Of a stretch of DNA of 64,000 nucleotides, positions 1 to 64,000 are shown piece by piece. The position numbers and the translations under genes are program-made. Source of the DNA: Phanerodontia chrysosporium (Eukaryota > Basidiomycota > Agaricomycetes > Polyporales > Phanerochaetaceae). Every line of letters starts with the position of its first letter. Within the stretch, counting starts at the first letter, position 1. The DNA is taken from assembly GCA_001910725.1 (NCBI GenBank), contig MJGA01000041.1, positions 122,062 through 186,061 of the forward strand. Direction: 5' to 3'. Under the pieces are notes generated by a model that saw only the letters and a list, made by a program, of their open reading frames with translations, was not told the origin of the DNA and did no database searches.

Positions 1-2403
1 TCGCCAAACCCAAACGCATCCCCACAATACGCCTTCTCCCAGTCGTACTGTCTCCGCACCGACGGGTCGTGTTTGAGCGTGAGCCTAGAGAGCAACGGGA
101 CCCGGTCGCCTTCCAGCAGCGCCAAAAGATCCGCGCGCAGCCCGGCCGTCAGTGCGGCGTGGGGGAGATGGTGGGCGGCCCAGGCAGCGACGGCATAGCG
201 CGCATGCGCAACGAGCACCGTGTCGCGGCTGCGCACGCCCGCGAGGATGTCGAGCGTCTGCGCGAGCGTGCTGGCCGCAGCGAGACACACGGACGCGAGC
301 GCCGCGTGCCCGACGCCTGCGTCGACGCGGTAGAGGCCGTCCGTGCAGCGCGCAGGGTCGCAGAGGAACTCGACGAAGCTCGGCTGCTCGGGGCGGACGC
401 GCCCCTTCTCGTCGACACCCAGCACGCCAGACGAGCGCGCGACGATGCCGGCGATGTCGCCCTCGGAGAGCGCGAGGCTCTCGGCGGGCTCCGCGAGTCT
501 GCCCTGGATGACAGTGTGCCTGCACAGCGCGGTGCCGAGCAGTGCGAGGACACCGTGTGGTAGCGGCTCGGCGAGGAGTGCGATGAGGTGGAGTAGAGCG
601 AGCAGCTTGCCGTGTGTCTCGGGCGAGGTGAGCATGCTAGACGCTGGGAATGCGGAGCGGAGGTAGTGGAGGTGTAAGCTGTCCTCGGGTGACGCTCCTG
701 CCGGAGGGATGAGCAGTTTGAATGCCTGCTGGGGATTGTATGCATTCTGCTTCATGAGCCCCAGAGCGATGCGAGCATATGCTCCGGTCACGGTCGCGGT
801 GTCGATGAGGGGCTCAAGCGCGTCAGGGTGCTCTTGCAGGTATTGTGCATAAGGGAGAGATATCCGTGGAACCTCATCAGTGAGATATCTCCTGATTTCG
901 TCGCGTATTTGGGACGAGTTGTCCAGGCTGTAGTGGTGCACAAAGCGCTCCGCGACTGGAGAATGGAGCTGCGCCATGAGATGCTGCACCGGCCGAGCGG
1001 AAATGAAGACATATAGCCAAGGCAGCGAGTCGACCAAACGGACGAGTTCCTCCAGCAGCTCTATGGCCTGGTGCTGCTCTCTGACTTCATCAAGTGCATC
1101 AAACACGAGAACAATCGGAGGCTCCGGCGACACATGAGCCAGTGGGCGGAGGAGAAGGGTCACGAAGGCGAATCTTGTATCACGTCGCCCAGGTTGGTTG
1201 AGGTAGGCTCTTGCACCCTCCACGAGAGCTGGCCTGAGTGCAGGCTGAAGAGATGCGAGCTGAGCAGCAATCACGGGAGCGATTTGCCCCGCAGATCCCA
1301 GAGGCCGGTCTATACGAAAGAAGAATGACGCGCCCAATCGACGAGCGGTGTTCAGACGCTTGCATAGCCGAAAGGCTGCCACAGACTTGCCCACGCCAGG
1401 AGGTCCTGTAAGGAAGTAGATTCGTGTATTGTTCTGTTCGTTCTGCTGCGCTTCTGGTGTGGGAGTGAGCCAATTCTCAAGGTCGGCGGTGAGATTATCA
1501 ACACCATCTTCGGAGACTTCAATTTCGAGGCCTTGGTTCTCCATGTAGGACGCGTCAGGGATCTCTACTAATGATCTGATGATCGACATCCCCTCTGGCG
1601 TGACATAGACTGGTCAGCCCCACATTAACCGTCACTTGTATAGACTGCAGGCTTACCTAGTTCCGCTGAATTTGTCTGTATGCTTGCAATGCTTTTCATC
1701 ACTGAGACTTGAATTTGAACCTGTACCATCAACCGTATGGTCAGATACCGTCTGCATCGAGAGACGTGGACACGTGCTTGGAAGCTGTTGATAGCATGGT
1801 GCAATTCGACATTCATTTCTTTCAGAATTCTATCGTTGCGTGACGCATAAATGATGCTAGAGAAGCCGCGTCCGCCTTTGAGCATCTTGGTGCGCTGTCC
1901 CACGTTTAAGATGGTTCTATGGTCGCGTCAGTGAACACGCCTGTGAGCAAAGGAGCGATGCATTCGTACAATAGCAGGGCGCGTAGTCCGTTCATGAACT
2001 CCTCCGAGCGTGCCACGCCGCCAACGGCGAATCTCGCGCCGTCGCGGTCGGAGCCATACCGCGTGGCCGAGGTATTAATAATCCTTACCGTCTCCCTGAT
2101 GACAGTGCCCAGCTGTGCTATCGTACGGAGGAGTGCTTCGCGCGACTCGGGCCGCACTCTAGCTTTCTGCGTGGCCGGGACAGTAAGCCAAAGGAGGGTC
2201 AGGTGAAGTCGAGAGGAGACGACACACACCTGAACGCGCTCTACGAGCTCGAACAGCACTGTGGGCACGAGGCCCAGCTTGGGCACAGGGGTGAGATCCA
2301 GAGCCTGCTGGAGAGCGTTGAAGATGGGCGCTGCGGCGCCCACTGTGATCTCACCAAAGTCGTTGGGTCGGCGGGGCTGCACGACAGCAACGTCCTTGCC
2401 CAT
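1..2403 (-). CDS. NLR-like NACHT NTPase 1 (partial, 3' end outside window)
   Basis: Minus-strand multi-exon gene of the STAND/NLR-like class, probably an intracellular sensor that switches state on nucleotide binding. The N-terminal part (ATG at 2403) has a helical segment with LTPVPKLGLVPTVLFELVER, as in the MLKL-like N-terminal domain common in Agaricomycete NACHT proteins. The NACHT core lies in the exon running from 1594 leftwards: Walker A GPPGVGKS at 1383-1406 and Walker B IVLVFDALDE. The frame stays open to base 1, so the C terminus is missing. Introns seen: 2167-2229 (63 nt, in-frame if retained) and 1595-1656 (62 nt, phase 1). A further in-frame stretch of about 57 nt near 1705-1770 ends in an acceptor-like tacag and may be an intron with a poor donor. 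One junction near 1880-1950 is unresolved. It is paralogous to the next gene along the whole visible length. No ligand or partner can be inferred. Confidence 0.85.
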
Positions 2404-2535
2404 CTGTGCAAAGAACGTAGTGTCGCACGTACGAGACACGGATGTTGTTCACCAACCCGAATCCACGCGCCTCAGACCTCCGCATAGCCACATTCTCACG
2501 CCTGCCACTGACTGCCGCTTCACGAGGCCATCATG

Positions 2536-2913
2536 CTAGTACTCTATTTTTACAATGAATGTATCGAGAGGGCGTAGGGACAGGTCGTACCAGAGGCCCT
2601 TTCCCTCGGCATCCCTGTTGATGTCATCGTAAAGACTCGAGCACAGCCGGTCATATTTTTGCATGTCAAACAGACCAGATTCGCAGGGCCCAAACCCGTC
2701 TGTGCCTCTGTAGATCTCGCTCCGCAGGTCGCCCTGGTCGATGGCCAGCCCTGGGACTGCATGCGTGAGCTGCCGCTCGAGATAGATGTCACAGTAGCAC
2801 GCGAGCCGTGCATATTCGTCCGAGACAGGGTGTCGAGTACGCCACGGAGGGCTCTCGAGGGTTATTTGTTCGTCTGTGGGTTGGTCATGCCCTGCGTCCT
2901 GCACGGCGAGTAA
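2536..2913 (-). CDS. possible 3' exon of NACHT gene 2, or separate short ORF
   Basis: Directly downstream of the NACHT gene 2 stop, a 126-codon minus-strand frame opens and ends at 2536. It has no ATG at its start, but an acceptor-like gtgcag precedes the codons for DAGHDQ near 2900. Composition looks coding (Tyr-, Asp- and Leu-rich, no low complexity). It could be a C-terminal exon used after splicing out the gene 2 stop, which would need a donor near 2925. No family is recognised, and cDNA would decide. Confidence 0.35.
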   Translation of the reverse strand, partial: LLAVQDAGHDQPTDEQITLESPPWRTRHPVSDEYARLACYCDIYLERQLTHAVPGLAIDQGDLRSEIYRGTDGFGPCESGLFDMQKYDRLCSSLYDDINRDAEGKGLWYDLSLRPLDTFIVKIEY

Positions 2914-2916
2914 CAA

Positions 2917-5385
2917 TTAGCGCCTGAACATCCGAAGCAGCCAGCGTACGAAATAAAGACATACCCTGAAGAACCGTGATATGTCGGCCGATGCAGAAGA
3001 CGCGTTCCCATTGTACTGCTCCCGCTCGACGAGCCGGCGTATCGTTAACCGCGATATCAGCGGAATCTGCGTACTGCTGACGAGCGACTCCAAGGCTGCG
3101 ACGAGCTGCGTCGTGTGCGCTGCATGTCGGAGATGTTGCCGCGACCAGTAGCGCGCCGCGTAGCGCGCGTACGACACCAACACGCGTTCGTGCCGACGCT
3201 GCGCACGGAGAACGTCTTTGATTGTCTGGAGCGAGAACGCGCTGAGGCACACGGCCGCGAGCGCCGCGTGCCCCTCGCCGGCGCCGACTTGGTAGAGCGG
3301 ATCGGTGCACCGCAGGGGGGCGCAGAGGAACTCGCGGAACGTCGCGTGCAGGAGGACGACGCAACCGTTGGAGTTGATCGACAGCACAGAGCGCAGGTGC
3401 GAGACGAGGATGACGACGCTCTCGTCCGACAGGTGACCCCGCGCCGGGCGGGTGCCCTGTATCCTAGACTTGATGACGTCGTGTTCCCAAAGCCCATTGC
3501 CGAGCAAGGCAATGACCCCAGGCAGCAACGGCTCCGCCTGTAGTGCGATAATGTGCAAGAAGATAAGCAGCGAGCTATACTCGTCCGCGGAGTCTGTGAG
3601 GTACTGTTCGGAGTACGAGATCTGAAGAATCTTGAGGTACAGATCGTCTAACGGCGATAGTGATGACGCCCTTTCGGACGAGAGCACGATCCGGAAGCCC
3701 TCGGAAGGGTTGCTCTTGTATTTGTCCAAGACGTTCACTGCGGTACGCGCGAAGATAAAGAGCCCGCCAGCGCGCTCCACAAGACGGGCCAGGTACTCAG
3801 GATGATTCTCCAGAAACTTCTTGTATCCAGGGATCTTTGGCACGGTCTGTTCAAGATAAAACGCTACGTCGTGCTCCCATTCCTCCAGTGTCTCGCTAAG
3901 GTCGCGCTGGTGGACAAGGTCCGCGGCCGTCGTAAGTGCTGCCATGACATGTGGCTGTGGCCGTGAGGCGACCAGGACGTAGAGCCAGGGTAGAGCACGG
4001 ACAAGAGCGAGGAGGTAGCCGAGGGCTTTCGAGAGTAGATCTTCTTCCATGCACTCGTCTAACCCATCAATGACGAGGAAGACGGGATCGACGTGAGACA
4101 CGTGCGAAAGCGGTTCTTGGAGGAGCTCCTTGAAAGCGTACTCGATCTGCTGACGAACGCCACTCGCGCTGTACTGACGGGCAGCCTTGACGATGTGTGG
4201 GCGGAGCGCAGGTTGGGACAGCGCCAATTGACGTGCTAAAGTGGTGAACAGCAGTCGAGCTGACCCCAGGTCTCCGCCGTCGCGAACGAAGAAGAACGAC
4301 GCGCCGAGGAGAGGTGCGCCCGATGGCGCCTTGACGTGGGAGAGGCGTTCACAGAGCTGGTGGGCGATTGCAGACTTGCCGACTCCAGCACCGCCGCCAA
4401 GGAGGTAGAATCGCTTTGGGCCGTCTCTGGGCAAGGTACCGCCCCACCACGACTCAAGTTCCTCGAAGAGCTCCTTCCGAGTCCCGACCAAGAAGCCGCT
4501 CTTGAGTTCGTCCACGGAACGAAATCCTGCGTCAACCCAAGCCAAAGATTCGATCGCCCTTTGGTCATCTTTACAGCAGTTGTCAAGGGAATGCCGACGC
4601 AAATTTGCTCAATCAGCTCACCTGCTTCCGCGAGCGTACGCTTTATGTCTTCAATGCCTCTACGAATCGCAGCTTGGCCTTGAACCTACGTGCTGCTAAG
4701 TGAGTCGGGCATCTCACAAGACCGAGTGTTCATGGGCATACCTGAAATATTCGTACGGCCGCAGAAAGCTCAGTTTTCATACCCCCAGGACGCCTTCGTC
4801 CTGCGACGCGTAGAGGACGTTTACGAAGAAACCGCAAGCACCGGTCCCCTCATGTAAGTCTTGTACGCGCTGCTGGAGGGTCTGGAGCGTGCTAGTCACC
4901 GATGGTTTCAGCTTCACATCATATCGGAAACCGAATGCACGTACGTCAAGAGCCCTTTAATCCCGCTTTCCAGCTCCTTTGAATGTGCGATACCGACGGC
5001 CGCCTCCTCAGCCTTGTCGTCCTCCGCGCCATTCTTGGCCATGGACGTTTTTGCGTGGACGAGGGTGTCCCTGATTGCCAGCGAGAGGCCCTTGACTTCA
5101 GTCCTGAAGGATTCCCGCGAATCTTTGTTCGCTCTGGCAAGCTGATAAGCCCGCATGAAGACGGGCTACGGCGTACAGATACGGCAGACATACCTCCACT
5201 CTGTCGAGGATTGCCGACAATGCTTTGGGTATGAGACCCAGTCCGGGTACGGGGGCGAGGTCGAGGGCAGGCTCGAGGAACTCTAGAATAGGCTTTGCGA
5301 CACCGAGCGTGATGTCGAGGGCGGTCTCTGCACGAGCCCATTTCGACGACGCTTCCTGTTTTTCTTCGGGAGGCGCTGCCGCCAT
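2917..5385 (-). CDS. NLR-like NACHT NTPase 2 (possible frameshift)
   Basis: Second minus-strand STAND/NLR-like gene, tandem paralog of the first. It starts at ATG 5385. Exon 1 (5194-5385) and exon 2 (from 5141) encode the helical N-terminal domain with LAPVPGLGLIPKALSAILDR. The intron between them, 5142-5193, has a GTATGT donor. A later phase-1 intron just before the NACHT exon falls at the same place and phase as in gene 1. The main exon (2917 to about 4580) has Walker A GGAGVGKSAIAH, Walker B VFLVIDGLDE, and a helical C-terminal region without WD40 or ankyrin repeats, ending in an amphipathic, Arg- and aromatic-rich helix. Near 4776-4780 the reading frame conserved with gene 1 is lost across a run of five G (C on the plus strand). 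This is either an inactivating 1-base deletion or an assembly error. Probable role: non-self or damage sensing in the cytoplasm (family inference). Confidence 0.82.
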
Positions 5386-5927
5386 GGAAGTCGAGGAGAG
5401 AGAGCCTGACTGTGGGATACAAGCACGCGCTTGCCATGTGCTCGAAGGCGAGCCGAGACCGCAGTATCGTGGATGCTGTTAAGGTTTGACAGTCACCAAA
5501 GCGAGGTCTGAGTCTGGGAGGCTTTGTTATCGGCCTTCAGTTCGAAAATTACATGGGCACTCACCACCGCGGGGGCCGTTCATAACGAAAGACAGCGGTA
5601 GCAGACTGCGGCCGAGAAGAGATACTGGAGGGGTTTTACACCGGTAGGTATGCGGCGGCTTGGAGATCGCCTTGTGCCGTCTGTACCTCGAACTTGAGGC
5701 AACAAAGCCGAGGATTACCTCCGTGTCTGAGTGCATGCATGAGGAAAGGGGGCAAACAAAGGATTTCGAACGAGCGGCTAGTCCCATTCCGCTCAATTTG
5801 GCAACTAGTGTATTGGAGGCTTGAGGCTGTCTAGACTGCGATACTGGTCAGGAGAAAGATATGCTAGTACTGCTGCAACTAGCAGCGTGCTCTGCGACAT
5901 TCGTTTCTGTTCCAAGAGGTTATAATT
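5386..5927. other. intergenic region between divergent NACHT 2 and zinc-finger genes
   Basis: About 540 bases between two divergently transcribed genes, likely holding both promoters. I see no coding pattern. A short telomere-like string (ccctaacccc) lies at the start of the next gene's first exon near 5950. No TATA box can be assigned with confidence. Confidence 0.5.
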
Positions 5928-8900
5928 ATGGCACACACAGGAAGCGGTAACCCTAACCCCAACGCTCCACGTGCCTTCGGCAAAAAGCGAATACCGTGTT
6001 CGCGCTCGAGGGCGTCGGCGTACGCGATTTATATCCTCGATGCCAGCGTGCTCGACGTCGTGCTCGCTGCCCAACGATCCCAGCTCGCCGTGCAGCACGA
6101 CGCCGCCGCAACTGACCGAACGACCGTGACCTCCTCGCGTAGACGCACGGACCGCGTGTGGGAAATCGACTTAGGGCCCCGCCCCGCAATAAGTTGGGAC
6201 AAGATGCCCGCTCGGTCCTACTCTGCCCTCGCCAACTGGGATGGCCGGTTCTCGCAGTCGCGTTCAACGCCCTCAGGACCGCCCTCGCAGCCTTCACAGA
6301 TGCCTCTGCCGCCGCCGCCGTCCTCCTCCAGCTCTCCGCGCGCCTCTCCGTCCAACTCGCGGGGGCGCACACCCTCAGGCTCTGCCCCGCCAGGCTCGGC
6401 TTCATCGACATCCCTTCAATGCTCTGCAGCGGATGTGGCGGCCTCTGGCATGGACGAACCCGTAAACACTTTGTTCACCTCGCCTCGGCCTCCCGCAGCA
6501 TCACCCAACCGGGCACGTCCTTTGGAGGTCTTTCAAAGTGGAATCTTCACTTCCGATCAAACGCGAGTAGAGGTGCTGGAAAAGAGCAAAGTGAATATGG
6601 CTGTAGAGATTGCGGACAGGCCCCGCAGTAGTGCCATTGGAGATCCAGTGCGTCGCGCCCTTTTGACCTTCTCCCCAGTTGTCTGACTCGTCTGTCATCC
6701 AATAGCTTGCCAGTCACTCACATCCCTCAGATGTACCATTTGACAGTTCTATGTTTGCTGATTCTCACCAATCGCCTGTACCTCATACCCAACTGGCGCA
6801 GGGCAATCAATCAGGACCGCAACCCTGGTTCTCGCAGCATGCGCGTGCGCCATCCCGGGTGTCGGCGCGTAGCTATCGCAGCAGCGAGGACGATGACGAG
6901 AATGTACGACGCATGCTCCTTGCATCTCAACCTGCATCTCCAGTCCAGGTGCGTGCCCCTCAGTCTTCAATACATGTCTAGTTGACCCTCTGCGCAGAAC
7001 AAACACGCCTTTGGCGCGTCGAGCGACCAATTTCTACCTCATGAGTCTTTACCTGCGCCCCCACAACGCCCGCTAGCAACTTACGTACCGCACAACGCAG
7101 CGCAACCTCCGTCGGGGTTGCAGTCTCCGTTCCACTGGATGTCTGACTCGCACCTTCAAAGCATGCAAGCAGCGGCATCATCATCCGGCCCCGTGCCTTT
7201 GCCACAAAACTGGTTCCGCTTGCCAACCACTTGGACGAGCTCGGGTACCCAAGCTCTGCAAGCGAGGGCCCCGATCTCGACATCCAGATGGTTTCCAACA
7301 CATCTGCGACGAGCGAGCAGGAGGCAGGCGAAGCTAGCACCACGGTGTCGATCGAGCCTACTGCCGGCGACGACGAGCAAAGTAAGGCGTAGTCGTCTAC
7401 TCTCCGTGCTCATGCACTGACCGTGGAATACAGAAACGGAGACCCCGACAATAGACAACACATCGTGGGACACCTGGGTAGCAAGCAATGCAGCGCGGAG
7501 AGAGCACAACGTGAAGGCTACTGCGTCTGTGCCTGTGCGCGCTGCAACGCCCGTGCCTATTGTGGCAGAAAGCGAAGATCACTTCCCACCTTCTCCGATA
7601 CAGCGAACGAAGGTGCGTGCACACTGCCGGACGGCCCTAGGAGCTGCGCACTCAGATTCTCCTTGTACAGACACCGCTCTTCCTGCCCAGCCCGACTGCT
7701 TCGTCCAGCGCAGGCCTTTCGTCGAGAACGACCCCAGATGATGAAACATCTTCTCAAGTGTCAGATGAACGGGCGCAGCCCTCCCGCCAACGCAGCCCGA
7801 GTGTCGAGGTTATCGAACCCTCAGTGTACAGCCTAAGCACAGGCGATAGCACCCTCGTGGACAGTGATGCGCTGCATGTGAGTACGATTTAATTGACGAT
7901 GGTGTTTTTCTGACTGTACCAGCGGCGAGCACCGTCTATTCGTCCTTCGCCCGCACGGGTGGCGGATGCGAGCAATGTTGGGCCGCTAATAACGGCTGAC
8001 AACGGTCCAGCACGTGAACCGTCTATCATCAGTATCTCTTCAACATCCCCCGATCCGCCCGTCCGCCACAGCGAGACCTCACCGGGTCAAAATCACGTAT
8101 ATATTGAACTCAGAAAACTGCCACCGTCTCGCAAGAAGCACTACCGACCGCTTGCAGATTTGCCGCTTCCAGAGGATCGCGGGAGCGTCGGCGAGGACCA
8201 TGACGACGAGCCACGCGCCGGACCCTCGCGTGTCCCTGCGGCTCTGTCGCCGACTGTGTCATACTACACGCGCACGAGTCCTGGGCCCGCGACGCCGCGG
8301 TCCTCCGAGGAGTCGGACGGCGACGTCGTCATGCTGTCGCGGGCGCCCTCGCCGCGCGTCGTGCCCTCTTCCGTGAGCCCGCCGGCTCGCCGGACACAGC
8401 GCTCGCCCGATGGCCACCTGTCGCTGCTCTCGCCACTCCCGCCGGGTGTCCCGCCCATCCGGCCGCCCGCCGCTCGGCACCGCGAGTCCACGCGTCCGGG
8501 CCCGTCCCGCCGGCCGCGCACGCCGTCGCCCGAGCCCGAGCGCGAATCCGAGCCCGACGACGGCGAGGGGCAGCACTGGGCGTTCGACCTGTCGGCGGCG
8601 TACAACCGCGCGCACGACCTCGCCGTCGTGGCCGACGACGCGGCGCCGCCGCGCAAGCGCAAGCGGCGTCGCGAGTCGGTGGCGGCGCACGAGGCGCGCG
8701 GGCGGGCGGCAGGGAGAACGCGGCGGGCGCGGCGGATTGCAGAGTCGTCGGACTCGTCCGAGGCGCTGCCGTCGCCGAAGAGGCGGAAGACGAAGGCGGC
8801 GGTCGAGGGTGGGCCTGCAGCGGTGCAGGCACCGCCTGCAAGCGCGACGGGACCTTCGGCATCTAGCGCGATGCAGTCGCCGCCTGCAGGCATCCTTACG

Positions 8901-11900
8901 CCTTCGTCTTCTGCGCTGCAAAAGCGTCATTCACAATTACACACGCCGGACGTCGTTCCGAGCTCGGACGGCAGCCACGGCGAACGGTGGGTCCTCCAAG
9001 GCCTCGGAGACGATGCACTCGACCCTCTCGCGGAGCTCTGCGGTGCGGTTCCCATCGCGCTTGTGTCCGACTTCGAGGCGGGGGTCCAGTCGGATCACGC
9101 GCGCGAGCTGGATCCTGCGCGCGCGATGCTACCGATGCAGTTGCGCCACGTTTTTGCCGCACTTGGCATCGCAGCACCGACGATCCGCCAGGGCCAGGCT
9201 GCGACGCGCGTGGTGTTACAAGAACTGGACGTGCCCCTTGTCGTGGCGAGCAAGGGCAAGGGCCACGCGCTGGGGTCCGCAGACGAGGAGGTGCGGCTGC
9301 GCACGCCGGAGGCGCGCTTACCCGTAACGCCGCCGCGCACCATTCAGCCAGGTACGGTGGTGCCCTCTCGGCCGTCTGTAGTGTCAATGAAGGATGCCCG
9401 CGAGAGGCGCCAGAAGGAGTACCCGCCGTCGCCCAGCCCGCCTGAGATTGTGCGTCAGCCTGTGGTGACTCCGCCAGCGCCACAGGTCGTCCGGGCTTCC
9501 CAAGAAGACATGCCGTCTGTATATGCGTCTCACCGCCATGGCTCGCACGCAGAGCAGCAACCTTCGTCGCGGATGCCTGCCACTCCGCCCTCCGTCGCCA
9601 TCCAGCAGCCTCCCGCGGTTCCCGTGTTCCCGTCTGAGCAGGACGTTCCGCCGTCCCAGAGTTTCTCGTATGCGTACCAGCAAAAGCAGACGCACTACAA
9701 CGAGATTCTCCAAGCAGATGCGCTGCGCGGCCAGGACGCATTTCTCGGCGTGATACAGGACGACTGCATGGAGATCGACGACCGTGGCGGGTATCCTAGT
9801 TATGAGCATCACCCGAGCAGCCTTGCCCTCAGCTCGCAGTGGATGGATCCCTCCCAGCCCCTCCCGCCGCAGTACTCTACACTACACGAAGGGATGGTGA
9901 TGGCTATGAACGAAATGTCAGCGACTGGAGATCCTGCTCTGGGCATTGACCCGCAGATCTTCGCTCAAGGCGGCGTCGCCACCATTGATCCCTCTCTCCT
10001 TGGCGGACCTATGACTCCGCCACGCGCCCGGTCGCCTACCGTTACTCCATCTCCACCATCCGCGTCACCACATAGCACTGCCGACAGTGATGGCGATCGT
10101 GACTGGTCGCCACGCCACTCGTCACCCGGGTCGCACTCAAGATCACGGCCTGGACCGGCTTCTGCGACGAACAAGTCCAAGGGCAAAGGGCGCGCCGCTG
10201 ATGTTGGGTACCGCGCCCGTGCTGCGCAGAGTCGCGTTGACGTGCTCGATTCCTGTGACCAGGATGAAACCCTCGGCGGCAAGCGCAAGAGGAAACCATC
10301 GGCACGTGCTGTCGAGGCTGGGTACCGCACTGTAGACGATCAGCCCGCGACGAGAAAGGGGAACCGTGCGGACGGGAGGTCTGGCTCTCGTTTGATCGAC
10401 GTCGACATTGCCGCCCTGGCCCGTGAAGTGCCCTATTGCCATCAGTGCCGCGGGAAGAACGCATATGAGAAGATGCGGTGCACGGTCATCAAAGACACCG
10501 GTTTGCCGTGTGGCGTCAGGTACTGCGAGAAGTGCATCGTCACTCGGTGCGTCGTCCCGTTTTCAAGCACGGTCATATCAGCTCACCCACCCTAGGTACC
10601 CGGACATGGAGTTCAACAGCATGTCGACGACGTTCAAGTGCCCGCGATGCCTCGGTTTCTGCAACTGTACCCATTGCGCCAGGGGGCGCGGCGAGGAGTA
10701 CGTTTCCTCTTCGGACAAGCATCGTCGTTACTCTTTCGCTGTGTCTGCGCTCTACGCGGAATCCCTGCGGAAGGAGAAGGAGGAGAAGGCTGCAGTGAGC
10801 AAGGCGAAAGAAGCCCGAAAAAGGCGCTCTACATCTGCCGCAGGCAGCGCGGCACCCCCGTCGACCTCGCTGCTCCGTCGCTCCGTCTCCGCTGTTGCCG
10901 GGCACAATCCAAAGGCAAAGACGGCAAAGAAACCCATCGCTCCGACGCCCCAGGAATTGGAGATGGCGGCAAAAATGGCGTTGCCACAGGGCGCGGTTTG
11001 GGGCACGATATACGGGCTCAATAACGACAGGATCGGCGTCGGGATCGTAGCGGACGATGCTAGCCAGAAGATCATGGTCACCCGTCCCCCGGAGCTGATC
11101 GGTGGTGGAGACGACCCGCGTCTCACGTGGCCGTCATCGAGCTCGAATGCCGAGACCGAGGACGACAGCGAGGTGGACCAGCTGATGTCTACGACCCCGG
11201 CAGACTCCCGCATGTCGACTGCGACTTCAGCACGGGCGGTATCTGCGGCCCCCGCTGCGGGCGCGTCCGTGGATGAGGCCTCGTCATCCCGTCCTCCCGC
11301 GCCGCCTAGGACCCGAGGGCACTATATCGGCAAGCTTCAACGAGGATGGACACGCCTTCCGCTCGGCAAGGGCAGCGAGAAAGGTCTTGTCCGCATGCGG
11401 GGCCTCCCGGCAGTGCACGCATATGTGGGGTCCAGGGCCGTCATCCGGCGCTCGACGGCGGTTCTGGGCGGCGACGACGACGGGCTCGGAGACGACGCAG
11501 ACGATGCCGACAGCGGCCGCTTCGAGTGCATCTCCGGCGAGCTCACACCTGACATGAGCGAAGACGAGAACCGTGGAGCACATGCGCCTTCGGGCGCACC
11601 AGGCGTGCAGAGCCCCTCGCAGCGTCCGCCGCCCGGCGGCGAAGACCTTGGCTTCATCTTGGCGCGCGTCATCAAGGCGATCAGTCAGCCTCCGCAGGAC
11701 GGGCTGTCGTCGCAGGCCGCTGCGCCCCAGTCAGGCAGCGTCGACACCACCGTCACGACCGCTCGAGTGGAGCGCCCGGACGTCGACGTTGGAGATGCGT
11801 CCGCCGGGGACGGACGTGTCTCCGGTATCACGACTGTGAACCATGCCGAGAGCGCCGCAGACGCATCCTCGCGTTCGTGTAATGCGGGCGGTGCGCCTCT

Positions 11901-12276
11901 GGTGCCGGAATCTGCGGCGGCGACTTTGGTGAAGGTCTTCCCTGAAGGCGTCCCGGACACCGCGCTCCTCGCTCCGCAGAATCCTGCCGAAGAACCTGGT
12001 CGGTCTGCAACAGCACTTGCCCCTGTGGACGGTCCCCCACCGCATGAGGATCATCGTGAGTTCGCTGATGACGATCGGCCCCCTGTTGCTCATGCACCTC
12101 TCGCAGCTGCTCTCGGGCGCGTTCCAGGGTCCGAACATGCCCGTCCATCAGCACCGAACTCTTCCGGCCCCAGTGGCATCCCCACCGGATTGCCCTCACC
12201 GTCTCAGTCACCCTTACGTCTATCGCAGAAGCCGCTCATGGAATACCACGAGCCGACGACATCCTGGTCCGGTTAA
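5928..12276 (+). CDS. zf-4CXXC_R1 zinc-finger protein, long and disordered
   Basis: Large nuclear-type protein of about 1986 residues if the most upstream in-frame ATG (5928) is used; ATG 6203 is an alternative. Exons by frame continuity: 5928-6647, 6706-6948, 6998-7084, 7162-7381, 7434-7612, 7671-7877, 7923-10546, 10596-12276. The third intron (7085-7161) is the least certain. Most of the protein is low-complexity Pro/Ser/charged sequence with basic patches such as RKRKRRR. The diagnostic part spans the last intron: CHQCRGKNAYEKMRC, then CGVRYCEKC, then FKCPRCLGFCNCTHCARGRG. That is the cysteine layout of the zf-4CXXC_R1 domain (monoamine oxidase A repressor R1 / CDCA7 type), linked in other eukaryotes to DNA or chromatin binding. 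Function here is inferred: a chromatin or transcription regulator. Confidence 0.85.
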
Positions 12277-12729
12277 GCTTCTTTAAAATATCTTGCTATG
12301 CGGCCGCCTGACTACTCAAGACTCTATTTTTTTTTCTTGGTTCTACACCGCGCATCGTATCTATTGTACCACGCACTCGCTCTGGCATCTAATTGTCCCA
12401 CCGTACATCCTGACGACCATATCATGTGTTTGGTTTTGTAGCATAGCGCCACCATCTATCTACCTCTAGTAACTTCTTGCATACTCTCCCGCACCGTCGA
12501 CTGTTGTCTTGGAAACTTTTGGGCTACATATCGTAGCGGGACCAACGCTGTTTGGGAGCCATTCCTTTCGTGGCCGGTGTACAATATGTTGTATAAATTC
12601 TGAAGAGTGCGACAGAACGGCGTCATCCTGTTGATGCGCGCCGAGGGGGACTCTGCGGTGGCACGTTATCATTTCTGACCCGGAACCAAGGCTTCCTTGA
12701 CTCCTTGCGGCCGCAGAGACTCCATTGCT
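12277..12729. other. intergenic, no gene seen
   Basis: About 450 bases between the zinc-finger gene stop and the next ATG. There is a T-rich run near 12327-12337, and the region probably carries the 3' end signals of one gene and the promoter of the next. Confidence 0.4.
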
Positions 12730-13605
12730 ATGGCACACAAAGCGCTGCCCTACTACCTCACCCCAGGCTCCAACCTCACCATCCATCATGTTGAATACGG
12801 CAGACTGCTCGTCACTGTCCTCCCGTTTTCCGCCAGCAGCCGTTCCACCGCTCACGCCATCTTGGTGCAGCTCGTGCGGGCCCCGCTGGGCTGCGCGATG
12901 CAGCCAGATACGCCCTACATCGTCAAGATCTTCGACCCGCGATTTATGCGTGGCAAGGGGGTGCCCTGGGTGCCCGCCCACGAGGCAGCGGCGGCGCCTG
13001 TGCACGGCGGAGACATCGTGTTCAACCCCGCACGGCCTCCGTCGATGCGCTACGTCGACTACGAGGAGGACGCCGTCGCGTGGGAGGCCGCGAAGTTCCA
13101 GTCTGTCGCGTGGCAGCACCACAACGAGTGCAACGCGTACCGCCACCTCGCAGCCGTGCAGGGCTCTGCCGTCCCCAGGTTCTTCGGCGCCGGACGGCTG
13201 GACCTGGCGGGGACGACGCCCGAGCGCGCTGTCCAGCCGTTCGTCCTCTTCCTGCAGTACATCCAGGACGCCGTCTCGCTCGACGCGATCGACCCCCGCC
13301 GCCTCACCGAGCCGCTGATGCGCGCGGTCATGGAGAGCGGCGAGCGCTTGAAGTGCCACGGGGTCATCCACACCGACTACAACCCGGCGAACTTCCTGCT
13401 CGTCCTCGCGCATGCGCCCACACGCGTCGTGTCCATCGACTTTGCGGAGTCGTGGACGCGGGATGGCTTCAAGGACGACGAGGACTGGGGCGGGGCTCTC
13501 AGAGAGTGGAATCTGGTCCATGACCGCAGAGTGGCTCTGAACGAGAAGTTCAGAGCTCTCGCGCTCTCGGTTCCTGACATTGTCGCGCTGCCGCACCACG
13601 GGTGA
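12730..13605 (+). CDS. protein-kinase-fold protein (kinase-like)
   Basis: Single-exon gene of 291 residues from ATG 12730. The catalytic-loop-like motif GVIHTDYNPANFLL (HxDxxxxN) is followed by VVSIDFAES, where DFA stands in place of the DFG metal-binding motif. Upstream, VAWQHHNECNAYRHLAAV could supply the glutamate helix. This pattern matches the divergent protein-kinase-like or aminoglycoside-phosphotransferase-like family expanded in Agaricomycetes, usually annotated only as protein kinase domain. A glycine-rich loop is not obvious, so it may be a pseudokinase. A 408-codon antisense frame over the same bases has no recognisable domain and is taken as a shadow. Confidence 0.75.
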   Translation: MAHKALPYYLTPGSNLTIHHVEYGRLLVTVLPFSASSRSTAHAILVQLVRAPLGCAMQPDTPYIVKIFDPRFMRGKGVPWVPAHEAAAAPVHGGDIVFNPARPPSMRYVDYEEDAVAWEAAKFQSVAWQHHNECNAYRHLAAVQGSAVPRFFGAGRLDLAGTTPERAVQPFVLFLQYIQDAVSLDAIDPRRLTEPLMRAVMESGERLKCHGVIHTDYNPANFLLVLAHAPTRVVSIDFAESWTRDGFKDDEDWGGALREWNLVHDRRVALNEKFRALALSVPDIVALPHHG

Positions 13606-14264
13606 CGGTGGGCCTGTATGTACGGGTTTCAGGCGCAAATGATACGCAGCGCCTGACGGACGCGTATGCAATCTTTTCCATGACCCCCGCACGCGTATAT
13701 GGCCCGGAAGCGGCGCGATGCGCGCCTGACGCGTCCCATGGGCTTGGCAAGACCGAGCGCTGCCATTGTCGTGCGGCGCAAGGACCCGCTGTTCTGTAAG
13801 CGCTCGGCAGCGCGACCAGGGTTACGCCGCAGAGCTCCGCGTGTGCAGCTGCGATGGGGCACAGCAAACGCGTCGTGCGCGTGATGTGCCCGCCGTTGGA
13901 CGTGCGCGGGCGCGGTGCGCGACAGACCCGGTCTCCCCGCCCCGTACAGTGGCTGCCAGAAACAGTGCAACAACGCGCTGGGGGTTTTGACGGGCACTGT
14001 TTCGCACCTGCCAAACCCCACCGCGCCTCTGAGGATAGAGACTGCTCCACAGAGCTGAAAGACATGCCGACCGATCCCGGATACTGCATTTGGACGCGGC
14101 GGCTTTGGGCCGCTGGTCCATCCTCGGGCAAGAAACGGCGCAGTGCGCAATGCAATTATTACAAAACAACACAGACGACGAGAGCGGCATGAGGTCTACT
14201 TTACGACATGTCCTGGCCTCGCCTCAATCGGAAGTCATGCGCGTCCCCAAATCCACGCCTGCAA
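13606..14264. other. intergenic, no gene seen
   Basis: About 650 GC-rich bases with several overlapping open frames on both strands, none with a recognisable motif, conserved splice pattern or compositional bias to favour one. Confidence 0.4.
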
Positions 14265-15458
14265 TCATGGCCCACCCTGGGACCGCACCCACTCCTCCGT
14301 CCTCCGCCGCTTCGCCCGCACGTCCTGCGGCGGGGCCGCCTCCTGACCGTCCGCGCGCGGGGTCCTCCGTGCCGGCGCAGGGGGCGCCTCGCACGCCAGC
14401 CGCCGTGCGCCCGGCGGGGGGTGCGCTGCCGCGCCCAACAGCCGCTCTTGCCCCGGCCCGCCGGCTGGCGGCGCCATGCGTGGGACGCGGGTGTGCAGCG
14501 TGGACGCCGAGGACGGCGACCCCGGCGGCGACGGCGCGGGACTGGCGCTGGCGACGGGTGGCGCGGGTGCGCGCGCTGGGGTGCGTATGGGAGGCAGGCG
14601 GAGCGGCTCGTCGTGATGACCGCCCGCTCCCAACGCCCCGCCGGTCCGTGCGCCGTCTCGCCAGTGGACGAACGGCACGTCCGCGGCAGGGCGTCTCGCG
14701 CACTGTGTTGCGGGGGCGTTGTGGTACGGCATGTAGTCGGTGGTCGTGCGCGCCGTCCGGGGGCGAGGGAGTGTGTCATCCATGGCGTCGGCTGTGCGTG
14801 GTGTGAGTACGCGCACGAGATCCGGGTCGTTTGATCTAGAGCGTACCTGCGCGCTTCGCGCCAGCTCTGGCATGCACGGTGTGCTCCGCGACGCGGTGGC
14901 GTCGCGCGTACTTGGGGTATGGAGGGTAGGAGATTGGACTGTAGAGCATCGAAGTAATGTTAGCTCTCTAGGAAGCGTTCCTACAGCGCTAACACGGACC
15001 TTCGCCCTGCCCATGGCTCCGTGTGCATCGGCTGATGATATGTGTGGCGGGCGTTTTGTGTAGTTTCCTTGCTGAGTTGTGCTGGGCCAAGCGGACACAC
15101 ATGATCGCGTCTCGTGTTACGAGCTAGATGCCAGTAAGTGAATTGGAGGATATAGGCCAGGAATTAGAACAAAGAACTGACCGCCACTGAAGGCTGCCGC
15201 CCTCTGCGCGTCGCCGACCGCCCACACGTCGTATCGTTCCCTGGCCTCGTCGCGGTACAGCTGCGACAGAATCGTGACAGCGGTATCCGGGGGCATCACA
15301 TGGCTCGTCATCTCCGCGAACAGGCCGTCTATTCCAGAGCCGCGTTCGTAGAGTTGCTGTGGCGGCATGCCAGGGAGCACCGGCGAGAGAGGCGAGGAGG
15401 GAAGCGGCAGGCATCCGTGGTGGGGATGGCGCGCAAGGAAGGCGTCGAGCTCCTTCAT
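14265..15458 (-). CDS. hypothetical protein, Pro/Ala/Arg-rich (tentative)
   Basis: Tentative minus-strand gene. From ATG 15458 a frame encodes about 90 plausible residues (MKELDAFLARHPHHG onward) up to a GTCAGT donor at 15181-15176. Downstream a second frame, ending at 14265, has a candidate intron (GTACGC donor after the codons for LARSAQ, CACAG acceptor). It continues with MDDTLPRPRTARTTTDYMPY and finishes with a basic stretch, AKRRRTEEW. The link between the two parts is not resolved, because the available acceptors do not keep frame cleanly. No domain is recognised. The region is very GC-rich and could be non-coding. Confidence 0.35.
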
Positions 15459-16060
15459 TTGCGGAAAGCTCGGTCGTCGTCGGTTTCTCTGGAGGGGGAA
15501 ACAAGGACGAGCGGGCGGCGCTGTGTTCAATCAGCGCTTGCATGGGTGTCCCACGGTGTGCGCTAGCCACCCGGAGATTCCTCGCGGGATGGGGCACCTG
15601 TGCTTCACATTCACGAGTTTGTGTCTGAAAATGCTACCTTACCTTGCTGCAACGCATTAACAGTGGGACTTTCAAATTTGCTTAGACTAGAAATCTGTGG
15701 AGAGGTCCGTCATTCTGTAGTAGCATGTTACACCGGCGATCCTGGATGTCTTGAGATCGCAGAGCCTGCTGTCTGAGAAAAGCAACCCAATAAAAATACT
15801 CTGTATGTATCCACCGTTGAATGGTCAGAAGCCTCACGCTTGAGCTTGATCATGGGGCAGAGCGGAGCAGTCGAGGACAAGTTGACGTTCTCGCGGTGGG
15901 CGCCTCCGTCCCCGCCGAGAACTAGGCAGGGCGCATCATGATGTACTGATGCGCTATCACCTTCGTGGCACCATCTGGGAGGTAATCACACGCCCTTCCG
16001 GATGACGTTCACGCCTCCTCCGATGTCGTTCCCACTCCCGCCCCTTGCACCCGAACCACG
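15459..16060. other. intergenic, no gene seen
   Basis: About 600 bases holding the presumed 5' flank of the tentative minus-strand gene and the promoter side of the HAD gene. No motif stands out. Confidence 0.4.
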
Positions 16061-17155
16061 ATGTCACACCTCCTGGCCGACGTCGACGTCTTTCTGTTCG
16101 ACGTGTTTGGCACCGTCGTCGACTGGCAGAGCAGCGTCGCGCAGGAGCTCAAGGAGCGACACTACGACGGCATCCTCGAGCGCAAGTGTTTCCCAACGAG
16201 CATACCGTGCTCGCAATGCTGACCGCTCTTGCGGTCACAGTAGACTGGATCGCGTTTGCACAGCAATGGAGGCGCGGATACATTGAGAACACGTGCGTCG
16301 AGGTCGCTGTATGCGTTATGATGTCTTAGCTGCATCCACAGGAAACGGATCGCGGATGGGGGTGACGGACCCGGAAACATCGATGCATTACATCGTCAGG
16401 TCAGTTTCCTGTTCTCTGGGGGATGCTATCTGAGTGTGACATGTGTGCAGATCCTCGACGCCATGCTGGCCAAACCAGAGTGGGAGGCACTCGCAAAGAT
16501 GTGGGGCGAGGACAAGCGCAAGGAAGTGAACATGGTCTGGCACAGGCTCGGTGGTGCGTACCAGCTCTTTTTTGCGCATTTGCGCATAGCTCTGAATATA
16601 ATTCTTTACAGGTTGGCCAGACACGACACCCGGGCTGTATGCGCTGAAGAAGCACGCCATCATCGGCACTCTCTCGAACGGGAATGTCAGGTTGCTCGTC
16701 GACATGGTACGTCATGCATCAGTCCAGCAACCCTCGTCATTAATGCCTGCCCACAGGCAAAGCACGCCGACCTGCCCTGGGACGTCGTCTTCTCCGGGGA
16801 GCTGCTCGGCTCATACAAGCCGTACGTCCCCCCGCCACCTCCCAATTTCACACATCTGATTCCTTTCAGAAACCCCAAAGTCTACCTCTCCGCGCTATCG
16901 CACCTCTCGCTCGCCCACGCGCCTCACAAGGTCGCGCTCGTCGCATCGCACATCTACGACCTGCGCGCCGCAGCGAGCCACGGGTACAAGACCGTGTACA
17001 TCCCGCGTGCTACCGAGGACATCGACATGCGCGACGACATGCAGCGCCACGACGTGCGCGCCAAGGCTGACGGCGGCGAGGTCGACGTGCTGGTGCAATC
17101 GTTCGAGGAGCTTGCAGAGCTTGTTGCAAAGGCCAAGGGCGGCCGTGCGGTCTAG
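16061..17155 (+). CDS. HAD-superfamily hydrolase, 2-haloacid dehalogenase type II-like
   Basis: Seven-exon gene. Exons: 16061-16187 (donor uncertain), 16241-16292, 16342-16399, 16451-16553, 16612-16706, 16757-16821, 16870-17155. It encodes the four HAD motifs in order. Motif I is FLFDVFGTVVDW with the nucleophile Asp. Motif II is TLSNGN. Motif III is GSYKPNPKVY with the Lys, split by the last intron. Motif IV is in VALVASHIYDLRAAASHGYK. The motifs and length fit the cytosolic L-2-haloacid dehalogenase-like class common in fungi, which hydrolyses short 2-halo acids or related small substrates through an aspartyl intermediate. The actual substrate is unknown. All introns except the first have canonical donors, and the gene appears intact. 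Confidence 0.88.
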
Positions 17156-17865
17156 TAAGGTAGGGCTCACGCAAAGCCGGGAACCCCACGTGTGCGTGAA
17201 CACTCCGTGACTGACCGCAGTTTCTGCGCCAGCTCTGCGTCAAGACGCCCACTTCGCGGGCGCGAGTACGCTATGCGCCCGCAGACTCTGAGGAAGAACG
17301 GCAAGCTCCTCCTTCAAGGAACCAAATACGCAAACTGTACCTCGTCTGATTCATACAGAATCGACTGTCAAGGTTTTCGCATGAATCCCATTTTTAAAGA
17401 CATTGCACAAAGAGGAGTTTCTCTTTCTTTGTGGTATGCAACGCTTTCGCCAGCCACACGACGTTCAGCGTGACAGGAATTTGCCACGCGGAGTCACCGG
17501 CTCTGCATCAGCCCTACCTTACTATGCCTTCCCTGAAGTGTAAGTACGTCCGGAACCCGACCCGATGCAACCTTACTCTGCACTCCCCCCTGCCCTGAAC
17601 GGCACGACAACGCCGTCCCGACGTTCAGCATCAGCATCAGCCATCACGAATAGCTTAAAGTGAGTATATACCGCGGTCACGCGCGTGCTGTAGCATCGCC
17701 ATCACGCGTGCGGTGTGCACCCGGACGCTCTGCATCGTTCGCCATCTGTCATGCAGCCCTCGCTGTCTCTCCGATTGCCGACCTGCCTCGGCGTCCCCGA
17801 CGCGTATATAAGACCTCGATGCGCTCCGACGGGGATCGGGCCCCGCGACCTCAGGAGACGACACC
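17156..17865. other. intergenic / promoter region of the GMC gene
   Basis: About 700 bases without a recognisable gene. The right end carries the TATA box of the GMC oxidoreductase. Confidence 0.5.
17805..17810 (+). promoter_or_regulatory. TATA box of the GMC oxidoreductase gene
   Basis: The string cgcgtatataagacc gives a clean TATA box about 60 bases upstream of the ATG at 17866, a normal distance for a strongly transcribed fungal gene. Confidence 0.7.
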
Positions 17866-20224
17866 ATGGTACACGCCCTGCCCGCACTCGCGGTGCTGCT
17901 GCACCTCGCCTTCGTGCACGCCAGCATCGTCACGACGACACCTCCCAGCTCGCTGCACTTTGACTACGTCATTGTCGGCGGCGGCACGGCGGGCCTCGCG
18001 CTCGCCGCGCGCCTCTCTGCGCGCCCACACGTCCGCGTGCTCACCCTCGAGGCCGGGCTCGACAACCGCACGGACATCGCGACCGAGAGTCTGCTCCAGT
18101 ACAGCGCGGTGCTCGGCGGCCCGCTCGACTGGAACTGGCCCACCGTCGAGGGGCGCACGATCGATGGGTAGGTGTTCTCGTGCTGTTGGGTGACGGCCAC
18201 TCGTGCTCATTGATGACCACACAGGGGGAAGACGCTGGGAGGCTCGAGCTCGATCAACGGCGCCGCGTGGACGCGCGGACAGGACGTGCAATATGACTCC
18301 TGGAACGCGCTGCTCGAACCCGAGGAGAAGGCGGTCGGGTGGGGATGGTCTGGCGCGCACGGGCTGCTGAGCTACATGAAGAAGGTCGGTTCTCTGCTCG
18401 TGACCCAGTCCTCCAAGCACTCACGTCGGCATTCCAGAGCGAGACCTTCCATGCGCCGAGTGCTGAGCAGCGCGCTCGGCTGAACGCGTCCTACGAGCCG
18501 GCCTACCATGGGTTCACCGGGCCCGTTCAGCCATCCTACCCGAGTCCGGATTGGTTTGCGAGCAACGACACTGGTGCTGGCATGAAGCAGAATGCCTTCA
18601 TTGCAACATGCAAAAGCGCGAACGGCCTCCGATTGACACAGGGCGCTGACGTGAACGACGGCCATCCAACTGGCGTCTTTGTTACGCCGTTGGTGGGCAC
18701 TTTGCAAGCACACATCGTACGCATGCTGAACACGTGTACTGTAGAGTTTGGACCCCGCGCGGAATGATTACAGGTCGTCATCAGCCGAGGCATACCTGAC
18801 CCCTCTCGAGGACACTCGGAAGAATTGGGTCGTGCTTATCGGGCATATGGTAGGTGGTTCCCCTTTTGAATACAACCGTCTTCTCATATGCGCTTCAAAG
18901 GCTACGAAAGTCATATTCGACGGGAAACACAACGGGCTTTCACGCGCAACCGGTGTCCAGTTCGCTCCGACGCCCGCAAACGCGTCGAGTGGCAGCACGC
19001 AGCGGTTCGTTGCATACGCAAAGCACGAGGTCATCCTGTCCGCCGGCGCGATACAGTCTCCGGCGTTGCTGCAGCTCTCTGGCGTCGGCCCGCAGAGCCT
19101 GCTCGAGAGTCTCGGCATCCCCGTCGTGGTCGCGCTCGAGGGCGTCGGGCGGAACCTGCAGGACCAGGTGCGTGCCCTTGCGGCCGGCACCCCTCCCGAG
19201 CTTACTTGACACGCGCACGTGCTGCAGGCGGGAACGCCACTTGCCGCGAGCACGACCGTGAACGACAGCGAGACGCGTATCCCCGACGCCATCGGCTTCC
19301 CCGGCATCCGCGCGCTGTTCGCGTTCGGCGCGCTCGAGGGCGCGGCGAACGTCTCGGAGACGATTACGAGCGGCGTGCCGCGCTGGGCCGCGAGCCAGGC
19401 GGCCGCTGGAGGCGGTGTCAGCGCCGACGCGCTGCAAGAGATCATGCGGATCCAGGCGGACAACGTCCTCAACGACAACGGTGCGCAGAGACAGCTCGTT
19501 GGTAGTACGACGCGGCGCTGACGGAGGCCGTGCGCGCCGACATAGCCCCGATCCTGGAGATGTTCACATATGACCCTGCTGCAGAGGACTTTGGCATCAA
19601 CGTCTGGGGCCTGCTCCCGTTCAGCCGTGGGAATCTCTCGATCACGGTACGCCGCACTCCCTTAGAGATTGGTATCGTACTTTCTCAACCCGTATTTTTC
19701 CCCCGCAGAGCACAAACCCGTTCGCGCCGCCAGCCATCCGCGGCGCGTACCTCGCAGCGGACATCGACCTGCAGGTCGCGATCGCGGGGGCGCGCGCTGC
19801 GCGGAAGCTCTTCCGCACGGCGCCGCTCGGCGACATCTTCGTCGCGGAGCTCGTGCCCGGGCTGGGCACGGTGCCTGACAGCGCAGGCGACGGCGGCGCG
19901 GACGCGGACTGGGCAGCGTGGATCCGCGCGACGTACATCTCGAACGACCACCCGATCGGCACGGCAGCGATGATGCGGCGCGCGCTCGGCGGTGCGTCTT
20001 CCCCTCGTTTTCTGTTGTTCTGGCTGTATGCGGGTGGCTCACGCCGGTTTTGTGCAGGCGTCGTGGATGCGCGCTTGAAGGTGTATGGCACGGCGAATGT
20101 GCGCGTCGTCGATGCGTCGGTCATGCCGCTCCAGATTAGCGCGCATCTGAGCGCGACGGTGTATGGCATCGCGGAGAAGGCAGCAGACCTGGTTCTCGGG
20201 GACTTGGACAGCGGCTCGGCGTAG
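17866..20224 (+). CDS. secreted GMC oxidoreductase
   Basis: Multi-exon FAD-dependent alcohol/sugar oxidoreductase of the glucose-methanol-choline family. It begins with a signal peptide ([20 protein letters not shown]), then the FAD-binding [16 protein letters not shown] with the acidic residue of the ADP site in LEAG. GMC signature 1 is [18 protein letters not shown] across the first intron. Signature 2 is [19 protein letters not shown]. The C-terminal active-site pair is the His in [11 protein letters not shown] and the His in [13 protein letters not shown], as in glucose and aryl-alcohol oxidases. The last intron splits ALGG from [20 protein letters not shown]. The gene stops at 20224. It probably acts outside the cell on sugars or aromatic alcohols, supplying peroxide for lignin attack or reducing quinones. 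The substrate cannot be read from sequence. It appears complete. Confidence 0.9.
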
Positions 20225-21111
20225 TGGCAGGTACATGACGGACAATTCGTGTTCATTCACTTCGCCATCGAGGTAGCGTGATATGCGTGTAACAGTTCAA
20301 TCCAACGAGCCCGGGGCAGAATGGCGGGTGCCGTACAGCCCTGCCTGTTACGCCTTGATATATGTAGGACCGAAGACGTGAGGTGGGACAACTAACTGTG
20401 AAGAACATGCACTCACGTAACACGGAAAGCTTGAAGAAACGAGACCGTCTGCGCATCGTGTTTCAGTTAGTCCCGGTTCCAGACATTTTGGCACCTCTCA
20501 TGTACTTCTTACGAGCCGTATGAACAAACGGAGTGCCAACATGCATATGCTCTGTTACTCCACTAAGAACTTGTCAATACGCTCCTTACCACGTGGAGAA
20601 GGAGAAGGAACAAGACTGATTCAGTGCTAAAGCGCTAACCTTGGAGCATGCGATGCCGAGTCTCACACATGTCCCACGATTGTAAGCGTGGGAGAACGGT
20701 TGTGCAAGTGAGCGAAGTAAGTTCAATGCTTACGCAATATATCCCTTGCTTGATCGGGTTACTTATCCAATATCTTACGCAGAGACTCATGCAACTCGAG
20801 CGCGTTATACCACGCCCGCTCGGTCCGCCTGGTGGTCCCTTGCGAATTCATCGCGACCGAAACTCAGATTCCTTCGCATGGACACGAAAGGCCTGGACTT
20901 ACACCCTCAGGGCCGCAAGACCGAGCCCTGCCAGAAGAGTGGTCATGGGATACTCAGGGTATCCCGGCTCGGCTACTGCAATCTGTGCATATGTGAGCTT
21001 CGTATGTTGTTGCTTCAGTATCTGACGTTCTATCAAGGCTTCGCCAGGGCACATGAACAAAAGCAGGTATAAAGCCAGCACGGATGCCTATCGCTCAGGC
21101 CCTCGCCCACC
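20225..21111. other. intergenic, no gene seen
   Basis: About 890 bases without a coding pattern. The right end contains TATAAA at 21068-21073, about 40 bases upstream of the next ATG, which has a good Kozak context (caccATGa). Confidence 0.5.
21068..21073 (+). promoter_or_regulatory. TATA box of flavin monooxygenase A
   Basis: TATAAA lies 39 bases before the ATG at 21112. The spacing is short but plausible for a filamentous fungus. Confidence 0.55.
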
Positions 21112-23599
21112 ATGACTCCCAAGACAGCGCAGCCTGACCCGCCGCTCCCGACCTTCGATCTTCTGGGAGCTGTGCCTCCAGAGCCTGTCGATGCAAGCAG
21201 AGTTGCGCAGGACTGGCTGAACGCTTTTGCGGAGCACATCGGAAGATACGACATCCCCGCGCTCGTCTCTTCCCTACTGCACTCCGATCCCTGGTGGCGA
21301 GATGTCTTCTCCCTGACCTGGGATCTACGCACCTTCCGTGGGCCGAACAATATCATTCAATTCCTGGGCGACTGCCTTCCCGGGAGCGAGTTCGGCAACA
21401 TCGCGCTCACGAAAGCGACGTACGAGCGCGTCTTCCCGGACGTCGCCTGGGTGCTCCTTCACTATTCCTTCACAACGAAAGTCTCAACAGGGCGAGGCGC
21501 CGTCCGGCTCGTATATACGCCTGACGGCTGGCGCGCACTGGCCGTCTCGACGCACCTCGATACTTTGAAGGGCCATCCCGAGCGACTTGGAGGCGTGCAT
21601 CGTGATCTGAGCCTGGAACAAGGACATTGGGTGAGGAAGCGGAAGCAGGCACTGGAGTTTGAACAGGACCCCGACGTCCTCGTCATTGGCGCAGGGCAGT
21701 CCGGCCTCGAAGTCGCAGCACGCCTCAAGCACCTCGGAGTACGATGTCTCGTCGTAGAGAAGAACGCTCGCATCGGCGATAACTGGCGAAGCCGATACGA
21801 CAGGTTGACGCTGCACGATCCAATTTGTAAGTAATCGATCATGCATCGCAGATGTCGCTGAGTCGTTCGTCTAGGGTATAACGATTTGCCCTATCTTCCG
21901 TAAGTGGTGCAGCTTTCTGTTCCTCGAACTGTTGCTCATCAACTCAGATTCCCGAAGTCTTGGCCGGCCTTCCCATCTGCTGCTAAAGTAAGCCAGCAAC
22001 GCTCTCTAGCTTATAGCGTCTACTCATGCACGCTGTCAGGTGGCCAATTGGCTTGAGTTCTATGCGGATGCGCTCGACCTAGACGTCTGGACCTCTGCAG
22101 AGGCTACAAAAACCGTGCGTGACCAGTCGACACAGAAGTGGTCCGTCACCATCCGGCGCGGCGGAGTGGAGCGCACGATGCACGTCCCGCATGTTGTGCT
22201 CGCCCACGGCTACACATTCAAGAAAACTGTCTTCTCGGGGCAGGTGAGTAGACGAGTTCTTACGCAAGCGAGGCTAGCTACATGGTCACTGCAGGAGGGG
22301 TTTACCGGCCGCGTCCTATATTCTACCGAGTTCAAGTCTGCAGAGGAGTTCGCCGGGAATAAAGTAGTGATCATTGGTGCATGCACGTCCGGTAGGTTCG
22401 ATAATGCTGAAATCATTAGAGACTAACATACGATCCACATGAGCAGCCCACGACATTGCCTCTGACTGTGCTGACTACGACATAGGTGAGATTCGGTGCG
22501 CAGTTGGAGGCTTGTTGGAACCCTAAATGCTTTCAGACGTAACCATCATACAACGCAGTGCGACGTATATCATCTCGATTCTGAAGGGAATACTCTCTCT
22601 CCTTCCGCGTGAGTCGTCTCACCAGGATGCCCGGCTTCCACGCTCACCCTCCTTAGCGTCTCTGTGGGAGAATACTCCTATCGACGAGATTGAGCTGAAC
22701 AACCACTCGCTTGCACTTCCGTTGCAATGGCCTCTAGGCGCACGTGGGGCTGCGGACATACGCGAGCTCGATCGGTGAATCCCTCTTCTATTGCATGCTT
22801 ACGGCCCACGCCCACGTAGAAGTTAACAATCTTGTCGTAGGGACATCCTCGATGGTTTAAAGCGCGTAGGCTATACAGCTGCGAACGGTGGACCTCGCGA
22901 TAGCGGGGTGCAGCGCCTTTTCGTAGAGCGTGGCGGCGGCTACTACCTAGGTGCGCCTTCTAATACGCATGATGGTCTGAATGCAAATGATTGCTTATAC
23001 GAGGCACAGATGCGGGAGCATGTCAGAAGATTATAGATGGGAAAATTAAGGTCAAGTCTGGAGCGTCGGTCGAGCGCATCACCGAGCGCGGGGTTGCACT
23101 TGCCGACGGAACCGAGGTGCCTGCAGACGTTGTCATTATCGCGATTGGGTGCGTGGATAGAGCCGATGAGACCGACGCATGATCTCACCCGTGCGTTCGC
23201 TCATGTAGGTTCGACGACGCGCGCGTCCCCGTTCGCAAGATGCTAGGAGATGAGATTGCCGCAAAACTACCGCCGTTGTGGGGCACCAACGCCGAGGGCG
23301 AGGTTGGCGCTCCCTGGCGAGAGCTGGAAGGCGCACCTGGAATGTGGCTCATGCTTGGTGCGCAGACCCGTGTTTATAGCACACGTCTGCTTCTGACCTA
23401 TCGACGCAGGGAACTTCGCTTGGGGGCGCTATTTCTCAAAGTTCGTTGCACTACGTGAGTACGCCGCTGTGTAGTATTACCGCAACCACTGAGATCCTGT
23501 GCAGAGATCAAGGCCAAGCTCGAAGGGCTTTATGGCCCGCGTTACGCTGCGCCTCCAGAGATTGAAGAATTGGGTGGGCAAGACAAGACTGACAAGTAG
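21112..23599 (+). CDS. flavin-containing monooxygenase A with N-terminal NTF2-like domain
   Basis: Multi-exon gene. Residues 1 to about 185 form a SnoaL/NTF2-like region (SDPWWRDVFSLTWDLRTFRG). FAD-binding VLVIGAGQSGLEVAARL follows near residue 196, then [16 protein letters not shown]. The NADPH-binding VVIIGACTSAHDIASDCADY and DVTIIQRSATY come next, and the C-terminal exons encode LWGTNAEGEVGAPWRELEG and IKAKLEGLYGPRY. The protein would use NADPH and oxygen to oxygenate a soft nucleophile or a ketone. The FMO fingerprint FxGxxxHxxx(Y/F) is FTGRVLYSTEF here: Tyr (TAT, 22319-22321) replaces the His that both paralogs keep. All exon joins keep frame, so the gene looks intact, but the substitution may change activity. 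It is tandem with monooxygenase B and related to the broken copy C. Confidence 0.87.
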
Positions 23600-24502
23600 G
23601 AACTCGTCCTGAGTAAAGCATGAACTGTGGATTTGTCGCAAGGTAGCTTCTTAAACAGATACCGCGTTTGCGTGGCGCTCATATCTCAGATGAACACCGG
23701 TGAGATGGACGTATCACTTTGAAGTCAAGATGGCGCGTCTGTTAACCCGCGCGGGGGTATCGCGGGGTGAAAATACTCGTGCAACGTCGCCTACACAGGA
23801 GCTCATTGGCCTCCTGCGCCAGGTAGCTCACAACTAGGGAGATCAAGCAATTCGAAAGTCCAAGTGAGAATCTCTGTGAGGTTGTATTAAACAACGATGT
23901 CCGAGAAAGTTGAAACTGATACAGGATGATTTGAAGCACGGACTGCGCATAAGTTAGCATCGGGTATGTCTGGTAAGCAACTGTAAGAAATTATGAGTAA
24001 GAATAGTAACACCATTCGGCAAGATACACTAAGAAGGGAAGTGTTATCGGCCGCTGACGTAACCGTAAGACGATCAGTATAGTTGTCTTACCTACGGATT
24101 TCAACTCAACCCCCTCCTTCCACTACGTCTACCCCGAATAGCATCGTACTGACCCTGCTGCCGCTCGAGATGTCGCACACTCTAAGCAACCTCTAGCAGT
24201 AAAGTCTTTCTTTCCCATTACCCAGAAACAGGGGTGCAGCTTAAGGTCTGGGACTTGCATCGAACATCGAAAATGCCCCGTTTCACGCATGTTCAGAGGG
24301 CTGTAGCCATGGCACGAAGAAGGATAACGCGACCTTTCTGCACTACCCTCTTGTCCGCTGTCGTTCTCACCTCTCACGTCTTACAGGCTGCCCGCTGTGC
24401 AGCACGCCATCTCGCGATACGCTTTCTGGGCGGTTATCTCCCTCGGACTATTTGTTTTTCGTGAAGACCTTCATCGGCTCACACGCAAGACACTCATTAT
24501 CC
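23600..24502. other. intergenic, no gene seen
   Basis: About 900 bases between tandem monooxygenase genes A and B. It is AT-richer than the flanks, with no coding pattern or repeat recognised. Confidence 0.45.
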
Positions 24503-26800
24503 ATGTCTTCCTCCCCATCTTCCTCGACGCTTCCGACATTCGATGTCCTTGGAACGGCTCCTCCTAAGGATGTAGATGCATTGGCCGTCGCTAGTTTCTG
24601 GATCGAGGCATTCGCGGCGCTCGTCGCGTCGGAAGATGTAGACGGGCTCGTGAGCGAGACGCTCTACTCCGATCCGTGGTGGCGAGATCTCTTTGCGCTC
24701 ACCTGGGACATCCGCACCTTTCGCGGACACTCCGACATCTCGCGCCTTCTGCTGGATGCAACCGGCTTCGGCGACGTTAAGCTCCTCAAGGCGGCGTATC
24801 AGCGACCGCAGCACGATCTCGCATGGGTCGTGGTCTCGTTCTCGTTCGCCACGGATGTCGCGTTTGGACGCGGCGATGCACGCCTTGTCTACTGTGCCGA
24901 CAAGGTCTGGCGTGCAGTCACGGTATTCACGAATCTCGAAGGCCTCAGGGGCTTTCCCGAGCGGATCGGACCCCACCGTGACTTCAGGCCCGACCATGGC
25001 AAGTGGACATCAGGCTCGTCGTTCACGGAGACCCCGGACGTCTTGATCATCGGTGGGGGTCAGAGCGGGCTGGCGGTCGCTGCTCGACTGAACGCGCTAG
25101 GCGTGTCGAACCTCGTTGTGGAGGCGGACGAACGGGTGGGTGACAGCTGGAGAAAGAGGCATGAGAGGCTAAGCTTGCACGGGCCAATCTGTGCGTGTGT
25201 TTCTCCTTAAATATAGCTCTACACTGACAAGCAACACCAGGGCAAAACCACATGCCATATCTTCCGTCAGTCTCAACTTCCACTCGCCATCCCGAACCTA
25301 CTAATCGGTGAAGCCAGATTCCCATCGACATGGCCAGTATTCATTCCAGCCAACAAGGTACGCTCTTCTCTCTCTGTGCGTTCATCCCGATGTCAAATAT
25401 ACATAGTTTGCCCATTGGCTTGAGCTCTATGTCGAAGCACTCGAAATTCACGTCCAGACGTCGACTTACGCCAAATGCATGACGCGCAACGCGGAAACAG
25501 AGACGTGGGACGTCACATTGAGGAAGAGCGACGGCTCAGAGCGGCTTGTGTCTGTCAAGCACGTCGTTGTCGCGGCAGGCTGGCCTTTCAAGCACATGTC
25601 GTTCCCAGGGCAGGTGCGTCACAACCCAAGTCATCCCTCAAACCTAGGACCAAACTCGGCCGAACCAGGCCGAATTCGAGGGCACTTTGCTACACTCGCA
25701 AGACTTCACCTCCGCTGCGCCATACATTGGCAAAAAGGTGCTTGTTATCGGCGCGGCATCTTCAGGTACGTCTGCCCTCCATGCCGTTGACCGTTGTCTG
25801 ATGTCTATCAGCCCACGACGCAGCATCGGACTGTGCCAACCTTGGCATCGGTGGGTAGCTCAGCCTGAATTGCAGTGGAGGACCCTGACTCGCAAAAATA
25901 GACGTGACGATGCACCAGCGCTCGCAGACGTTTGTCATGTCCATCAATCCGGGCATGCTTCGTGCGTCGTCGTCTGCCGAGTGGGAGGCGCAACCGACCG
26001 AGGACGTTGACCGCAACAAGTTTGCGCTCCCTGTGCACCTAGCGAAGCACCTTGCGAAGCGGACGGCTGCGTTGATTCGTGAGGACGACCGGTACGCGGT
26101 CCCGTCTCTGCCCATTCCGCCGAGGATTCACGTTTCGGTCTCTTAGCGAGATGCTCGAGGGCCTAGAGCGCGCAGGCTATCGTACTACACGCGGTGAAGA
26201 GGACGCGGGGGCGTTCTTCCACCTCCTGCGTGGCGGCGGGTACTACCTCGGTACACACAGGCTTAACGGCCGCTGCGTTCTGCAATGCTGACGCGCACCA
26301 CACAGATCGCGGTGCGAGCCAGCAGATTATCGACGGGCAGATCAAGGTCAAGTCTGGCGTCGATATCACGACCCTCACACGCAATGGCGTGCGCTTCAAC
26401 GACGGCAGCGAGCTCGCCGCGGATGTCATCGTAGTTGCCACCGGGTACGTCTCACCGTATCAGTCATGTCTGTCCGAAACCCTCATATGTCCTATTAGGT
26501 TCGACGACGCTCGGCTTGTGGTGCGCAACCTCGTGGGCGGGAGCGTGCCGCTTGAGGCCATCCCGCCGATCTGGGGGCTCGACGAAACAGGCGAGGTGCG
26601 CGGCGCGTACCGCGATCTGTCGCCTGCATTGCCGGACGTGTGGCCCATCCTCGGGAACCTTGCGTGGGTGCGCTGGTTCTCGCGGCACGTAGCACTGCGT
26701 AAATATCTCATCGTTATTTGTGGGTACTGTGGTTAACCTCGGTATTGCAGAGATCAAAGCGAAGCTTGAGGGCGTGTACAATGGTCGCTATGAAGGATAA
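24503..26800 (+). CDS. flavin-containing monooxygenase B with N-terminal NTF2-like domain
   Basis: Paralog of A, with the same domain order and similar intron positions. ATG is at 24503. The NTF2-like region contains YSDPWWRDLFALTWDIRTFRG-type sequence in its first third. The FAD site is VLIIGGGQSGLAVAARL, followed by GDSWRKRHERLSLHGP. The FMO fingerprint is intact as FEGTLLHSQDF. The NADPH site is VLVIGAASSAHDAASDCANL. The C-terminal region has IWGLDETGEVRGAYRDLSP and IKAKLEGVYNGRYEG, stopping at 26800. Predicted to be a soluble NADPH- and FAD-dependent monooxygenase of unknown substrate. Together with A, C and the GMC gene it makes an oxidative-enzyme neighbourhood. I see no synthase or transporter that would make this a metabolite cluster. 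Confidence 0.87.
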
Positions 26801-26980
26801 AGTCCTGTTGGACCAAATCGAACAAGGGGCCTTGGGCATGGGATTCGTTGCATGTACATTGCAAAATGCGTAGTTTTGGTCAACCAGCTATACATTGTCC
26901 ACAGCGCATACTCAGGTACCCTAGTCCCGCAGGTCCGTCGGTGAGCACTGTCCAACCTATAGTTTACATCAAGTCCAGTC

Positions 26981-28153
26981 TCAATCGTATGGTGGGGGAG
27001 CAGTCTCTCCACCAATGCTGCGTCGTCTAGATATAGTCTGAAGCTCTGACTGCGCATGCTCTAGGTCATCTCTACCAACATTGCGAATATCTGCAGACGG
27101 CTGTGCCCCGCTAGAAGATGCTAGCAAGGGCCGTTGCTCTGGAATGGTCGGTGCTGCCTTCGTGGACAGAATCGTTGATCGGCCGGGAACAGACGTCTCA
27201 GTCAGGATGAATGGCACCGAGGCCTGGTATGCGGCGTTGAAGTGCTCTTCGCGCTGTCGGCGTCGGCGTCGGCGGATACACAACACAAGAGCGACAAGGG
27301 CGAGGGATAGAGCAGCAACAACTGTCACTGAGATGATGATTGCTGACCGCGCTGTGGTGCTGAGGCCATGCACATGGCCCGGCGGCGATCGCGGTGGGGA
27401 AGTTGATTCCCCGGAATCTGCGCTCGAACTTGAGGACCCGCCAGACCCCGCGCTCGACGAAGCTTGAGGAGGCGGGAGATCGCTAGGATTTTGTCAGAAC
27501 AGCGGGCGCGCGACAAGCCACGGACGTACGTCTCGTAGACCAGGTAGTCCAGGAGCAACAGACTGACAGATCCGCCGATATACCCATTTTGCAGGCGCAA
27601 CGTATGCGAGCCATATTCAAGCGGGCCTGAAAAGAAGAGCAGCTGGTTGTATGTGTATACGCCTACAAGGCCCGGCGCGATGTAGGTGTAGTTGGCAACA
27701 TTGTCGCCGTCGATGAAGAACAAGATGTGCGCGTCGCTGTAGGGGTTGGTCTTTGATTGAGATTGTATACCGTACGCTCTGATGGCTGAGCCTGGCAGGT
27801 ATTGTTAGCTACGAAGGGGACATGAGGTGACTGCGCAGCCACGCACCATTGAATTGGAAGGTGGCGGTCTGAGGGATGTTGTGGTAGTCGTCTCTCCCCG
27901 GATCGTACGTCACATCATGCCAAGTCTCGTCGAATGCCTGGCTCGGATTCGGTCTCGACGCGCAATCGGAGCCACAGTCTTGACCAGCGGCGAAATGGTT
28001 GCTGTATACGATCAGGCTCTGGCCGGTTGTTGGGTCGGTGGCTTGGTCATCGACGGTGATATTGACGAGTCTGCCGTAGGTTGAGCCGCAACTGGGGTCG
28101 ACAAGAACAGTAGCTAGGAGGAGAGCTAGGACGGATGCTACCGCATGGTGCAT
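26981..28153 (-). CDS. single-pass membrane protein with signal peptide and cytosolic tail
   Basis: Three-exon minus-strand gene with ATG at 28153. It has an N-terminal signal peptide (MHHAVASVLALLLATVLVDP). An ectodomain follows with several Cys, and the segment HILFFIDGDNVANYTYIAPG gives a beta-sandwich look. A Ser-rich linker leads to one strongly hydrophobic membrane helix ending in the stop-transfer run CIRRRRRRQRE. The cytosolic tail of about 90 residues ends in ETAPPPYD, a possible WW-domain ligand. The introns lie between the codons for FNG and the next exon (about 27790-27845) and after LVYE (about 27465-27530). This layout is a common Agaricomycete surface-protein type with no assigned function. 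A role as surface sensor or wall-associated protein is only a guess. Confidence 0.75.
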
Positions 28154-28866
28154 CTCAGCGGGTCAAAAAGCTACAACGAGAGCGTTTGCGGCTTGCTTAC
28201 TATATCATATAGCCAGCTGCATGGCTCGTGGCTTGCCAAGGAGCAATGTACTCCGAGCCTTTGACGTAAGCACCCGGTATGTAAGCATATATACATCCCG
28301 CGATACAGACAGGGACCTGATCCTTAACGTTGATAATATCACAAGGCTTCCCGAGGTGTCGTCCTCGGCGTGCCGCAAGCGCGTACCCGGACGCCTTCCC
28401 TGCAACACTCCTAGTTGCGTGGCCTGTCGTTGGTGACCTCGAGCAGGCGCACCTTTTGCTCGTGAAGCGTAGCCTTGTGTGGGTCCCTCTCTTCTTATTC
28501 GGGTTGAACCTCTACCGTTGTGTACAGCTGCACATAGATCAAAGCGGGGGGCTATGTAACATGATCGCTGCGAAGACTAACACTCTTGGCTTGATGTTGA
28601 TCAAACTCTGGCAAAAGGTGGAAGGCATAGCTGCCACCGAGACTTCGCCAATGATGCATCCTTCACCTTTGTGAGTAGCATGGTCCATGAAGCGATGTCG
28701 GATGCGTGGGTCAGGGTAATACGGCAGGGAGTCGAGACTCTGCGTGTGTTTCCGTCATTGATCTTGGTCTCTATCGGGAAGCTTGTTTGAGCATAGTGTC
28801 CTGTTGAGTCGTTAGCGCATCCTTACCCATATGATTGCGCGATGACCCACCTACTGTGTCGCCAAA
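28154..28866. other. intergenic, no gene seen
   Basis: About 700 bases with no supported gene. It separates the membrane-protein promoter from the 3' end of the broken monooxygenase C. Confidence 0.45.
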
Positions 28867-30620
28867 CTATGCCCTATAGCGCGGGCCATATACGCCTTCC
28901 AACTTTGCCTTGATCTCTAGGACATGGGGTGATGTATTTAGCCATGGAGATTGCTGATAGTTCAAACGTTTGAACGTACGTAAAGCGACAAACTTGGAGA
29001 AGAAGCGCGACCACCAGAAGTGACCTGAGATAGACGTCAGTTTAACAGAGAACTTTGAGCATCAATAGGTAGGTACACATTTACCCATCATAAGCCACAG
29101 TCCTGGGAGGCCATCAAGCTCGCGCCAGATGCCACAAATCTCGCCTTCCTCATTCAATCCCCACACAGGAGGTATCTTTGCACCGGCCTCGTCCCCGAGC
29201 AGCTTCCGTATGGGTACACGCATATCGTCGAATCTGCTAAGGAGATCAGCATTTGAGCAGAGATGAGCTCTTTGCAGGCATCCAGACTCGCCCTGTTGCC
29301 ACAATGATGATGTCTGCGGGAAGCTCTGTCCCGTCCGTAAGAACCACCCTGCGGTCAGTAATGCATTTGACCCCCGCGCCGGATTTAACCTTGATCTGGC
29401 CGTCAATTATCCTCTGGCACGCCCCTACATCTGAATCGTGTAGTCAGTCGGTGAAGCTCAACTGTGCACGTTGCGCATGCACGCACCAACGTAGTATCCG
29501 CCGCAGCGCTCTACGAAGGGCCGGTAAACGCCTCTGTCATTCGGCCCGCCGTTCGCTACGTTGTAGCCTGCACGTTTGAGACCAGTGAGAATATCGCTGG
29601 AGCCAGAAGGTAAGCTCATATATATCGCGGGCTAGCTGCTTCAGGCACAAACCTGTCAAGCTCACGAATGTGGGCGGCGGTGCGTGCGCCAAATGGCCAA
29701 TATAGACCGAGCGGCAAAGAGTGTTTCGTTAACTCAACTTCGTTTAGCTGAACGTTTTCCCATTCGGAAGCTATGAGCACGTATCAGCGGGCCAGTAGGG
29801 CATATAAACGACCACCAAGGCATACCGGGGAGGAGTGTCAGAACACCGTTCATCATCGATAGCACATACGTTGCGCTCCGCTGCACCATAGTGACCTCTG
29901 TAGTGTCTTGTCGGATGTAGTCGATAGGGACAGATGATGTGCCTCACCGACACCATGATCCGCGCAGTCGGACGCGATATCATGCGCTGAGCATCACTTC
30001 AGAATATTTGCATGACGTTGAGGGAAAGCATTGGGCTTACCTGAAGTGCATGCTCCGATGACGACCACTTTCTTTCCCGAAAATGCTTCCGCTGACTTGA
30101 ATTCGGTTGAATGTATGGTTTTCCCGGAGAATTCTTTCTGTTTACTGGTGAGTCTCTTCCAATGCATTGAAAATTCATACGCACTTGACCCTCAAACACG
30201 GTTTTCTTGAAGGTGAAGCCCTGCGCGAGAACAACGCACGAAACATGAAGGATGCGTTCCACGCCGCCACGCCTGACTGTGACGAGCCATTTCTGGTTCA
30301 GCTCGTCGCGTACAGCATGAACAGCCTCCGTCGATGTCCAGACATCTAACTCGAGCGCATCGGCATAGAATTCAAACCAGTTAGCGATCTGATAGTGTTT
30401 CTCATGTCAGTAGCTAGCATGAATAGCTGTTATGGAAAAAACCTACCTTTGCTGCATTGGGGAAGGCCGGCCAGGACGCTGGGAATCTGAACAGCAGAGT
30501 CAATATTCACGCCATAATACCAAGTACAGACATACGGCAGATAGGGCAAATCGTTGCTCCCTGTGCAGCGCAATCAGCATAAAATCGCGACCGGCAGAGC
30601 CCAACCGTACAGATGGGGTC
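28867..30620 (-). pseudogene. flavin monooxygenase C, 3' part of a disrupted gene
   Basis: Minus-strand C-terminal two thirds of a third NTF2/FMO paralog, ending at the stop at 28867-28869. It carries the intact FMO fingerprint FSGKTIHSTEF, the NADPH site VVVIGACTS, VTMVQRSATYVLSMMNGVL, and the terminal EIKAKLEGVYGPRYRA. The exon frames I followed are still open, so decay after disruption is slight. The 5' side stops dead at 30620 where element 1 is inserted, directly after the codons for the conserved HDP motif. It continues beyond the element at 38393. It can no longer make a full protein. Confidence 0.85.
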
Positions 30621-31152
30621 TGTCATGGCGCTGAAATCCCGAGCCAACTCCGGTCATGGAGAACGCCGGAGTTCGAGGGAAGCTACGGAGTAGCACGGAC
30701 ATTCGGAGTTTGCGACTCCGGTCGGTTGCTAAGGTCTTATCTTCACCACATGCCTTCATCATCTCGCAAACCTTTACCCCTTCGTTCCTGAGACAAATCC
30801 CAGATTGGAAGTATGATATGTTTTGTACATCTCCGACCATCTCCACGAACTCCGGACTCAGTAGTATATAAGCTCCCGCGCTAGCACTTGTATCCTCAGT
30901 TCGGATATCGACTTAGGTCCCCCTTGTACCTTCTCGACTCTGCTTAATCCTTTCTCACAATCTCTGTGTGGGCCCGAACCCCGCCACTTCTCCGTATCTC
31001 CGACTCCGAAATCCAGGCAACGCAGACCGCCGAGGGCGCAGCCCTTTAAGGCTGAAGCCGACTGCCATCCGACCTCCGACCTCCGCCCTTCTCCGACCCT
31101 TTCTCCGCTCCGTCCTCCGTTCTCCGGCCCATCTCCGTCTCGCACCTTGACA
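30621..31152 (+). repeat. 5' LTR of element 1
   Basis: 532 bp. TATATA lies at 30865-30870. The predicted transcript start is near 30898, where the 11-nt self-primer sequence begins. Matches the 3' LTR at every position I compared. Confidence 0.95.
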
Positions 31153-31154
31153 GT

Positions 31155-31165
31155 ATATCCGAACT
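31155..31165 (+). other. self-priming primer-binding site of element 1
   Basis: atatccgaact, starting two bases after the 5' LTR, is the exact reverse complement of agttcggatat at 30898-30908 in the LTR, 33 bases after the TATA start. No tRNA complement is needed. This is the arrangement known from Tf1/sushi chromoviruses, where the first 11 nt of the RNA fold back as primer. Confidence 0.75.
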
Positions 31166-31180
31166 CACACTCGGCACTGC

Positions 31181-32575
31181 ATGAGCGCCTTCCAGCAGGC
31201 GTACGGACACATCAACGTCCGGCCGCGACGATCCACGTCGCAACGATCCACGTCGCAACGACCCGTGTCGCGACGACACACGACTCCGGACGAGGACCGG
31301 TTCGAAGAACTAGGTCCAGACGAGGAACCCCAGGCTGCAGAGCCGCAACCGGAAAACCGGGCCTCTGAGGAACCTCCGGTCCCGGAATTCCACATGCCTC
31401 GCGAATCCCCGAACAACCCGTTCCAGGATTCCGACCGGAGTAGAGAGGGCTCCCAGTCCCGTTCCGGCTCACGACGTTCGGAGCCACGGAACGAGGAAGC
31501 TCCGCCATCGGACATAGTCCGGTTAGCGGAGGTACTGGAACGATTAACTCGTAAGACGTCCTCCTCTCCTCCGCCCCGCTCTGTGAAGGTCCGGAAGCCC
31601 GACCCGTTCGATGGCTCCGACCCACAGAAGCTCAACACCTTCCTGCTCCAGTGTCAACTGGCCTTCCGGACTGATACCCGGAGTTTCTCCCGGGGTCAGG
31701 ACAAGGTCAGCTTCGCTCTCTCGTACCTCAAGGGTACTGCGTTGGACTGGTTTGAACCAGCCATCATGAGGGGTGAAGATCCGGAATGGATTGACGACTG
31801 GGACATCTTCGTGGAGGAACTCCAGTCAAACTTCGGAGTCTTTGACCCGGAGGGCGACGTGGAGTCCAAACTCCAGACGCTAACCATGCGCGACGATAAG
31901 CCGTGCGCAAAATATCTTGCTGAATTCAACAGGTTAGCATCCCGAGTTCAGTGGAGCGAGCCGGCCTTGTGCTTCTTGCTCTACAAGGGCCTCCCAGCCC
32001 GGCTCAAGGACAAGATCTCCGAGTCCCCGTCCGGCAAGCCTAAAACGCTGGCCGGAATGCGGAGGATGATCCAGCTCTACGACCGGCGATATTGGGAGCG
32101 CCAGGAAGAGATCCGCCGTGAACGGGGGTCTCAACCGAAAGCCAGCTCGTCGCAGAACTCCGGCTCTCGGAGTAACAACTCCGGAGGCAGTTCTAACAAT
32201 GCGTCGAGCAGCGGCAACGGCAACCAGGCTGCTAAGTCCAGCGGCAACAACAACCAGGCAAAGGGTTCGAACTCCGGGGGCAGGAATGATACTCCGAACC
32301 CGAGGGCGAACTCCGCGCCGCGGCCCGGAAACAACAGCGGCGGCAACAACTCCACCGCTGACAGGGCAAAGGCAATGGGTTTGGACAAGAACGGTAAGCT
32401 AACGCCAGAGGAGCGTAAACGCCGTTTCGAAAACAACTTGTGCATGTTCTGCGCAAAGCCCGGCCACAAGGCCCGGGACTGTACCAACCCCGCCTCTACG
32501 GCCTCTCAGGCTAAGGCCCGCTCGGCTACGACCACGAGCTCCGCTACTCCGCAGAGCTCGGAGTCAAAAGCCTGA
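31181..32575 (+). CDS. gag: Gag of element 1
   Basis: 464-residue structural protein from the first ATG after the predicted transcript start. An acidic, Ser/Arg-rich N terminus is followed by a retrotransposon Gag core (residues about 150-260, including FALSYLKGTALDWFEP). An Asn/Ser/Gly-rich linker leads to a single CCHC zinc knuckle, CMFCAKPGHKARDC, near the C terminus. It would assemble the cytoplasmic particle and bind element RNA. The stop at 32573-32575 overlaps the pol frame by 61 nt. Confidence 0.92.
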   Translation: MSAFQQAYGHINVRPRRSTSQRSTSQRPVSRRHTTPDEDRFEELGPDEEPQAAEPQPENRASEEPPVPEFHMPRESPNNPFQDSDRSREGSQSRSGSRRSEPRNEEAPPSDIVRLAEVLERLTRKTSSSPPPRSVKVRKPDPFDGSDPQKLNTFLLQCQLAFRTDTRSFSRGQDKVSFALSYLKGTALDWFEPAIMRGEDPEWIDDWDIFVEELQSNFGVFDPEGDVESKLQTLTMRDDKPCAKYLAEFNRLASRVQWSEPALCFLLYKGLPARLKDKISESPSGKPKTLAGMRRMIQLYDRRYWERQEEIRRERGSQPKASSSQNSGSRSNNSGGSSNNASSSGNGNQAAKSSGNNNQAKGSNSGGRNDTPNPRANSAPRPGNNSGGNNSTADRAKAMGLDKNGKLTPEERKRRFENNLCMFCAKPGHKARDCTNPASTASQAKARSATTTSSATPQSSESKA

Positions 32576-35500
32576 GCAACTCTCGTGGCTCCGCACGGGC
32601 CGAGAGTTGCGTTGAATCTTCCCGTGCATCCGAGGAGCTCCGTCTCAACGCGTCCGCTCTTTCTCCGTCGCATTCCTTCTACGTTCCGCTAACCGCACCC
32701 CCCGATCTTTCTCTTCTTGCGCTGCTAGACAGTGGCTCCTCACATTGTTTCATTGATTTCGATTTTGCCAAACGGCACCATCTCCGGCTCAAGTCCGTTC
32801 CTCCGCTTCCGCTCCGTCTTTTCGATGGATCTCTTGCAGGGACCATCTCCTTCTCCGTTGATCTTCCGGTCACTTTTCCGACCGGGAACACCCTGGATTT
32901 GTCTTTCTACGTTACTAAACTCGACTCTCCGTCGACTGCAGTCTTAGGTCTCAACTGGCTATCCGCCTTCAATCCGTCGATTGACTGGGCAGCCCGTACC
33001 ATCACCTTTCCGCCTGCAGTCTCTCCCGTACCCCCGTCTCCGGCTGATAAGGCCACATCTCCGGAGAAAACCCCCACTTCCGACGAGTCTTCCGATCCCA
33101 CTCCTCCTGAACTCCGCTCCGCTCCTCTCGTTTCCCTTATCGGAGCAGCCGCATTCGCGCGAGCCTCGCAGTTGTCCGGCTCCGAAGTATTCCACTTCCG
33201 TCTGCGCGCCGTCTCCAACTCCGCTACTCCCGCTCCGACACCCCCGCTCGACCTATCCAATGTTCCCCCAGAGTACCACGACTTCGCCGACGTCTTCAGC
33301 GAGGAACGTGCCTACACTCTACCCCCTCACCGACCTTACGACCTCAAAATCGAGTTGGAAGATGAAAAACCCCTAACTCCGGGGCGTCTCTACTCCCTAT
33401 CTCCGGCTGAACTCCAGGCTCTCCGCGAGTTCATCGATAAGAATCTCTCCGCAGGATTCATCCGCCAGTCCGCCTCTCCGCACGGAGCTCCGATCCTCTT
33501 CGTCAAGAAGAAGGACAGGAGTTTACGCCTCTGTGTGGATTTCCGCGCACTGAATCGCATCACCAAGAAAGACCACTACCCCCTCCCGCTCATCTCCGAT
33601 CTCCTGAATGCTCCGGGGAAAGCCCGTATCTACACCAAGATAGATCTCCGCCATGCGTACCATCTGGTCCGCATCGCGGAGGGCGACGAGTGGAAAACCA
33701 CGTTCCGCACGCGCTACGGCTCTTTCGAGTGGTTGGTTATTCCTGAGGGTCTTACTAATGCTCCTGCTGCTTTCCAGAGATTCATGAACGACGTTTTCCG
33801 CGACCTGCTCGATGAATGTGTTATCGTCTACCTCGACGATATCCTCATCTACTCCGATTCTCCGGAGGAGCACCGGAAACACGTCCGCGAAGTTCTCCGC
33901 AGACTCCGCGAGCATGGCCTCTACGCCAAGGCTCCAAAGTGTCAGTTCCACACTGACTCGGTGGAGTACCTCGGATACATCTTGTCCCCCTCCGGACTTT
34001 CGATGTCCGAGGACAAGGTCAAGATTATTCTTGACTGGCCTACTCCGCGGAAGGTCAAGGACATACAGTCCTTCCTAGGGTTTGCAAATTTCTATCGTCG
34101 CTTCATTCCTTTCTATTCCGATATCGTTGTTCCGCTAACCCGTCTCACCCGGAAGAATACTCCGTGGAAGTGGACTCCGCAGTGTCAGGAGGCGTTCGAT
34201 ACCTTGAAAAAGGCTTTCACGTCCGCTCCGACACTGGCGCAGTGGAAGCCCGGAGCTCCGTTGATTGTGGAGACCGATGCGTCCGACTATGCACTAGCGG
34301 CCATCCTATCCATGGTCACGGACGACGGCGTTCATCCGCTTGCGTTCCACTCCCGGACGTTCTCCGCTCCGGAGTTGAACTACGACGTTCACGACAAGGA
34401 GTTGCTAGCCATCTTCGAGGCATTCCGCATCTGGCGGCACTACCTCGAAGGCTCCTCTACCCCCATAGACGTCATCACCGACCACAAGAACCTGGAGTAT
34501 TTCTCCACGACGAAACTCCTGACCCGGAGACAAGCCCGGTGGTCGGAGTTTCTGAACTCCTTCAACATGGTCATCCGCTTCCGTCCCGGCCGTCTGGGCA
34601 CCAAGCCCGACGCGCTCACTCGACGATGGGACGTCTACCTTAAAGAGGGAGGTAACGGCTACGCCAACGTCAATCCGCACAACTATAAGCCGATCTTCAC
34701 CTCCGAGCATCTCGCTGCATCCCTCCGAGCGACCATCCTCGCAGCTCCGGTTCTCCGGGCTGTGGTCACTATGGACGTGGAAACACTGCACGACGATATT
34801 CGTAAGGCTTTGGCTACGGATTCCCTTGCTTCTTCTATCCTTTCCCAATCTCCGCTTCCTCCGCGCTGGTCCGCTGATAATACAGGTTTACTTCTTCTCG
34901 ACAATCGCATCTACGTCCCCGACATTCCCGAACTCCGGCTCCGAGTTCTCCGTTACAAGCACGACCACCCCCTCGCGGGTCACTACGGCTTTAACAAGAC
35001 TCTCGAGCTCCTCCGACGCGAGTATACGTGGCCCGGTGTCCGTGGGTTTGTCAAGGACTACTGCCAGTCTTGCACGACTTGCAGGAGATCCAAGGCGCCC
35101 CGGCACAAGCCATACGGAACTCTGCAACAACTTCCGATCCCGGAGAAGCCATGGAACTCCATCTCCATGGACTTCATCGAGCACCTTCCGAAGTCCTTCG
35201 GATTCTCCGCTATCCTTGTGGTGGTGGATCGTCTCACAAAGCAGGCAATCTTCATCCCCACCCACGACGAGATTGATGCTCCGGGACTAGCTAAGTTGTT
35301 CATCCTCCATGTTTTCTCCAAGCACGGAGTTCCCTCGCACGTCACCTCCGACCGAGGTTCCGAATTTGTCTCTCAGTTTTTCCGCTCTCTGGCACTGGCT
35401 CTGGACATCGAGCTCCACTACACCTCCGGGTATCATCCCGAGGCAGATGGGCAGACAGAGCGTACTAACCAGACTCTCGAGCAGTATCTCCGGATGTACT

Positions 35501-36255
35501 GCAATTACCAGCAGGACAACTGGTCGGAGTTACTTCCGCTCGCGGAGTTTGCGTACAACAATGCCCCAAGCGCAACAACGGGCATTTCTCCGTTCTTCGC
35601 TAACAAGGGTTATCACCCGAATCTCACAGTGCACCCCGAGCGTGACATCGCGTCCGCCCGCGCTCGCGACTTCGCTGTCGATCTCCACGAGCTCCAGTCG
35701 GAGCTCCGGACACAGATCGCGGAAGCGCAGAAGCGCTACCAAGGACCTGCCGATGCCCGGAGATCACCTCCGCCTGACCTCCAGGTCGGAGACATGGTCT
35801 TCGTCAAGGCTAAGCACCTCCGGACTACCCGTCCATCTCCGAAGCTTGCGGAGAAAATGCTTGGCCCTTACAAGGTCATAGCAAAGGTTGGCCCGCAGTC
35901 CTATACACTGCAGCTACCCCGCGAATTCCGCACCGTACACCCCGTGTACCACATATCCATGTTAGAACCTCACCTTTCTAGTTCTATTCCAGGTCGGACT
36001 ACATCTCCGCCACCTCCGGTCGAAATCGACGGAGACCTCGAATACGAGATCTCCGAGATCGTAGACTCCAAGATCGACAAACGTCGGAGATGCCCCCTCC
36101 TCTACAAGGTCCGCTGGTTAGGATATGAAAACACCGACGAAGAGTTCGAATGGATTCCGGCAAGCGAGCTAGAGCATGCTCAGGAACACATTGCGGACTT
36201 CCATCTCCGGTACCCCGAAAAACCCGGTCCACTCTCGGACTCCGTACCCCGATGA
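32515..36255 (+). CDS. pol: Pol of element 1 (PR-RT-RH-IN-chromodomain)
   Basis: Open in the -1 frame relative to gag from 32515, so it is probably made by -1 frameshifting in the 61-nt overlap; no classical slippery heptamer is obvious. Domains in order: aspartic protease ALLDSGSSHCFI; RT with VIVYLDDILIYS; RNase H with LIVETDASDYALAAIL; integrase zinc finger with HPLAGHYGF and CQSCTTCRRSK; DDE core with SMDFIEHL, TSDRGSEFV and EADGQTERTNQTLEQY. The C-terminal chromodomain has YEISEIVDSKIDKRR, YKVRWLGYENTDEEFEWIP and an ending before the stop at 36255. The chromodomain would guide integration to particular chromatin. All motifs look intact. Confidence 0.93.
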   Translation, partial: GPLGYDHELRYSAELGVKSLSNSRGSARAESCVESSRASEELRLNASALSPSHSFYVPLTAPPDLSLLALLDSGSSHCFIDFDFAKRHHLRLKSVPPLPLRLFDGSLAGTISFSVDLPVTFPTGNTLDLSFYVTKLDSPSTAVLGLNWLSAFNPSIDWAARTITFPPAVSPVPPSPADKATSPEKTPTSDESSDPTPPELRSAPLVSLIGAAAFARASQLSGSEVFHFRLRAVSNSATPAPTPPLDLSNVPPEYHDFADVFSEERAYTLPPHRPYDLKIELEDEKPLTPGRLYSLSPAELQALREFIDKNLSAGFIRQSASPHGAPILFVKKKDRSLRLCVDFRALNRITKKDHYPLPLISDLLNAPGKARIYTKIDLRHAYHLVRIAEGDEWKTTFRTRYGSFEWLVIPEGLTNAPAAFQRFMNDVFRDLLDECVIVYLDDILIYSDSPEEHRKHVREVLRRLREHGLYAKAPKCQFHTDSVEYLGYILSPSGLSMSEDKVKIILDWPTPRKVKDIQSFLGFANFYRRFIPFYSDIVVPLTRLTRKNTPWKWTPQCQEAFDTLKKAFTSAPTLAQWKPGAPLIVETDASDYALAAILSMVTDDGVHPLAFHSRTFSAPELNYDVHDKELLAIFEAFRIWRHYLEGSSTPIDVITDHKNLEYFSTTKLLTRRQARWSEFLNSFNMVIRFRPGRLGTKPDALTRRWDVYLKEGGNGYANVNPHNYKPIFTSEHLAASLRATILAAPVLRAVVTMDVETLHDDIRKALATDSLASSILSQSPLPPRWSADNTGLLLLDNRIYVPDIPELRLRVLRYKHDHPLAGHYGFNKTLELLRREYTWPGVRGFVKDYCQSCTTCRRSKAPRHKPYGTLQQLPIPEKPWNSISMDFIEHLPKSFGFSAILVVVDRLTKQAIFIPTHDEIDAPGLAKLFILHVFSKHGVPSHVTSDRGSEFVSQFFRSLALALDIELHYTSGYHPEADGQTERTNQTLEQYLRMYCNYQQDNWSELLPLAEFAYNNAPSATTGISPFFANKGYHPNLTVHPERDIASARARDFAVDLHELQSELRTQIAEAQKRYQGPADARRSPPPDLQVGDMVFVKAKHLRTTRPSPKLAEKMLGPYKVIAKVGPQSYTLQLPREFRTVHPVYHISMLEPHLSSSIPGRTTSPPPPVEIDGDLEYEISEIVDSKIDKRRRCPLLYKVRWLGYENTDEEFEWIPASELEHAQEHIADFHLRYPEKPGPLSDSVPR

Positions 36256-36506
36256 TACCCTTCCGTTTCTCTCTCTCCATTTTTCTCTCTCTCGCCCTGA
36301 ACCAACATCAAAAAAAAAAAAACCCAAACAAAGTCTCTCTCCGATTTCTCCGATTTCTCCGATTTCTCCGTCTCCGAACTCCGTCCCTAATTCCGGTCTC
36401 CCGTATCCGTTCACTCTCACTCTCACTCTCACACAAGGAATCCCCCGAAAAACATCACATAGTATTAAAAAAAGAAAAACATAACATAAACAAAAAACAA
36501 AAACCC
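36256..36506. repeat. low-complexity spacer between convergent pol and antisense gene
   Basis: About 250 bases holding a run of 13 A near 36310, three or four copies of gatttctcc near 36340-36370, three copies of actctc near 36412-36430, and A-rich sequence to the antisense stop. It lies between two convergent stops and could serve as shared terminator or poly(A) region. Confidence 0.6.
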
Positions 36507-37654
36507 CTACTCCTTCCTCGCCTTCTTCCGCGCCGGACTTTTCTCCGCCTCCTCCTCCTCCGATGACTCCGAGCTCTCCTCCGAGCTCTCCTCCTCACCC
36601 TCCGTCTCCTGCGCCTCCGCCAAAGGGCCCCCTTCTTCTTCTTCTTCTTCGTCTCCTTCTCCGTCTTCTTCTCCGCTCTGCTCCGCCTCCGCCCGCTCCA
36701 ACTCCGCCTTCATCGACCCCACGCGGACGGCCCACTTCTTGACCTCACGGGGCCACCGCGCCTGATCCGCCTTGATCAGGTCCAGCTCCCTCCGCACCGC
36801 CTCCACCTGCTCCGCCGGCACCTCCACCTCCGGCCCCGGCGCCGGACCCAGACCCTGCATCCGGACGAGGGCGTCGTCGAAGTCCGGGTCGGCGAGACCG
36901 GCGTACAGCGTGTCCGCCAACACCCCCATGGTGTAGGCGAACTTGGCGAACTCGCGCCGGGTCTCGTCGCCCTGGCGCTTGACCTCCGCCGTGAGGTCGT
37001 CCACCGCCTCCGTCAGGAGGCCCAGGGCCTCCGCGATCGCCCCCGCGGCCGTCGCCACCTCCGACTCCGCTCCGGCCTCGGAGTCCGCGACCTCCTCCGT
37101 CGTCACCGGGGCCTTGCCCTTCCCCTTCTCCGCGGCCTTCTTCCGCGGCGCGGCTCCGCTCACGGAGACGCCACCCTTCGTGCACGGCCGCTTGGCGACC
37201 GCACACGGCTGGCAGGCCTTCGCCCGCCCCCCAACCCGCCACTCGCACTCCAGGCCCAACTTGCGACAAGAGTCGCAAGGGGCCTGCTTGGCGGCCTCCG
37301 CCTCCGCGTGCCTCCGGGCTCCTGCCTCCGCGGACCCCTCCGCCACCTCCGGCCGCTTTCTCTTCGCGGCCGACGCGGACCCGCTCGCCTCCTTCTCCTC
37401 CCGCTGCTTCCGCAGCTCCGCCGCCCGTTTCCGCTTCTCCGCCTCCGCCGCCTTCCGCCTCTCCTCCTCCGCCTTCCGCTTCGCCTCCTCGCGCCGCTGC
37501 TCGATCTCGCGCCGTCTGCGCGCCGCCTCCTCGAGGGCTTTCTTGGCCTCCTCCTTGGCCTTCCGGATTTCTGCAAACTCCGTTAGTCTCGAACTCCGGA
37601 AGACGAAACTCCGGGGTACTTACCCTGCTCGAGTCGTTCGTCTTCGGAAGACAT
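36507..37654 (-). CDS. antisense Zn(II)2Cys6 / coiled-coil protein carried by element 1
   Basis: Two-exon gene on the strand opposite to gag-pol, inside the element. Exon 1 is 37624-37654 (ATG at 37654, good context accaccATGt). A 53-nt intron (37571-37623) has a GTAAGT donor and a TTTGCAG acceptor. Exon 2 is 36507-37570. Splicing gives 364 residues. Residues 11 to about 75 are a Lys/Glu/Arg-rich coiled coil. A basic motif KRKRP lies near 80. Then C110, C113, C120, C131, C134 and C141 form the exact Zn(II)2Cys6 spacing (C-x2-C-x6-C-x10-C-x2-C-x6-C). A helical middle follows, and an acidic tail ends in basic ARKKARKE. Likely nuclear, binding DNA or RNA; possible transcription or silencing-control factor (inference). 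An intron antisense to the genomic RNA survives retrotransposition, which fits a real antisense gene. Confidence 0.82.
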
Positions 37655-37847
37655 GGTGGTTCTGAGGAACCCCAGCCAGAATCCGCGAGCCTAAAATACC
37701 CGAAATCCGTACCCCGGGCACCCCTTCCGCAACCCCGGATACCCGATCAATTTTCATCCGCTGGGGAGCGCCGCATTCCGTTGGGGCACGAAAAATACGA
37801 AAGTCGTACGATGTCGCGAATTCGCTTGGCCTCGAAGGTCTCGGCCT

Positions 37848-37857
37848 AAGAGGGAGG
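37848..37857 (+). other. polypurine tract of element 1
   Basis: aagagggagg immediately before the 3' LTR (three bases away), the expected plus-strand primer. Confidence 0.7.
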
Positions 37858-37860
37858 TAC

Positions 37861-38392
37861 TGTCATGGCGCTGAAATCCCGAGCCAACTCCGGTCATGGA
37901 GAACGCCGGAGTTCGAGGGAAGCTACGGAGTAGCACGGACATTCGGAGTTTGCGACTCCGGTCGGTTGCTAAGGTCTTATCTTCACCACATGCCTTCATC
38001 ATCTCGCAAACCTTTACCCCTTCGTTCCTGAGACAAATCCCAGATTGGAAGTATGATATGTTTTGTACATCTCCGACCATCTCCACGAACTCCGGACTCA
38101 GTAGTATATAAGCTCCCGCGCTAGCACTTGTATCCTCAGTTCGGATATCGACTTAGGTCCCCCTTGTACCTTCTCGACTCTGCTTAATCCTTTCTCACAA
38201 TCTCTGTGTGGGCCCGAACCCCGCCACTTCTCCGTATCTCCGACTCCGAAATCCAGGCAACGCAGACCGCCGAGGGCGCAGCCCTTTAAGGCTGAAGCCG
38301 ACTGCCATCCGACCTCCGACCTCCGCCCTTCTCCGACCCTTTCTCCGCTCCGTCCTCCGTTCTCCGGCCCATCTCCGTCTCGCACCTTGACA
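37861..38392 (+). repeat. 3' LTR of element 1
   Basis: 532 bp, matching the 5' copy throughout as read. Followed by the GGGTC target duplication. Confidence 0.95.
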
Positions 38393-38534
38393 GGGTCGTG
38401 GATTGAGAGTCTGTCGTAGCGGCTTCTCCAATTATCTCCTACCCGCGCGTTCTTCTCAACAACAAGGCACCGGACTCCCAAGTGCTTGAGGTGCGCCGCA
38501 ACCCCAAGTCCGCCCTGACCAGCACCAACGACGA
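38393..38534 (-). pseudogene. flavin monooxygenase C, FAD-site fragment between elements 1 and 2
   Basis: 142 bases of the disrupted monooxygenase. The minus strand reads [19 protein letters not shown], then [20 protein letters not shown] and SIHDP, almost the same as copy A. Element 1 starts right after the HDP codons. Element 2 starts inside the glycine-rich FAD motif region. The third Gly/Ser of the motif is Gly here, Ser in A and B. Confidence 0.9.
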
Positions 38535-39134
38535 TGTCACAGTTTTTCGTCTTAACCCTTAGGGTTAGGGGCAGCAGGTGACAGAAGCGATTACTCCGAA
38601 CTGTGACATGCAGAAGCGCTGGAGTGACAGCCCTAGGCTCGGGGCTGGTCACGTGATACGGCGGTCACGTGATGCGCACACGTGCGGTATCCCAGGGTCA
38701 CATGGTCGAAGGTCTAGAAGCAGGCAAGGGTCTGGAAGCGCCGAGACACTCCGGAATGGACTAGAAAGTCCTGGAGGTCTCTGGACAGGTCCGGACAGTG
38801 CTGGAACGTTCTGGAGGTTTCTGGGACATCGTAGGAACATTTAGGAACGTGTAGGAGAATGTAGGAATGCCTGTAGGGCACTAGCCAATAGCGTAGTAGG
38901 TATTAGATAGCTAGGACCCTGAACACCGGTCCCTGGGGACCTGGTACACATGTATATAAGCCCTGAGGGCTGGGGGTGCCTCCCCAGCTTCAATCTCATC
39001 GCATCTCACCTCTCTAGCCTCTATACCTCGTCTTCAAGCCTGGCTACACCCTTTGTAGTCCAAGTAAACCTTTGCCAGTGAGTATTGCTGGTTGGTTTGG
39101 TGTATAGGCGCTAGGGCAGCGCATTTTTGTGATA
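38535..39134 (+). repeat. 5' LTR of element 2
   Basis: 600 bp. TATATA at 38953-38958 and predicted transcript start at 38986. U3 carries a telomere-like palindrome (38554-38566), three CACGTG boxes (38650-38684) and a GAAcgTTC heat-shock-type motif (38802-38815). Confidence 0.95.
38650..38684 (+). promoter_or_regulatory. three CACGTG boxes in the U3 of element 2
   Basis: CACGTG occurs at 38650-38655, 38666-38671 and 38679-38684, twice in the context gtCACGTGat. Such E-boxes bind bHLH factors (Cbf1/Pho4/SREBP types) in fungi. The same cluster is in all four LTR copies of this family. Confidence 0.5.
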
Positions 39135-39136
39135 GA

Positions 39137-39147
39137 AGATTGAAGCT
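39137..39147 (+). other. self-priming primer-binding site of element 2
   Basis: agattgaagct, two bases after the LTR, is the exact reverse complement of agcttcaatct at 38986-38996, which begins 33 bases after the TATA start. The geometry is identical to element 1 although the LTRs are unrelated. Confidence 0.75.
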
Positions 39148-39443
39148 AGCCAACCTACTCCACCTTTGGTGGCCTAGGTTATTGCTTTGGGTTCTGGGGG
39201 CTTGTTTGAACAAGTGCTTTCGCGCTTTGTTCAGTTTTCTGCCGATCCACAGGCGTAAGTGGGCACTATAGTACCTTTTTAGGTACAGACAGGGGAACGT
39301 GGTGTAACCCACCTCAGAGGGCTTTGCCTGCGGACGAGTAACCCCTGTTGTAGTGCTGGACTAAGGGTGTAATACCCTGTCCAACCAGTTTTAGCTGTGT
39401 GGCGTGGAAACCCACAGTAATACCCCTTTCTCTTCGTTGAGGG

Positions 39444-40248
39444 TTGGCTGGCAGGAAAGCCTTGCGCTTTGCCTGTGTGGAGAAGTTTTCTGGCTTGTGT
39501 ACACAGGCTGACCTGTGTTTACTAGTGCCTAAAGCTGCTAGGAACCGTTTTGTCCTTGCTAAGGACGAGAGCTCTGGCAAACCCTTACTTGAGCGCATCA
39601 AGATCTCGAACCTCCACCGCTTCAAAGACGTTGGGAAGCCGCGCCCTGCCTCGCACTACACCCTACACCCCTGTCCCTGGTCGTCGTGAAAGGCTTGCTC
39701 GTGAAGCAGACTTGAACGACTTCAAGCACCAGCTTCAGCTCGAAGACTATCGCAACGAACAGCGCAAGCGCCGCCTACTCGATCGCATCGCGAACCCCCC
39801 TCCCCCTCTACCCCTCATCGAACGTATTGAACCTCCCCCTACTCCCCCTATCGAAGTCAAACCCATTCCCAAGGACCTTCGCTTTCACACCAACACTCAG
39901 GTCCATCAGCTGCGCGACTACGGACGAAAGTTCAACGGCGCCCTTAACCACTTGGGTCCGTTCTTTCAGAAGCTAGACGAGCAGCGTTTTCGAGTTGGGT
40001 TGACTGAACACGAGCTCTACACCTTGGGCTTGTTCAAGGAGAGGTTCGACAACATTCGCAAACACCTTCAGACCATCGTCGAGACGAAGGAGTACACCAC
40101 GAGGGAGTGGAAGAAGATTTCGAGGGATTTGAAGAAGGCAGGCGCACATAGCTTCGCTGAGCTTAAGCCACGCTTCGCTGAGCATTGCAGGGAGCTGATT
40201 CAGGAGTTGGGTGAAGATTGGTTGTTTTTGGAGAAGAACCTCGATTAG
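39444..40248 (+). CDS. ORF1 of element 2, frame broken by an 8-base gap
   Basis: Leader ORF between the LTR and gag. It is homologous to the 271-codon ORF1 of element 3, but 8 bases (gtacaaac) are missing near 39651, so the upstream frame stops at 39689. The downstream part reads through in another frame to 40248. The product is charged and helical (READLNDFKHQLQLED, then Pro-rich, then FDNIRKHLQTIVETKEYTTR). No ATG exists in any frame from the predicted transcript start to the gag ATG at 40278. Function unknown; Gag-like or capsid-accessory is only a guess. Confidence 0.6.
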
Positions 40249-40277
40249 TTTTTGTATCTGCGCGTTTTTGAATCAAG

Positions 40278-41858
40278 ATGTCGCTCAATTCAAATCCTGT
40301 TGACTTTGGTTTGCGTTCTGCTTCGAGTTCAAGTGGCATGGACCCTTGGGGAGCGTTAGAACTTGGCTCTATGGCTGAGGGAGGCCCTACCCCAGTTTTG
40401 GCCGCTGCGCCGCTTTCGACCTCTTACGAAGAGTACAGCCAGTCATGGGTACAAGCCGCTCAGGAAGGACTGACTCCTGGGGACTTTAAGGCCCTCGTTG
40501 ACAGCCTGGGTAACTGGGTAAAGGCTGAAATAGCTCAAGTAAGGTCGGAAATGGGTTCAGAAGTCCTTCGCTTGAAGGAAGCCCTTCGCAAACGCAAAAC
40601 CGAGGCCAAGACACTTCAGGAGCAGATAGACATTCTTGAGCAGACTAGACAGCACTTGTCTGCGCAGATAGCAGAGGCTCAGAACCAAAATCGCGTTTTG
40701 CAGAACGCTATGCAGGTGCTGAAGCAGGAGAACGAGAGCTTGAAAGTGTTGGTTCAGCAAGGCACTAGTGGAGGCAACATTGGGTTGTCTCAGTCTTTGT
40801 TCCCTACCATGAAGGAGCCTGACACCTTTAATGGTGATAAGGCTAGCAAGCTGGATGACTGGCTCGAGTCGATGGCACTCTGGTTGCGCCACCGTGGCGT
40901 AATGGACGACGAAAAGAAGATAGAGACAGCGATGACTTACCTGCGAGGTTCAGCAAAGAAGGTCATGCAAGAGTACTTTGACAAGGTGGCAGACTCAAAG
41001 CCCCTTGGTACTTGGACCAACTTTGTGAACGAACTCCAGAAAGGATTCCAACAGACCGACAAGAAGGACAGGGCAAGGGCAGAGTTTGAGCAGCTTGTCA
41101 GCAAGAAAGGGACGAACGAGAAGACTTTCAACGAGTTTGCCGCTCGCTTCCGTTCGCTGGCTCGCCAAACTGGCTTCTCCAACGAGGAACTGTTGGTCAA
41201 AGCCTATGCCCATACCCCTCGTGCCGCCGCCGATGTACTGGCAGCCCGTGGTCGTGCTCAGTGGGCTACGACCTGGGATGGTTGGTTGAAGGATGTTCAG
41301 GAGATTCTGCAGGATCAACGTCTCTTGACGGGCACCGTACTCTCTGGACAGCCTCAGTCGTCGAAAGACCCTGACGCTATGGATGTCGACGCCTTGAAGA
41401 AGGGCTCAGCCCAGGGCAAAGGCAAGACAGCCAAAGTTCAGAAGGTTGCCATGTCGTTCGAGGAGGCGAAGAAGAAAGGCTGCTGCGCTCAGTGTGGAGG
41501 CAAAGGCCATATCGCCAAGGAGTGTCCATCGAAGAAGAACAACTCAGGTTCTTCGACGTCGTCGAGTAAAACCACCAATGCACCGGTGGCCAGTTCATCA
41601 AAGGCTTCGTCTTCAAAGGGAAAGGAGAAGGATAAGGGCTCTCGCCACACGAAGAACAGCGTGCGCGAGGTGTACGCCAGCGACTCGGAGAGATTCCAGG
41701 AGGTAGCCTCTGACGAGGAATCGAGCTCAGATAGCTCAGAAGAAGAAGATACCCCCAAGACCAAGCAAAAGAAGAAGTCGTCTTCAAAGGAGAAGGCGCA
41801 GAAGATTAACCGCGTGGTATTCTCAGATGATGAGGATTTTCTGCAGGGACCGATGTAG
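40278..41858 (+). CDS. gag: Gag of element 2
   Basis: 526-residue Gag from the first AUG of the predicted transcript, 29 bases after the ORF1 stop. It has a coiled coil at about 90-160 (LKEALRKRKTEAKTLQEQI), a retrotransposon Gag core (DKASKLDDWLESMALWLRH to FNEFAARFRSLARQT), a CCHC knuckle CAQCGGKGHIAKEC, and an acidic Ser-rich tail ending LQGPM. The frame is intact. Confidence 0.92.
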   Translation: MSLNSNPVDFGLRSASSSSGMDPWGALELGSMAEGGPTPVLAAAPLSTSYEEYSQSWVQAAQEGLTPGDFKALVDSLGNWVKAEIAQVRSEMGSEVLRLKEALRKRKTEAKTLQEQIDILEQTRQHLSAQIAEAQNQNRVLQNAMQVLKQENESLKVLVQQGTSGGNIGLSQSLFPTMKEPDTFNGDKASKLDDWLESMALWLRHRGVMDDEKKIETAMTYLRGSAKKVMQEYFDKVADSKPLGTWTNFVNELQKGFQQTDKKDRARAEFEQLVSKKGTNEKTFNEFAARFRSLARQTGFSNEELLVKAYAHTPRAAADVLAARGRAQWATTWDGWLKDVQEILQDQRLLTGTVLSGQPQSSKDPDAMDVDALKKGSAQGKGKTAKVQKVAMSFEEAKKKGCCAQCGGKGHIAKECPSKKNNSGSSTSSSKTTNAPVASSSKASSSKGKEKDKGSRHTKNSVREVYASDSERFQEVASDEESSSDSSEEEDTPKTKQKKKSSSKEKAQKINRVVFSDDEDFLQGPM

Positions 41859-41875
41859 AGTCTGCGACATCTGGT

Positions 41876-42292
41876 CCGTTTTTAGATTTCCTTTACCCTC
41901 CCGACTCAGTAGAATGTATTAAATCAGTTTTGGAATCGAGAAAAGTCTCTAGTTTGCCCTCTAAATCGAGCTTTATCGTTCCAGTAACTTTGAGTCAGGG
42001 TAAGGAAATCAGAGTGCAGACTACCGCGCTGGTTGATTCGGGGGCCTATGCTGTGTTCATTAGCCATCGCTTCGTCAGGAAGCATAAGCTGAAGATGAAC
42101 CAGCTGGCCAGGGAGATACGCGTTTACAACGCAGATGGCTCCAGGAACAAGTGTGGCAGTATTGAGGAGTATGCTTGGCTCGACGTAGCCGTAGGGGACC
42201 ATGTCTCCAGACAAGCATGCCTCATTACAGATCTGGGTGGAAAGGACGTTTCCTCGGCCTTAGCTGCTCGAAGAGGTCTAGTCAAAGAATAG
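41876..42292 (+). pseudogene. aspartic protease region of element 2, C-terminally broken
   Basis: In the -1 frame relative to gag: a retropepsin-like stretch with TTALVDSGAYAVFISHRF (catalytic Asp-Ser-Gly). The frame then ends at the stop at 42290. A second frame over the last 60 bases reads LGLSCSKRSSQRIDWDEHG, the usual end of a Ty3 protease, so a frameshift near 42242-42255 separates it. The same stop is present in element 3, so the defect predates both copies. Confidence 0.7.
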
Positions 42293-43040
42293 ACTGGGAT
42301 GAGCATGGGCAGCATAAGCAGAACCCGAAGAACTGATGAACTAGGACTTCGAGGAGGAAAGAGCAGAGCTTAGGCTCTAACTGTCGCTTACACCACCCCA
42401 GATTGGCCACAGTTTTCGGCAGTTGAACTGCCAGAAGGGAGGAATCAAAGATTCCAGTGTTGTGCCCCTCAGTTTCGGCTATCTGACAGAACTTTGGAAC
42501 CTCTCAACTGTTGAGAACCAAAGTAGGGCGAGTATTACTACTCAGAAGGCCCAGTGTTGTGCCATTTATTGAACGAGTTAGTCAGATAGTGCAGGTCCCT
42601 AGGCACTGAGGTACTGGTACCTTTGGGGAGGGCTCCACAACTTAGCTTCGAAGTACTGAAGCAGAAGTTTTCGGTTGCTTGCCGAGCAAGTGACAGGGCA
42701 GTGTCTCTCAGCCTGAAGATGTTTGCAACACCTAGTTGAAGTTAGCATTCAGGGCATAATCCCAGATACTTCAGGGTGTTGAGAGCAACTGCAGCAGTTG
42801 GGTCAAAAGGGCTTTTTACCTATATTGGCTATGCATAGACTCTTGGAGTCGGCCTACACACGTTGGAATTGGACGCACTAGCCTGAGAAGGGGCGGATCC
42901 TATGTCCAGGAGGCCATATCCTGAATTGGGGGTAGATTGCCATAATCGTGGAAACCACATTGAGAAGCCAGAATCTTCCACGATACGAGCCCAAGGCAAT
43001 CTGGCCATTCAGTGATAAGGGACACTAGCAAGAGGCTAGC
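42293..43040 (+). other. region without RT/RNase H in element 2
   Basis: About 750 bases where a Ty3/gypsy element should hold about 2 kb of reverse transcriptase and RNase H. I find no YxDD motif or RNase H motif in any frame. Element 3 has nearly the same sequence here, so the family propagates in this form. The function, if any, could be RNA packaging or structure (inference). Confidence 0.75.
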
Positions 43041-44983
43041 AAGAGGATCAATACAAGCCCAGTTGGATGACAGAGTCATCAAGTGTTATGGACCACGAGA
43101 AAGGACCAAGAGAGTTCGGGAAGGACTTAGCGGAATGGCACCTCGAGGATGGGCTACTACTGCACTGAGGCAAGGTGTATGTGCCCAAGGACGACAAGAT
43201 TAGGGCGGATCTACTCAAGTTACACCACGACTTCCCTGGGGCTGGACACCCTGGACGATGGAAGACGTTGGAGTTGCTGTCGCGCAACTACTGGTGGCCA
43301 GGAATGTCGGTTTACGTCAAGAAGTACGTCGCAGGCTGCGAAGTCTGCCAGTCGCATAAAAACGTCAACCAGAAGCCTGCTGGCCTGCTACAACCGAACG
43401 AGGTTCCGTCGGAACCCTGGGAGATAATCTCATGCGATATGATCACGGACTTGCCTGAGTCGGACGGTTACAACGCTATCTTCGTAGTCGTTTGCCGCTT
43501 AACCAAGCGAGCACATTTCCTCCCCATCACCAAGGAGTTTTCAGCCAAGGATCTGGGAAATTTGCTCTATGAGCGTGTTTGGCCTTTGCACGGCCTACCC
43601 AGACAGATCATTTCGGATAGAGGAACGCAGTTCGCCGCGAAACTCTTCCAGGAATGGTGCAGACTCCTGGGGATCAAGTCAGCAATGACTACAGCGTTTC
43701 ACCCTCAGGCAGACGGTCAGACTGAGCGAGTTAATCAGTCATTGGAGCAGTATCTGCGCTGCTACACAAGCTTCAGGCAGGACGACTGGGCGTACCTTTT
43801 GCCCTCTGCCGAGTTTGCGTACAACAACCAGGCGCATGAAAGCACCAAGAACTCGCCATTCTTCGTCGAATATGGCCGTCATCCACGCATGTTCCCAGAG
43901 CAGGACCGTGTTACAAGGTTGTCAGAACTGGACGACTGGACGAAGCTTAGACAGGAGGCCCAAGATCAGGCGAAAGCCGCGCTCGTGCTGGCTGCAGAGC
44001 GAATGAAGTGGTACTACGACCAGGGTAAATCAGAACCCTTGTTCAAGGTCGGAGACCGTGTTTGGCTTGACGCAAAGGATCTGAACCTTCGGGTTCCCTC
44101 CAAGAAACTGGCACCAAAGCGAGTAGGCCCTTACGAGATCGTAGAGCAGCTGGGACCGGTCACCTTCAAGCTGAAGTTACCAGTCCATGTGAAGATTCAC
44201 CCGGTCTTCCACGCAAGCAAGCTCACGAAGCACGTCGAGGATGAGGTTGCCAATCGCACGCGCAAACCCCTACCACCCATTCGCATGGGTGATGACGAGG
44301 AGTACGAGGTCGAGCAGATCGTAGATGCACAGCCAGACTCTAAAGGCCGTGTTATGTACCGAGTACGGTGGAGAGGCTACGATGAGCATAGCGACACATG
44401 GGAATACTTGCCCAATCTCAAGCACGCTATGGCGAAGGTCAAACAATTCCACAGGAAATACCCAGATGCGCCGAAGGCAATTTCCCTTCTGCAACGCCAC
44501 CACGACGAGGAGGATGAGTTTTTCGTGCGCGAACTCGCGCTACTCCAATCTTGGGGAGCAGACGACCAGTTCGAGGTCGAGCTCATGAACAAGGATGCAA
44601 AACTTCCCTCACGTGGCTCGCCAGAAAGCGCAGGGTTGGATCTTTTCATCACGGAAGACCTTACGCTCAAGCCCCATGATCGCAAGCTAGCGTCAACGGG
44701 CCTTCGAATGTGTACTCCACCAGGTACCTACGCTCGAGTCGCACCACGGAGTGGCCTCAGCCTCAGAGGCATCGACATAGGAGCAGGCGTTATTGACCGA
44801 GATTATCGAGGAGAGCTCAAAATTCTACTCATCAACAACTCGCCCGACACCTTTACATTCCACAAGGGTGATCGTGTCGCTCAACTCGTGCTCGAAAGAA
44901 TCTCCTACGCCGAACCAACTCCGGTTTCTCGCCTCGACTCAACCATTCGCAGCAGCGATGGTTTTGGCTCCACTGGTATTTAG
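43041..44983 (+). CDS. integrase-chromodomain-dUTPase ORF of element 2
   Basis: Remnant pol frame. Up to 43168 it reads PREFGKDLAEWHLEDGLLLH, then an in-frame TGA, then open from 43169 to 44983. Domains: integrase zinc finger (HHDFPGAGHPGRW, CEVCQSHKNVNQ); DDE core with CDMITDLPES, ISDRGTQFA and ADGQTERVNQSLEQY; chromodomain (EYEVEQIVDAQPDSKGR, YRVRWRGYDEHSDTWEYLP). A complete dUTPase follows with five motifs: AGLDLFI, PRSGLSLRG, GVIDRDYRGEL, KGDRVAQLVLER and SSDGFGSTG. dUTPase hydrolyses dUTP to dUMP and would limit uracil in element cDNA. There is no good ATG at the start, so expression may need readthrough of the TGA or another mechanism. Confidence 0.9.
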
Positions 44984-45018
44984 GCTTCACCAGGAGGTTC
45001 AGCTAGAATTGGGGGTAA

Positions 45019-45618
45019 TGTCACAGTTTTTCGTCTTAACCCTTAGGGTTAGGGGCAGCAGGTGACAGAAGCGATTACTCCGAACTGTGACATGCAGAAG
45101 CGCTGGAGTGACAGCCCTAGGCTCGGGGCTGGTCACGTGATACGGCGGTCACGTGATGCGCACACGTGCGGTATCCCAGGGTCACATGGTCGAAGGTCTA
45201 GAAGCAGGCAAGGGTCTGGAAGCGCCGAGACACTCCGGAATGGACTAGAAAGTCCTGGAGGTCTCTGGACAGGTCCGGACAGTGCTGGAACGTTCTGGAG
45301 GTTTCTGGGACATCGTAGGAACATTTAGGAACGTGTAGGAGAATGTAGGAATGCCTGTAGGGCACTAGCCAATAGCGTAGTAGGTATTAGATAGCTAGGA
45401 CCCTGAACACCGGTCCCTGGGGACCTGGTACACATGTATATAAGCCCTGAGGGCTGGGGGTGCCTCCCCAGCTTCAATCTCATCGCATCTCACCTCTCTA
45501 GCCTCTATACCTCGTCTTCAAGCCTGGCTACACCCTTTGTAGTCCAAGTAAACCTTTGCCAGTGAGTATTGCTGGTTGGTTTGGTGTATAGGCGCTAGGG
45601 CAGCGCATTTTTGTGATA
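45019..45618 (+). repeat. 3' LTR of element 2
   Basis: 600 bp, same sequence as the 5' LTR as far as read, preceded by the short G-rich tract ttgggggtaa. Followed by the GACGA duplication. Confidence 0.95.
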
Positions 45619-45633
45619 GACGAGCACGTCGGG
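45619..45633 (-). pseudogene. 15-base remnant of monooxygenase C between elements 2 and 3
   Basis: The minus strand reads CCC GAC GTG CTC GTC (PDVLV), the residues just before the FAD glycine motif in copy A. Removing element 2 and one GACGA copy rejoins it exactly to the 38393-38534 fragment. Confidence 0.85.
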
Positions 45634-46233
45634 TGTCACAGTTTTTCGTCTTAACCCTTAGGGTTAGGGGCAGCAGGTGACAGAAGCGATTACTCCGAAC
45701 TGTGACATGCAGAAGCGCTGGAGTGACAGCCCTAGGCTCGGGGCTGGTCACGTGATACGGCGGTCACGTGATGCGCACACGTGCGGTATCCCAGGGTCAC
45801 ATGGTCGAAGGTCTAGAAGCAGGCAAGGGTCTGGAAGCGCCGAGACACTCCGGAATGGACTAGAAAGCCCTGGAGGTCTCTGGACAGGTCCGGACAGTGC
45901 TGGAACGTTCTGGAGGTTTCTGGGACATCGTAGGAACATTTAGGAACGTGTAGGAGAATGTAGGAATGCCTGTAGGGCACTAGCCAATAGCGTAGTAGGT
46001 ATTAGATAGCTAGGACCCTGAACACCGGTCCCTGGGGACCTGGTGCACATGTATATAAACCCTGAGGGCTGGGGGTGCCTCCCCAGCTTCAATCTCATCG
46101 CATCTCACCTCTCTAGTCTCTATACCTCGTCTTCAAGCTTGGCTACACCCTTTGTAGTCCAAGTAAACCTTTGCCAGTGAGTATTGCTGGTTGGTTTGGT
46201 GTATAGGCGCTAGGGCAGCGCATTTTTGTGATA
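45634..46233 (+). repeat. 5' LTR of element 3
   Basis: 600 bp. Primer sequence agcttcaatct at 46085-46095 with matching binding site at 46236-46246. Confidence 0.95.
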
Positions 46234-46539
46234 GAAGATTGAAGCTAGCCAACCTACTCCACCTTTGGTGGCCTAGGTTATTGCTTTGGGTTCTGGGGGC
46301 TTGTTTGAACAAGTGCTTTTGCGCTTTGTTCAGTTTTCTGCCGATCCACAGGCGTAAGTGGGCACTATAGTACCTTTTTAGGTACAGACAGGGGAACGTG
46401 GTGTAACCCACCTCAGAGGGCTTTGCCTGCGGACGAGTAACCCCTGTTGTAGTGCTGGACTAAGGGTGTAATACCCTGTCCAACCAGTTTTAGCTGTGTG
46501 GCGTGGAAACCCACAGTAATACCCCTTTCTCTTCGTTGA

Positions 46540-47355
46540 GGGTTGGCTGGCAGGAAAGCCTTGCGCTTTGCCTGTGTGGAGAAGTTTTCTGGCTTGTGTA
46601 CACAGGCTGACCCGTGTTTACTAGTGCCTAAAGCTGCTAGGAACCGTTTTGTCCTTGCTAAGGACGAGAGCTCTGGCAAACCCTTGCTTGAGCGCATCAA
46701 GATCTCGAACCTTCACCGCTTCAAAGACGTTGGGAAGCCGCGCCCTGCGTACAAACCTCGCACTACACCCTACACCCCTGTCCCTGGTCGTCGTGAAAGG
46801 CTTGCTCGTGAAGCAGACTTGAACGACTTCAAGCACCAGCTTCAGCTCGAAGACTATCGCAACGAACAGCGCAAGCGCCGCCTACTCGATCGCATCGCGA
46901 ACGCCCCTCCCCCTCTACCCCTCATCGAACGTATTGAACCTCCCCCTACTCCCCCTATCGAAGTCAAACCCATTCCCAAAGACCTTCGCTTTCACACCAA
47001 CACTCAGGTCCATCAGCTGCGCGACTACGGACGAAAGTTCAACGGCGCCCTTAACCACTTGGGTCCGTTCTTTCAGAAGCTAGACGAGCAGCGTTTTCGA
47101 GTTGGGTTGACTGAACACGAGCTCTACACCTTGGGCTTGTTCAAGGAGAGGTTCGACAACATTCGCAAACACCTTCAGACCATCGTCGAGACGAAGGAGT
47201 ACACCACGAGGGAGTGGAAGAAGATTTCGAGGGATTTGAAGAAGGCAGGCGCACATAGCTTCGCTGAGCTTAAGCCACGCTTCGCTGAGCATTGCAGGGA
47301 GCTGATTCAGGAGTTGGGTGAAGATTGGTTGTTTTTGGAGAAGAACCTCGATTAG
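46540..47355 (+). CDS. ORF1 of element 3: 271-codon frame without any methionine codon
   Basis: Open from just after a TGA near 46534 to the TAG at 47353-47355, 29 bases before the gag ATG. The product is charged and mostly helical, with Pro-rich stretches (ANAPPPLPLIERIEPPPTPP) between two helical parts. No ATG occurs in this frame or either other frame from the predicted transcript start (46085) to 47384, 1300 nt. Translation, if any, must start at a near-cognate codon such as TTG 46543. No known family recognised; possibilities are an accessory particle protein or a frame kept open by another constraint. Confidence 0.6.
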   Translation, partial: GLAGRKALRFACVEKFSGLCTQADPCLLVPKAARNRFVLAKDESSGKPLLERIKISNLHRFKDVGKPRPAYKPRTTPYTPVPGRRERLAREADLNDFKHQLQLEDYRNEQRKRRLLDRIANAPPPLPLIERIEPPPTPPIEVKPIPKDLRFHTNTQVHQLRDYGRKFNGALNHLGPFFQKLDEQRFRVGLTEHELYTLGLFKERFDNIRKHLQTIVETKEYTTREWKKISRDLKKAGAHSFAELKPRFAEHCRELIQELGEDWLFLEKNLD

Positions 47356-47384
47356 TTTTTGTATCTGCGCGTTTTTGAATCAAG

Positions 47385-48812
47385 ATGTCGCTCAATTCAA
47401 ATCCTGTTGACTTTGGTTTGCGTTCTGCTGCGAGTTCAAGTGGTATGGACCCTTGGGGAGCGTTAGAACTCGGCTCTATGGCTGAGGGAGGCCCTACCCC
47501 AGTTTTGGCCGCTGCGCCGCTTTCGACCTCTTACGAAGAGTACAGCCAGTCATGGGTACAAGCCGCTCAGGAAGGACTGACTCCTGGTGACTTTAAGGCC
47601 CTCGTTGACAGCCTGGGTAACTGGGTAAAGGCTGAAATAGCTCAAGTAAGGTCGGAAATGGGTTCAGAAGTCCTTCGCTTGAAGGAAGCCCTTCGCAAAC
47701 GCAAAACCGAGGCCAAGACACTTCAGGAGCAGATAGACATTCTTGAGCAGACTAGACAGCACTTGTCTGCGCAGATAGCAGAGGCTCAGAACCAAAATCG
47801 CGTTTTGCAGAACGCTATGCAGGTGCTGAAGCAGGAGAACGAGAGCTTGAAAGTGTTGGTTCAGCAAGGCACTAGTGGAGGCAACGTTGGGTTGTCTCAG
47901 TCTTTGTTCCCTACCATGAAGGAGCCTGACACCTTTAACGGTGATAAGGCTAGCAAGCTGGATGACTGGCTCGAGTCGATGGCACTCTGGTTGCGCCACC
48001 GTGGCGTAATGGACGACGAAAAGAAGATAGAGACGGCGATGACTTACCTGCGAGGTTCAGCAAAGAAGGTCATGCAAGAGTACTTCGACAAGGTGGCAGA
48101 CTCAAAGCCCCTTGGTACTTGGACCAACTTTGTGAACGAACTCCGGAAAGGATTCCAACAGACCGACAAGAAGGACAGGGCAAGGGCAGAGTTTGAGCAG
48201 CTTGTCAGCAAGAAAGGAACGAACGAGAAGACTTTCAATGAGTTTGCTGCTCGTTTCCGTTCGCTGGCTCGCCAAACTGGCTTCTCCAATGAAGAACTGT
48301 TGGTCAAAGCCTATGCCCATACCCCTCGTGCCGCCGCCGATGTACTGGCAGCCCGTGGTCGTGCTCAGTGGGCTACGACCTGGGATGGTTGGTTGAAGGA
48401 TGTTCAGGAGATTCTGCAGGATCAACGTCTCTTGACAGGCACCGTACTCTCTGGACAGCCTCAGTCGTCGAAAGACCCTGACGCTATGGATGTCGACGCC
48501 TTGAAGAAGGGCTCAGCCCAGGGCAAAGGCAAGACAGCCAAAGTTCAGAAGGTTGCCATGTCGTTCGAGGAGGCGAAGAAGAAAGGCTGCTGCGCTCAGT
48601 GTGGAGGCAAAGGCCACATCGCCAAGGAGTGTCCATCGAAGAAGAACAACTCAGGTTCTTCGACATCGTCGAGTAAAACCACCAATGCACCGTGGCCAGT
48701 TCGTCAAAGGCTTCGTCTTCAAAGGGAAAGGAGAAGGATAAGGGCTCTCGCCACACGAAGAACAGCGTGCGCGAGGTGTACGCCAGCGACTCGGAGAGAT
48801 TCCAGGAGGTAG
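47385..48812 (+). pseudogene. gag: Gag of element 3, frameshifted in the tail
   Basis: Same as element 2 Gag through the CCHC knuckle. A single missing G near 48692 then shifts the frame. The normal tail (SSKASSSKGKEKDKG to LQGPM) continues in another frame at 48692-48964. The knuckle and core are intact, so a truncated Gag could still be made. Confidence 0.85.
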
Positions 48813-49093
48813 CCTCTGACGAGGAATCGAGCTCAGATAGCTCAGAAGAAGAAGATACCCCCAAGACCAAGCAAAAGAAGAAGTCGTCTTCGAAGGAGAA
48901 GGCGCAGAAGATTAACCGCGTGGTATTCTCAGACGATGAGGATTTTCTGCAGGGACCGATGTAGAGTCTGCGACATCTGGTCCGTTTTTAGATTTCCTTT
49001 ACCCTCCGACTCAGCAGAATGTATTAGATCAGTTTTGGAATCGAGAAAGTCTCCAGTTTACCCTCTAAATCGAGCTTTATCGTTCCAGTAACT

Positions 49094-49396
49094 TTGAGTC
49101 AGGGTAAGGAAATCAGAGTGCAGACTACCGCGCTGGTTGATTCGGGGGCCTATGCTGTGTTCATTAGCCATCGCTTCGTCAAGAAGCATAAGCTGAAGAC
49201 GAACCAGCTGGCCAGGGAGATACGCGTTTACAACGCAGATGGCTCCAGGAACAAGTGTGGCAGTATTGAGGAGTATGCTTGGCTCGACGTAGCCGTAGGG
49301 GACCATGTCTCCAGACAAGCATGCCTCATTACAGATCTGGGTGGAAAGGACGTTTTCTCGGCCTTAGCTGCTCGAAGAGGTCTAGTCAAAGAATAG
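49094..49396 (+). pseudogene. protease remnant of element 3
   Basis: Carries the DSGAYAVFISHRF active-site region and the same premature stop as element 2, followed by about 740 bases lacking RT and RNase H. Confidence 0.7.
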
Positions 49397-50272
49397 ACTG
49401 GGATGAGCATGGGCAGCATAAGCAGAACCGAAGAACTGATGAACTAGGACTTCGAGGAGGAAAGAGCAGAGCTTAGGCTCTAACTGTCGCTTACACCACC
49501 CAGATTGGCCACAGTTTTCGGCAGTTGAACTGCCAGAAGGGAGGAATCAAAGATTCCAGTGTTGTGCCCTCAGTTTCGGCTATCTGACAGAACTTTGGAA
49601 CCTCTCAACTGTTGAGAACCAAAGTAGGGCGAGTATTACTACTCAGAAGGCCCAGTGTTGTGCCATTTATTGAACGAGTTAGTCAGATAGTGCAGGTCCC
49701 TAGGCACTGAGGTACTGGTACCTTTGGGGAGGGCTCCACAACTTAGCTTCGAAGTACTGAAGCAGAAGTTTTCGGTTGCTTGCCGAGCAAGTGACAGGGC
49801 AGTGTCTCTCAGCCTGAAGATGTTTGCAACACCTAGTTGAAGTTAGCATTCAGGGCATAATCCCAGATACTTCAGGTGTTGAGAGCACTGCAGCAGTTGG
49901 GTCAAAAGGGCTTTTACCTATATTGGCTATGCATAGACTCTTGGAGTCGGCCTACACACGTTGGAATTGGACGCACTAGCCTGAGAAGGGGCTGATCCTA
50001 TGTCCAGGAGGCCATATCCTGAATTGGGGGTAGATTGCCATAATCGTGGAAACCACATTGAGAAGCCAGAATCTTCCACGATACGAGCCCAAGGCAATCT
50101 GGCCATTCAGTGATAAGGGACACTAGCAAGAGGCTAGCAAGAGGATCAATACAAGCCCAGTTGGATGACAGAGTCATCAAGTGTTATGGACCACGAGAAA
50201 GGACCAAGAGAGTTCGGGAAGGACTTAGCGGAATGGCACCTCGAGGATGGGCTACTACTGCACTGAGGCAAG

Positions 50273-51778
50273 GTGTATGTGCCCAAGGACGACAAGATTA
50301 GGGCGGATCTACTCAAGTTACACCACGACTTCCCTGGGGCTGGACACCCTGGACGATGGAAGACGTTGGAGTTGCTGTCGCGCAACTACTGGTGGCCAGG
50401 AATGTCGGTTTACGTCAAGAAGTACGTCGCAGGCTGCGAAGTCTGCCAGTCGCATAAAAACGTCAACCAGAAGCCTGCTGGCCTGCTACAACCGAACGAG
50501 GTTCCGTCGGAACCCTGGGAGATAATCTCATGCGATATGATCACGGACTTGCCTGAGTCGGACGGTTACAACGCTATCTTCGTAGTCGTTTGCCGCTTAA
50601 CCAAGCGAGCACATTTCCTCCCCATCACCAAGGAGTTTTCAGCCAAGGATCTGGGAAATTTGCTCTATGAGCGTGTTTGGCCTTTGCACGGCCTACCCAG
50701 ACAGATCATTTCGGATAGAGGAACGCAGTTCGCCGCGAAACTCTTCCAGGAATGGTGCAGACTCCTGGGGATCAAGTCAGCAATGACTACAGCGTTTCAC
50801 CCTCAGGCAGACGGTCAGACTGAGCGAGTTAATCAGTCATTGGAGCAGTATCTGCGCTGCTACACAAGCTTCAGGCAGGACGACTGGGCGTACCTTTTGC
50901 CCTCTGCCGAGTTTGCGTACAACAACCAGGCGCATGAAAGCACCAAGAACTCGCCATTCTTCGTCGAATATGGCCGTCATCCACGCATGTTCCCAGAGCA
51001 GGACCGTGTTACAAGGTTGTCAGAACTGGACGACTGGACGAAGCTTAGACAGGAGGCCCAAGATCAGGCGAAAGCCGCGCTCGTGCTGGCTGCAGAGCGA
51101 ATGAAGTGGTACTACGACCAGGGTAAATCAGAACCCTTGTTCAAGGTCGGAGACCGTGTTTGGCTTGACGCAAAGGATCTGAACCTTCAGGTTCCCTCCA
51201 AGAAACTGGCACCAAAGCGAGTAGGCCCTTACGAGATCGTAGAGCAGCTGGGACCGGTCACCTTCAAGCTGAAGTTACCAGTCCATGTGAAGATTCACCC
51301 GGTCTTCCACGCAAGCAAGCTCACGAAGCACGTCGAGGATGAGGTTGCCAATCGCACGCGCAAAACCCTACCACCCATTCGTGTGGGTGATGACGAGGAG
51401 TACGAGGTCGAGCAGATCGTAGATGCACAGCCAGACTCTAAAGGCCGTGTCATGTACCGAGTACGGTGGAGAGGCTACGATGAGCATAGCGACACATGGG
51501 AATACTTGCCCAATCTCAAGCACGCTATGGCGAAGGTCAAACAATTCCACAGGAAATACCCAGATGCGCCAAAGGCAATTTCCCTTCTGCAACGCCACCA
51601 CGACGAGGAGGATGAGTTTTTCGTGCGCGAACTCGCGCTACTCCAATCTTGGGGAGCAGACGACCAGTTCAAGGTCGAGCTCATGAACAAGGATGCAAAA
51701 CTTCCCTCACGTGGCTCGCCAGAAAAGCGCAGGGTTGGATCTTTTCATCACGGAAGACCTTACGCTCAAGCCCCATGA
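50273..51778 (+). pseudogene. integrase-chromodomain ORF of element 3, dUTPase out of frame
   Basis: Nearly identical to the element 2 frame through the chromodomain. An extra A in a run of A near 51724 shifts the frame just before the dUTPase, which ends the ORF at 51778. The dUTPase motifs continue in another frame at 51693-52082. The in-frame TGA before GKVYVPKDD is shared with element 2. Confidence 0.88.
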
Positions 51779-52117
51779 TCGCAAGCTAGCGTCAACGGGC
51801 CTTCGAATGTGTACTCCACCAGGTACCTACGCTCGAGTCGCACCACGGAGTGGCCTCAGCCTCAGAGGCATCGACATAGGAGCAGGCGTTATTGACCGAG
51901 ATTATCGAGGAGAGCTCAAAATTCTACTCATCAACAACTCGCCCGACACCTTTACATTCCACAAGGGTGATCGTGTCGCTCAACTCGTGCTCGAAAGAAT
52001 CTCCTACGCCGAACCAACTCCGGTTTCTCGCCTCGACTCAACCATTCGCAGCAGTGATGGTTTTGGCTCCACTGGTATTTAGGCTTCACCAGGAGGTTCA
52101 GCTAGAATTGGGGGTAA

Positions 52118-52718
52118 TGTCACAGTTTTTCGTCTTAACCCTTAGGGTTAGGGGCAGCAGGTGACAGAAGCGATTACTCCGAACTGTGACATGCAGAAGC
52201 GCTGGAGTGACAGCCCTAGGCTCGGGGCTGGTCACGTGATACGGCGGTCACGTGATGCGCACACGTGCGGTATCCCAGGGTCACATGGTCGAAGGTCTAG
52301 AAGCAGGCAAGGGTCTGGAAGCGCCGAGACACTCCGGAATGGACTAGAAAGTCCTGGAGGTCTCTGGACAGGTCCGGACAAGTGCTGGAACGTTCTGGAG
52401 GTTTCTGGGACATCGTAGGAACATTTAGGAACGTGTAGGAGAATGTAGGAATGCCTGTAGGGCACTAGCCAATAGCGTAGTAGGTATTAGATAGCTAGGA
52501 CCCTGAACACCGGTCCCTGGGGACCTGGTGCACATGTATATAAACCCTGAGGGCTGGGGGTGCCTCCCCAGCTTCAATCTCATCGCATCTCACCTCTCTA
52601 GCCTCTATACCTCGTCTTCAAGCCTGGCTACACCCTTTGTAGTCCAAGTAAACCTTTGCCAGTGAGTATTGCTGGTTGGTTTGGTGTATAGGCGCTAGGG
52701 CAGCGCATTTTTGTGATA
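52118..52718 (+). repeat. 3' LTR of element 3
   Basis: 601 bp with one inserted A (ggacaagtgctgg) and a few substitutions against its 5' partner. Confidence 0.95.
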
Positions 52719-53088
52719 CCAAGTTAGCACTTATGACGTCGACTGAGACGACCGGACTTACTACTACACAGAAGGTTCAGAGCCAATGTGATGGCGTAGA
52801 AGTAATTGATACGTGAAATTGCGCTTTTCACCACCCGTGTACCTGCACCGTGGACGTAGGGCTTGTTCGACGTTCCCGAAATGAACCATATGGATACCGC
52901 TACGGCTGTGTTGGGACATGCAAAGCTTCTGCACGAGACTCAACCTACCGAAGTCCGTGAGGAGTAGGGCGGTGGGTATCGTGATTGCGGAGTACTTGCG
53001 TTCATGAACAATGAACACACGGTATACCTCAATGCAAGCTATATAAGCAATAGACAGTCTATATGGAGATGTCAGCTTACCAGGAGGG
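52719..53088. other. spacer between elements 3 and 4, no gene seen
   Basis: About 370 bases that match neither the missing 5' part of monooxygenase C nor any element in the window. Likely the flank of a different original locus or older repeat debris. Confidence 0.5.
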
Positions 53089-53518
53089 TATCACAGGTGA
53101 GAGTAAGCATGATATAGAGGGAAGCCTTTGCTCTACTCTCGGGCACGCTTAGCGTGGCGAAGTACGTGATTGCTGCGTTAGTGTAAGAGTCTGAATACGT
53201 GTATTGAAGACTTGAGCTCAGGCCTCAAGTGTAGCGCAAGTACAGAAGACTTGGACTCAGGCTCCAAGTGTAGCAATAGATAACTAGACGAGAGTACAAG
53301 AGGAGAAGCTGAAGAAAAGAGTACAGAGAGGTAGTCCTTATATACTCTAACCCAGGCCTGCTACCAGGAGGGAACAACGAGGCATAGGCTACCAGTCAGT
53401 GTGAGTCATAATGAATCAAGGGATGAAACATGATGAAAGAGAAGGTGAAACATGTAAGAGAAACGAGAGGATCAAATAAATCAGCATAGCCTTGCACAGC
53501 CATATCCCAACTGTAACA
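53089..53518 (-). repeat. inferred 3' LTR of element 4
   Basis: On the minus strand it starts TGTTACAG at 53518 and probably ends CTGTGATA at 53089 (430 bp). It contains a TATATA near 53340-53345 and two imperfect 30-base direct repeats of the type gaagacttgagctcagg (near 53205 and 53245). The partner LTR is outside the window, so the boundary is inferred from terminal sequences only. Confidence 0.55.
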
Positions 53519-53557
53519 TTACGTCCCCGTCCACGGTCGAGCTCCGTCGAGACCGAC

Positions 53558-54916
53558 TTACTGCGTGATACACTCCGAAGGCAGATCGGAGTCTGTCGAA
53601 GTGGAGCCGTTGCCGGGGGCATCCGCGTTATGAGGAGTCGTATCTCGAGGTGTATACGGAGGTGGAATGATGGTGGGTTCGTCGTTGGAGATACGAGCAC
53701 GACGGTCGCGACGACGTTGACGACGAGATGGGGTATTTGTGTTGCTGTTGGGTGATACCTCATTGAACGACCATCCCCGAGTGAGGCGAGTCTCCCGATA
53801 GAGAGGAGCCCAGACCCTCTGGTTGTACTGAGGGCGGCGAGGAAGGGGTTCGGTGCGATGAGCTGTCTGGGAGCGAAAATGGAGTCGTTCGCCATATTGC
53901 ACGTGTCCGATGTTAGGATCGAAGTACGTGTTCCAGACTCCGTCTACCATTTCCACGATGTGGTCGTCTTGTTCTGCAAGAGTGGCGACGAGAAGTTCTT
54001 GCTCTCGTTGAGCATCGTAGAGGTGGTTGAGCTGATCGCGGATTCGTCGGGCCATTCGGACGAGGCGTGGGGCGGCTGTGGATTGGAGCTGTTGGATAAG
54101 GTCACCGACAGCATCTCGGGTGTTGTCGGTGATGCGTTGGACGTGGATGGTGGCAAGAGCGTAGTTTGCAAATACCGCGCAGGTAGTCGTCGCTCCCTCT
54201 TGGAACGCCGTGGAGCGGAGTGCGTCTCGGGTGACAGGGTGGTACTGGATGTTGTTGAGGCGTTCTCGAAACTGGGGCCAGTCGCGTTCTGCGGCGAGCT
54301 GTTCTTCGTAGGCATGATTGGAGAAGTGCCTGACGGTAACGCCATTCCAGGTCCTTTCTCCATGTTGTCCTGTGACCCTTTCGTGCCAGTCTCCTTCGAC
54401 GTACCAGGGTCTGTCTTCGACGAGGGTGTCGGAGTTAGAGGTTGCGGGCTCTTGGCTTTCGCCTGGGAGCTCCTGGACGTCAGGGTCTTGGGCATTTGGC
54501 TCGAAGGGTGGTTCTTCTCGGATGGGTTCCTCGTCAGCGTCTCCCCTTCTGTCTTCTTCGGCCAGGCGGAGGACCTCAGGGAGGGACGATCCGATGAGTT
54601 CTCGGATGCGTTCTTGGGCCTCCCACGTGATGATCCGTCGTTCGACCTCGTCGTCGAAGGCGAGCTGGGATTTGGTGCACCATTCGAGGATGATCTTCCA
54701 GAGATCATTTCGCTCGTTGGGAGTGGGGTTATTGTTGAGCCAGTCGTTGATGGTGATGTCGATGTTGCGGGTGTAAACGTGGTCAGTGAAGTCGTCTGGG
54801 AGGAGTTGGCTGAGGGCGAGGAGTCGGTCGTTGTTGGTGATGGGGATGGTGTCGCTGCCCATGAGGGTAGCGAGGGCCTGGATGCGCTGGTAGGTGGAAG
54901 AGAAGTTGGTCGACAT
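53558..54916 (-). CDS. extra ORF downstream of pol in element 4 (unknown function)
   Basis: 452-residue frame from ATG 54916, same strand as pol, between the chromodomain and the 3' LTR. The N-terminal part is helical (STYQRIQALATLMGSDTIPI, LSQLLPDDFTDHVYT). The middle is acidic, then comes a helical region rich in Arg (RLVRMARRIRDQLNHLYDAQ), a basic stretch (RRQRRRDRRARIS), and IIPPPYTPRD, which holds a PPxY late-domain-like motif. No signal peptide or membrane helix is seen, so it is not a typical Env. Coding is supported by a start 70 bases after the chromodomain and protein-like composition. The pol frame stays open over most of the same bases. Confidence 0.65.
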   Translation of the reverse strand: MSTNFSSTYQRIQALATLMGSDTIPITNNDRLLALSQLLPDDFTDHVYTRNIDITINDWLNNNPTPNERNDLWKIILEWCTKSQLAFDDEVERRIITWEAQERIRELIGSSLPEVLRLAEEDRRGDADEEPIREEPPFEPNAQDPDVQELPGESQEPATSNSDTLVEDRPWYVEGDWHERVTGQHGERTWNGVTVRHFSNHAYEEQLAAERDWPQFRERLNNIQYHPVTRDALRSTAFQEGATTTCAVFANYALATIHVQRITDNTRDAVGDLIQQLQSTAAPRLVRMARRIRDQLNHLYDAQREQELLVATLAEQDDHIVEMVDGVWNTYFDPNIGHVQYGERLHFRSQTAHRTEPLPRRPQYNQRVWAPLYRETRLTRGWSFNEVSPNSNTNTPSRRQRRRDRRARISNDEPTIIPPPYTPRDTTPHNADAPGNGSTSTDSDLPSECITQ

Positions 54917-56175
54917 TGTGAAGGGTTTGTAGAGGCGGTTGTACTTGTAGTTGAGGTTGTAGAGCGAGGTCGCTGCTGACCATGAAGCCTGGGGTGTCTG
55001 CTTTTATATTCTTCGAGTAGCTCCTTAGCGTTCTCGAGATGAGACTCCGGTTCCCATGAGTTTTCCGCCGTTGGTTGGTCTTTCCACCTGATGAGGTAAT
55101 GTCTTCCGTTGCCCCAGGGACGATCCGCCAAAATGGCTTCAACTTCGTACTCCTCGTGACCATCGATAAGGTCAGGAGGGGGGTTCAGGAAGTTTTTCCC
55201 ATGCTGCGGTGTTTCATGATACGGAGATAGAAGCGAAGCATGTACCACGGGGTGAATCTTCATGGTCTTGGGAAGCGCCAACTTGTACACGAGGCGCGAT
55301 AAGACCTTGGCTATCTTGAAGGGTCCGTGCCTCTTGGGAGCCAACTTCTTGAAGGGGTAACCGTCGTCGTGATGAGTCATTTCCAACCAGACCTTCTGAC
55401 CTTCTTTGAAAGGTTGGAAATGCCAGCAGACCCGGGTAGCCATTTGCGCCGTGGCATAATCTAACGCGGCTCCTGCTTCTTCTTGTGCCCTTTGTCGCCT
55501 TCTGAACCATTCTTGAATAGAAGGGACTTTGGACTTGGCGAATTGTGTGGGTAGCGCCATTGGGTGAGAGCCGTACATAAGGAAGAAGGGAGAATGGTGG
55601 GTCGCCGAGTGTTCCCGATTGTTGAAGGCAAACTCCATATTCATTACGAAGTCTGCCCAATCATGCGGGTGGTTGGAGCAGAAGATCCGCAGGTAGGATT
55701 CGATTTCGCAGTTGACACGTTCTGTTTCACCATCGGTTTGAGGGTGATATGGTGTACTCAGGCGTTGCTCTGTTCCCGTGAGTCTCCATAATTCCCGCAT
55801 GACTTGCGAGTCAAACTGTGGTCCCCTATCCGATAGAAATACACTTGGCATCCCGAAGCGACGAAAAACTTGATTATGGTAGTTTGTGGCGGTCGTTATT
55901 GCATCGATTTTTTCGGTGCAAGGGATAAGGATTACCCCCTTCGTAGAATCGTGGTCGACCACGACCATCAGAGCTGAATAGCCGCGGGATACAGGGAGGT
56001 GAGTGATGAAGTCACAGGTGACGAAAGCAAAAGGGCGAGATCGGTGCGTGGCCTTGATCGGTTGCAGCGGCGGTTTCGTGGGATGCGTGTTGACTTTCAT
56101 TTGTTGGCAGGTAGCGCAACCTTGCACGTACGCAGCGACGAAGGAGCGCATTCCTGGCCAGTAAAAGTCCCGATC
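53944..56175 (-). CDS. pol: Pol of element 4, 3' part (integrase-chromodomain)
   Basis: Starts at the element 5 insertion with DFYWPGMRSFVAAYVQGCATCQQMK (the two Cys of the zinc finger). The DDE core follows with VTCDFITHLPV, LSDRGPQFDS and TDGETERVNCEIES, then the chromodomain with YEVEAILADRPWGNGR and YLIRWKDQPTAENSWEPE ending near 54985. The frame then remains open for about 340 more codons of Ser/Thr/Pro-rich sequence to 53944, overlapping the extra ORF. That tail may be a by-product of the overlapping gene. Confidence 0.85.
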   Translation of the reverse strand, partial: DRDFYWPGMRSFVAAYVQGCATCQQMKVNTHPTKPPLQPIKATHRSRPFAFVTCDFITHLPVSRGYSALMVVVDHDSTKGVILIPCTEKIDAITTATNYHNQVFRRFGMPSVFLSDRGPQFDSQVMRELWRLTGTEQRLSTPYHPQTDGETERVNCEIESYLRIFCSNHPHDWADFVMNMEFAFNNREHSATHHSPFFLMYGSHPMALPTQFAKSKVPSIQEWFRRRQRAQEEAGAALDYATAQMATRVCWHFQPFKEGQKVWLEMTHHDDGYPFKKLAPKRHGPFKIAKVLSRLVYKLALPKTMKIHPVVHASLLSPYHETPQHGKNFLNPPPDLIDGHEEYEVEAILADRPWGNGRHYLIRWKDQPTAENSWEPESHLENAKELLEEYKSRHPRLHGQQRPRSTTSTTSTTASTNPSQCRPTSLPPTSASRPSLPSWAATPSPSPTTTDSSPSANSSQTTSLTTFTPATSTSPSTTGSTITPLPTSEMISGRSSSNGAPNPSSPSTTRSNDGSSRGRPKNASENSSDRPSLRSSAWPKKTEGETLTRNPSEKNHPSSQMPKTLTSRSSQAKAKSPQPLTPTPSSKTDPGTSKETGTKGSQDNMEKGPGMALPSGTSPIMPTKNSSPQNATGPSFENASTTSSTTLSPETHSAPRRSKRERRLPARYLQTTLLPPSTSNASPTTPEMLSVTLSNSSNPQPPHASSEWPDESAISSTTSTMLNESKNFSSPLLQNKTTTSWKW

Positions 56176-56585
56176 TGTAACCCGACTGCTCGGGTTACAA
56201 CGGACTTTCTAGCACAACAACGGACTTTCTAGCACAACCACGGACTATAGTAGCGTACCTGACTCAAACACGGACCCATAGCTACACATAACGCGCCCGC
56301 GCATCACACTCCTTCCCCTTTCGTATTGCTCCCGCTACTCTTTCCCCTTTTATCCAGAACCCGCCTTCGTCGTCATCGCCCCTCCGTCCAAACCTTGTTT
56401 TTCGTTCCCTTATATTCCTCGCCCTCGAGCCGTGGTCTCTAGTCTCTTTCCCCCGGCTCGAAGGTATGCCCCTTTTATGTCTCTTGACCAACTTGTATTG
56501 AGTCTCTTTCCCCCGGCTCGAAGAATATATCTTGTGCCCGTTCATTGCTCGAAATTGAGTGACTCGCACGCACCGCGAGCTTACA
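56176..56585 (+). repeat. 5' LTR of element 5
   Basis: Begins with a perfect 10-bp inverted repeat around a 4-base loop (tgtaacccga / tcgggttaca, 56176-56199). It contains tandem copies of aacggactttctagcacaa and a 23-base direct repeat beginning agtctctttcccccgg near 56441 and 56500. Confidence 0.93.
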
Positions 56586-56895
56586 CTTTTTTTTGAACGT
56601 CACACAAGTTTTCGAAGAGCTGGTGGTACCCCGCGCTACCACCGCTACCGCCTCCGTCTTACGTCTCCGTCCCTCCGTCGTCGCACCGTAACCGCAACAG
56701 CCGTTCGTCACTCTGGCGGACGACCTGAGCTTCGCATCCGATCTCACACCGATATCGGACGAGTTGGAATCTGAGTTCGAGCAGAAAGAGGTGCAGTACC
56801 CCCCGTTGCCACCCTCGCCCTCTCCCTCTACGTCCTCTTCGTCATCCTCTTCGTCTTCCGACTCCGCATACACCGCATATACCCAACCGCACACG

Positions 56896-59800
56896 ATGGA
56901 TCCGAAGAAGAAGATCGCTACTGTCACGTCGCAAGGCGCCAAGCACGTCCCGAGGCTCTCTCCGGGTACGGTCACGCCTGACGCGCTGCTCACGTTCCAA
57001 ATGGCGTGTATGCACTTCTTCAACCACAAGGAGGTCGCCGACGACAAGCGAGTGGCCGCGATCGCACCCGGGTTCGAGGACCCTTATATCGCCACCTGGT
57101 TGTTCACCAACGAAACCCGTCTCAAGGCTCTCACCTATTCAGACTTCTGGGTAGAGTTCAAGAAGTGTTGGTTGAAGAAGACCTGGGCGGACGATATCAA
57201 GGTGGAAATCGTCCACGCGCACATGTCCGACGACCAGGACTTCGATGGTTGGGTGGAGAACCTCGAACGCCGAAACACGCTCCTCGTCGACACCGACCAA
57301 CACTTGTCGGAAGCCGCCCTACGCGAACACATTAAGACGCATGCCTGTCAAGATCTCCGCAAGTATGCGATCTCCGACGTAGGCAAGGCCGTCACCGACT
57401 ATGACGAATTCAAGGGCAAACTGTCCGAACTCGACGAGGACCGCCGTCGTCGCCGCGCCAAAATTCTCGCTGCCATCGCCGCCGCGGCACCTGCCCGCAA
57501 GCCGGCTACGACGGTCCCGAAGTCAAACTCGAACAACGCCTCGACTTCGGCGACGCTACTGCCCAAGCTCACCCCGGCGGAACGACAGTACCTCGATGCC
57601 AATAGCGGATGTTACAAGTGTCGCAAGGTCAACGTCACTCATCGTTCCCGAGAGTGCCCAAACGGATACCCGGACGCGCGCACCTACGTCTCGCCCGTGC
57701 CCGGCAACGCCACTACGACTAAACCGACCCGTGTCGCCGCCGTAACGACCGTCGAAGATTCCGCGCCTACGGCACCGGAGCCCATCGTCATCGCTGCGGT
57801 CAAGGGCCCGAGCGCGCTCCCGTCTTGCGTGCTTAGCTCCCCCGACGATGATCAGTCCTCGTCAGACGACGACACCGGGTGCGTCCCCGCCAATCTTACA
57901 TCACACCACATCCCCTTCCGTGCTGTTGTCCATTCGCCCATCACCATCTCCCATGAAGTTCCCATGCTGATCGACTCTGGTTCACCAGCCGTACTGGTTG
58001 ACGCTGCCTTCGCGTCAGCTATCGGCTTGCGTCTACGCAAGCTACCAGAACCAAAGTCAATGGGAACCGCTTGGGGTGGAAATGAACAGCATGCATCAGA
58101 GTGGTGTAAGATTAGGGTGTCTCTACCGGATATGTCATGGACATCGCGCACCGTCTCCGCGATCGTCGTCGACAATCTCTTCGTCCCTGTAATATTAGGA
58201 CTCCCCTTCTATAAGCATAACGACCTGTTAATCGATCCTGTCCACGACGCGCTCGTCATCCGCTCCACCGGACGCGATATTCTACACGATCCTCCGCCAC
58301 CGCCGAAGCCACCCTCATTGTCGCCCAAGCAACGGCGTGCAGAGCAACGAGAGCGCGAGATCGAACAACAGGAACACGAAGTGTTAGAAGCGTGGCGAAT
58401 TCGGACCATACAACGAGACGTCTTGCGCGAGCTCAAGATGCTCTTCGGCGAGCCCTTGCACCCGCAGGGCGACACGACAACCCAAGTCGACGTCCTCGCT
58501 GCGGTCCGCACACGCGTCGAAGAGTTGGCCATCGAACAACGTCTCCAACGCGAGAACGAGATGTTGCGCGCACAGTTCGCGGACTGCTTCCCCGACGACA
58601 TTCCACCCGTGCACCAACTGCCCGACAATATCCTTCACCGCTTCCGCCTGAAGAACCCTGATATGGTCATCGCTAGACGGCAGTATGAATGTCCTCGCAA
58701 ATATCGGGAAGCCTGGAAGCAACTACTCGAGCAACACATCGCTGCCGGTCGGATCCGCCCCTCGTCCAGTCCCTACGCGTCACCTGCCTTCCTCATTCCA
58801 AAGTCTGATCCCACCGCCCTTCCCCGTTGGGTTAACGACTACCGCGCCTTGAACGCCAACACCATCGCTGACGTTCACCCGCTACCGAGCATAGCGGAGA
58901 TCCTGGCCGACTGTGGAAAAGGAAAGATCTGGGGCAAGATCGACATGACGAACTCGTTCTTCCAGACTCGCGTACATCCCGACGACGTACCCTACACCGC
59001 TGTCACTACACCCTTCGGCCTGTTCGAATGGACAGTCATGCCCCAAGGCTGCCGTAACGCACCAGCGACACATCAGCGACGCATGTTCTCAGCACTGCGC
59101 CAACACATCGGCACCATCTGTCACGTCTACCTTGACGACATCATTATCTGGTCCAACTCCATCGACGAACACCGCGACAACGTTACACAAGTCCTCGAAA
59201 CCTTACGACAACACCAACTTTATTGCTCCCCCAAGAAAACCCAACTTTTCGCCTTCGAAATCGACTTCCTCGGACACCACATCTCTCAACGCGGCATCGA
59301 AGCGGACGGCTCCAAAGTGGACAAGGTACTCGCATGGCCGCGGCCTCGAAACGCTAAAGACGTTCGTTCCTTCCTAGGCCTGGTTCGCTACATCTCGAAC
59401 TTCCTACCGGCACTTGCTGACCATACGAGGATATTGAACGGGTTGACAACCAAGGAATCTGACCGCGATTTCCTTTGGACAGATGCACACGAGACCGCGT
59501 TCAACGCTGTCAAACGCCTCGTCACTTCACGCGAGTGTCTCACGGTCATCGACCATCAGAACATGGGCGACAACCGCATCTTCGTCTCCTGCGACGCCAG
59601 CGACTGGTGCACAGGCGCCGTTCTTTCGTACGGACCGACCCTCGCCACCGCGCGACCGGTCGCCTACGAGTCAACCACTCTCAAGGCCGCCGAGCTCAAT
59701 TACCCCGTCCATGAGAAGGAACTCCTCTCGATCGTGCGCGCACTCAAAAAGTGGCGAGTAGACCTGATCGGTGTTCCGTTTACAGTCTACACTGATCACC

Positions 59801-61662
59801 GCACGCTCGAGAACTTTGAGACGCAAAAGCATCTCTCGCGCAGACAAGCCCGGTGGCAGGAAGACCTGTCCCAGTACGATTTCGAGATCATCTACATCGC
59901 GGGCAAAGACAACGGTCCCGCGGACTGCATGTCTCGCCCTCCGAACGTCGTGCCCGCGGAGGTCATCGGCGCCGTTTGGACCGCCACACGGTCCCTCTGC
60001 AACCGGCCTAACCCGGTCGAGTCCGCAGGGGCCGTGCACGGTTCGTTCACCGTTCGTTCTGACCCAGATTGGTTGGCTACCATATCTGCCGGTTACGAAC
60101 AGGATAACTGGTCGCGCAAATTGCTCGACGTCCTCTGGGACTCGGTCGCAAAAGACGCACAGCCGGTCGAGCACCGCTCCATGCCTGCCGGGCATGCGCT
60201 CCGCGCTGGCTGGCTCGACGGCTGTTCACGCATGGGCATCACAGCGCGCAACGCTTTACTCTATGTCGGGAACCGCTTGGTCATCCCTCGAGTTGGACAC
60301 TTACGCGAGGATTTATTCCGCCTCGCACACGACGCTCTCGGGCATTTTGGGACTGACAAATCTTACGCCTCCCTACGGTCAGGTTACTATTGGCCCAACA
60401 TGCGAAAAGAACTCGACGACCTTTACGTCCCGGCGTGCCCTGACTGCCAACGGAACAAAGACCGCAACCAGAAACCCACCGGTCCGTTACACCCTCTTCC
60501 CGTCCCAGACGGCCGGTGCGAAAGCATCGCGATCGACTTCGTCGGCCCCTTGCCTGAGGACGACGGGTACAACAGCATCTGTACTATCACCGATCGCCTA
60601 GGCTCGGATCTACGCGTCTTTCCATGTCGTACTGACATTTCTGCGGAAGACTTTGCAGACCTTTTCTTCCGCGAATGGTACTGCGAGAACGGCCTCCCAC
60701 TAGACATCATCTCCGACCGCGACCACCTCTTCATTTCTCGCTTCTGGCGCGCACTTGCTCGGCTCACCGGCGTCCGACTCAAGATGTCCACGTCTTACCA
60801 CCCGCAGACCGACGGCTCGAGCGAGCGCTCCAACCGCACCATCATCCAGGCCATACGCTACCACGTCCAGCGCAACCAGCGCGGCTGGGTGAAGGCCTTA
60901 CCGATCATCCGGTTCAACCACATGAACACCGTCAACGCGTCCACGGGCTATACCCCCTTCCAACTCCGCTATGGCCGCTCACCGCGGATAATCCCACCTC
61001 TCGTCCACGCCGACCAGGCACCGACCATCGACGCGCTCGGGCCTACCGCAGCAGACGCACACAACCTCCTCACCCGCATCGAGACCCAAGTACTGGAGGC
61101 GCAAGACAACTTACTCTTGGCCAAAACCCAACAGGCCTTCGCTGCTAACCGACACCGCGGTCCCGAACAGGTCTACCGCGTCGGCGACAAGGTCCTTCTC
61201 TCGACTTTCCACCGTCGGCGGGACTACATGCAGCGAGGCGACCATCGCGTCGCGAAATTCATGGTCCGTTTCGACGGCCCCTTTGTCGTCACCGACGCGC
61301 GACCTGAGGCGTCGGTGTACACGCTCGACTTGCCCGATCACATGGACATTCTGCCTACGTTCCACGCCTCGTTGCTCCGTCCATGGGTCGCCAATGACGA
61401 CGCGGCTTTCCCCTCTCGGGCTCTCGCAGAACCCGGCCCCGTCGTCACCGACGACGGTGAACGTGAATGGCTAGTCGACCGCGTCCTCGATCGTCGCCGC
61501 CGCGGTCGCGGTTACCAATACCTCGTCCGCTGGCATGGATACGGCCCCGAACACGACACTTGGTTGCCCGGCCGCGAGGTTGCTGACCTCGAAGCACTCG
61601 CGGCCTGGGCGGCCGAGAACGATGTCGTCGATCTCTCACCTGAAAGTTCCGCTCAGGGTTAG
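56896..61662 (+). CDS. gag-pol: Gag-Pol polyprotein of element 5
   Basis: 1588-residue fused polyprotein from ATG 56896 (MDPKKKIATVTS). Gag core with FWVEFKKCWLKKTWADDIK; zinc knuckle CYKCRKVNVTHRSREC (C-x2-C-x8-H-x3-C); protease VPMLIDSGSPAVLV; RT with CHVYLDDIIIWS; RNase H with IFVSCDASDWCTGAVLS. The integrase has HDALGHFG and CPDCQRNKDRN plus DDE residues in IAIDFVGPLP, ISDRDHLFIS and TDGSSERSNRTI. The chromodomain has EWLVDRVLDRRRRGRG and YLVRWHGYGPEHDTWLP. There is no gag stop, so Gag and Pol would be made in equal amounts. Excess Gag would have to come from proteolysis or Pol turnover, as in Tf1. Confidence 0.94.
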   Translation: MDPKKKIATVTSQGAKHVPRLSPGTVTPDALLTFQMACMHFFNHKEVADDKRVAAIAPGFEDPYIATWLFTNETRLKALTYSDFWVEFKKCWLKKTWADDIKVEIVHAHMSDDQDFDGWVENLERRNTLLVDTDQHLSEAALREHIKTHACQDLRKYAISDVGKAVTDYDEFKGKLSELDEDRRRRRAKILAAIAAAAPARKPATTVPKSNSNNASTSATLLPKLTPAERQYLDANSGCYKCRKVNVTHRSRECPNGYPDARTYVSPVPGNATTTKPTRVAAVTTVEDSAPTAPEPIVIAAVKGPSALPSCVLSSPDDDQSSSDDDTGCVPANLTSHHIPFRAVVHSPITISHEVPMLIDSGSPAVLVDAAFASAIGLRLRKLPEPKSMGTAWGGNEQHASEWCKIRVSLPDMSWTSRTVSAIVVDNLFVPVILGLPFYKHNDLLIDPVHDALVIRSTGRDILHDPPPPPKPPSLSPKQRRAEQREREIEQQEHEVLEAWRIRTIQRDVLRELKMLFGEPLHPQGDTTTQVDVLAAVRTRVEELAIEQRLQRENEMLRAQFADCFPDDIPPVHQLPDNILHRFRLKNPDMVIARRQYECPRKYREAWKQLLEQHIAAGRIRPSSSPYASPAFLIPKSDPTALPRWVNDYRALNANTIADVHPLPSIAEILADCGKGKIWGKIDMTNSFFQTRVHPDDVPYTAVTTPFGLFEWTVMPQGCRNAPATHQRRMFSALRQHIGTICHVYLDDIIIWSNSIDEHRDNVTQVLETLRQHQLYCSPKKTQLFAFEIDFLGHHISQRGIEADGSKVDKVLAWPRPRNAKDVRSFLGLVRYISNFLPALADHTRILNGLTTKESDRDFLWTDAHETAFNAVKRLVTSRECLTVIDHQNMGDNRIFVSCDASDWCTGAVLSYGPTLATARPVAYESTTLKAAELNYPVHEKELLSIVRALKKWRVDLIGVPFTVYTDHRTLENFETQKHLSRRQARWQEDLSQYDFEIIYIAGKDNGPADCMSRPPNVVPAEVIGAVWTATRSLCNRPNPVESAGAVHGSFTVRSDPDWLATISAGYEQDNWSRKLLDVLWDSVAKDAQPVEHRSMPAGHALRAGWLDGCSRMGITARNALLYVGNRLVIPRVGHLREDLFRLAHDALGHFGTDKSYASLRSGYYWPNMRKELDDLYVPACPDCQRNKDRNQKPTGPLHPLPVPDGRCESIAIDFVGPLPEDDGYNSICTITDRLGSDLRVFPCRTDISAEDFADLFFREWYCENGLPLDIISDRDHLFISRFWRALARLTGVRLKMSTSYHPQTDGSSERSNRTIIQAIRYHVQRNQRGWVKALPIIRFNHMNTVNASTGYTPFQLRYGRSPRIIPPLVHADQAPTIDALGPTAADAHNLLTRIETQVLEAQDNLLLAKTQQAFAANRHRGPEQVYRVGDKVLLSTFHRRRDYMQRGDHRVAKFMVRFDGPFVVTDARPEASVYTLDLPDHMDILPTFHASLLRPWVANDDAAFPSRALAEPGPVVTDDGEREWLVDRVLDRRRRGRGYQYLVRWHGYGPEHDTWLPGREVADLEALAAWAAENDVVDLSPESSAQG

Positions 61663-61683
61663 CCCCCCTGATGAATTTTTCGG

Positions 61684-61695
61684 GATGGGGGAGAG
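61684..61695 (+). other. polypurine tract of element 5
   Basis: gatgggggagag immediately upstream of the 3' LTR. Confidence 0.7.
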
Positions 61696-62106
61696 TGTAA
61701 CCCGACTGCTCGGGTTACAACGGACTTTCTAGCACAACAACGGACTTTCTAGCACAACCACGGACTATAGTAGCGTACCTGACTCAAACACGGACCCATA
61801 GCTACACATAACGCGCCCGCGCATCACACTCCTTCCCCTTTCGTATTGCTCCCGCTACTCTTTCCCCTTTTATCCAGAACCCGCCTTCGTCGTCATCGCC
61901 CCTCCATCCAAACCTTGTTTTTCGTTCCCTTATATTCCTCGCCCTCGAGCCGTGGTCTCTAGTCTCTTTCCCCCGGCTCGAAGGTATGCCCCCTTTTATG
62001 TCTCTTGACCAACTTGTATTGAGTCTCTTTCCCCCGGCTCGAAGAATATATCTTGTGCCCGTTCATTGCTCGAAATTGAGTGACTCGCACGCACCGCGAG
62101 CTTACA
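61696..62106 (+). repeat. 3' LTR of element 5
   Basis: 411 bp, same terminal hairpin as the 5' copy, followed by the CGATC duplication and element 4 integrase sequence. Confidence 0.93.
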
Positions 62107-64000
62107 CGATCGATGAGTTCAGCTGTTTTATACCTTCCCGGGTGGCCAGTTATGGGGGAATCATGGTAGAGGTGTGTTACTTGGCGTCGGAGTTGAAGGT
62201 CGGATGGAACATAACATTTATCGCGGTAGAAGATGAGGCCATCTTCAAATGACCAGTCATCTCGTGTAGTTCGCCCAGGGAAAGGGAGATGAGTGCTGTT
62301 TAGTGCTGCAATGACTGTGTTGGCAAAAGGGTCGTCTTCTGTGAGACGTCGAATATCCCTTCGGAGGTTGTCGTCAAATGGGTGGTGCATAGGAGAGATT
62401 GAATGGTCGGTGCTTGTGAGGAGGTCAGTTGCCATGTGCAAAGATCGAATGCAAGTGGTTTGAAATACTGAGTCGGGGAGAAGAATAATATCGATGTTGT
62501 CGTCCGCGGTGTGAGTAGGGAAACGATTGCGGGTCATGGCGTCTGCTTGAACTAGTTGAGACCCGGGGCAATGATGAAGTGTGTAATTGAATTGCGAAAG
62601 GAATAGATGCCATCGTGCTTGCCGTCGGTTAAGTCGTCGTGGCGAACAGAAATAAGTTAGATTCTTATGATCAGTTAGGATGCGAATTGGGTGGTATGCT
62701 CCATGTAGGTAATGGCGCCATGCCTCTAGGGCGCGGATAATTGCCAAGAGTTCTCTGTCGTAGATTTCGTAGTTCCGTTCCGCTGGTAATAGGGATTGGG
62801 AAAGGTATGCGACGGGGTGCCATTCTCCATTTTCATCTTGCTGACGTAGTACCGCTGCGGTCGCCACAAGGGAAGCGTCGCATTCGATGACGAAGGGTTT
62901 AGTGGTGTCCGGAGTGAGTAGGACGGGTGCCGTGGTAAACCGTCTTTTCAATTCATCGAAGGCTTGTTGGCATTCCGTAGTCCAGTTGAACGGTGCGTCC
63001 TTCTTTGTGAGGTCCACGAGTGGGCGTGCAATATCAGAGTAATGGTCTATGAATCTTCGGTAAAAATTTCCGAAGCCCAGGAATCCTCGCACTTGCTTTA
63101 CGGTAGTGGGAACTGGCCATTCTAGGACCCCCTTGACTTTGACGGGGTCCATTGAAACATTATTGAATGATACAATCATTCCCAAAAATTTGACCGATTC
63201 GACGTCGAAGGCACATTTTTCAGGTTTGACGAAGAGGTCGTTTTCCCGGAGTCTTCTTATGACGCGAATTGTCTTTTCCTGGGTGTCTTGACTGTCGTGT
63301 CCGCAGATTAGAATGTCGTCCATGTAGATTTGTAACCATCCTTCGCCTAGCATGTCCTTGAAGATGTCGTTCATTATTGCCTGGAATGTAGCCGGTGAGT
63401 TGCACAGCCTGAAGAACATAACCGTGGGTTCAAACAGCCCTCTACTTGTCTTGAAGGCTGCCTTCCACTGGTCTCCATCTTTAATCCTGACATTGTTGTA
63501 GCCTGATCGTAGGTCCATCTTTGTAAACCGTCTGAACCCTTTGATCTTGTCGAGGAGTTCGGAGATGAGTGGTAGCGGGTATACGTTCTTGATGGTCCCC
63601 TCGTTTAGATATCTGTAATCTTGGCATGGTCGCAGACTGCCATCCTTTTTTCCTACGAAGAAGAATGGTGATGCCATTGGAGACTTGCTTGGCCGGATAT
63701 ACCCTTTGCGTAGGTTTTCATCGATAAACTCATTCATCTTCTCCTCTTCCAACGGCGATAATGGGTACACTTTGCAGTCTCGGGGGATGAAATCTGGCTT
63801 GAGGTCAATGGCATGATCATATGGTCTTGATTCTGGGAAGCGTTCAGCTGCCTTTTTCTCGAAGACTTCCTTGAATTCATCGAGGTAGTCTGGAATGTAG
63901 GCTGCTTTCTTCTGCAATCCTTCCTCCTGTGCTAATGTCATTGCCGGATTGACCTTTGCGTTGATGTACAGGTCGTGAATTGCTTGTGCGGTTGTGGTTT
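62107..64000 (-). CDS. pol: Pol of element 4, 5' part (RT-RNase H), open at the window edge
   Basis: The minus-strand frame is open from base 64000 through the RT ([20 protein letters not shown], then [12 protein letters not shown] with a YMDD active site), RNase H ([32 protein letters not shown]) and the start of the integrase zinc finger ([20 protein letters not shown]). It is cut by element 5 at 62107. Gag and protease would lie beyond the window. Confidence 0.9.

Follow-up and report, generated by a model that had tools for sequence, protein, structure and literature searches.

Introduction

The locus described here raises the question of whether a retrotransposon can carry, antisense to gag and pol, a gene that is itself spliced and, if so, where this gene came from and what its product does. 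The window (the whole stretch of DNA analyzed, 64,000 nucleotides) was drawn from the 39.0-Mb genome of Phanerodontia chrysosporium, which is represented by 145 contigs. The original prediction, made from this stretch without database searches, had placed a spliced antisense gene for a Zn(II)2Cys6 coiled-coil protein in an LTR element, referred to below as element 1.

Antisense genes between pol and the 3' LTR (aORF-3R) have been described in plant Ty3/gypsy elements, including maize Grande (gene23), rice RIRE2 and Silene Retand. Gene23 has a promoter of its own, and its product is nuclear; the TRP28 domain of Retand is predicted to bind DNA (available text of PMC7264820 and PMC11963269). According to the same portions of these papers, such genes have been catalogued for years, their function is unknown, and the origin of most of them is called unknown. 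The HTLV-type antisense genes HBZ and APH-2 to -4 give a spliced 3'-end antisense transcript and a nuclear product, which in the case of HBZ is a bZIP protein (available text of PMC10186651). Retroviruses had been mentioned in the original prediction by way of analogy; plant Ty3/gypsy antisense genes are the closer precedent. In a literature search that mostly covered papers outside subscription journals, no antisense accessory gene was found described in fungal LTR elements. A figure legend in the available text of PMC2864245 notes, for the chromovirus elements drawn there, an additional ORF of unknown function. Antisense pol-3' LTR genes are therefore already known from plants, and what differs in the present case is the intron, the predicted fold and the traceable paralogs.

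Structure of element 1 and its antisense gene

Element 1 was identified as a chromovirus by the presence of gag followed by RT, RNase H, integrase and chromodomain, all flanked by LTRs (Table 1). Because the LTRs were identical at 534 of 534 aligned positions and GGGTC was found at both outer ends of the TG..CA repeats, the insertion must be recent. Its neighbors in the window are elements 2 and 3 (38535-52680), two near-identical LTR elements in tandem, the four LTR copies of which are located at spacings of 6484, 615 and 6485 bases.

The gene structure that had been predicted was obtained again when it was re-derived: on the minus strand, from 37654 to 36507, two exons with an intron of 53 nt between them give a 364-residue product, and the gene is flanked by pol and the 3' LTR. 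When this gene was used as the query in a six-frame search of the same genome, 35 matches were obtained, 11 of which were close (85-100% identical) and 24 weaker (26-65%). When the last 318 residues of pol were used, 125 of 478 candidates were scored as matches; 11 of these had 97-100% identity, the 12th, a truncated piece, had 92%, and all others listed had 41% or less. At each of the 11 loci with a close antisense gene, a close pol copy was found on the opposite strand, so that both sets of matches represent the same loci. An LTR was located directly upstream of the gene in every case, and the bases outside the LTR differed in each; therefore, the copies represent 11 separate insertions. No antisense-gene match was found beside the truncated pol piece (C2:758488) in the six-frame search, nor near any of the distant chromovirus families of this genome (identity of 40% or less). 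Thus, all 11 close copies have a coding frame that runs against gag-pol in the interval from pol to the 3' LTR, i.e., at the site and in the direction reported for plant aORF-3R genes, which are likewise present in most copies of their families according to the available text of the plant papers.

Table 1. Positions of the features of element 1, of its antisense gene and of an unrelated ORF pair in the paralog cluster (positions in the window unless a locus is named)
Feature	Position	Strand	Basis
Left target-site duplication, GGGTC	30616..30620	.	5 bases repeated at 38393-38397
5' LTR, TG...CA	30621..31152	+	Identical to 37861-38392
gag, 464 aa	31181..32575	+	Retrotrans_gag 2e-12, Ty3_capsid 2e-7, weak zinc knuckle (Pfam)
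pol, 1118 aa: RT, RNase H, integrase, chromodomain (Chromo)	32899..36255	+	Pfam
Antisense gene, exon 2 including stop	36507..37570	-	Kept in 11/11 copies, 1 with internal stop
Acidic stretch, residues 311-352	36546..36671	-	24 D/E, 0 K/R
Six-cysteine region, residues 109-140	37182..37277	-	Spacing; AF2 piece and Foldseek
Long helix, probable coiled coil, residues 12-72	37386..37568	-	AF2 helix; in-frame length changes among copies
Intron, 53 nt, GTAAGT...CTAAC...TTTGCAG	37571..37623	-	Signals kept in 11/11 copies
Antisense gene, exon 1, 31 nt, phase 1, ATG at 37654	37624..37654	-	Length class and phase recur in 8 gene types
TATA-like TATTTTA, 44 nt before ATG	37692..37698	-	Sequence
Family promoter box GGTGCCCGGGGT	37711..37722	-	Genome-wide box search
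Probable polypurine tract AAGAGGGAGG	37848..37857	+	Read from sequence beside LTR start; inferred
3' LTR	37861..38392	+	LTR directly upstream of antisense gene in 11/11 copies
Right target-site duplication, GGGTC	38393..38397	.	Sequence
Unrelated ORF pair, copies	L033:465-1520, 2299-3522, 3550-4797; L032:9137-9901	-	ORFs

Evidence that the antisense gene is maintained

The ATG, an exon 1 of 31 or 34 nt, the donor GTRAGT, the CTAAC motif and the GCAG acceptor were retained in all 11 copies. The frame was open in 10 of them, and the remaining copy (L011) contained one internal TAG. The intron body was the most variable region, with 21 of 52 ungapped columns varying across the 11 copies versus 150 of 1022 in exon 2. 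All 10 indels in the exons were multiples of three, compared with 4 of 36 in the noncoding set, which comprised the LTR, 5'UTR, intron and 3'UTR with one 2-nt edge gap excluded (Fisher p=2.5e-7, with neighboring events not fully independent). Variable sites were distributed over the three codon positions as 38/42/73 (p=0.00075). The pN/pS ratio, calculated by a counting method on related sequences rather than on a tree, was 0.38 over all 55 pairs in the gene frame, ranging from 0.15 to 0.40 in the single pairs listed, and 0.49 to 1.45 in the other five frames.

A GC-rich frame that is open by chance and flanked by look-alike splice signals was considered. The sense strand over the gene also contains long open stretches (339, 239 and 220 codons), and the pN/pS of opposite frame 1 was 0.49. 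In view of these stretches, openness alone does not prove a gene. However, the restriction of exon indels to multiples of three, the conservation of the signals within a diverging intron and the existence elsewhere of homologous genes with the same structure and promoter (see below) leave this explanation a negligible likelihood, and it was rejected on the basis of gene structure, pN/pS and indel pattern. The combination of neutrality (a ratio near 1) with stops in most copies, which the original prediction had named as evidence against itself, was not observed. At the level of sequence, the central claim of the original prediction, a maintained spliced gene on the antisense strand, was supported: the structure was intact in 11 of 11 copies and the frame in 10 of 11, indels and codon positions followed a coding pattern, and paralogs had the same layout.

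An effect of the transcript rather than of the protein was also weighed. Antisense RNA could pair with genomic RNA and limit the copy number via dsRNA silencing, the frame being secondary; the mRNA would span approximately 1.1 kb of the genomic RNA, and the copy number is low (11). Nevertheless, the in-frame indels and the pN/pS of 0.38 indicate selection on the protein, which a role of the RNA does not need, so this explanation seems highly improbable.

Predicted features of the protein

The cysteines at residues 109-140 are arranged as C-X2-C-X6-C-X10-C-X2-C-X6-C, and this spacing was kept in all 11 copies. The spacing rule of the fungal Zn(II)2Cys6 family (PF00172) is C-X2-C-X6-C-X5-12-C-X2-C-X6-8-C, and intervals of X2, X6, X10, X2 and X6 agree with it. 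Thus, the exact Zn(II)2Cys6 spacing of the original prediction was upheld, but membership in Pfam Zn_clus was not: a 50-residue piece scored 15.5 bits, below the cut-off of 21. The corresponding scores in paralogs were 13.9 bits for type C and 10.4 bits for type E, with none for type D. The full protein matched no Pfam family at E<=1, including middle-homology and bZIP domains, and a sequence-profile search of the PDB returned five unrelated weak matches and no zinc-cluster protein.

The structure of a 56-residue piece containing the cysteines was modeled with AF2 from the single sequence; in the model obtained (pLDDT 71), each of the two CxxC motifs is followed by a short helix. When this piece was compared with the PDB by Foldseek, 18 of 19 rows were GAL4-type zinc clusters, with E-values all above 0.2 (best 0.22); these rows comprised Pho7, PPR1, PUT3, Leu3, AlcR, GAL4, HAP1 and the entry 1cld. 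In cysteine spacing, and tentatively in the fold predicted for this piece, the protein resembles fungal Zn(II)2Cys6 factors such as GAL4, PPR1, PUT3, Leu3 and Pho7. It differs from them in its score below the Zn_clus cut-off, in a probable coiled coil that precedes rather than follows the cluster and in the position of the KR-type basic residues, which are found in the second half of the cysteine region (types A, C and D), whereas those of GAL4 are in the first half of the cluster.

Other predicted features were found as well. Residues 1-98 contain 32 K/R and 25 D/E and include KRKR, a basic motif resembling a nuclear localization signal. AF2 without an alignment gave a single long helix over exon-2 residues 2-61 (block-mean pLDDT of 83-95 for residues 11 to 60), which fits the proposed coiled coil; the full model was otherwise poor (mean 61.6, pTM 0.29). 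The acidic tail is present (Table 1), and besides it the protein has a basic tail, KKARK. The best reading is that the antisense gene encodes a nuclear coiled-coil protein with a GAL4-like zinc cluster, and this protein is probably a regulator.

Paralogs outside the element

The weaker matches were sorted into types B, J, C, D and E, the gene of element 1 being type A; three further types, F, G and H, came from neighboring positions on contig C85. The six cysteines are present in A, B, C, D and E and lacking in J, F, G and H. Therefore, zinc binding appears to be dispensable for some members of the family. Eight types (A, B, C, D, E, F, G and J) fit one layout, namely, an exon 1 of 31-37 nt, phase 1, and then an intron of 48-63 nt. 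These paralog models were hand-picked for canonical donors and phase, and that of B was inferred from its upstream sequence; the longest-frame candidate often differed from the model picked, even for A (365 versus 364 residues). Under the picked model, the C85 copy of E leaves the frame ahead of its cysteines (216 aa). A, J and F have in common a helical region at the C terminus and a KKAR/KRAR tail. In paralog E (L032:7886-8254), tandem repeats of approximately 30 bases (PTRLAPPPPQ-like) differ between copies.

Type B was recognized as a degraded relative of the element, consisting of an LTR fragment, the end of pol (87%, residues 1032-1118), a broken antisense gene and an LTR. At the J locus, the start of an LTR is located upstream of the gene and a second LTR 0.7 kb past the gene end, oriented as in A; none of the queries used gave a gag or pol match at this locus. 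The locus looks like a small LTR-J-LTR element with an open antisense frame (321 aa, no cysteine cluster). In this apparent element (L012:330-2768), J was the only long frame found; its upstream LTR is split by another LTR element with many copies in the genome. Absence of the gene from related elements, which would have spoken against the prediction, was likewise not observed, as in this genome it is present in the 11 close copies, in degraded B and in small J.

Types C, F, G, E, H and D form one cluster on the same strand (C85:45000-64113), in which no gag or pol relics were detected at E<=0.01 with the queries used. The cluster also contains an unrelated pair of long ORFs in two diverged copies, whose identity to each other is 23% and 33% (Table 1). 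The three ORFs of this pair on L033 had no Pfam match at E<=10, and the first ORF of the pair has 3 near-identical copies in the genome. A relic LTR (L032:4282-4770), approximately 77% like that of element 1, is located 190 nt past F in the cluster copies that reach it.

Parts of the cluster recur at 97-100% identity (93% on C66) on C63, C106, C41, C47, C51, C24, C66, C114 and the end of C85, and a 266-base piece of it begins C113. On C24, C66 and C113 and in the second C85 copy, the match reaches the contig end and has the same orientation to it. A telomere-repeat pattern gave 0 matches in a type of search that skips simple repeats. From the contig ends and the common orientation, we infer that the paralogs form a chromosome-end gene cluster.

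A promoter box common to the family

A composite promoter, GGTGCCNGGGGT-N12/13-TATTT (GGTGCC-N-GGGGT, 12-13 bases, TATTT), was found to be common to the family upstream of the start codon. The box has one extra G in J and one mismatch in G, and H has a weaker version of it. The automatic TATA pattern missed F and G, for which TATTTAG was taken from the alignment. The composite had 33 exact sites in 39 Mb (A 10, B 1, C 8, D 2, E 5 and F 7), and its reversed control had 0. Each site was located beside a family coding match, and no exact site was found outside the family in the whole genome. When one mismatch was allowed at a fixed spacing of 13, there were 29 sites, 22 of them exact and 7 with one mismatch, compared with 1 for the reversed control; the 7 comprised 5 of type G, 1 of type J and 1 outside the assigned family genes, at G000:C85:7694-7723 (-). 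Since the box is both family-wide and family-only, a common regulator is likely. We guess that this part is played by the cysteine-bearing protein of the family itself.

In the 11 copies of the element, the stretch between the gene and the LTR varied at 15 of 204 ungapped columns, i.e., less than the LTR (67/529, p=0.049) and the 3' side (44/215, p=0.00012). The conserved promoter-like box with TATA may be the counterpart of the promoter that a plant aORF-3R gene such as gene23 has of its own.

The family box was absent from the LTR of element 1 at up to 2 mismatches. Therefore, control of the sense promoter of the element, and with it the suggestion in the original prediction that the protein could control its own element, is unsupported. 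With up to 2 mismatches allowed, the window contained 8 box matches versus 6.0 expected, and inside the element the only match was the gene's own site. The LTRs of elements 2 and 3 contain GGTCCCTGGGG before TATATAA (38928, 45412, 46027 and 52512 in the window, + strand). As a candidate family box, this sequence was rejected; it differs by two mismatches and is probably a chance look-alike.

The distribution of the box also bears on the possibility that the protein is a structural helper, helping the pre-integration complex to enter the nucleus or choosing targets by DNA binding, rather than a transcription regulator. Basic motifs and a coiled coil would suit such a helper, and this role has been proposed for plant antisense genes (available text of PMC7264820). 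However, paralogs without gag or pol have the same promoter box and architecture, which argues that the function is not tied to the particle, and we regard a purely structural role as quite improbable.

Origin and role of the antisense gene

The reading that we favor, with a probability of roughly 0.58, is that the gene was captured whole, with its promoter and intron, and has been kept as an antisense accessory gene encoding a probable regulator of the shared box. Since paralogs outside the element have the same start signal and intron, the gene was probably picked up whole. A cellular-type gene would have been taken up by a chromovirus as genomic DNA, in antisense orientation, in the interval from pol to the 3' LTR. 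The intron would survive retrotransposition because its splice signals face backwards in the RNA of the element and so escape removal from the genomic RNA; promoter, exons and intron would thus reach every new copy. The antisense mRNA would be driven not by the LTR but by the gene's own promoter, consisting of the box, TATA and a short leader, and would then be spliced and translated.

The product would be nuclear, with an N-terminal coiled coil for dimerization and a GAL4-like six-cysteine zinc cluster for DNA; its C-terminal part would be helical, and it would also have an acidic stretch and a basic tail. It would most likely regulate transcription via the box of its own promoter and of the paralogs, and the copies of the element would thereby join the regulatory circuit of the paralogs. 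Of this account, the analysis showed the gene structure, the constraint on the coding sequence, the inheritance of the gene together with the element and the promoter and intron that it shares with paralogs; we infer the direction of capture, the expression, the nuclear location, the binding of zinc and DNA, and the target.

In the opposite history, which was judged to be unlikely, the gene arose in an LTR element, and domestication or decay of copies of it gave rise to the clustered paralogs. LTR-borne forms exist at three levels (full A, degraded B and LTR-J-LTR), the relic LTR resembling that of A adjoins F in the cluster copies, and the family tree leaves the root unfixed: it is unrooted, without E and B, and groups A with J at a support of 81/87. 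On the other hand, diversity is greater among types C to H of the cluster than between A and J, which are LTR-borne, and the cluster types are located among unrelated ORFs with no gag/pol relic at the threshold given above.

A further, more tentative scheme may be considered, although it is doubtful. The element would carry a DNA-binding regulator along with the promoter box used by the paralogs; with each insertion, a source and a target would be added to a self-addressing network linking the element to the chromosome-end cluster, with F, G, H and J acting as dimer partners or brakes.

These observations show by what route the intron of an antisense gene can persist while the element is repeatedly reverse transcribed. 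Because a spliceable intron has been kept and outside paralogs have the same promoter and intron, origin and function can be tested directly, the former as capture of a whole gene rather than of a processed mRNA and the latter as binding of the protein to the shared box.

Comparison with known systems

The gene differs from plant aORF-3R genes in residing in a fungal chromovirus, in being spliced with conserved intron signals, in encoding a GAL4-like six-cysteine region and in having paralogs, not located in intact LTR elements, that share its promoter and intron. A term search of the main text of PMC7264820 and PMC11963269 in the form available did not find "intron" in either. No homology to plant aORF proteins such as TRP28 (PF04195) was detected, as no Pfam family matched at E<=1. 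By analogy, the plant and fungal genes may be kin in function, not in descent.

Transcripts of HBZ and the APH genes begin in the LTR (available text of PMC10186651), whereas the fungal promoter-like box is located between the LTR and the gene. The likeness to these genes is one of position and, as predicted, of a spliced antisense transcript and a nuclear product; no bZIP and no common Pfam domain was found. LTR elements of bdelloid rotifers have also acquired accessory ORFs, with ORF3 types (DEDDy, GDSL and others) shared between retroelements; a term search of the available text of PMC5408684 found no antisense accessory gene.

Relatives in other genomes

No relatives were obtained when proteins were searched with residues 95-300 or with an alignment of six family sequences; these searches were word-based and may miss distant ones. 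Scans of viral contigs and of bacterial and archaeal genome contigs also yielded no relatives of the antisense gene, and pol was not found in viral contigs. As a control, pol residues 150-650 matched 7885 proteins at E<=0.001. Most of the 120 pol matches listed were 69-91% identical, and they included proteins of Agaricus, Lentinula, Leucocoprinus, Coprinellus and Trametes. The pol lineage is thus widespread in the contents of the database, and the antisense frame may have been left uncalled there by gene callers. Where repeats are masked in the annotation of fungal genomes, genes of this kind would escape notice.
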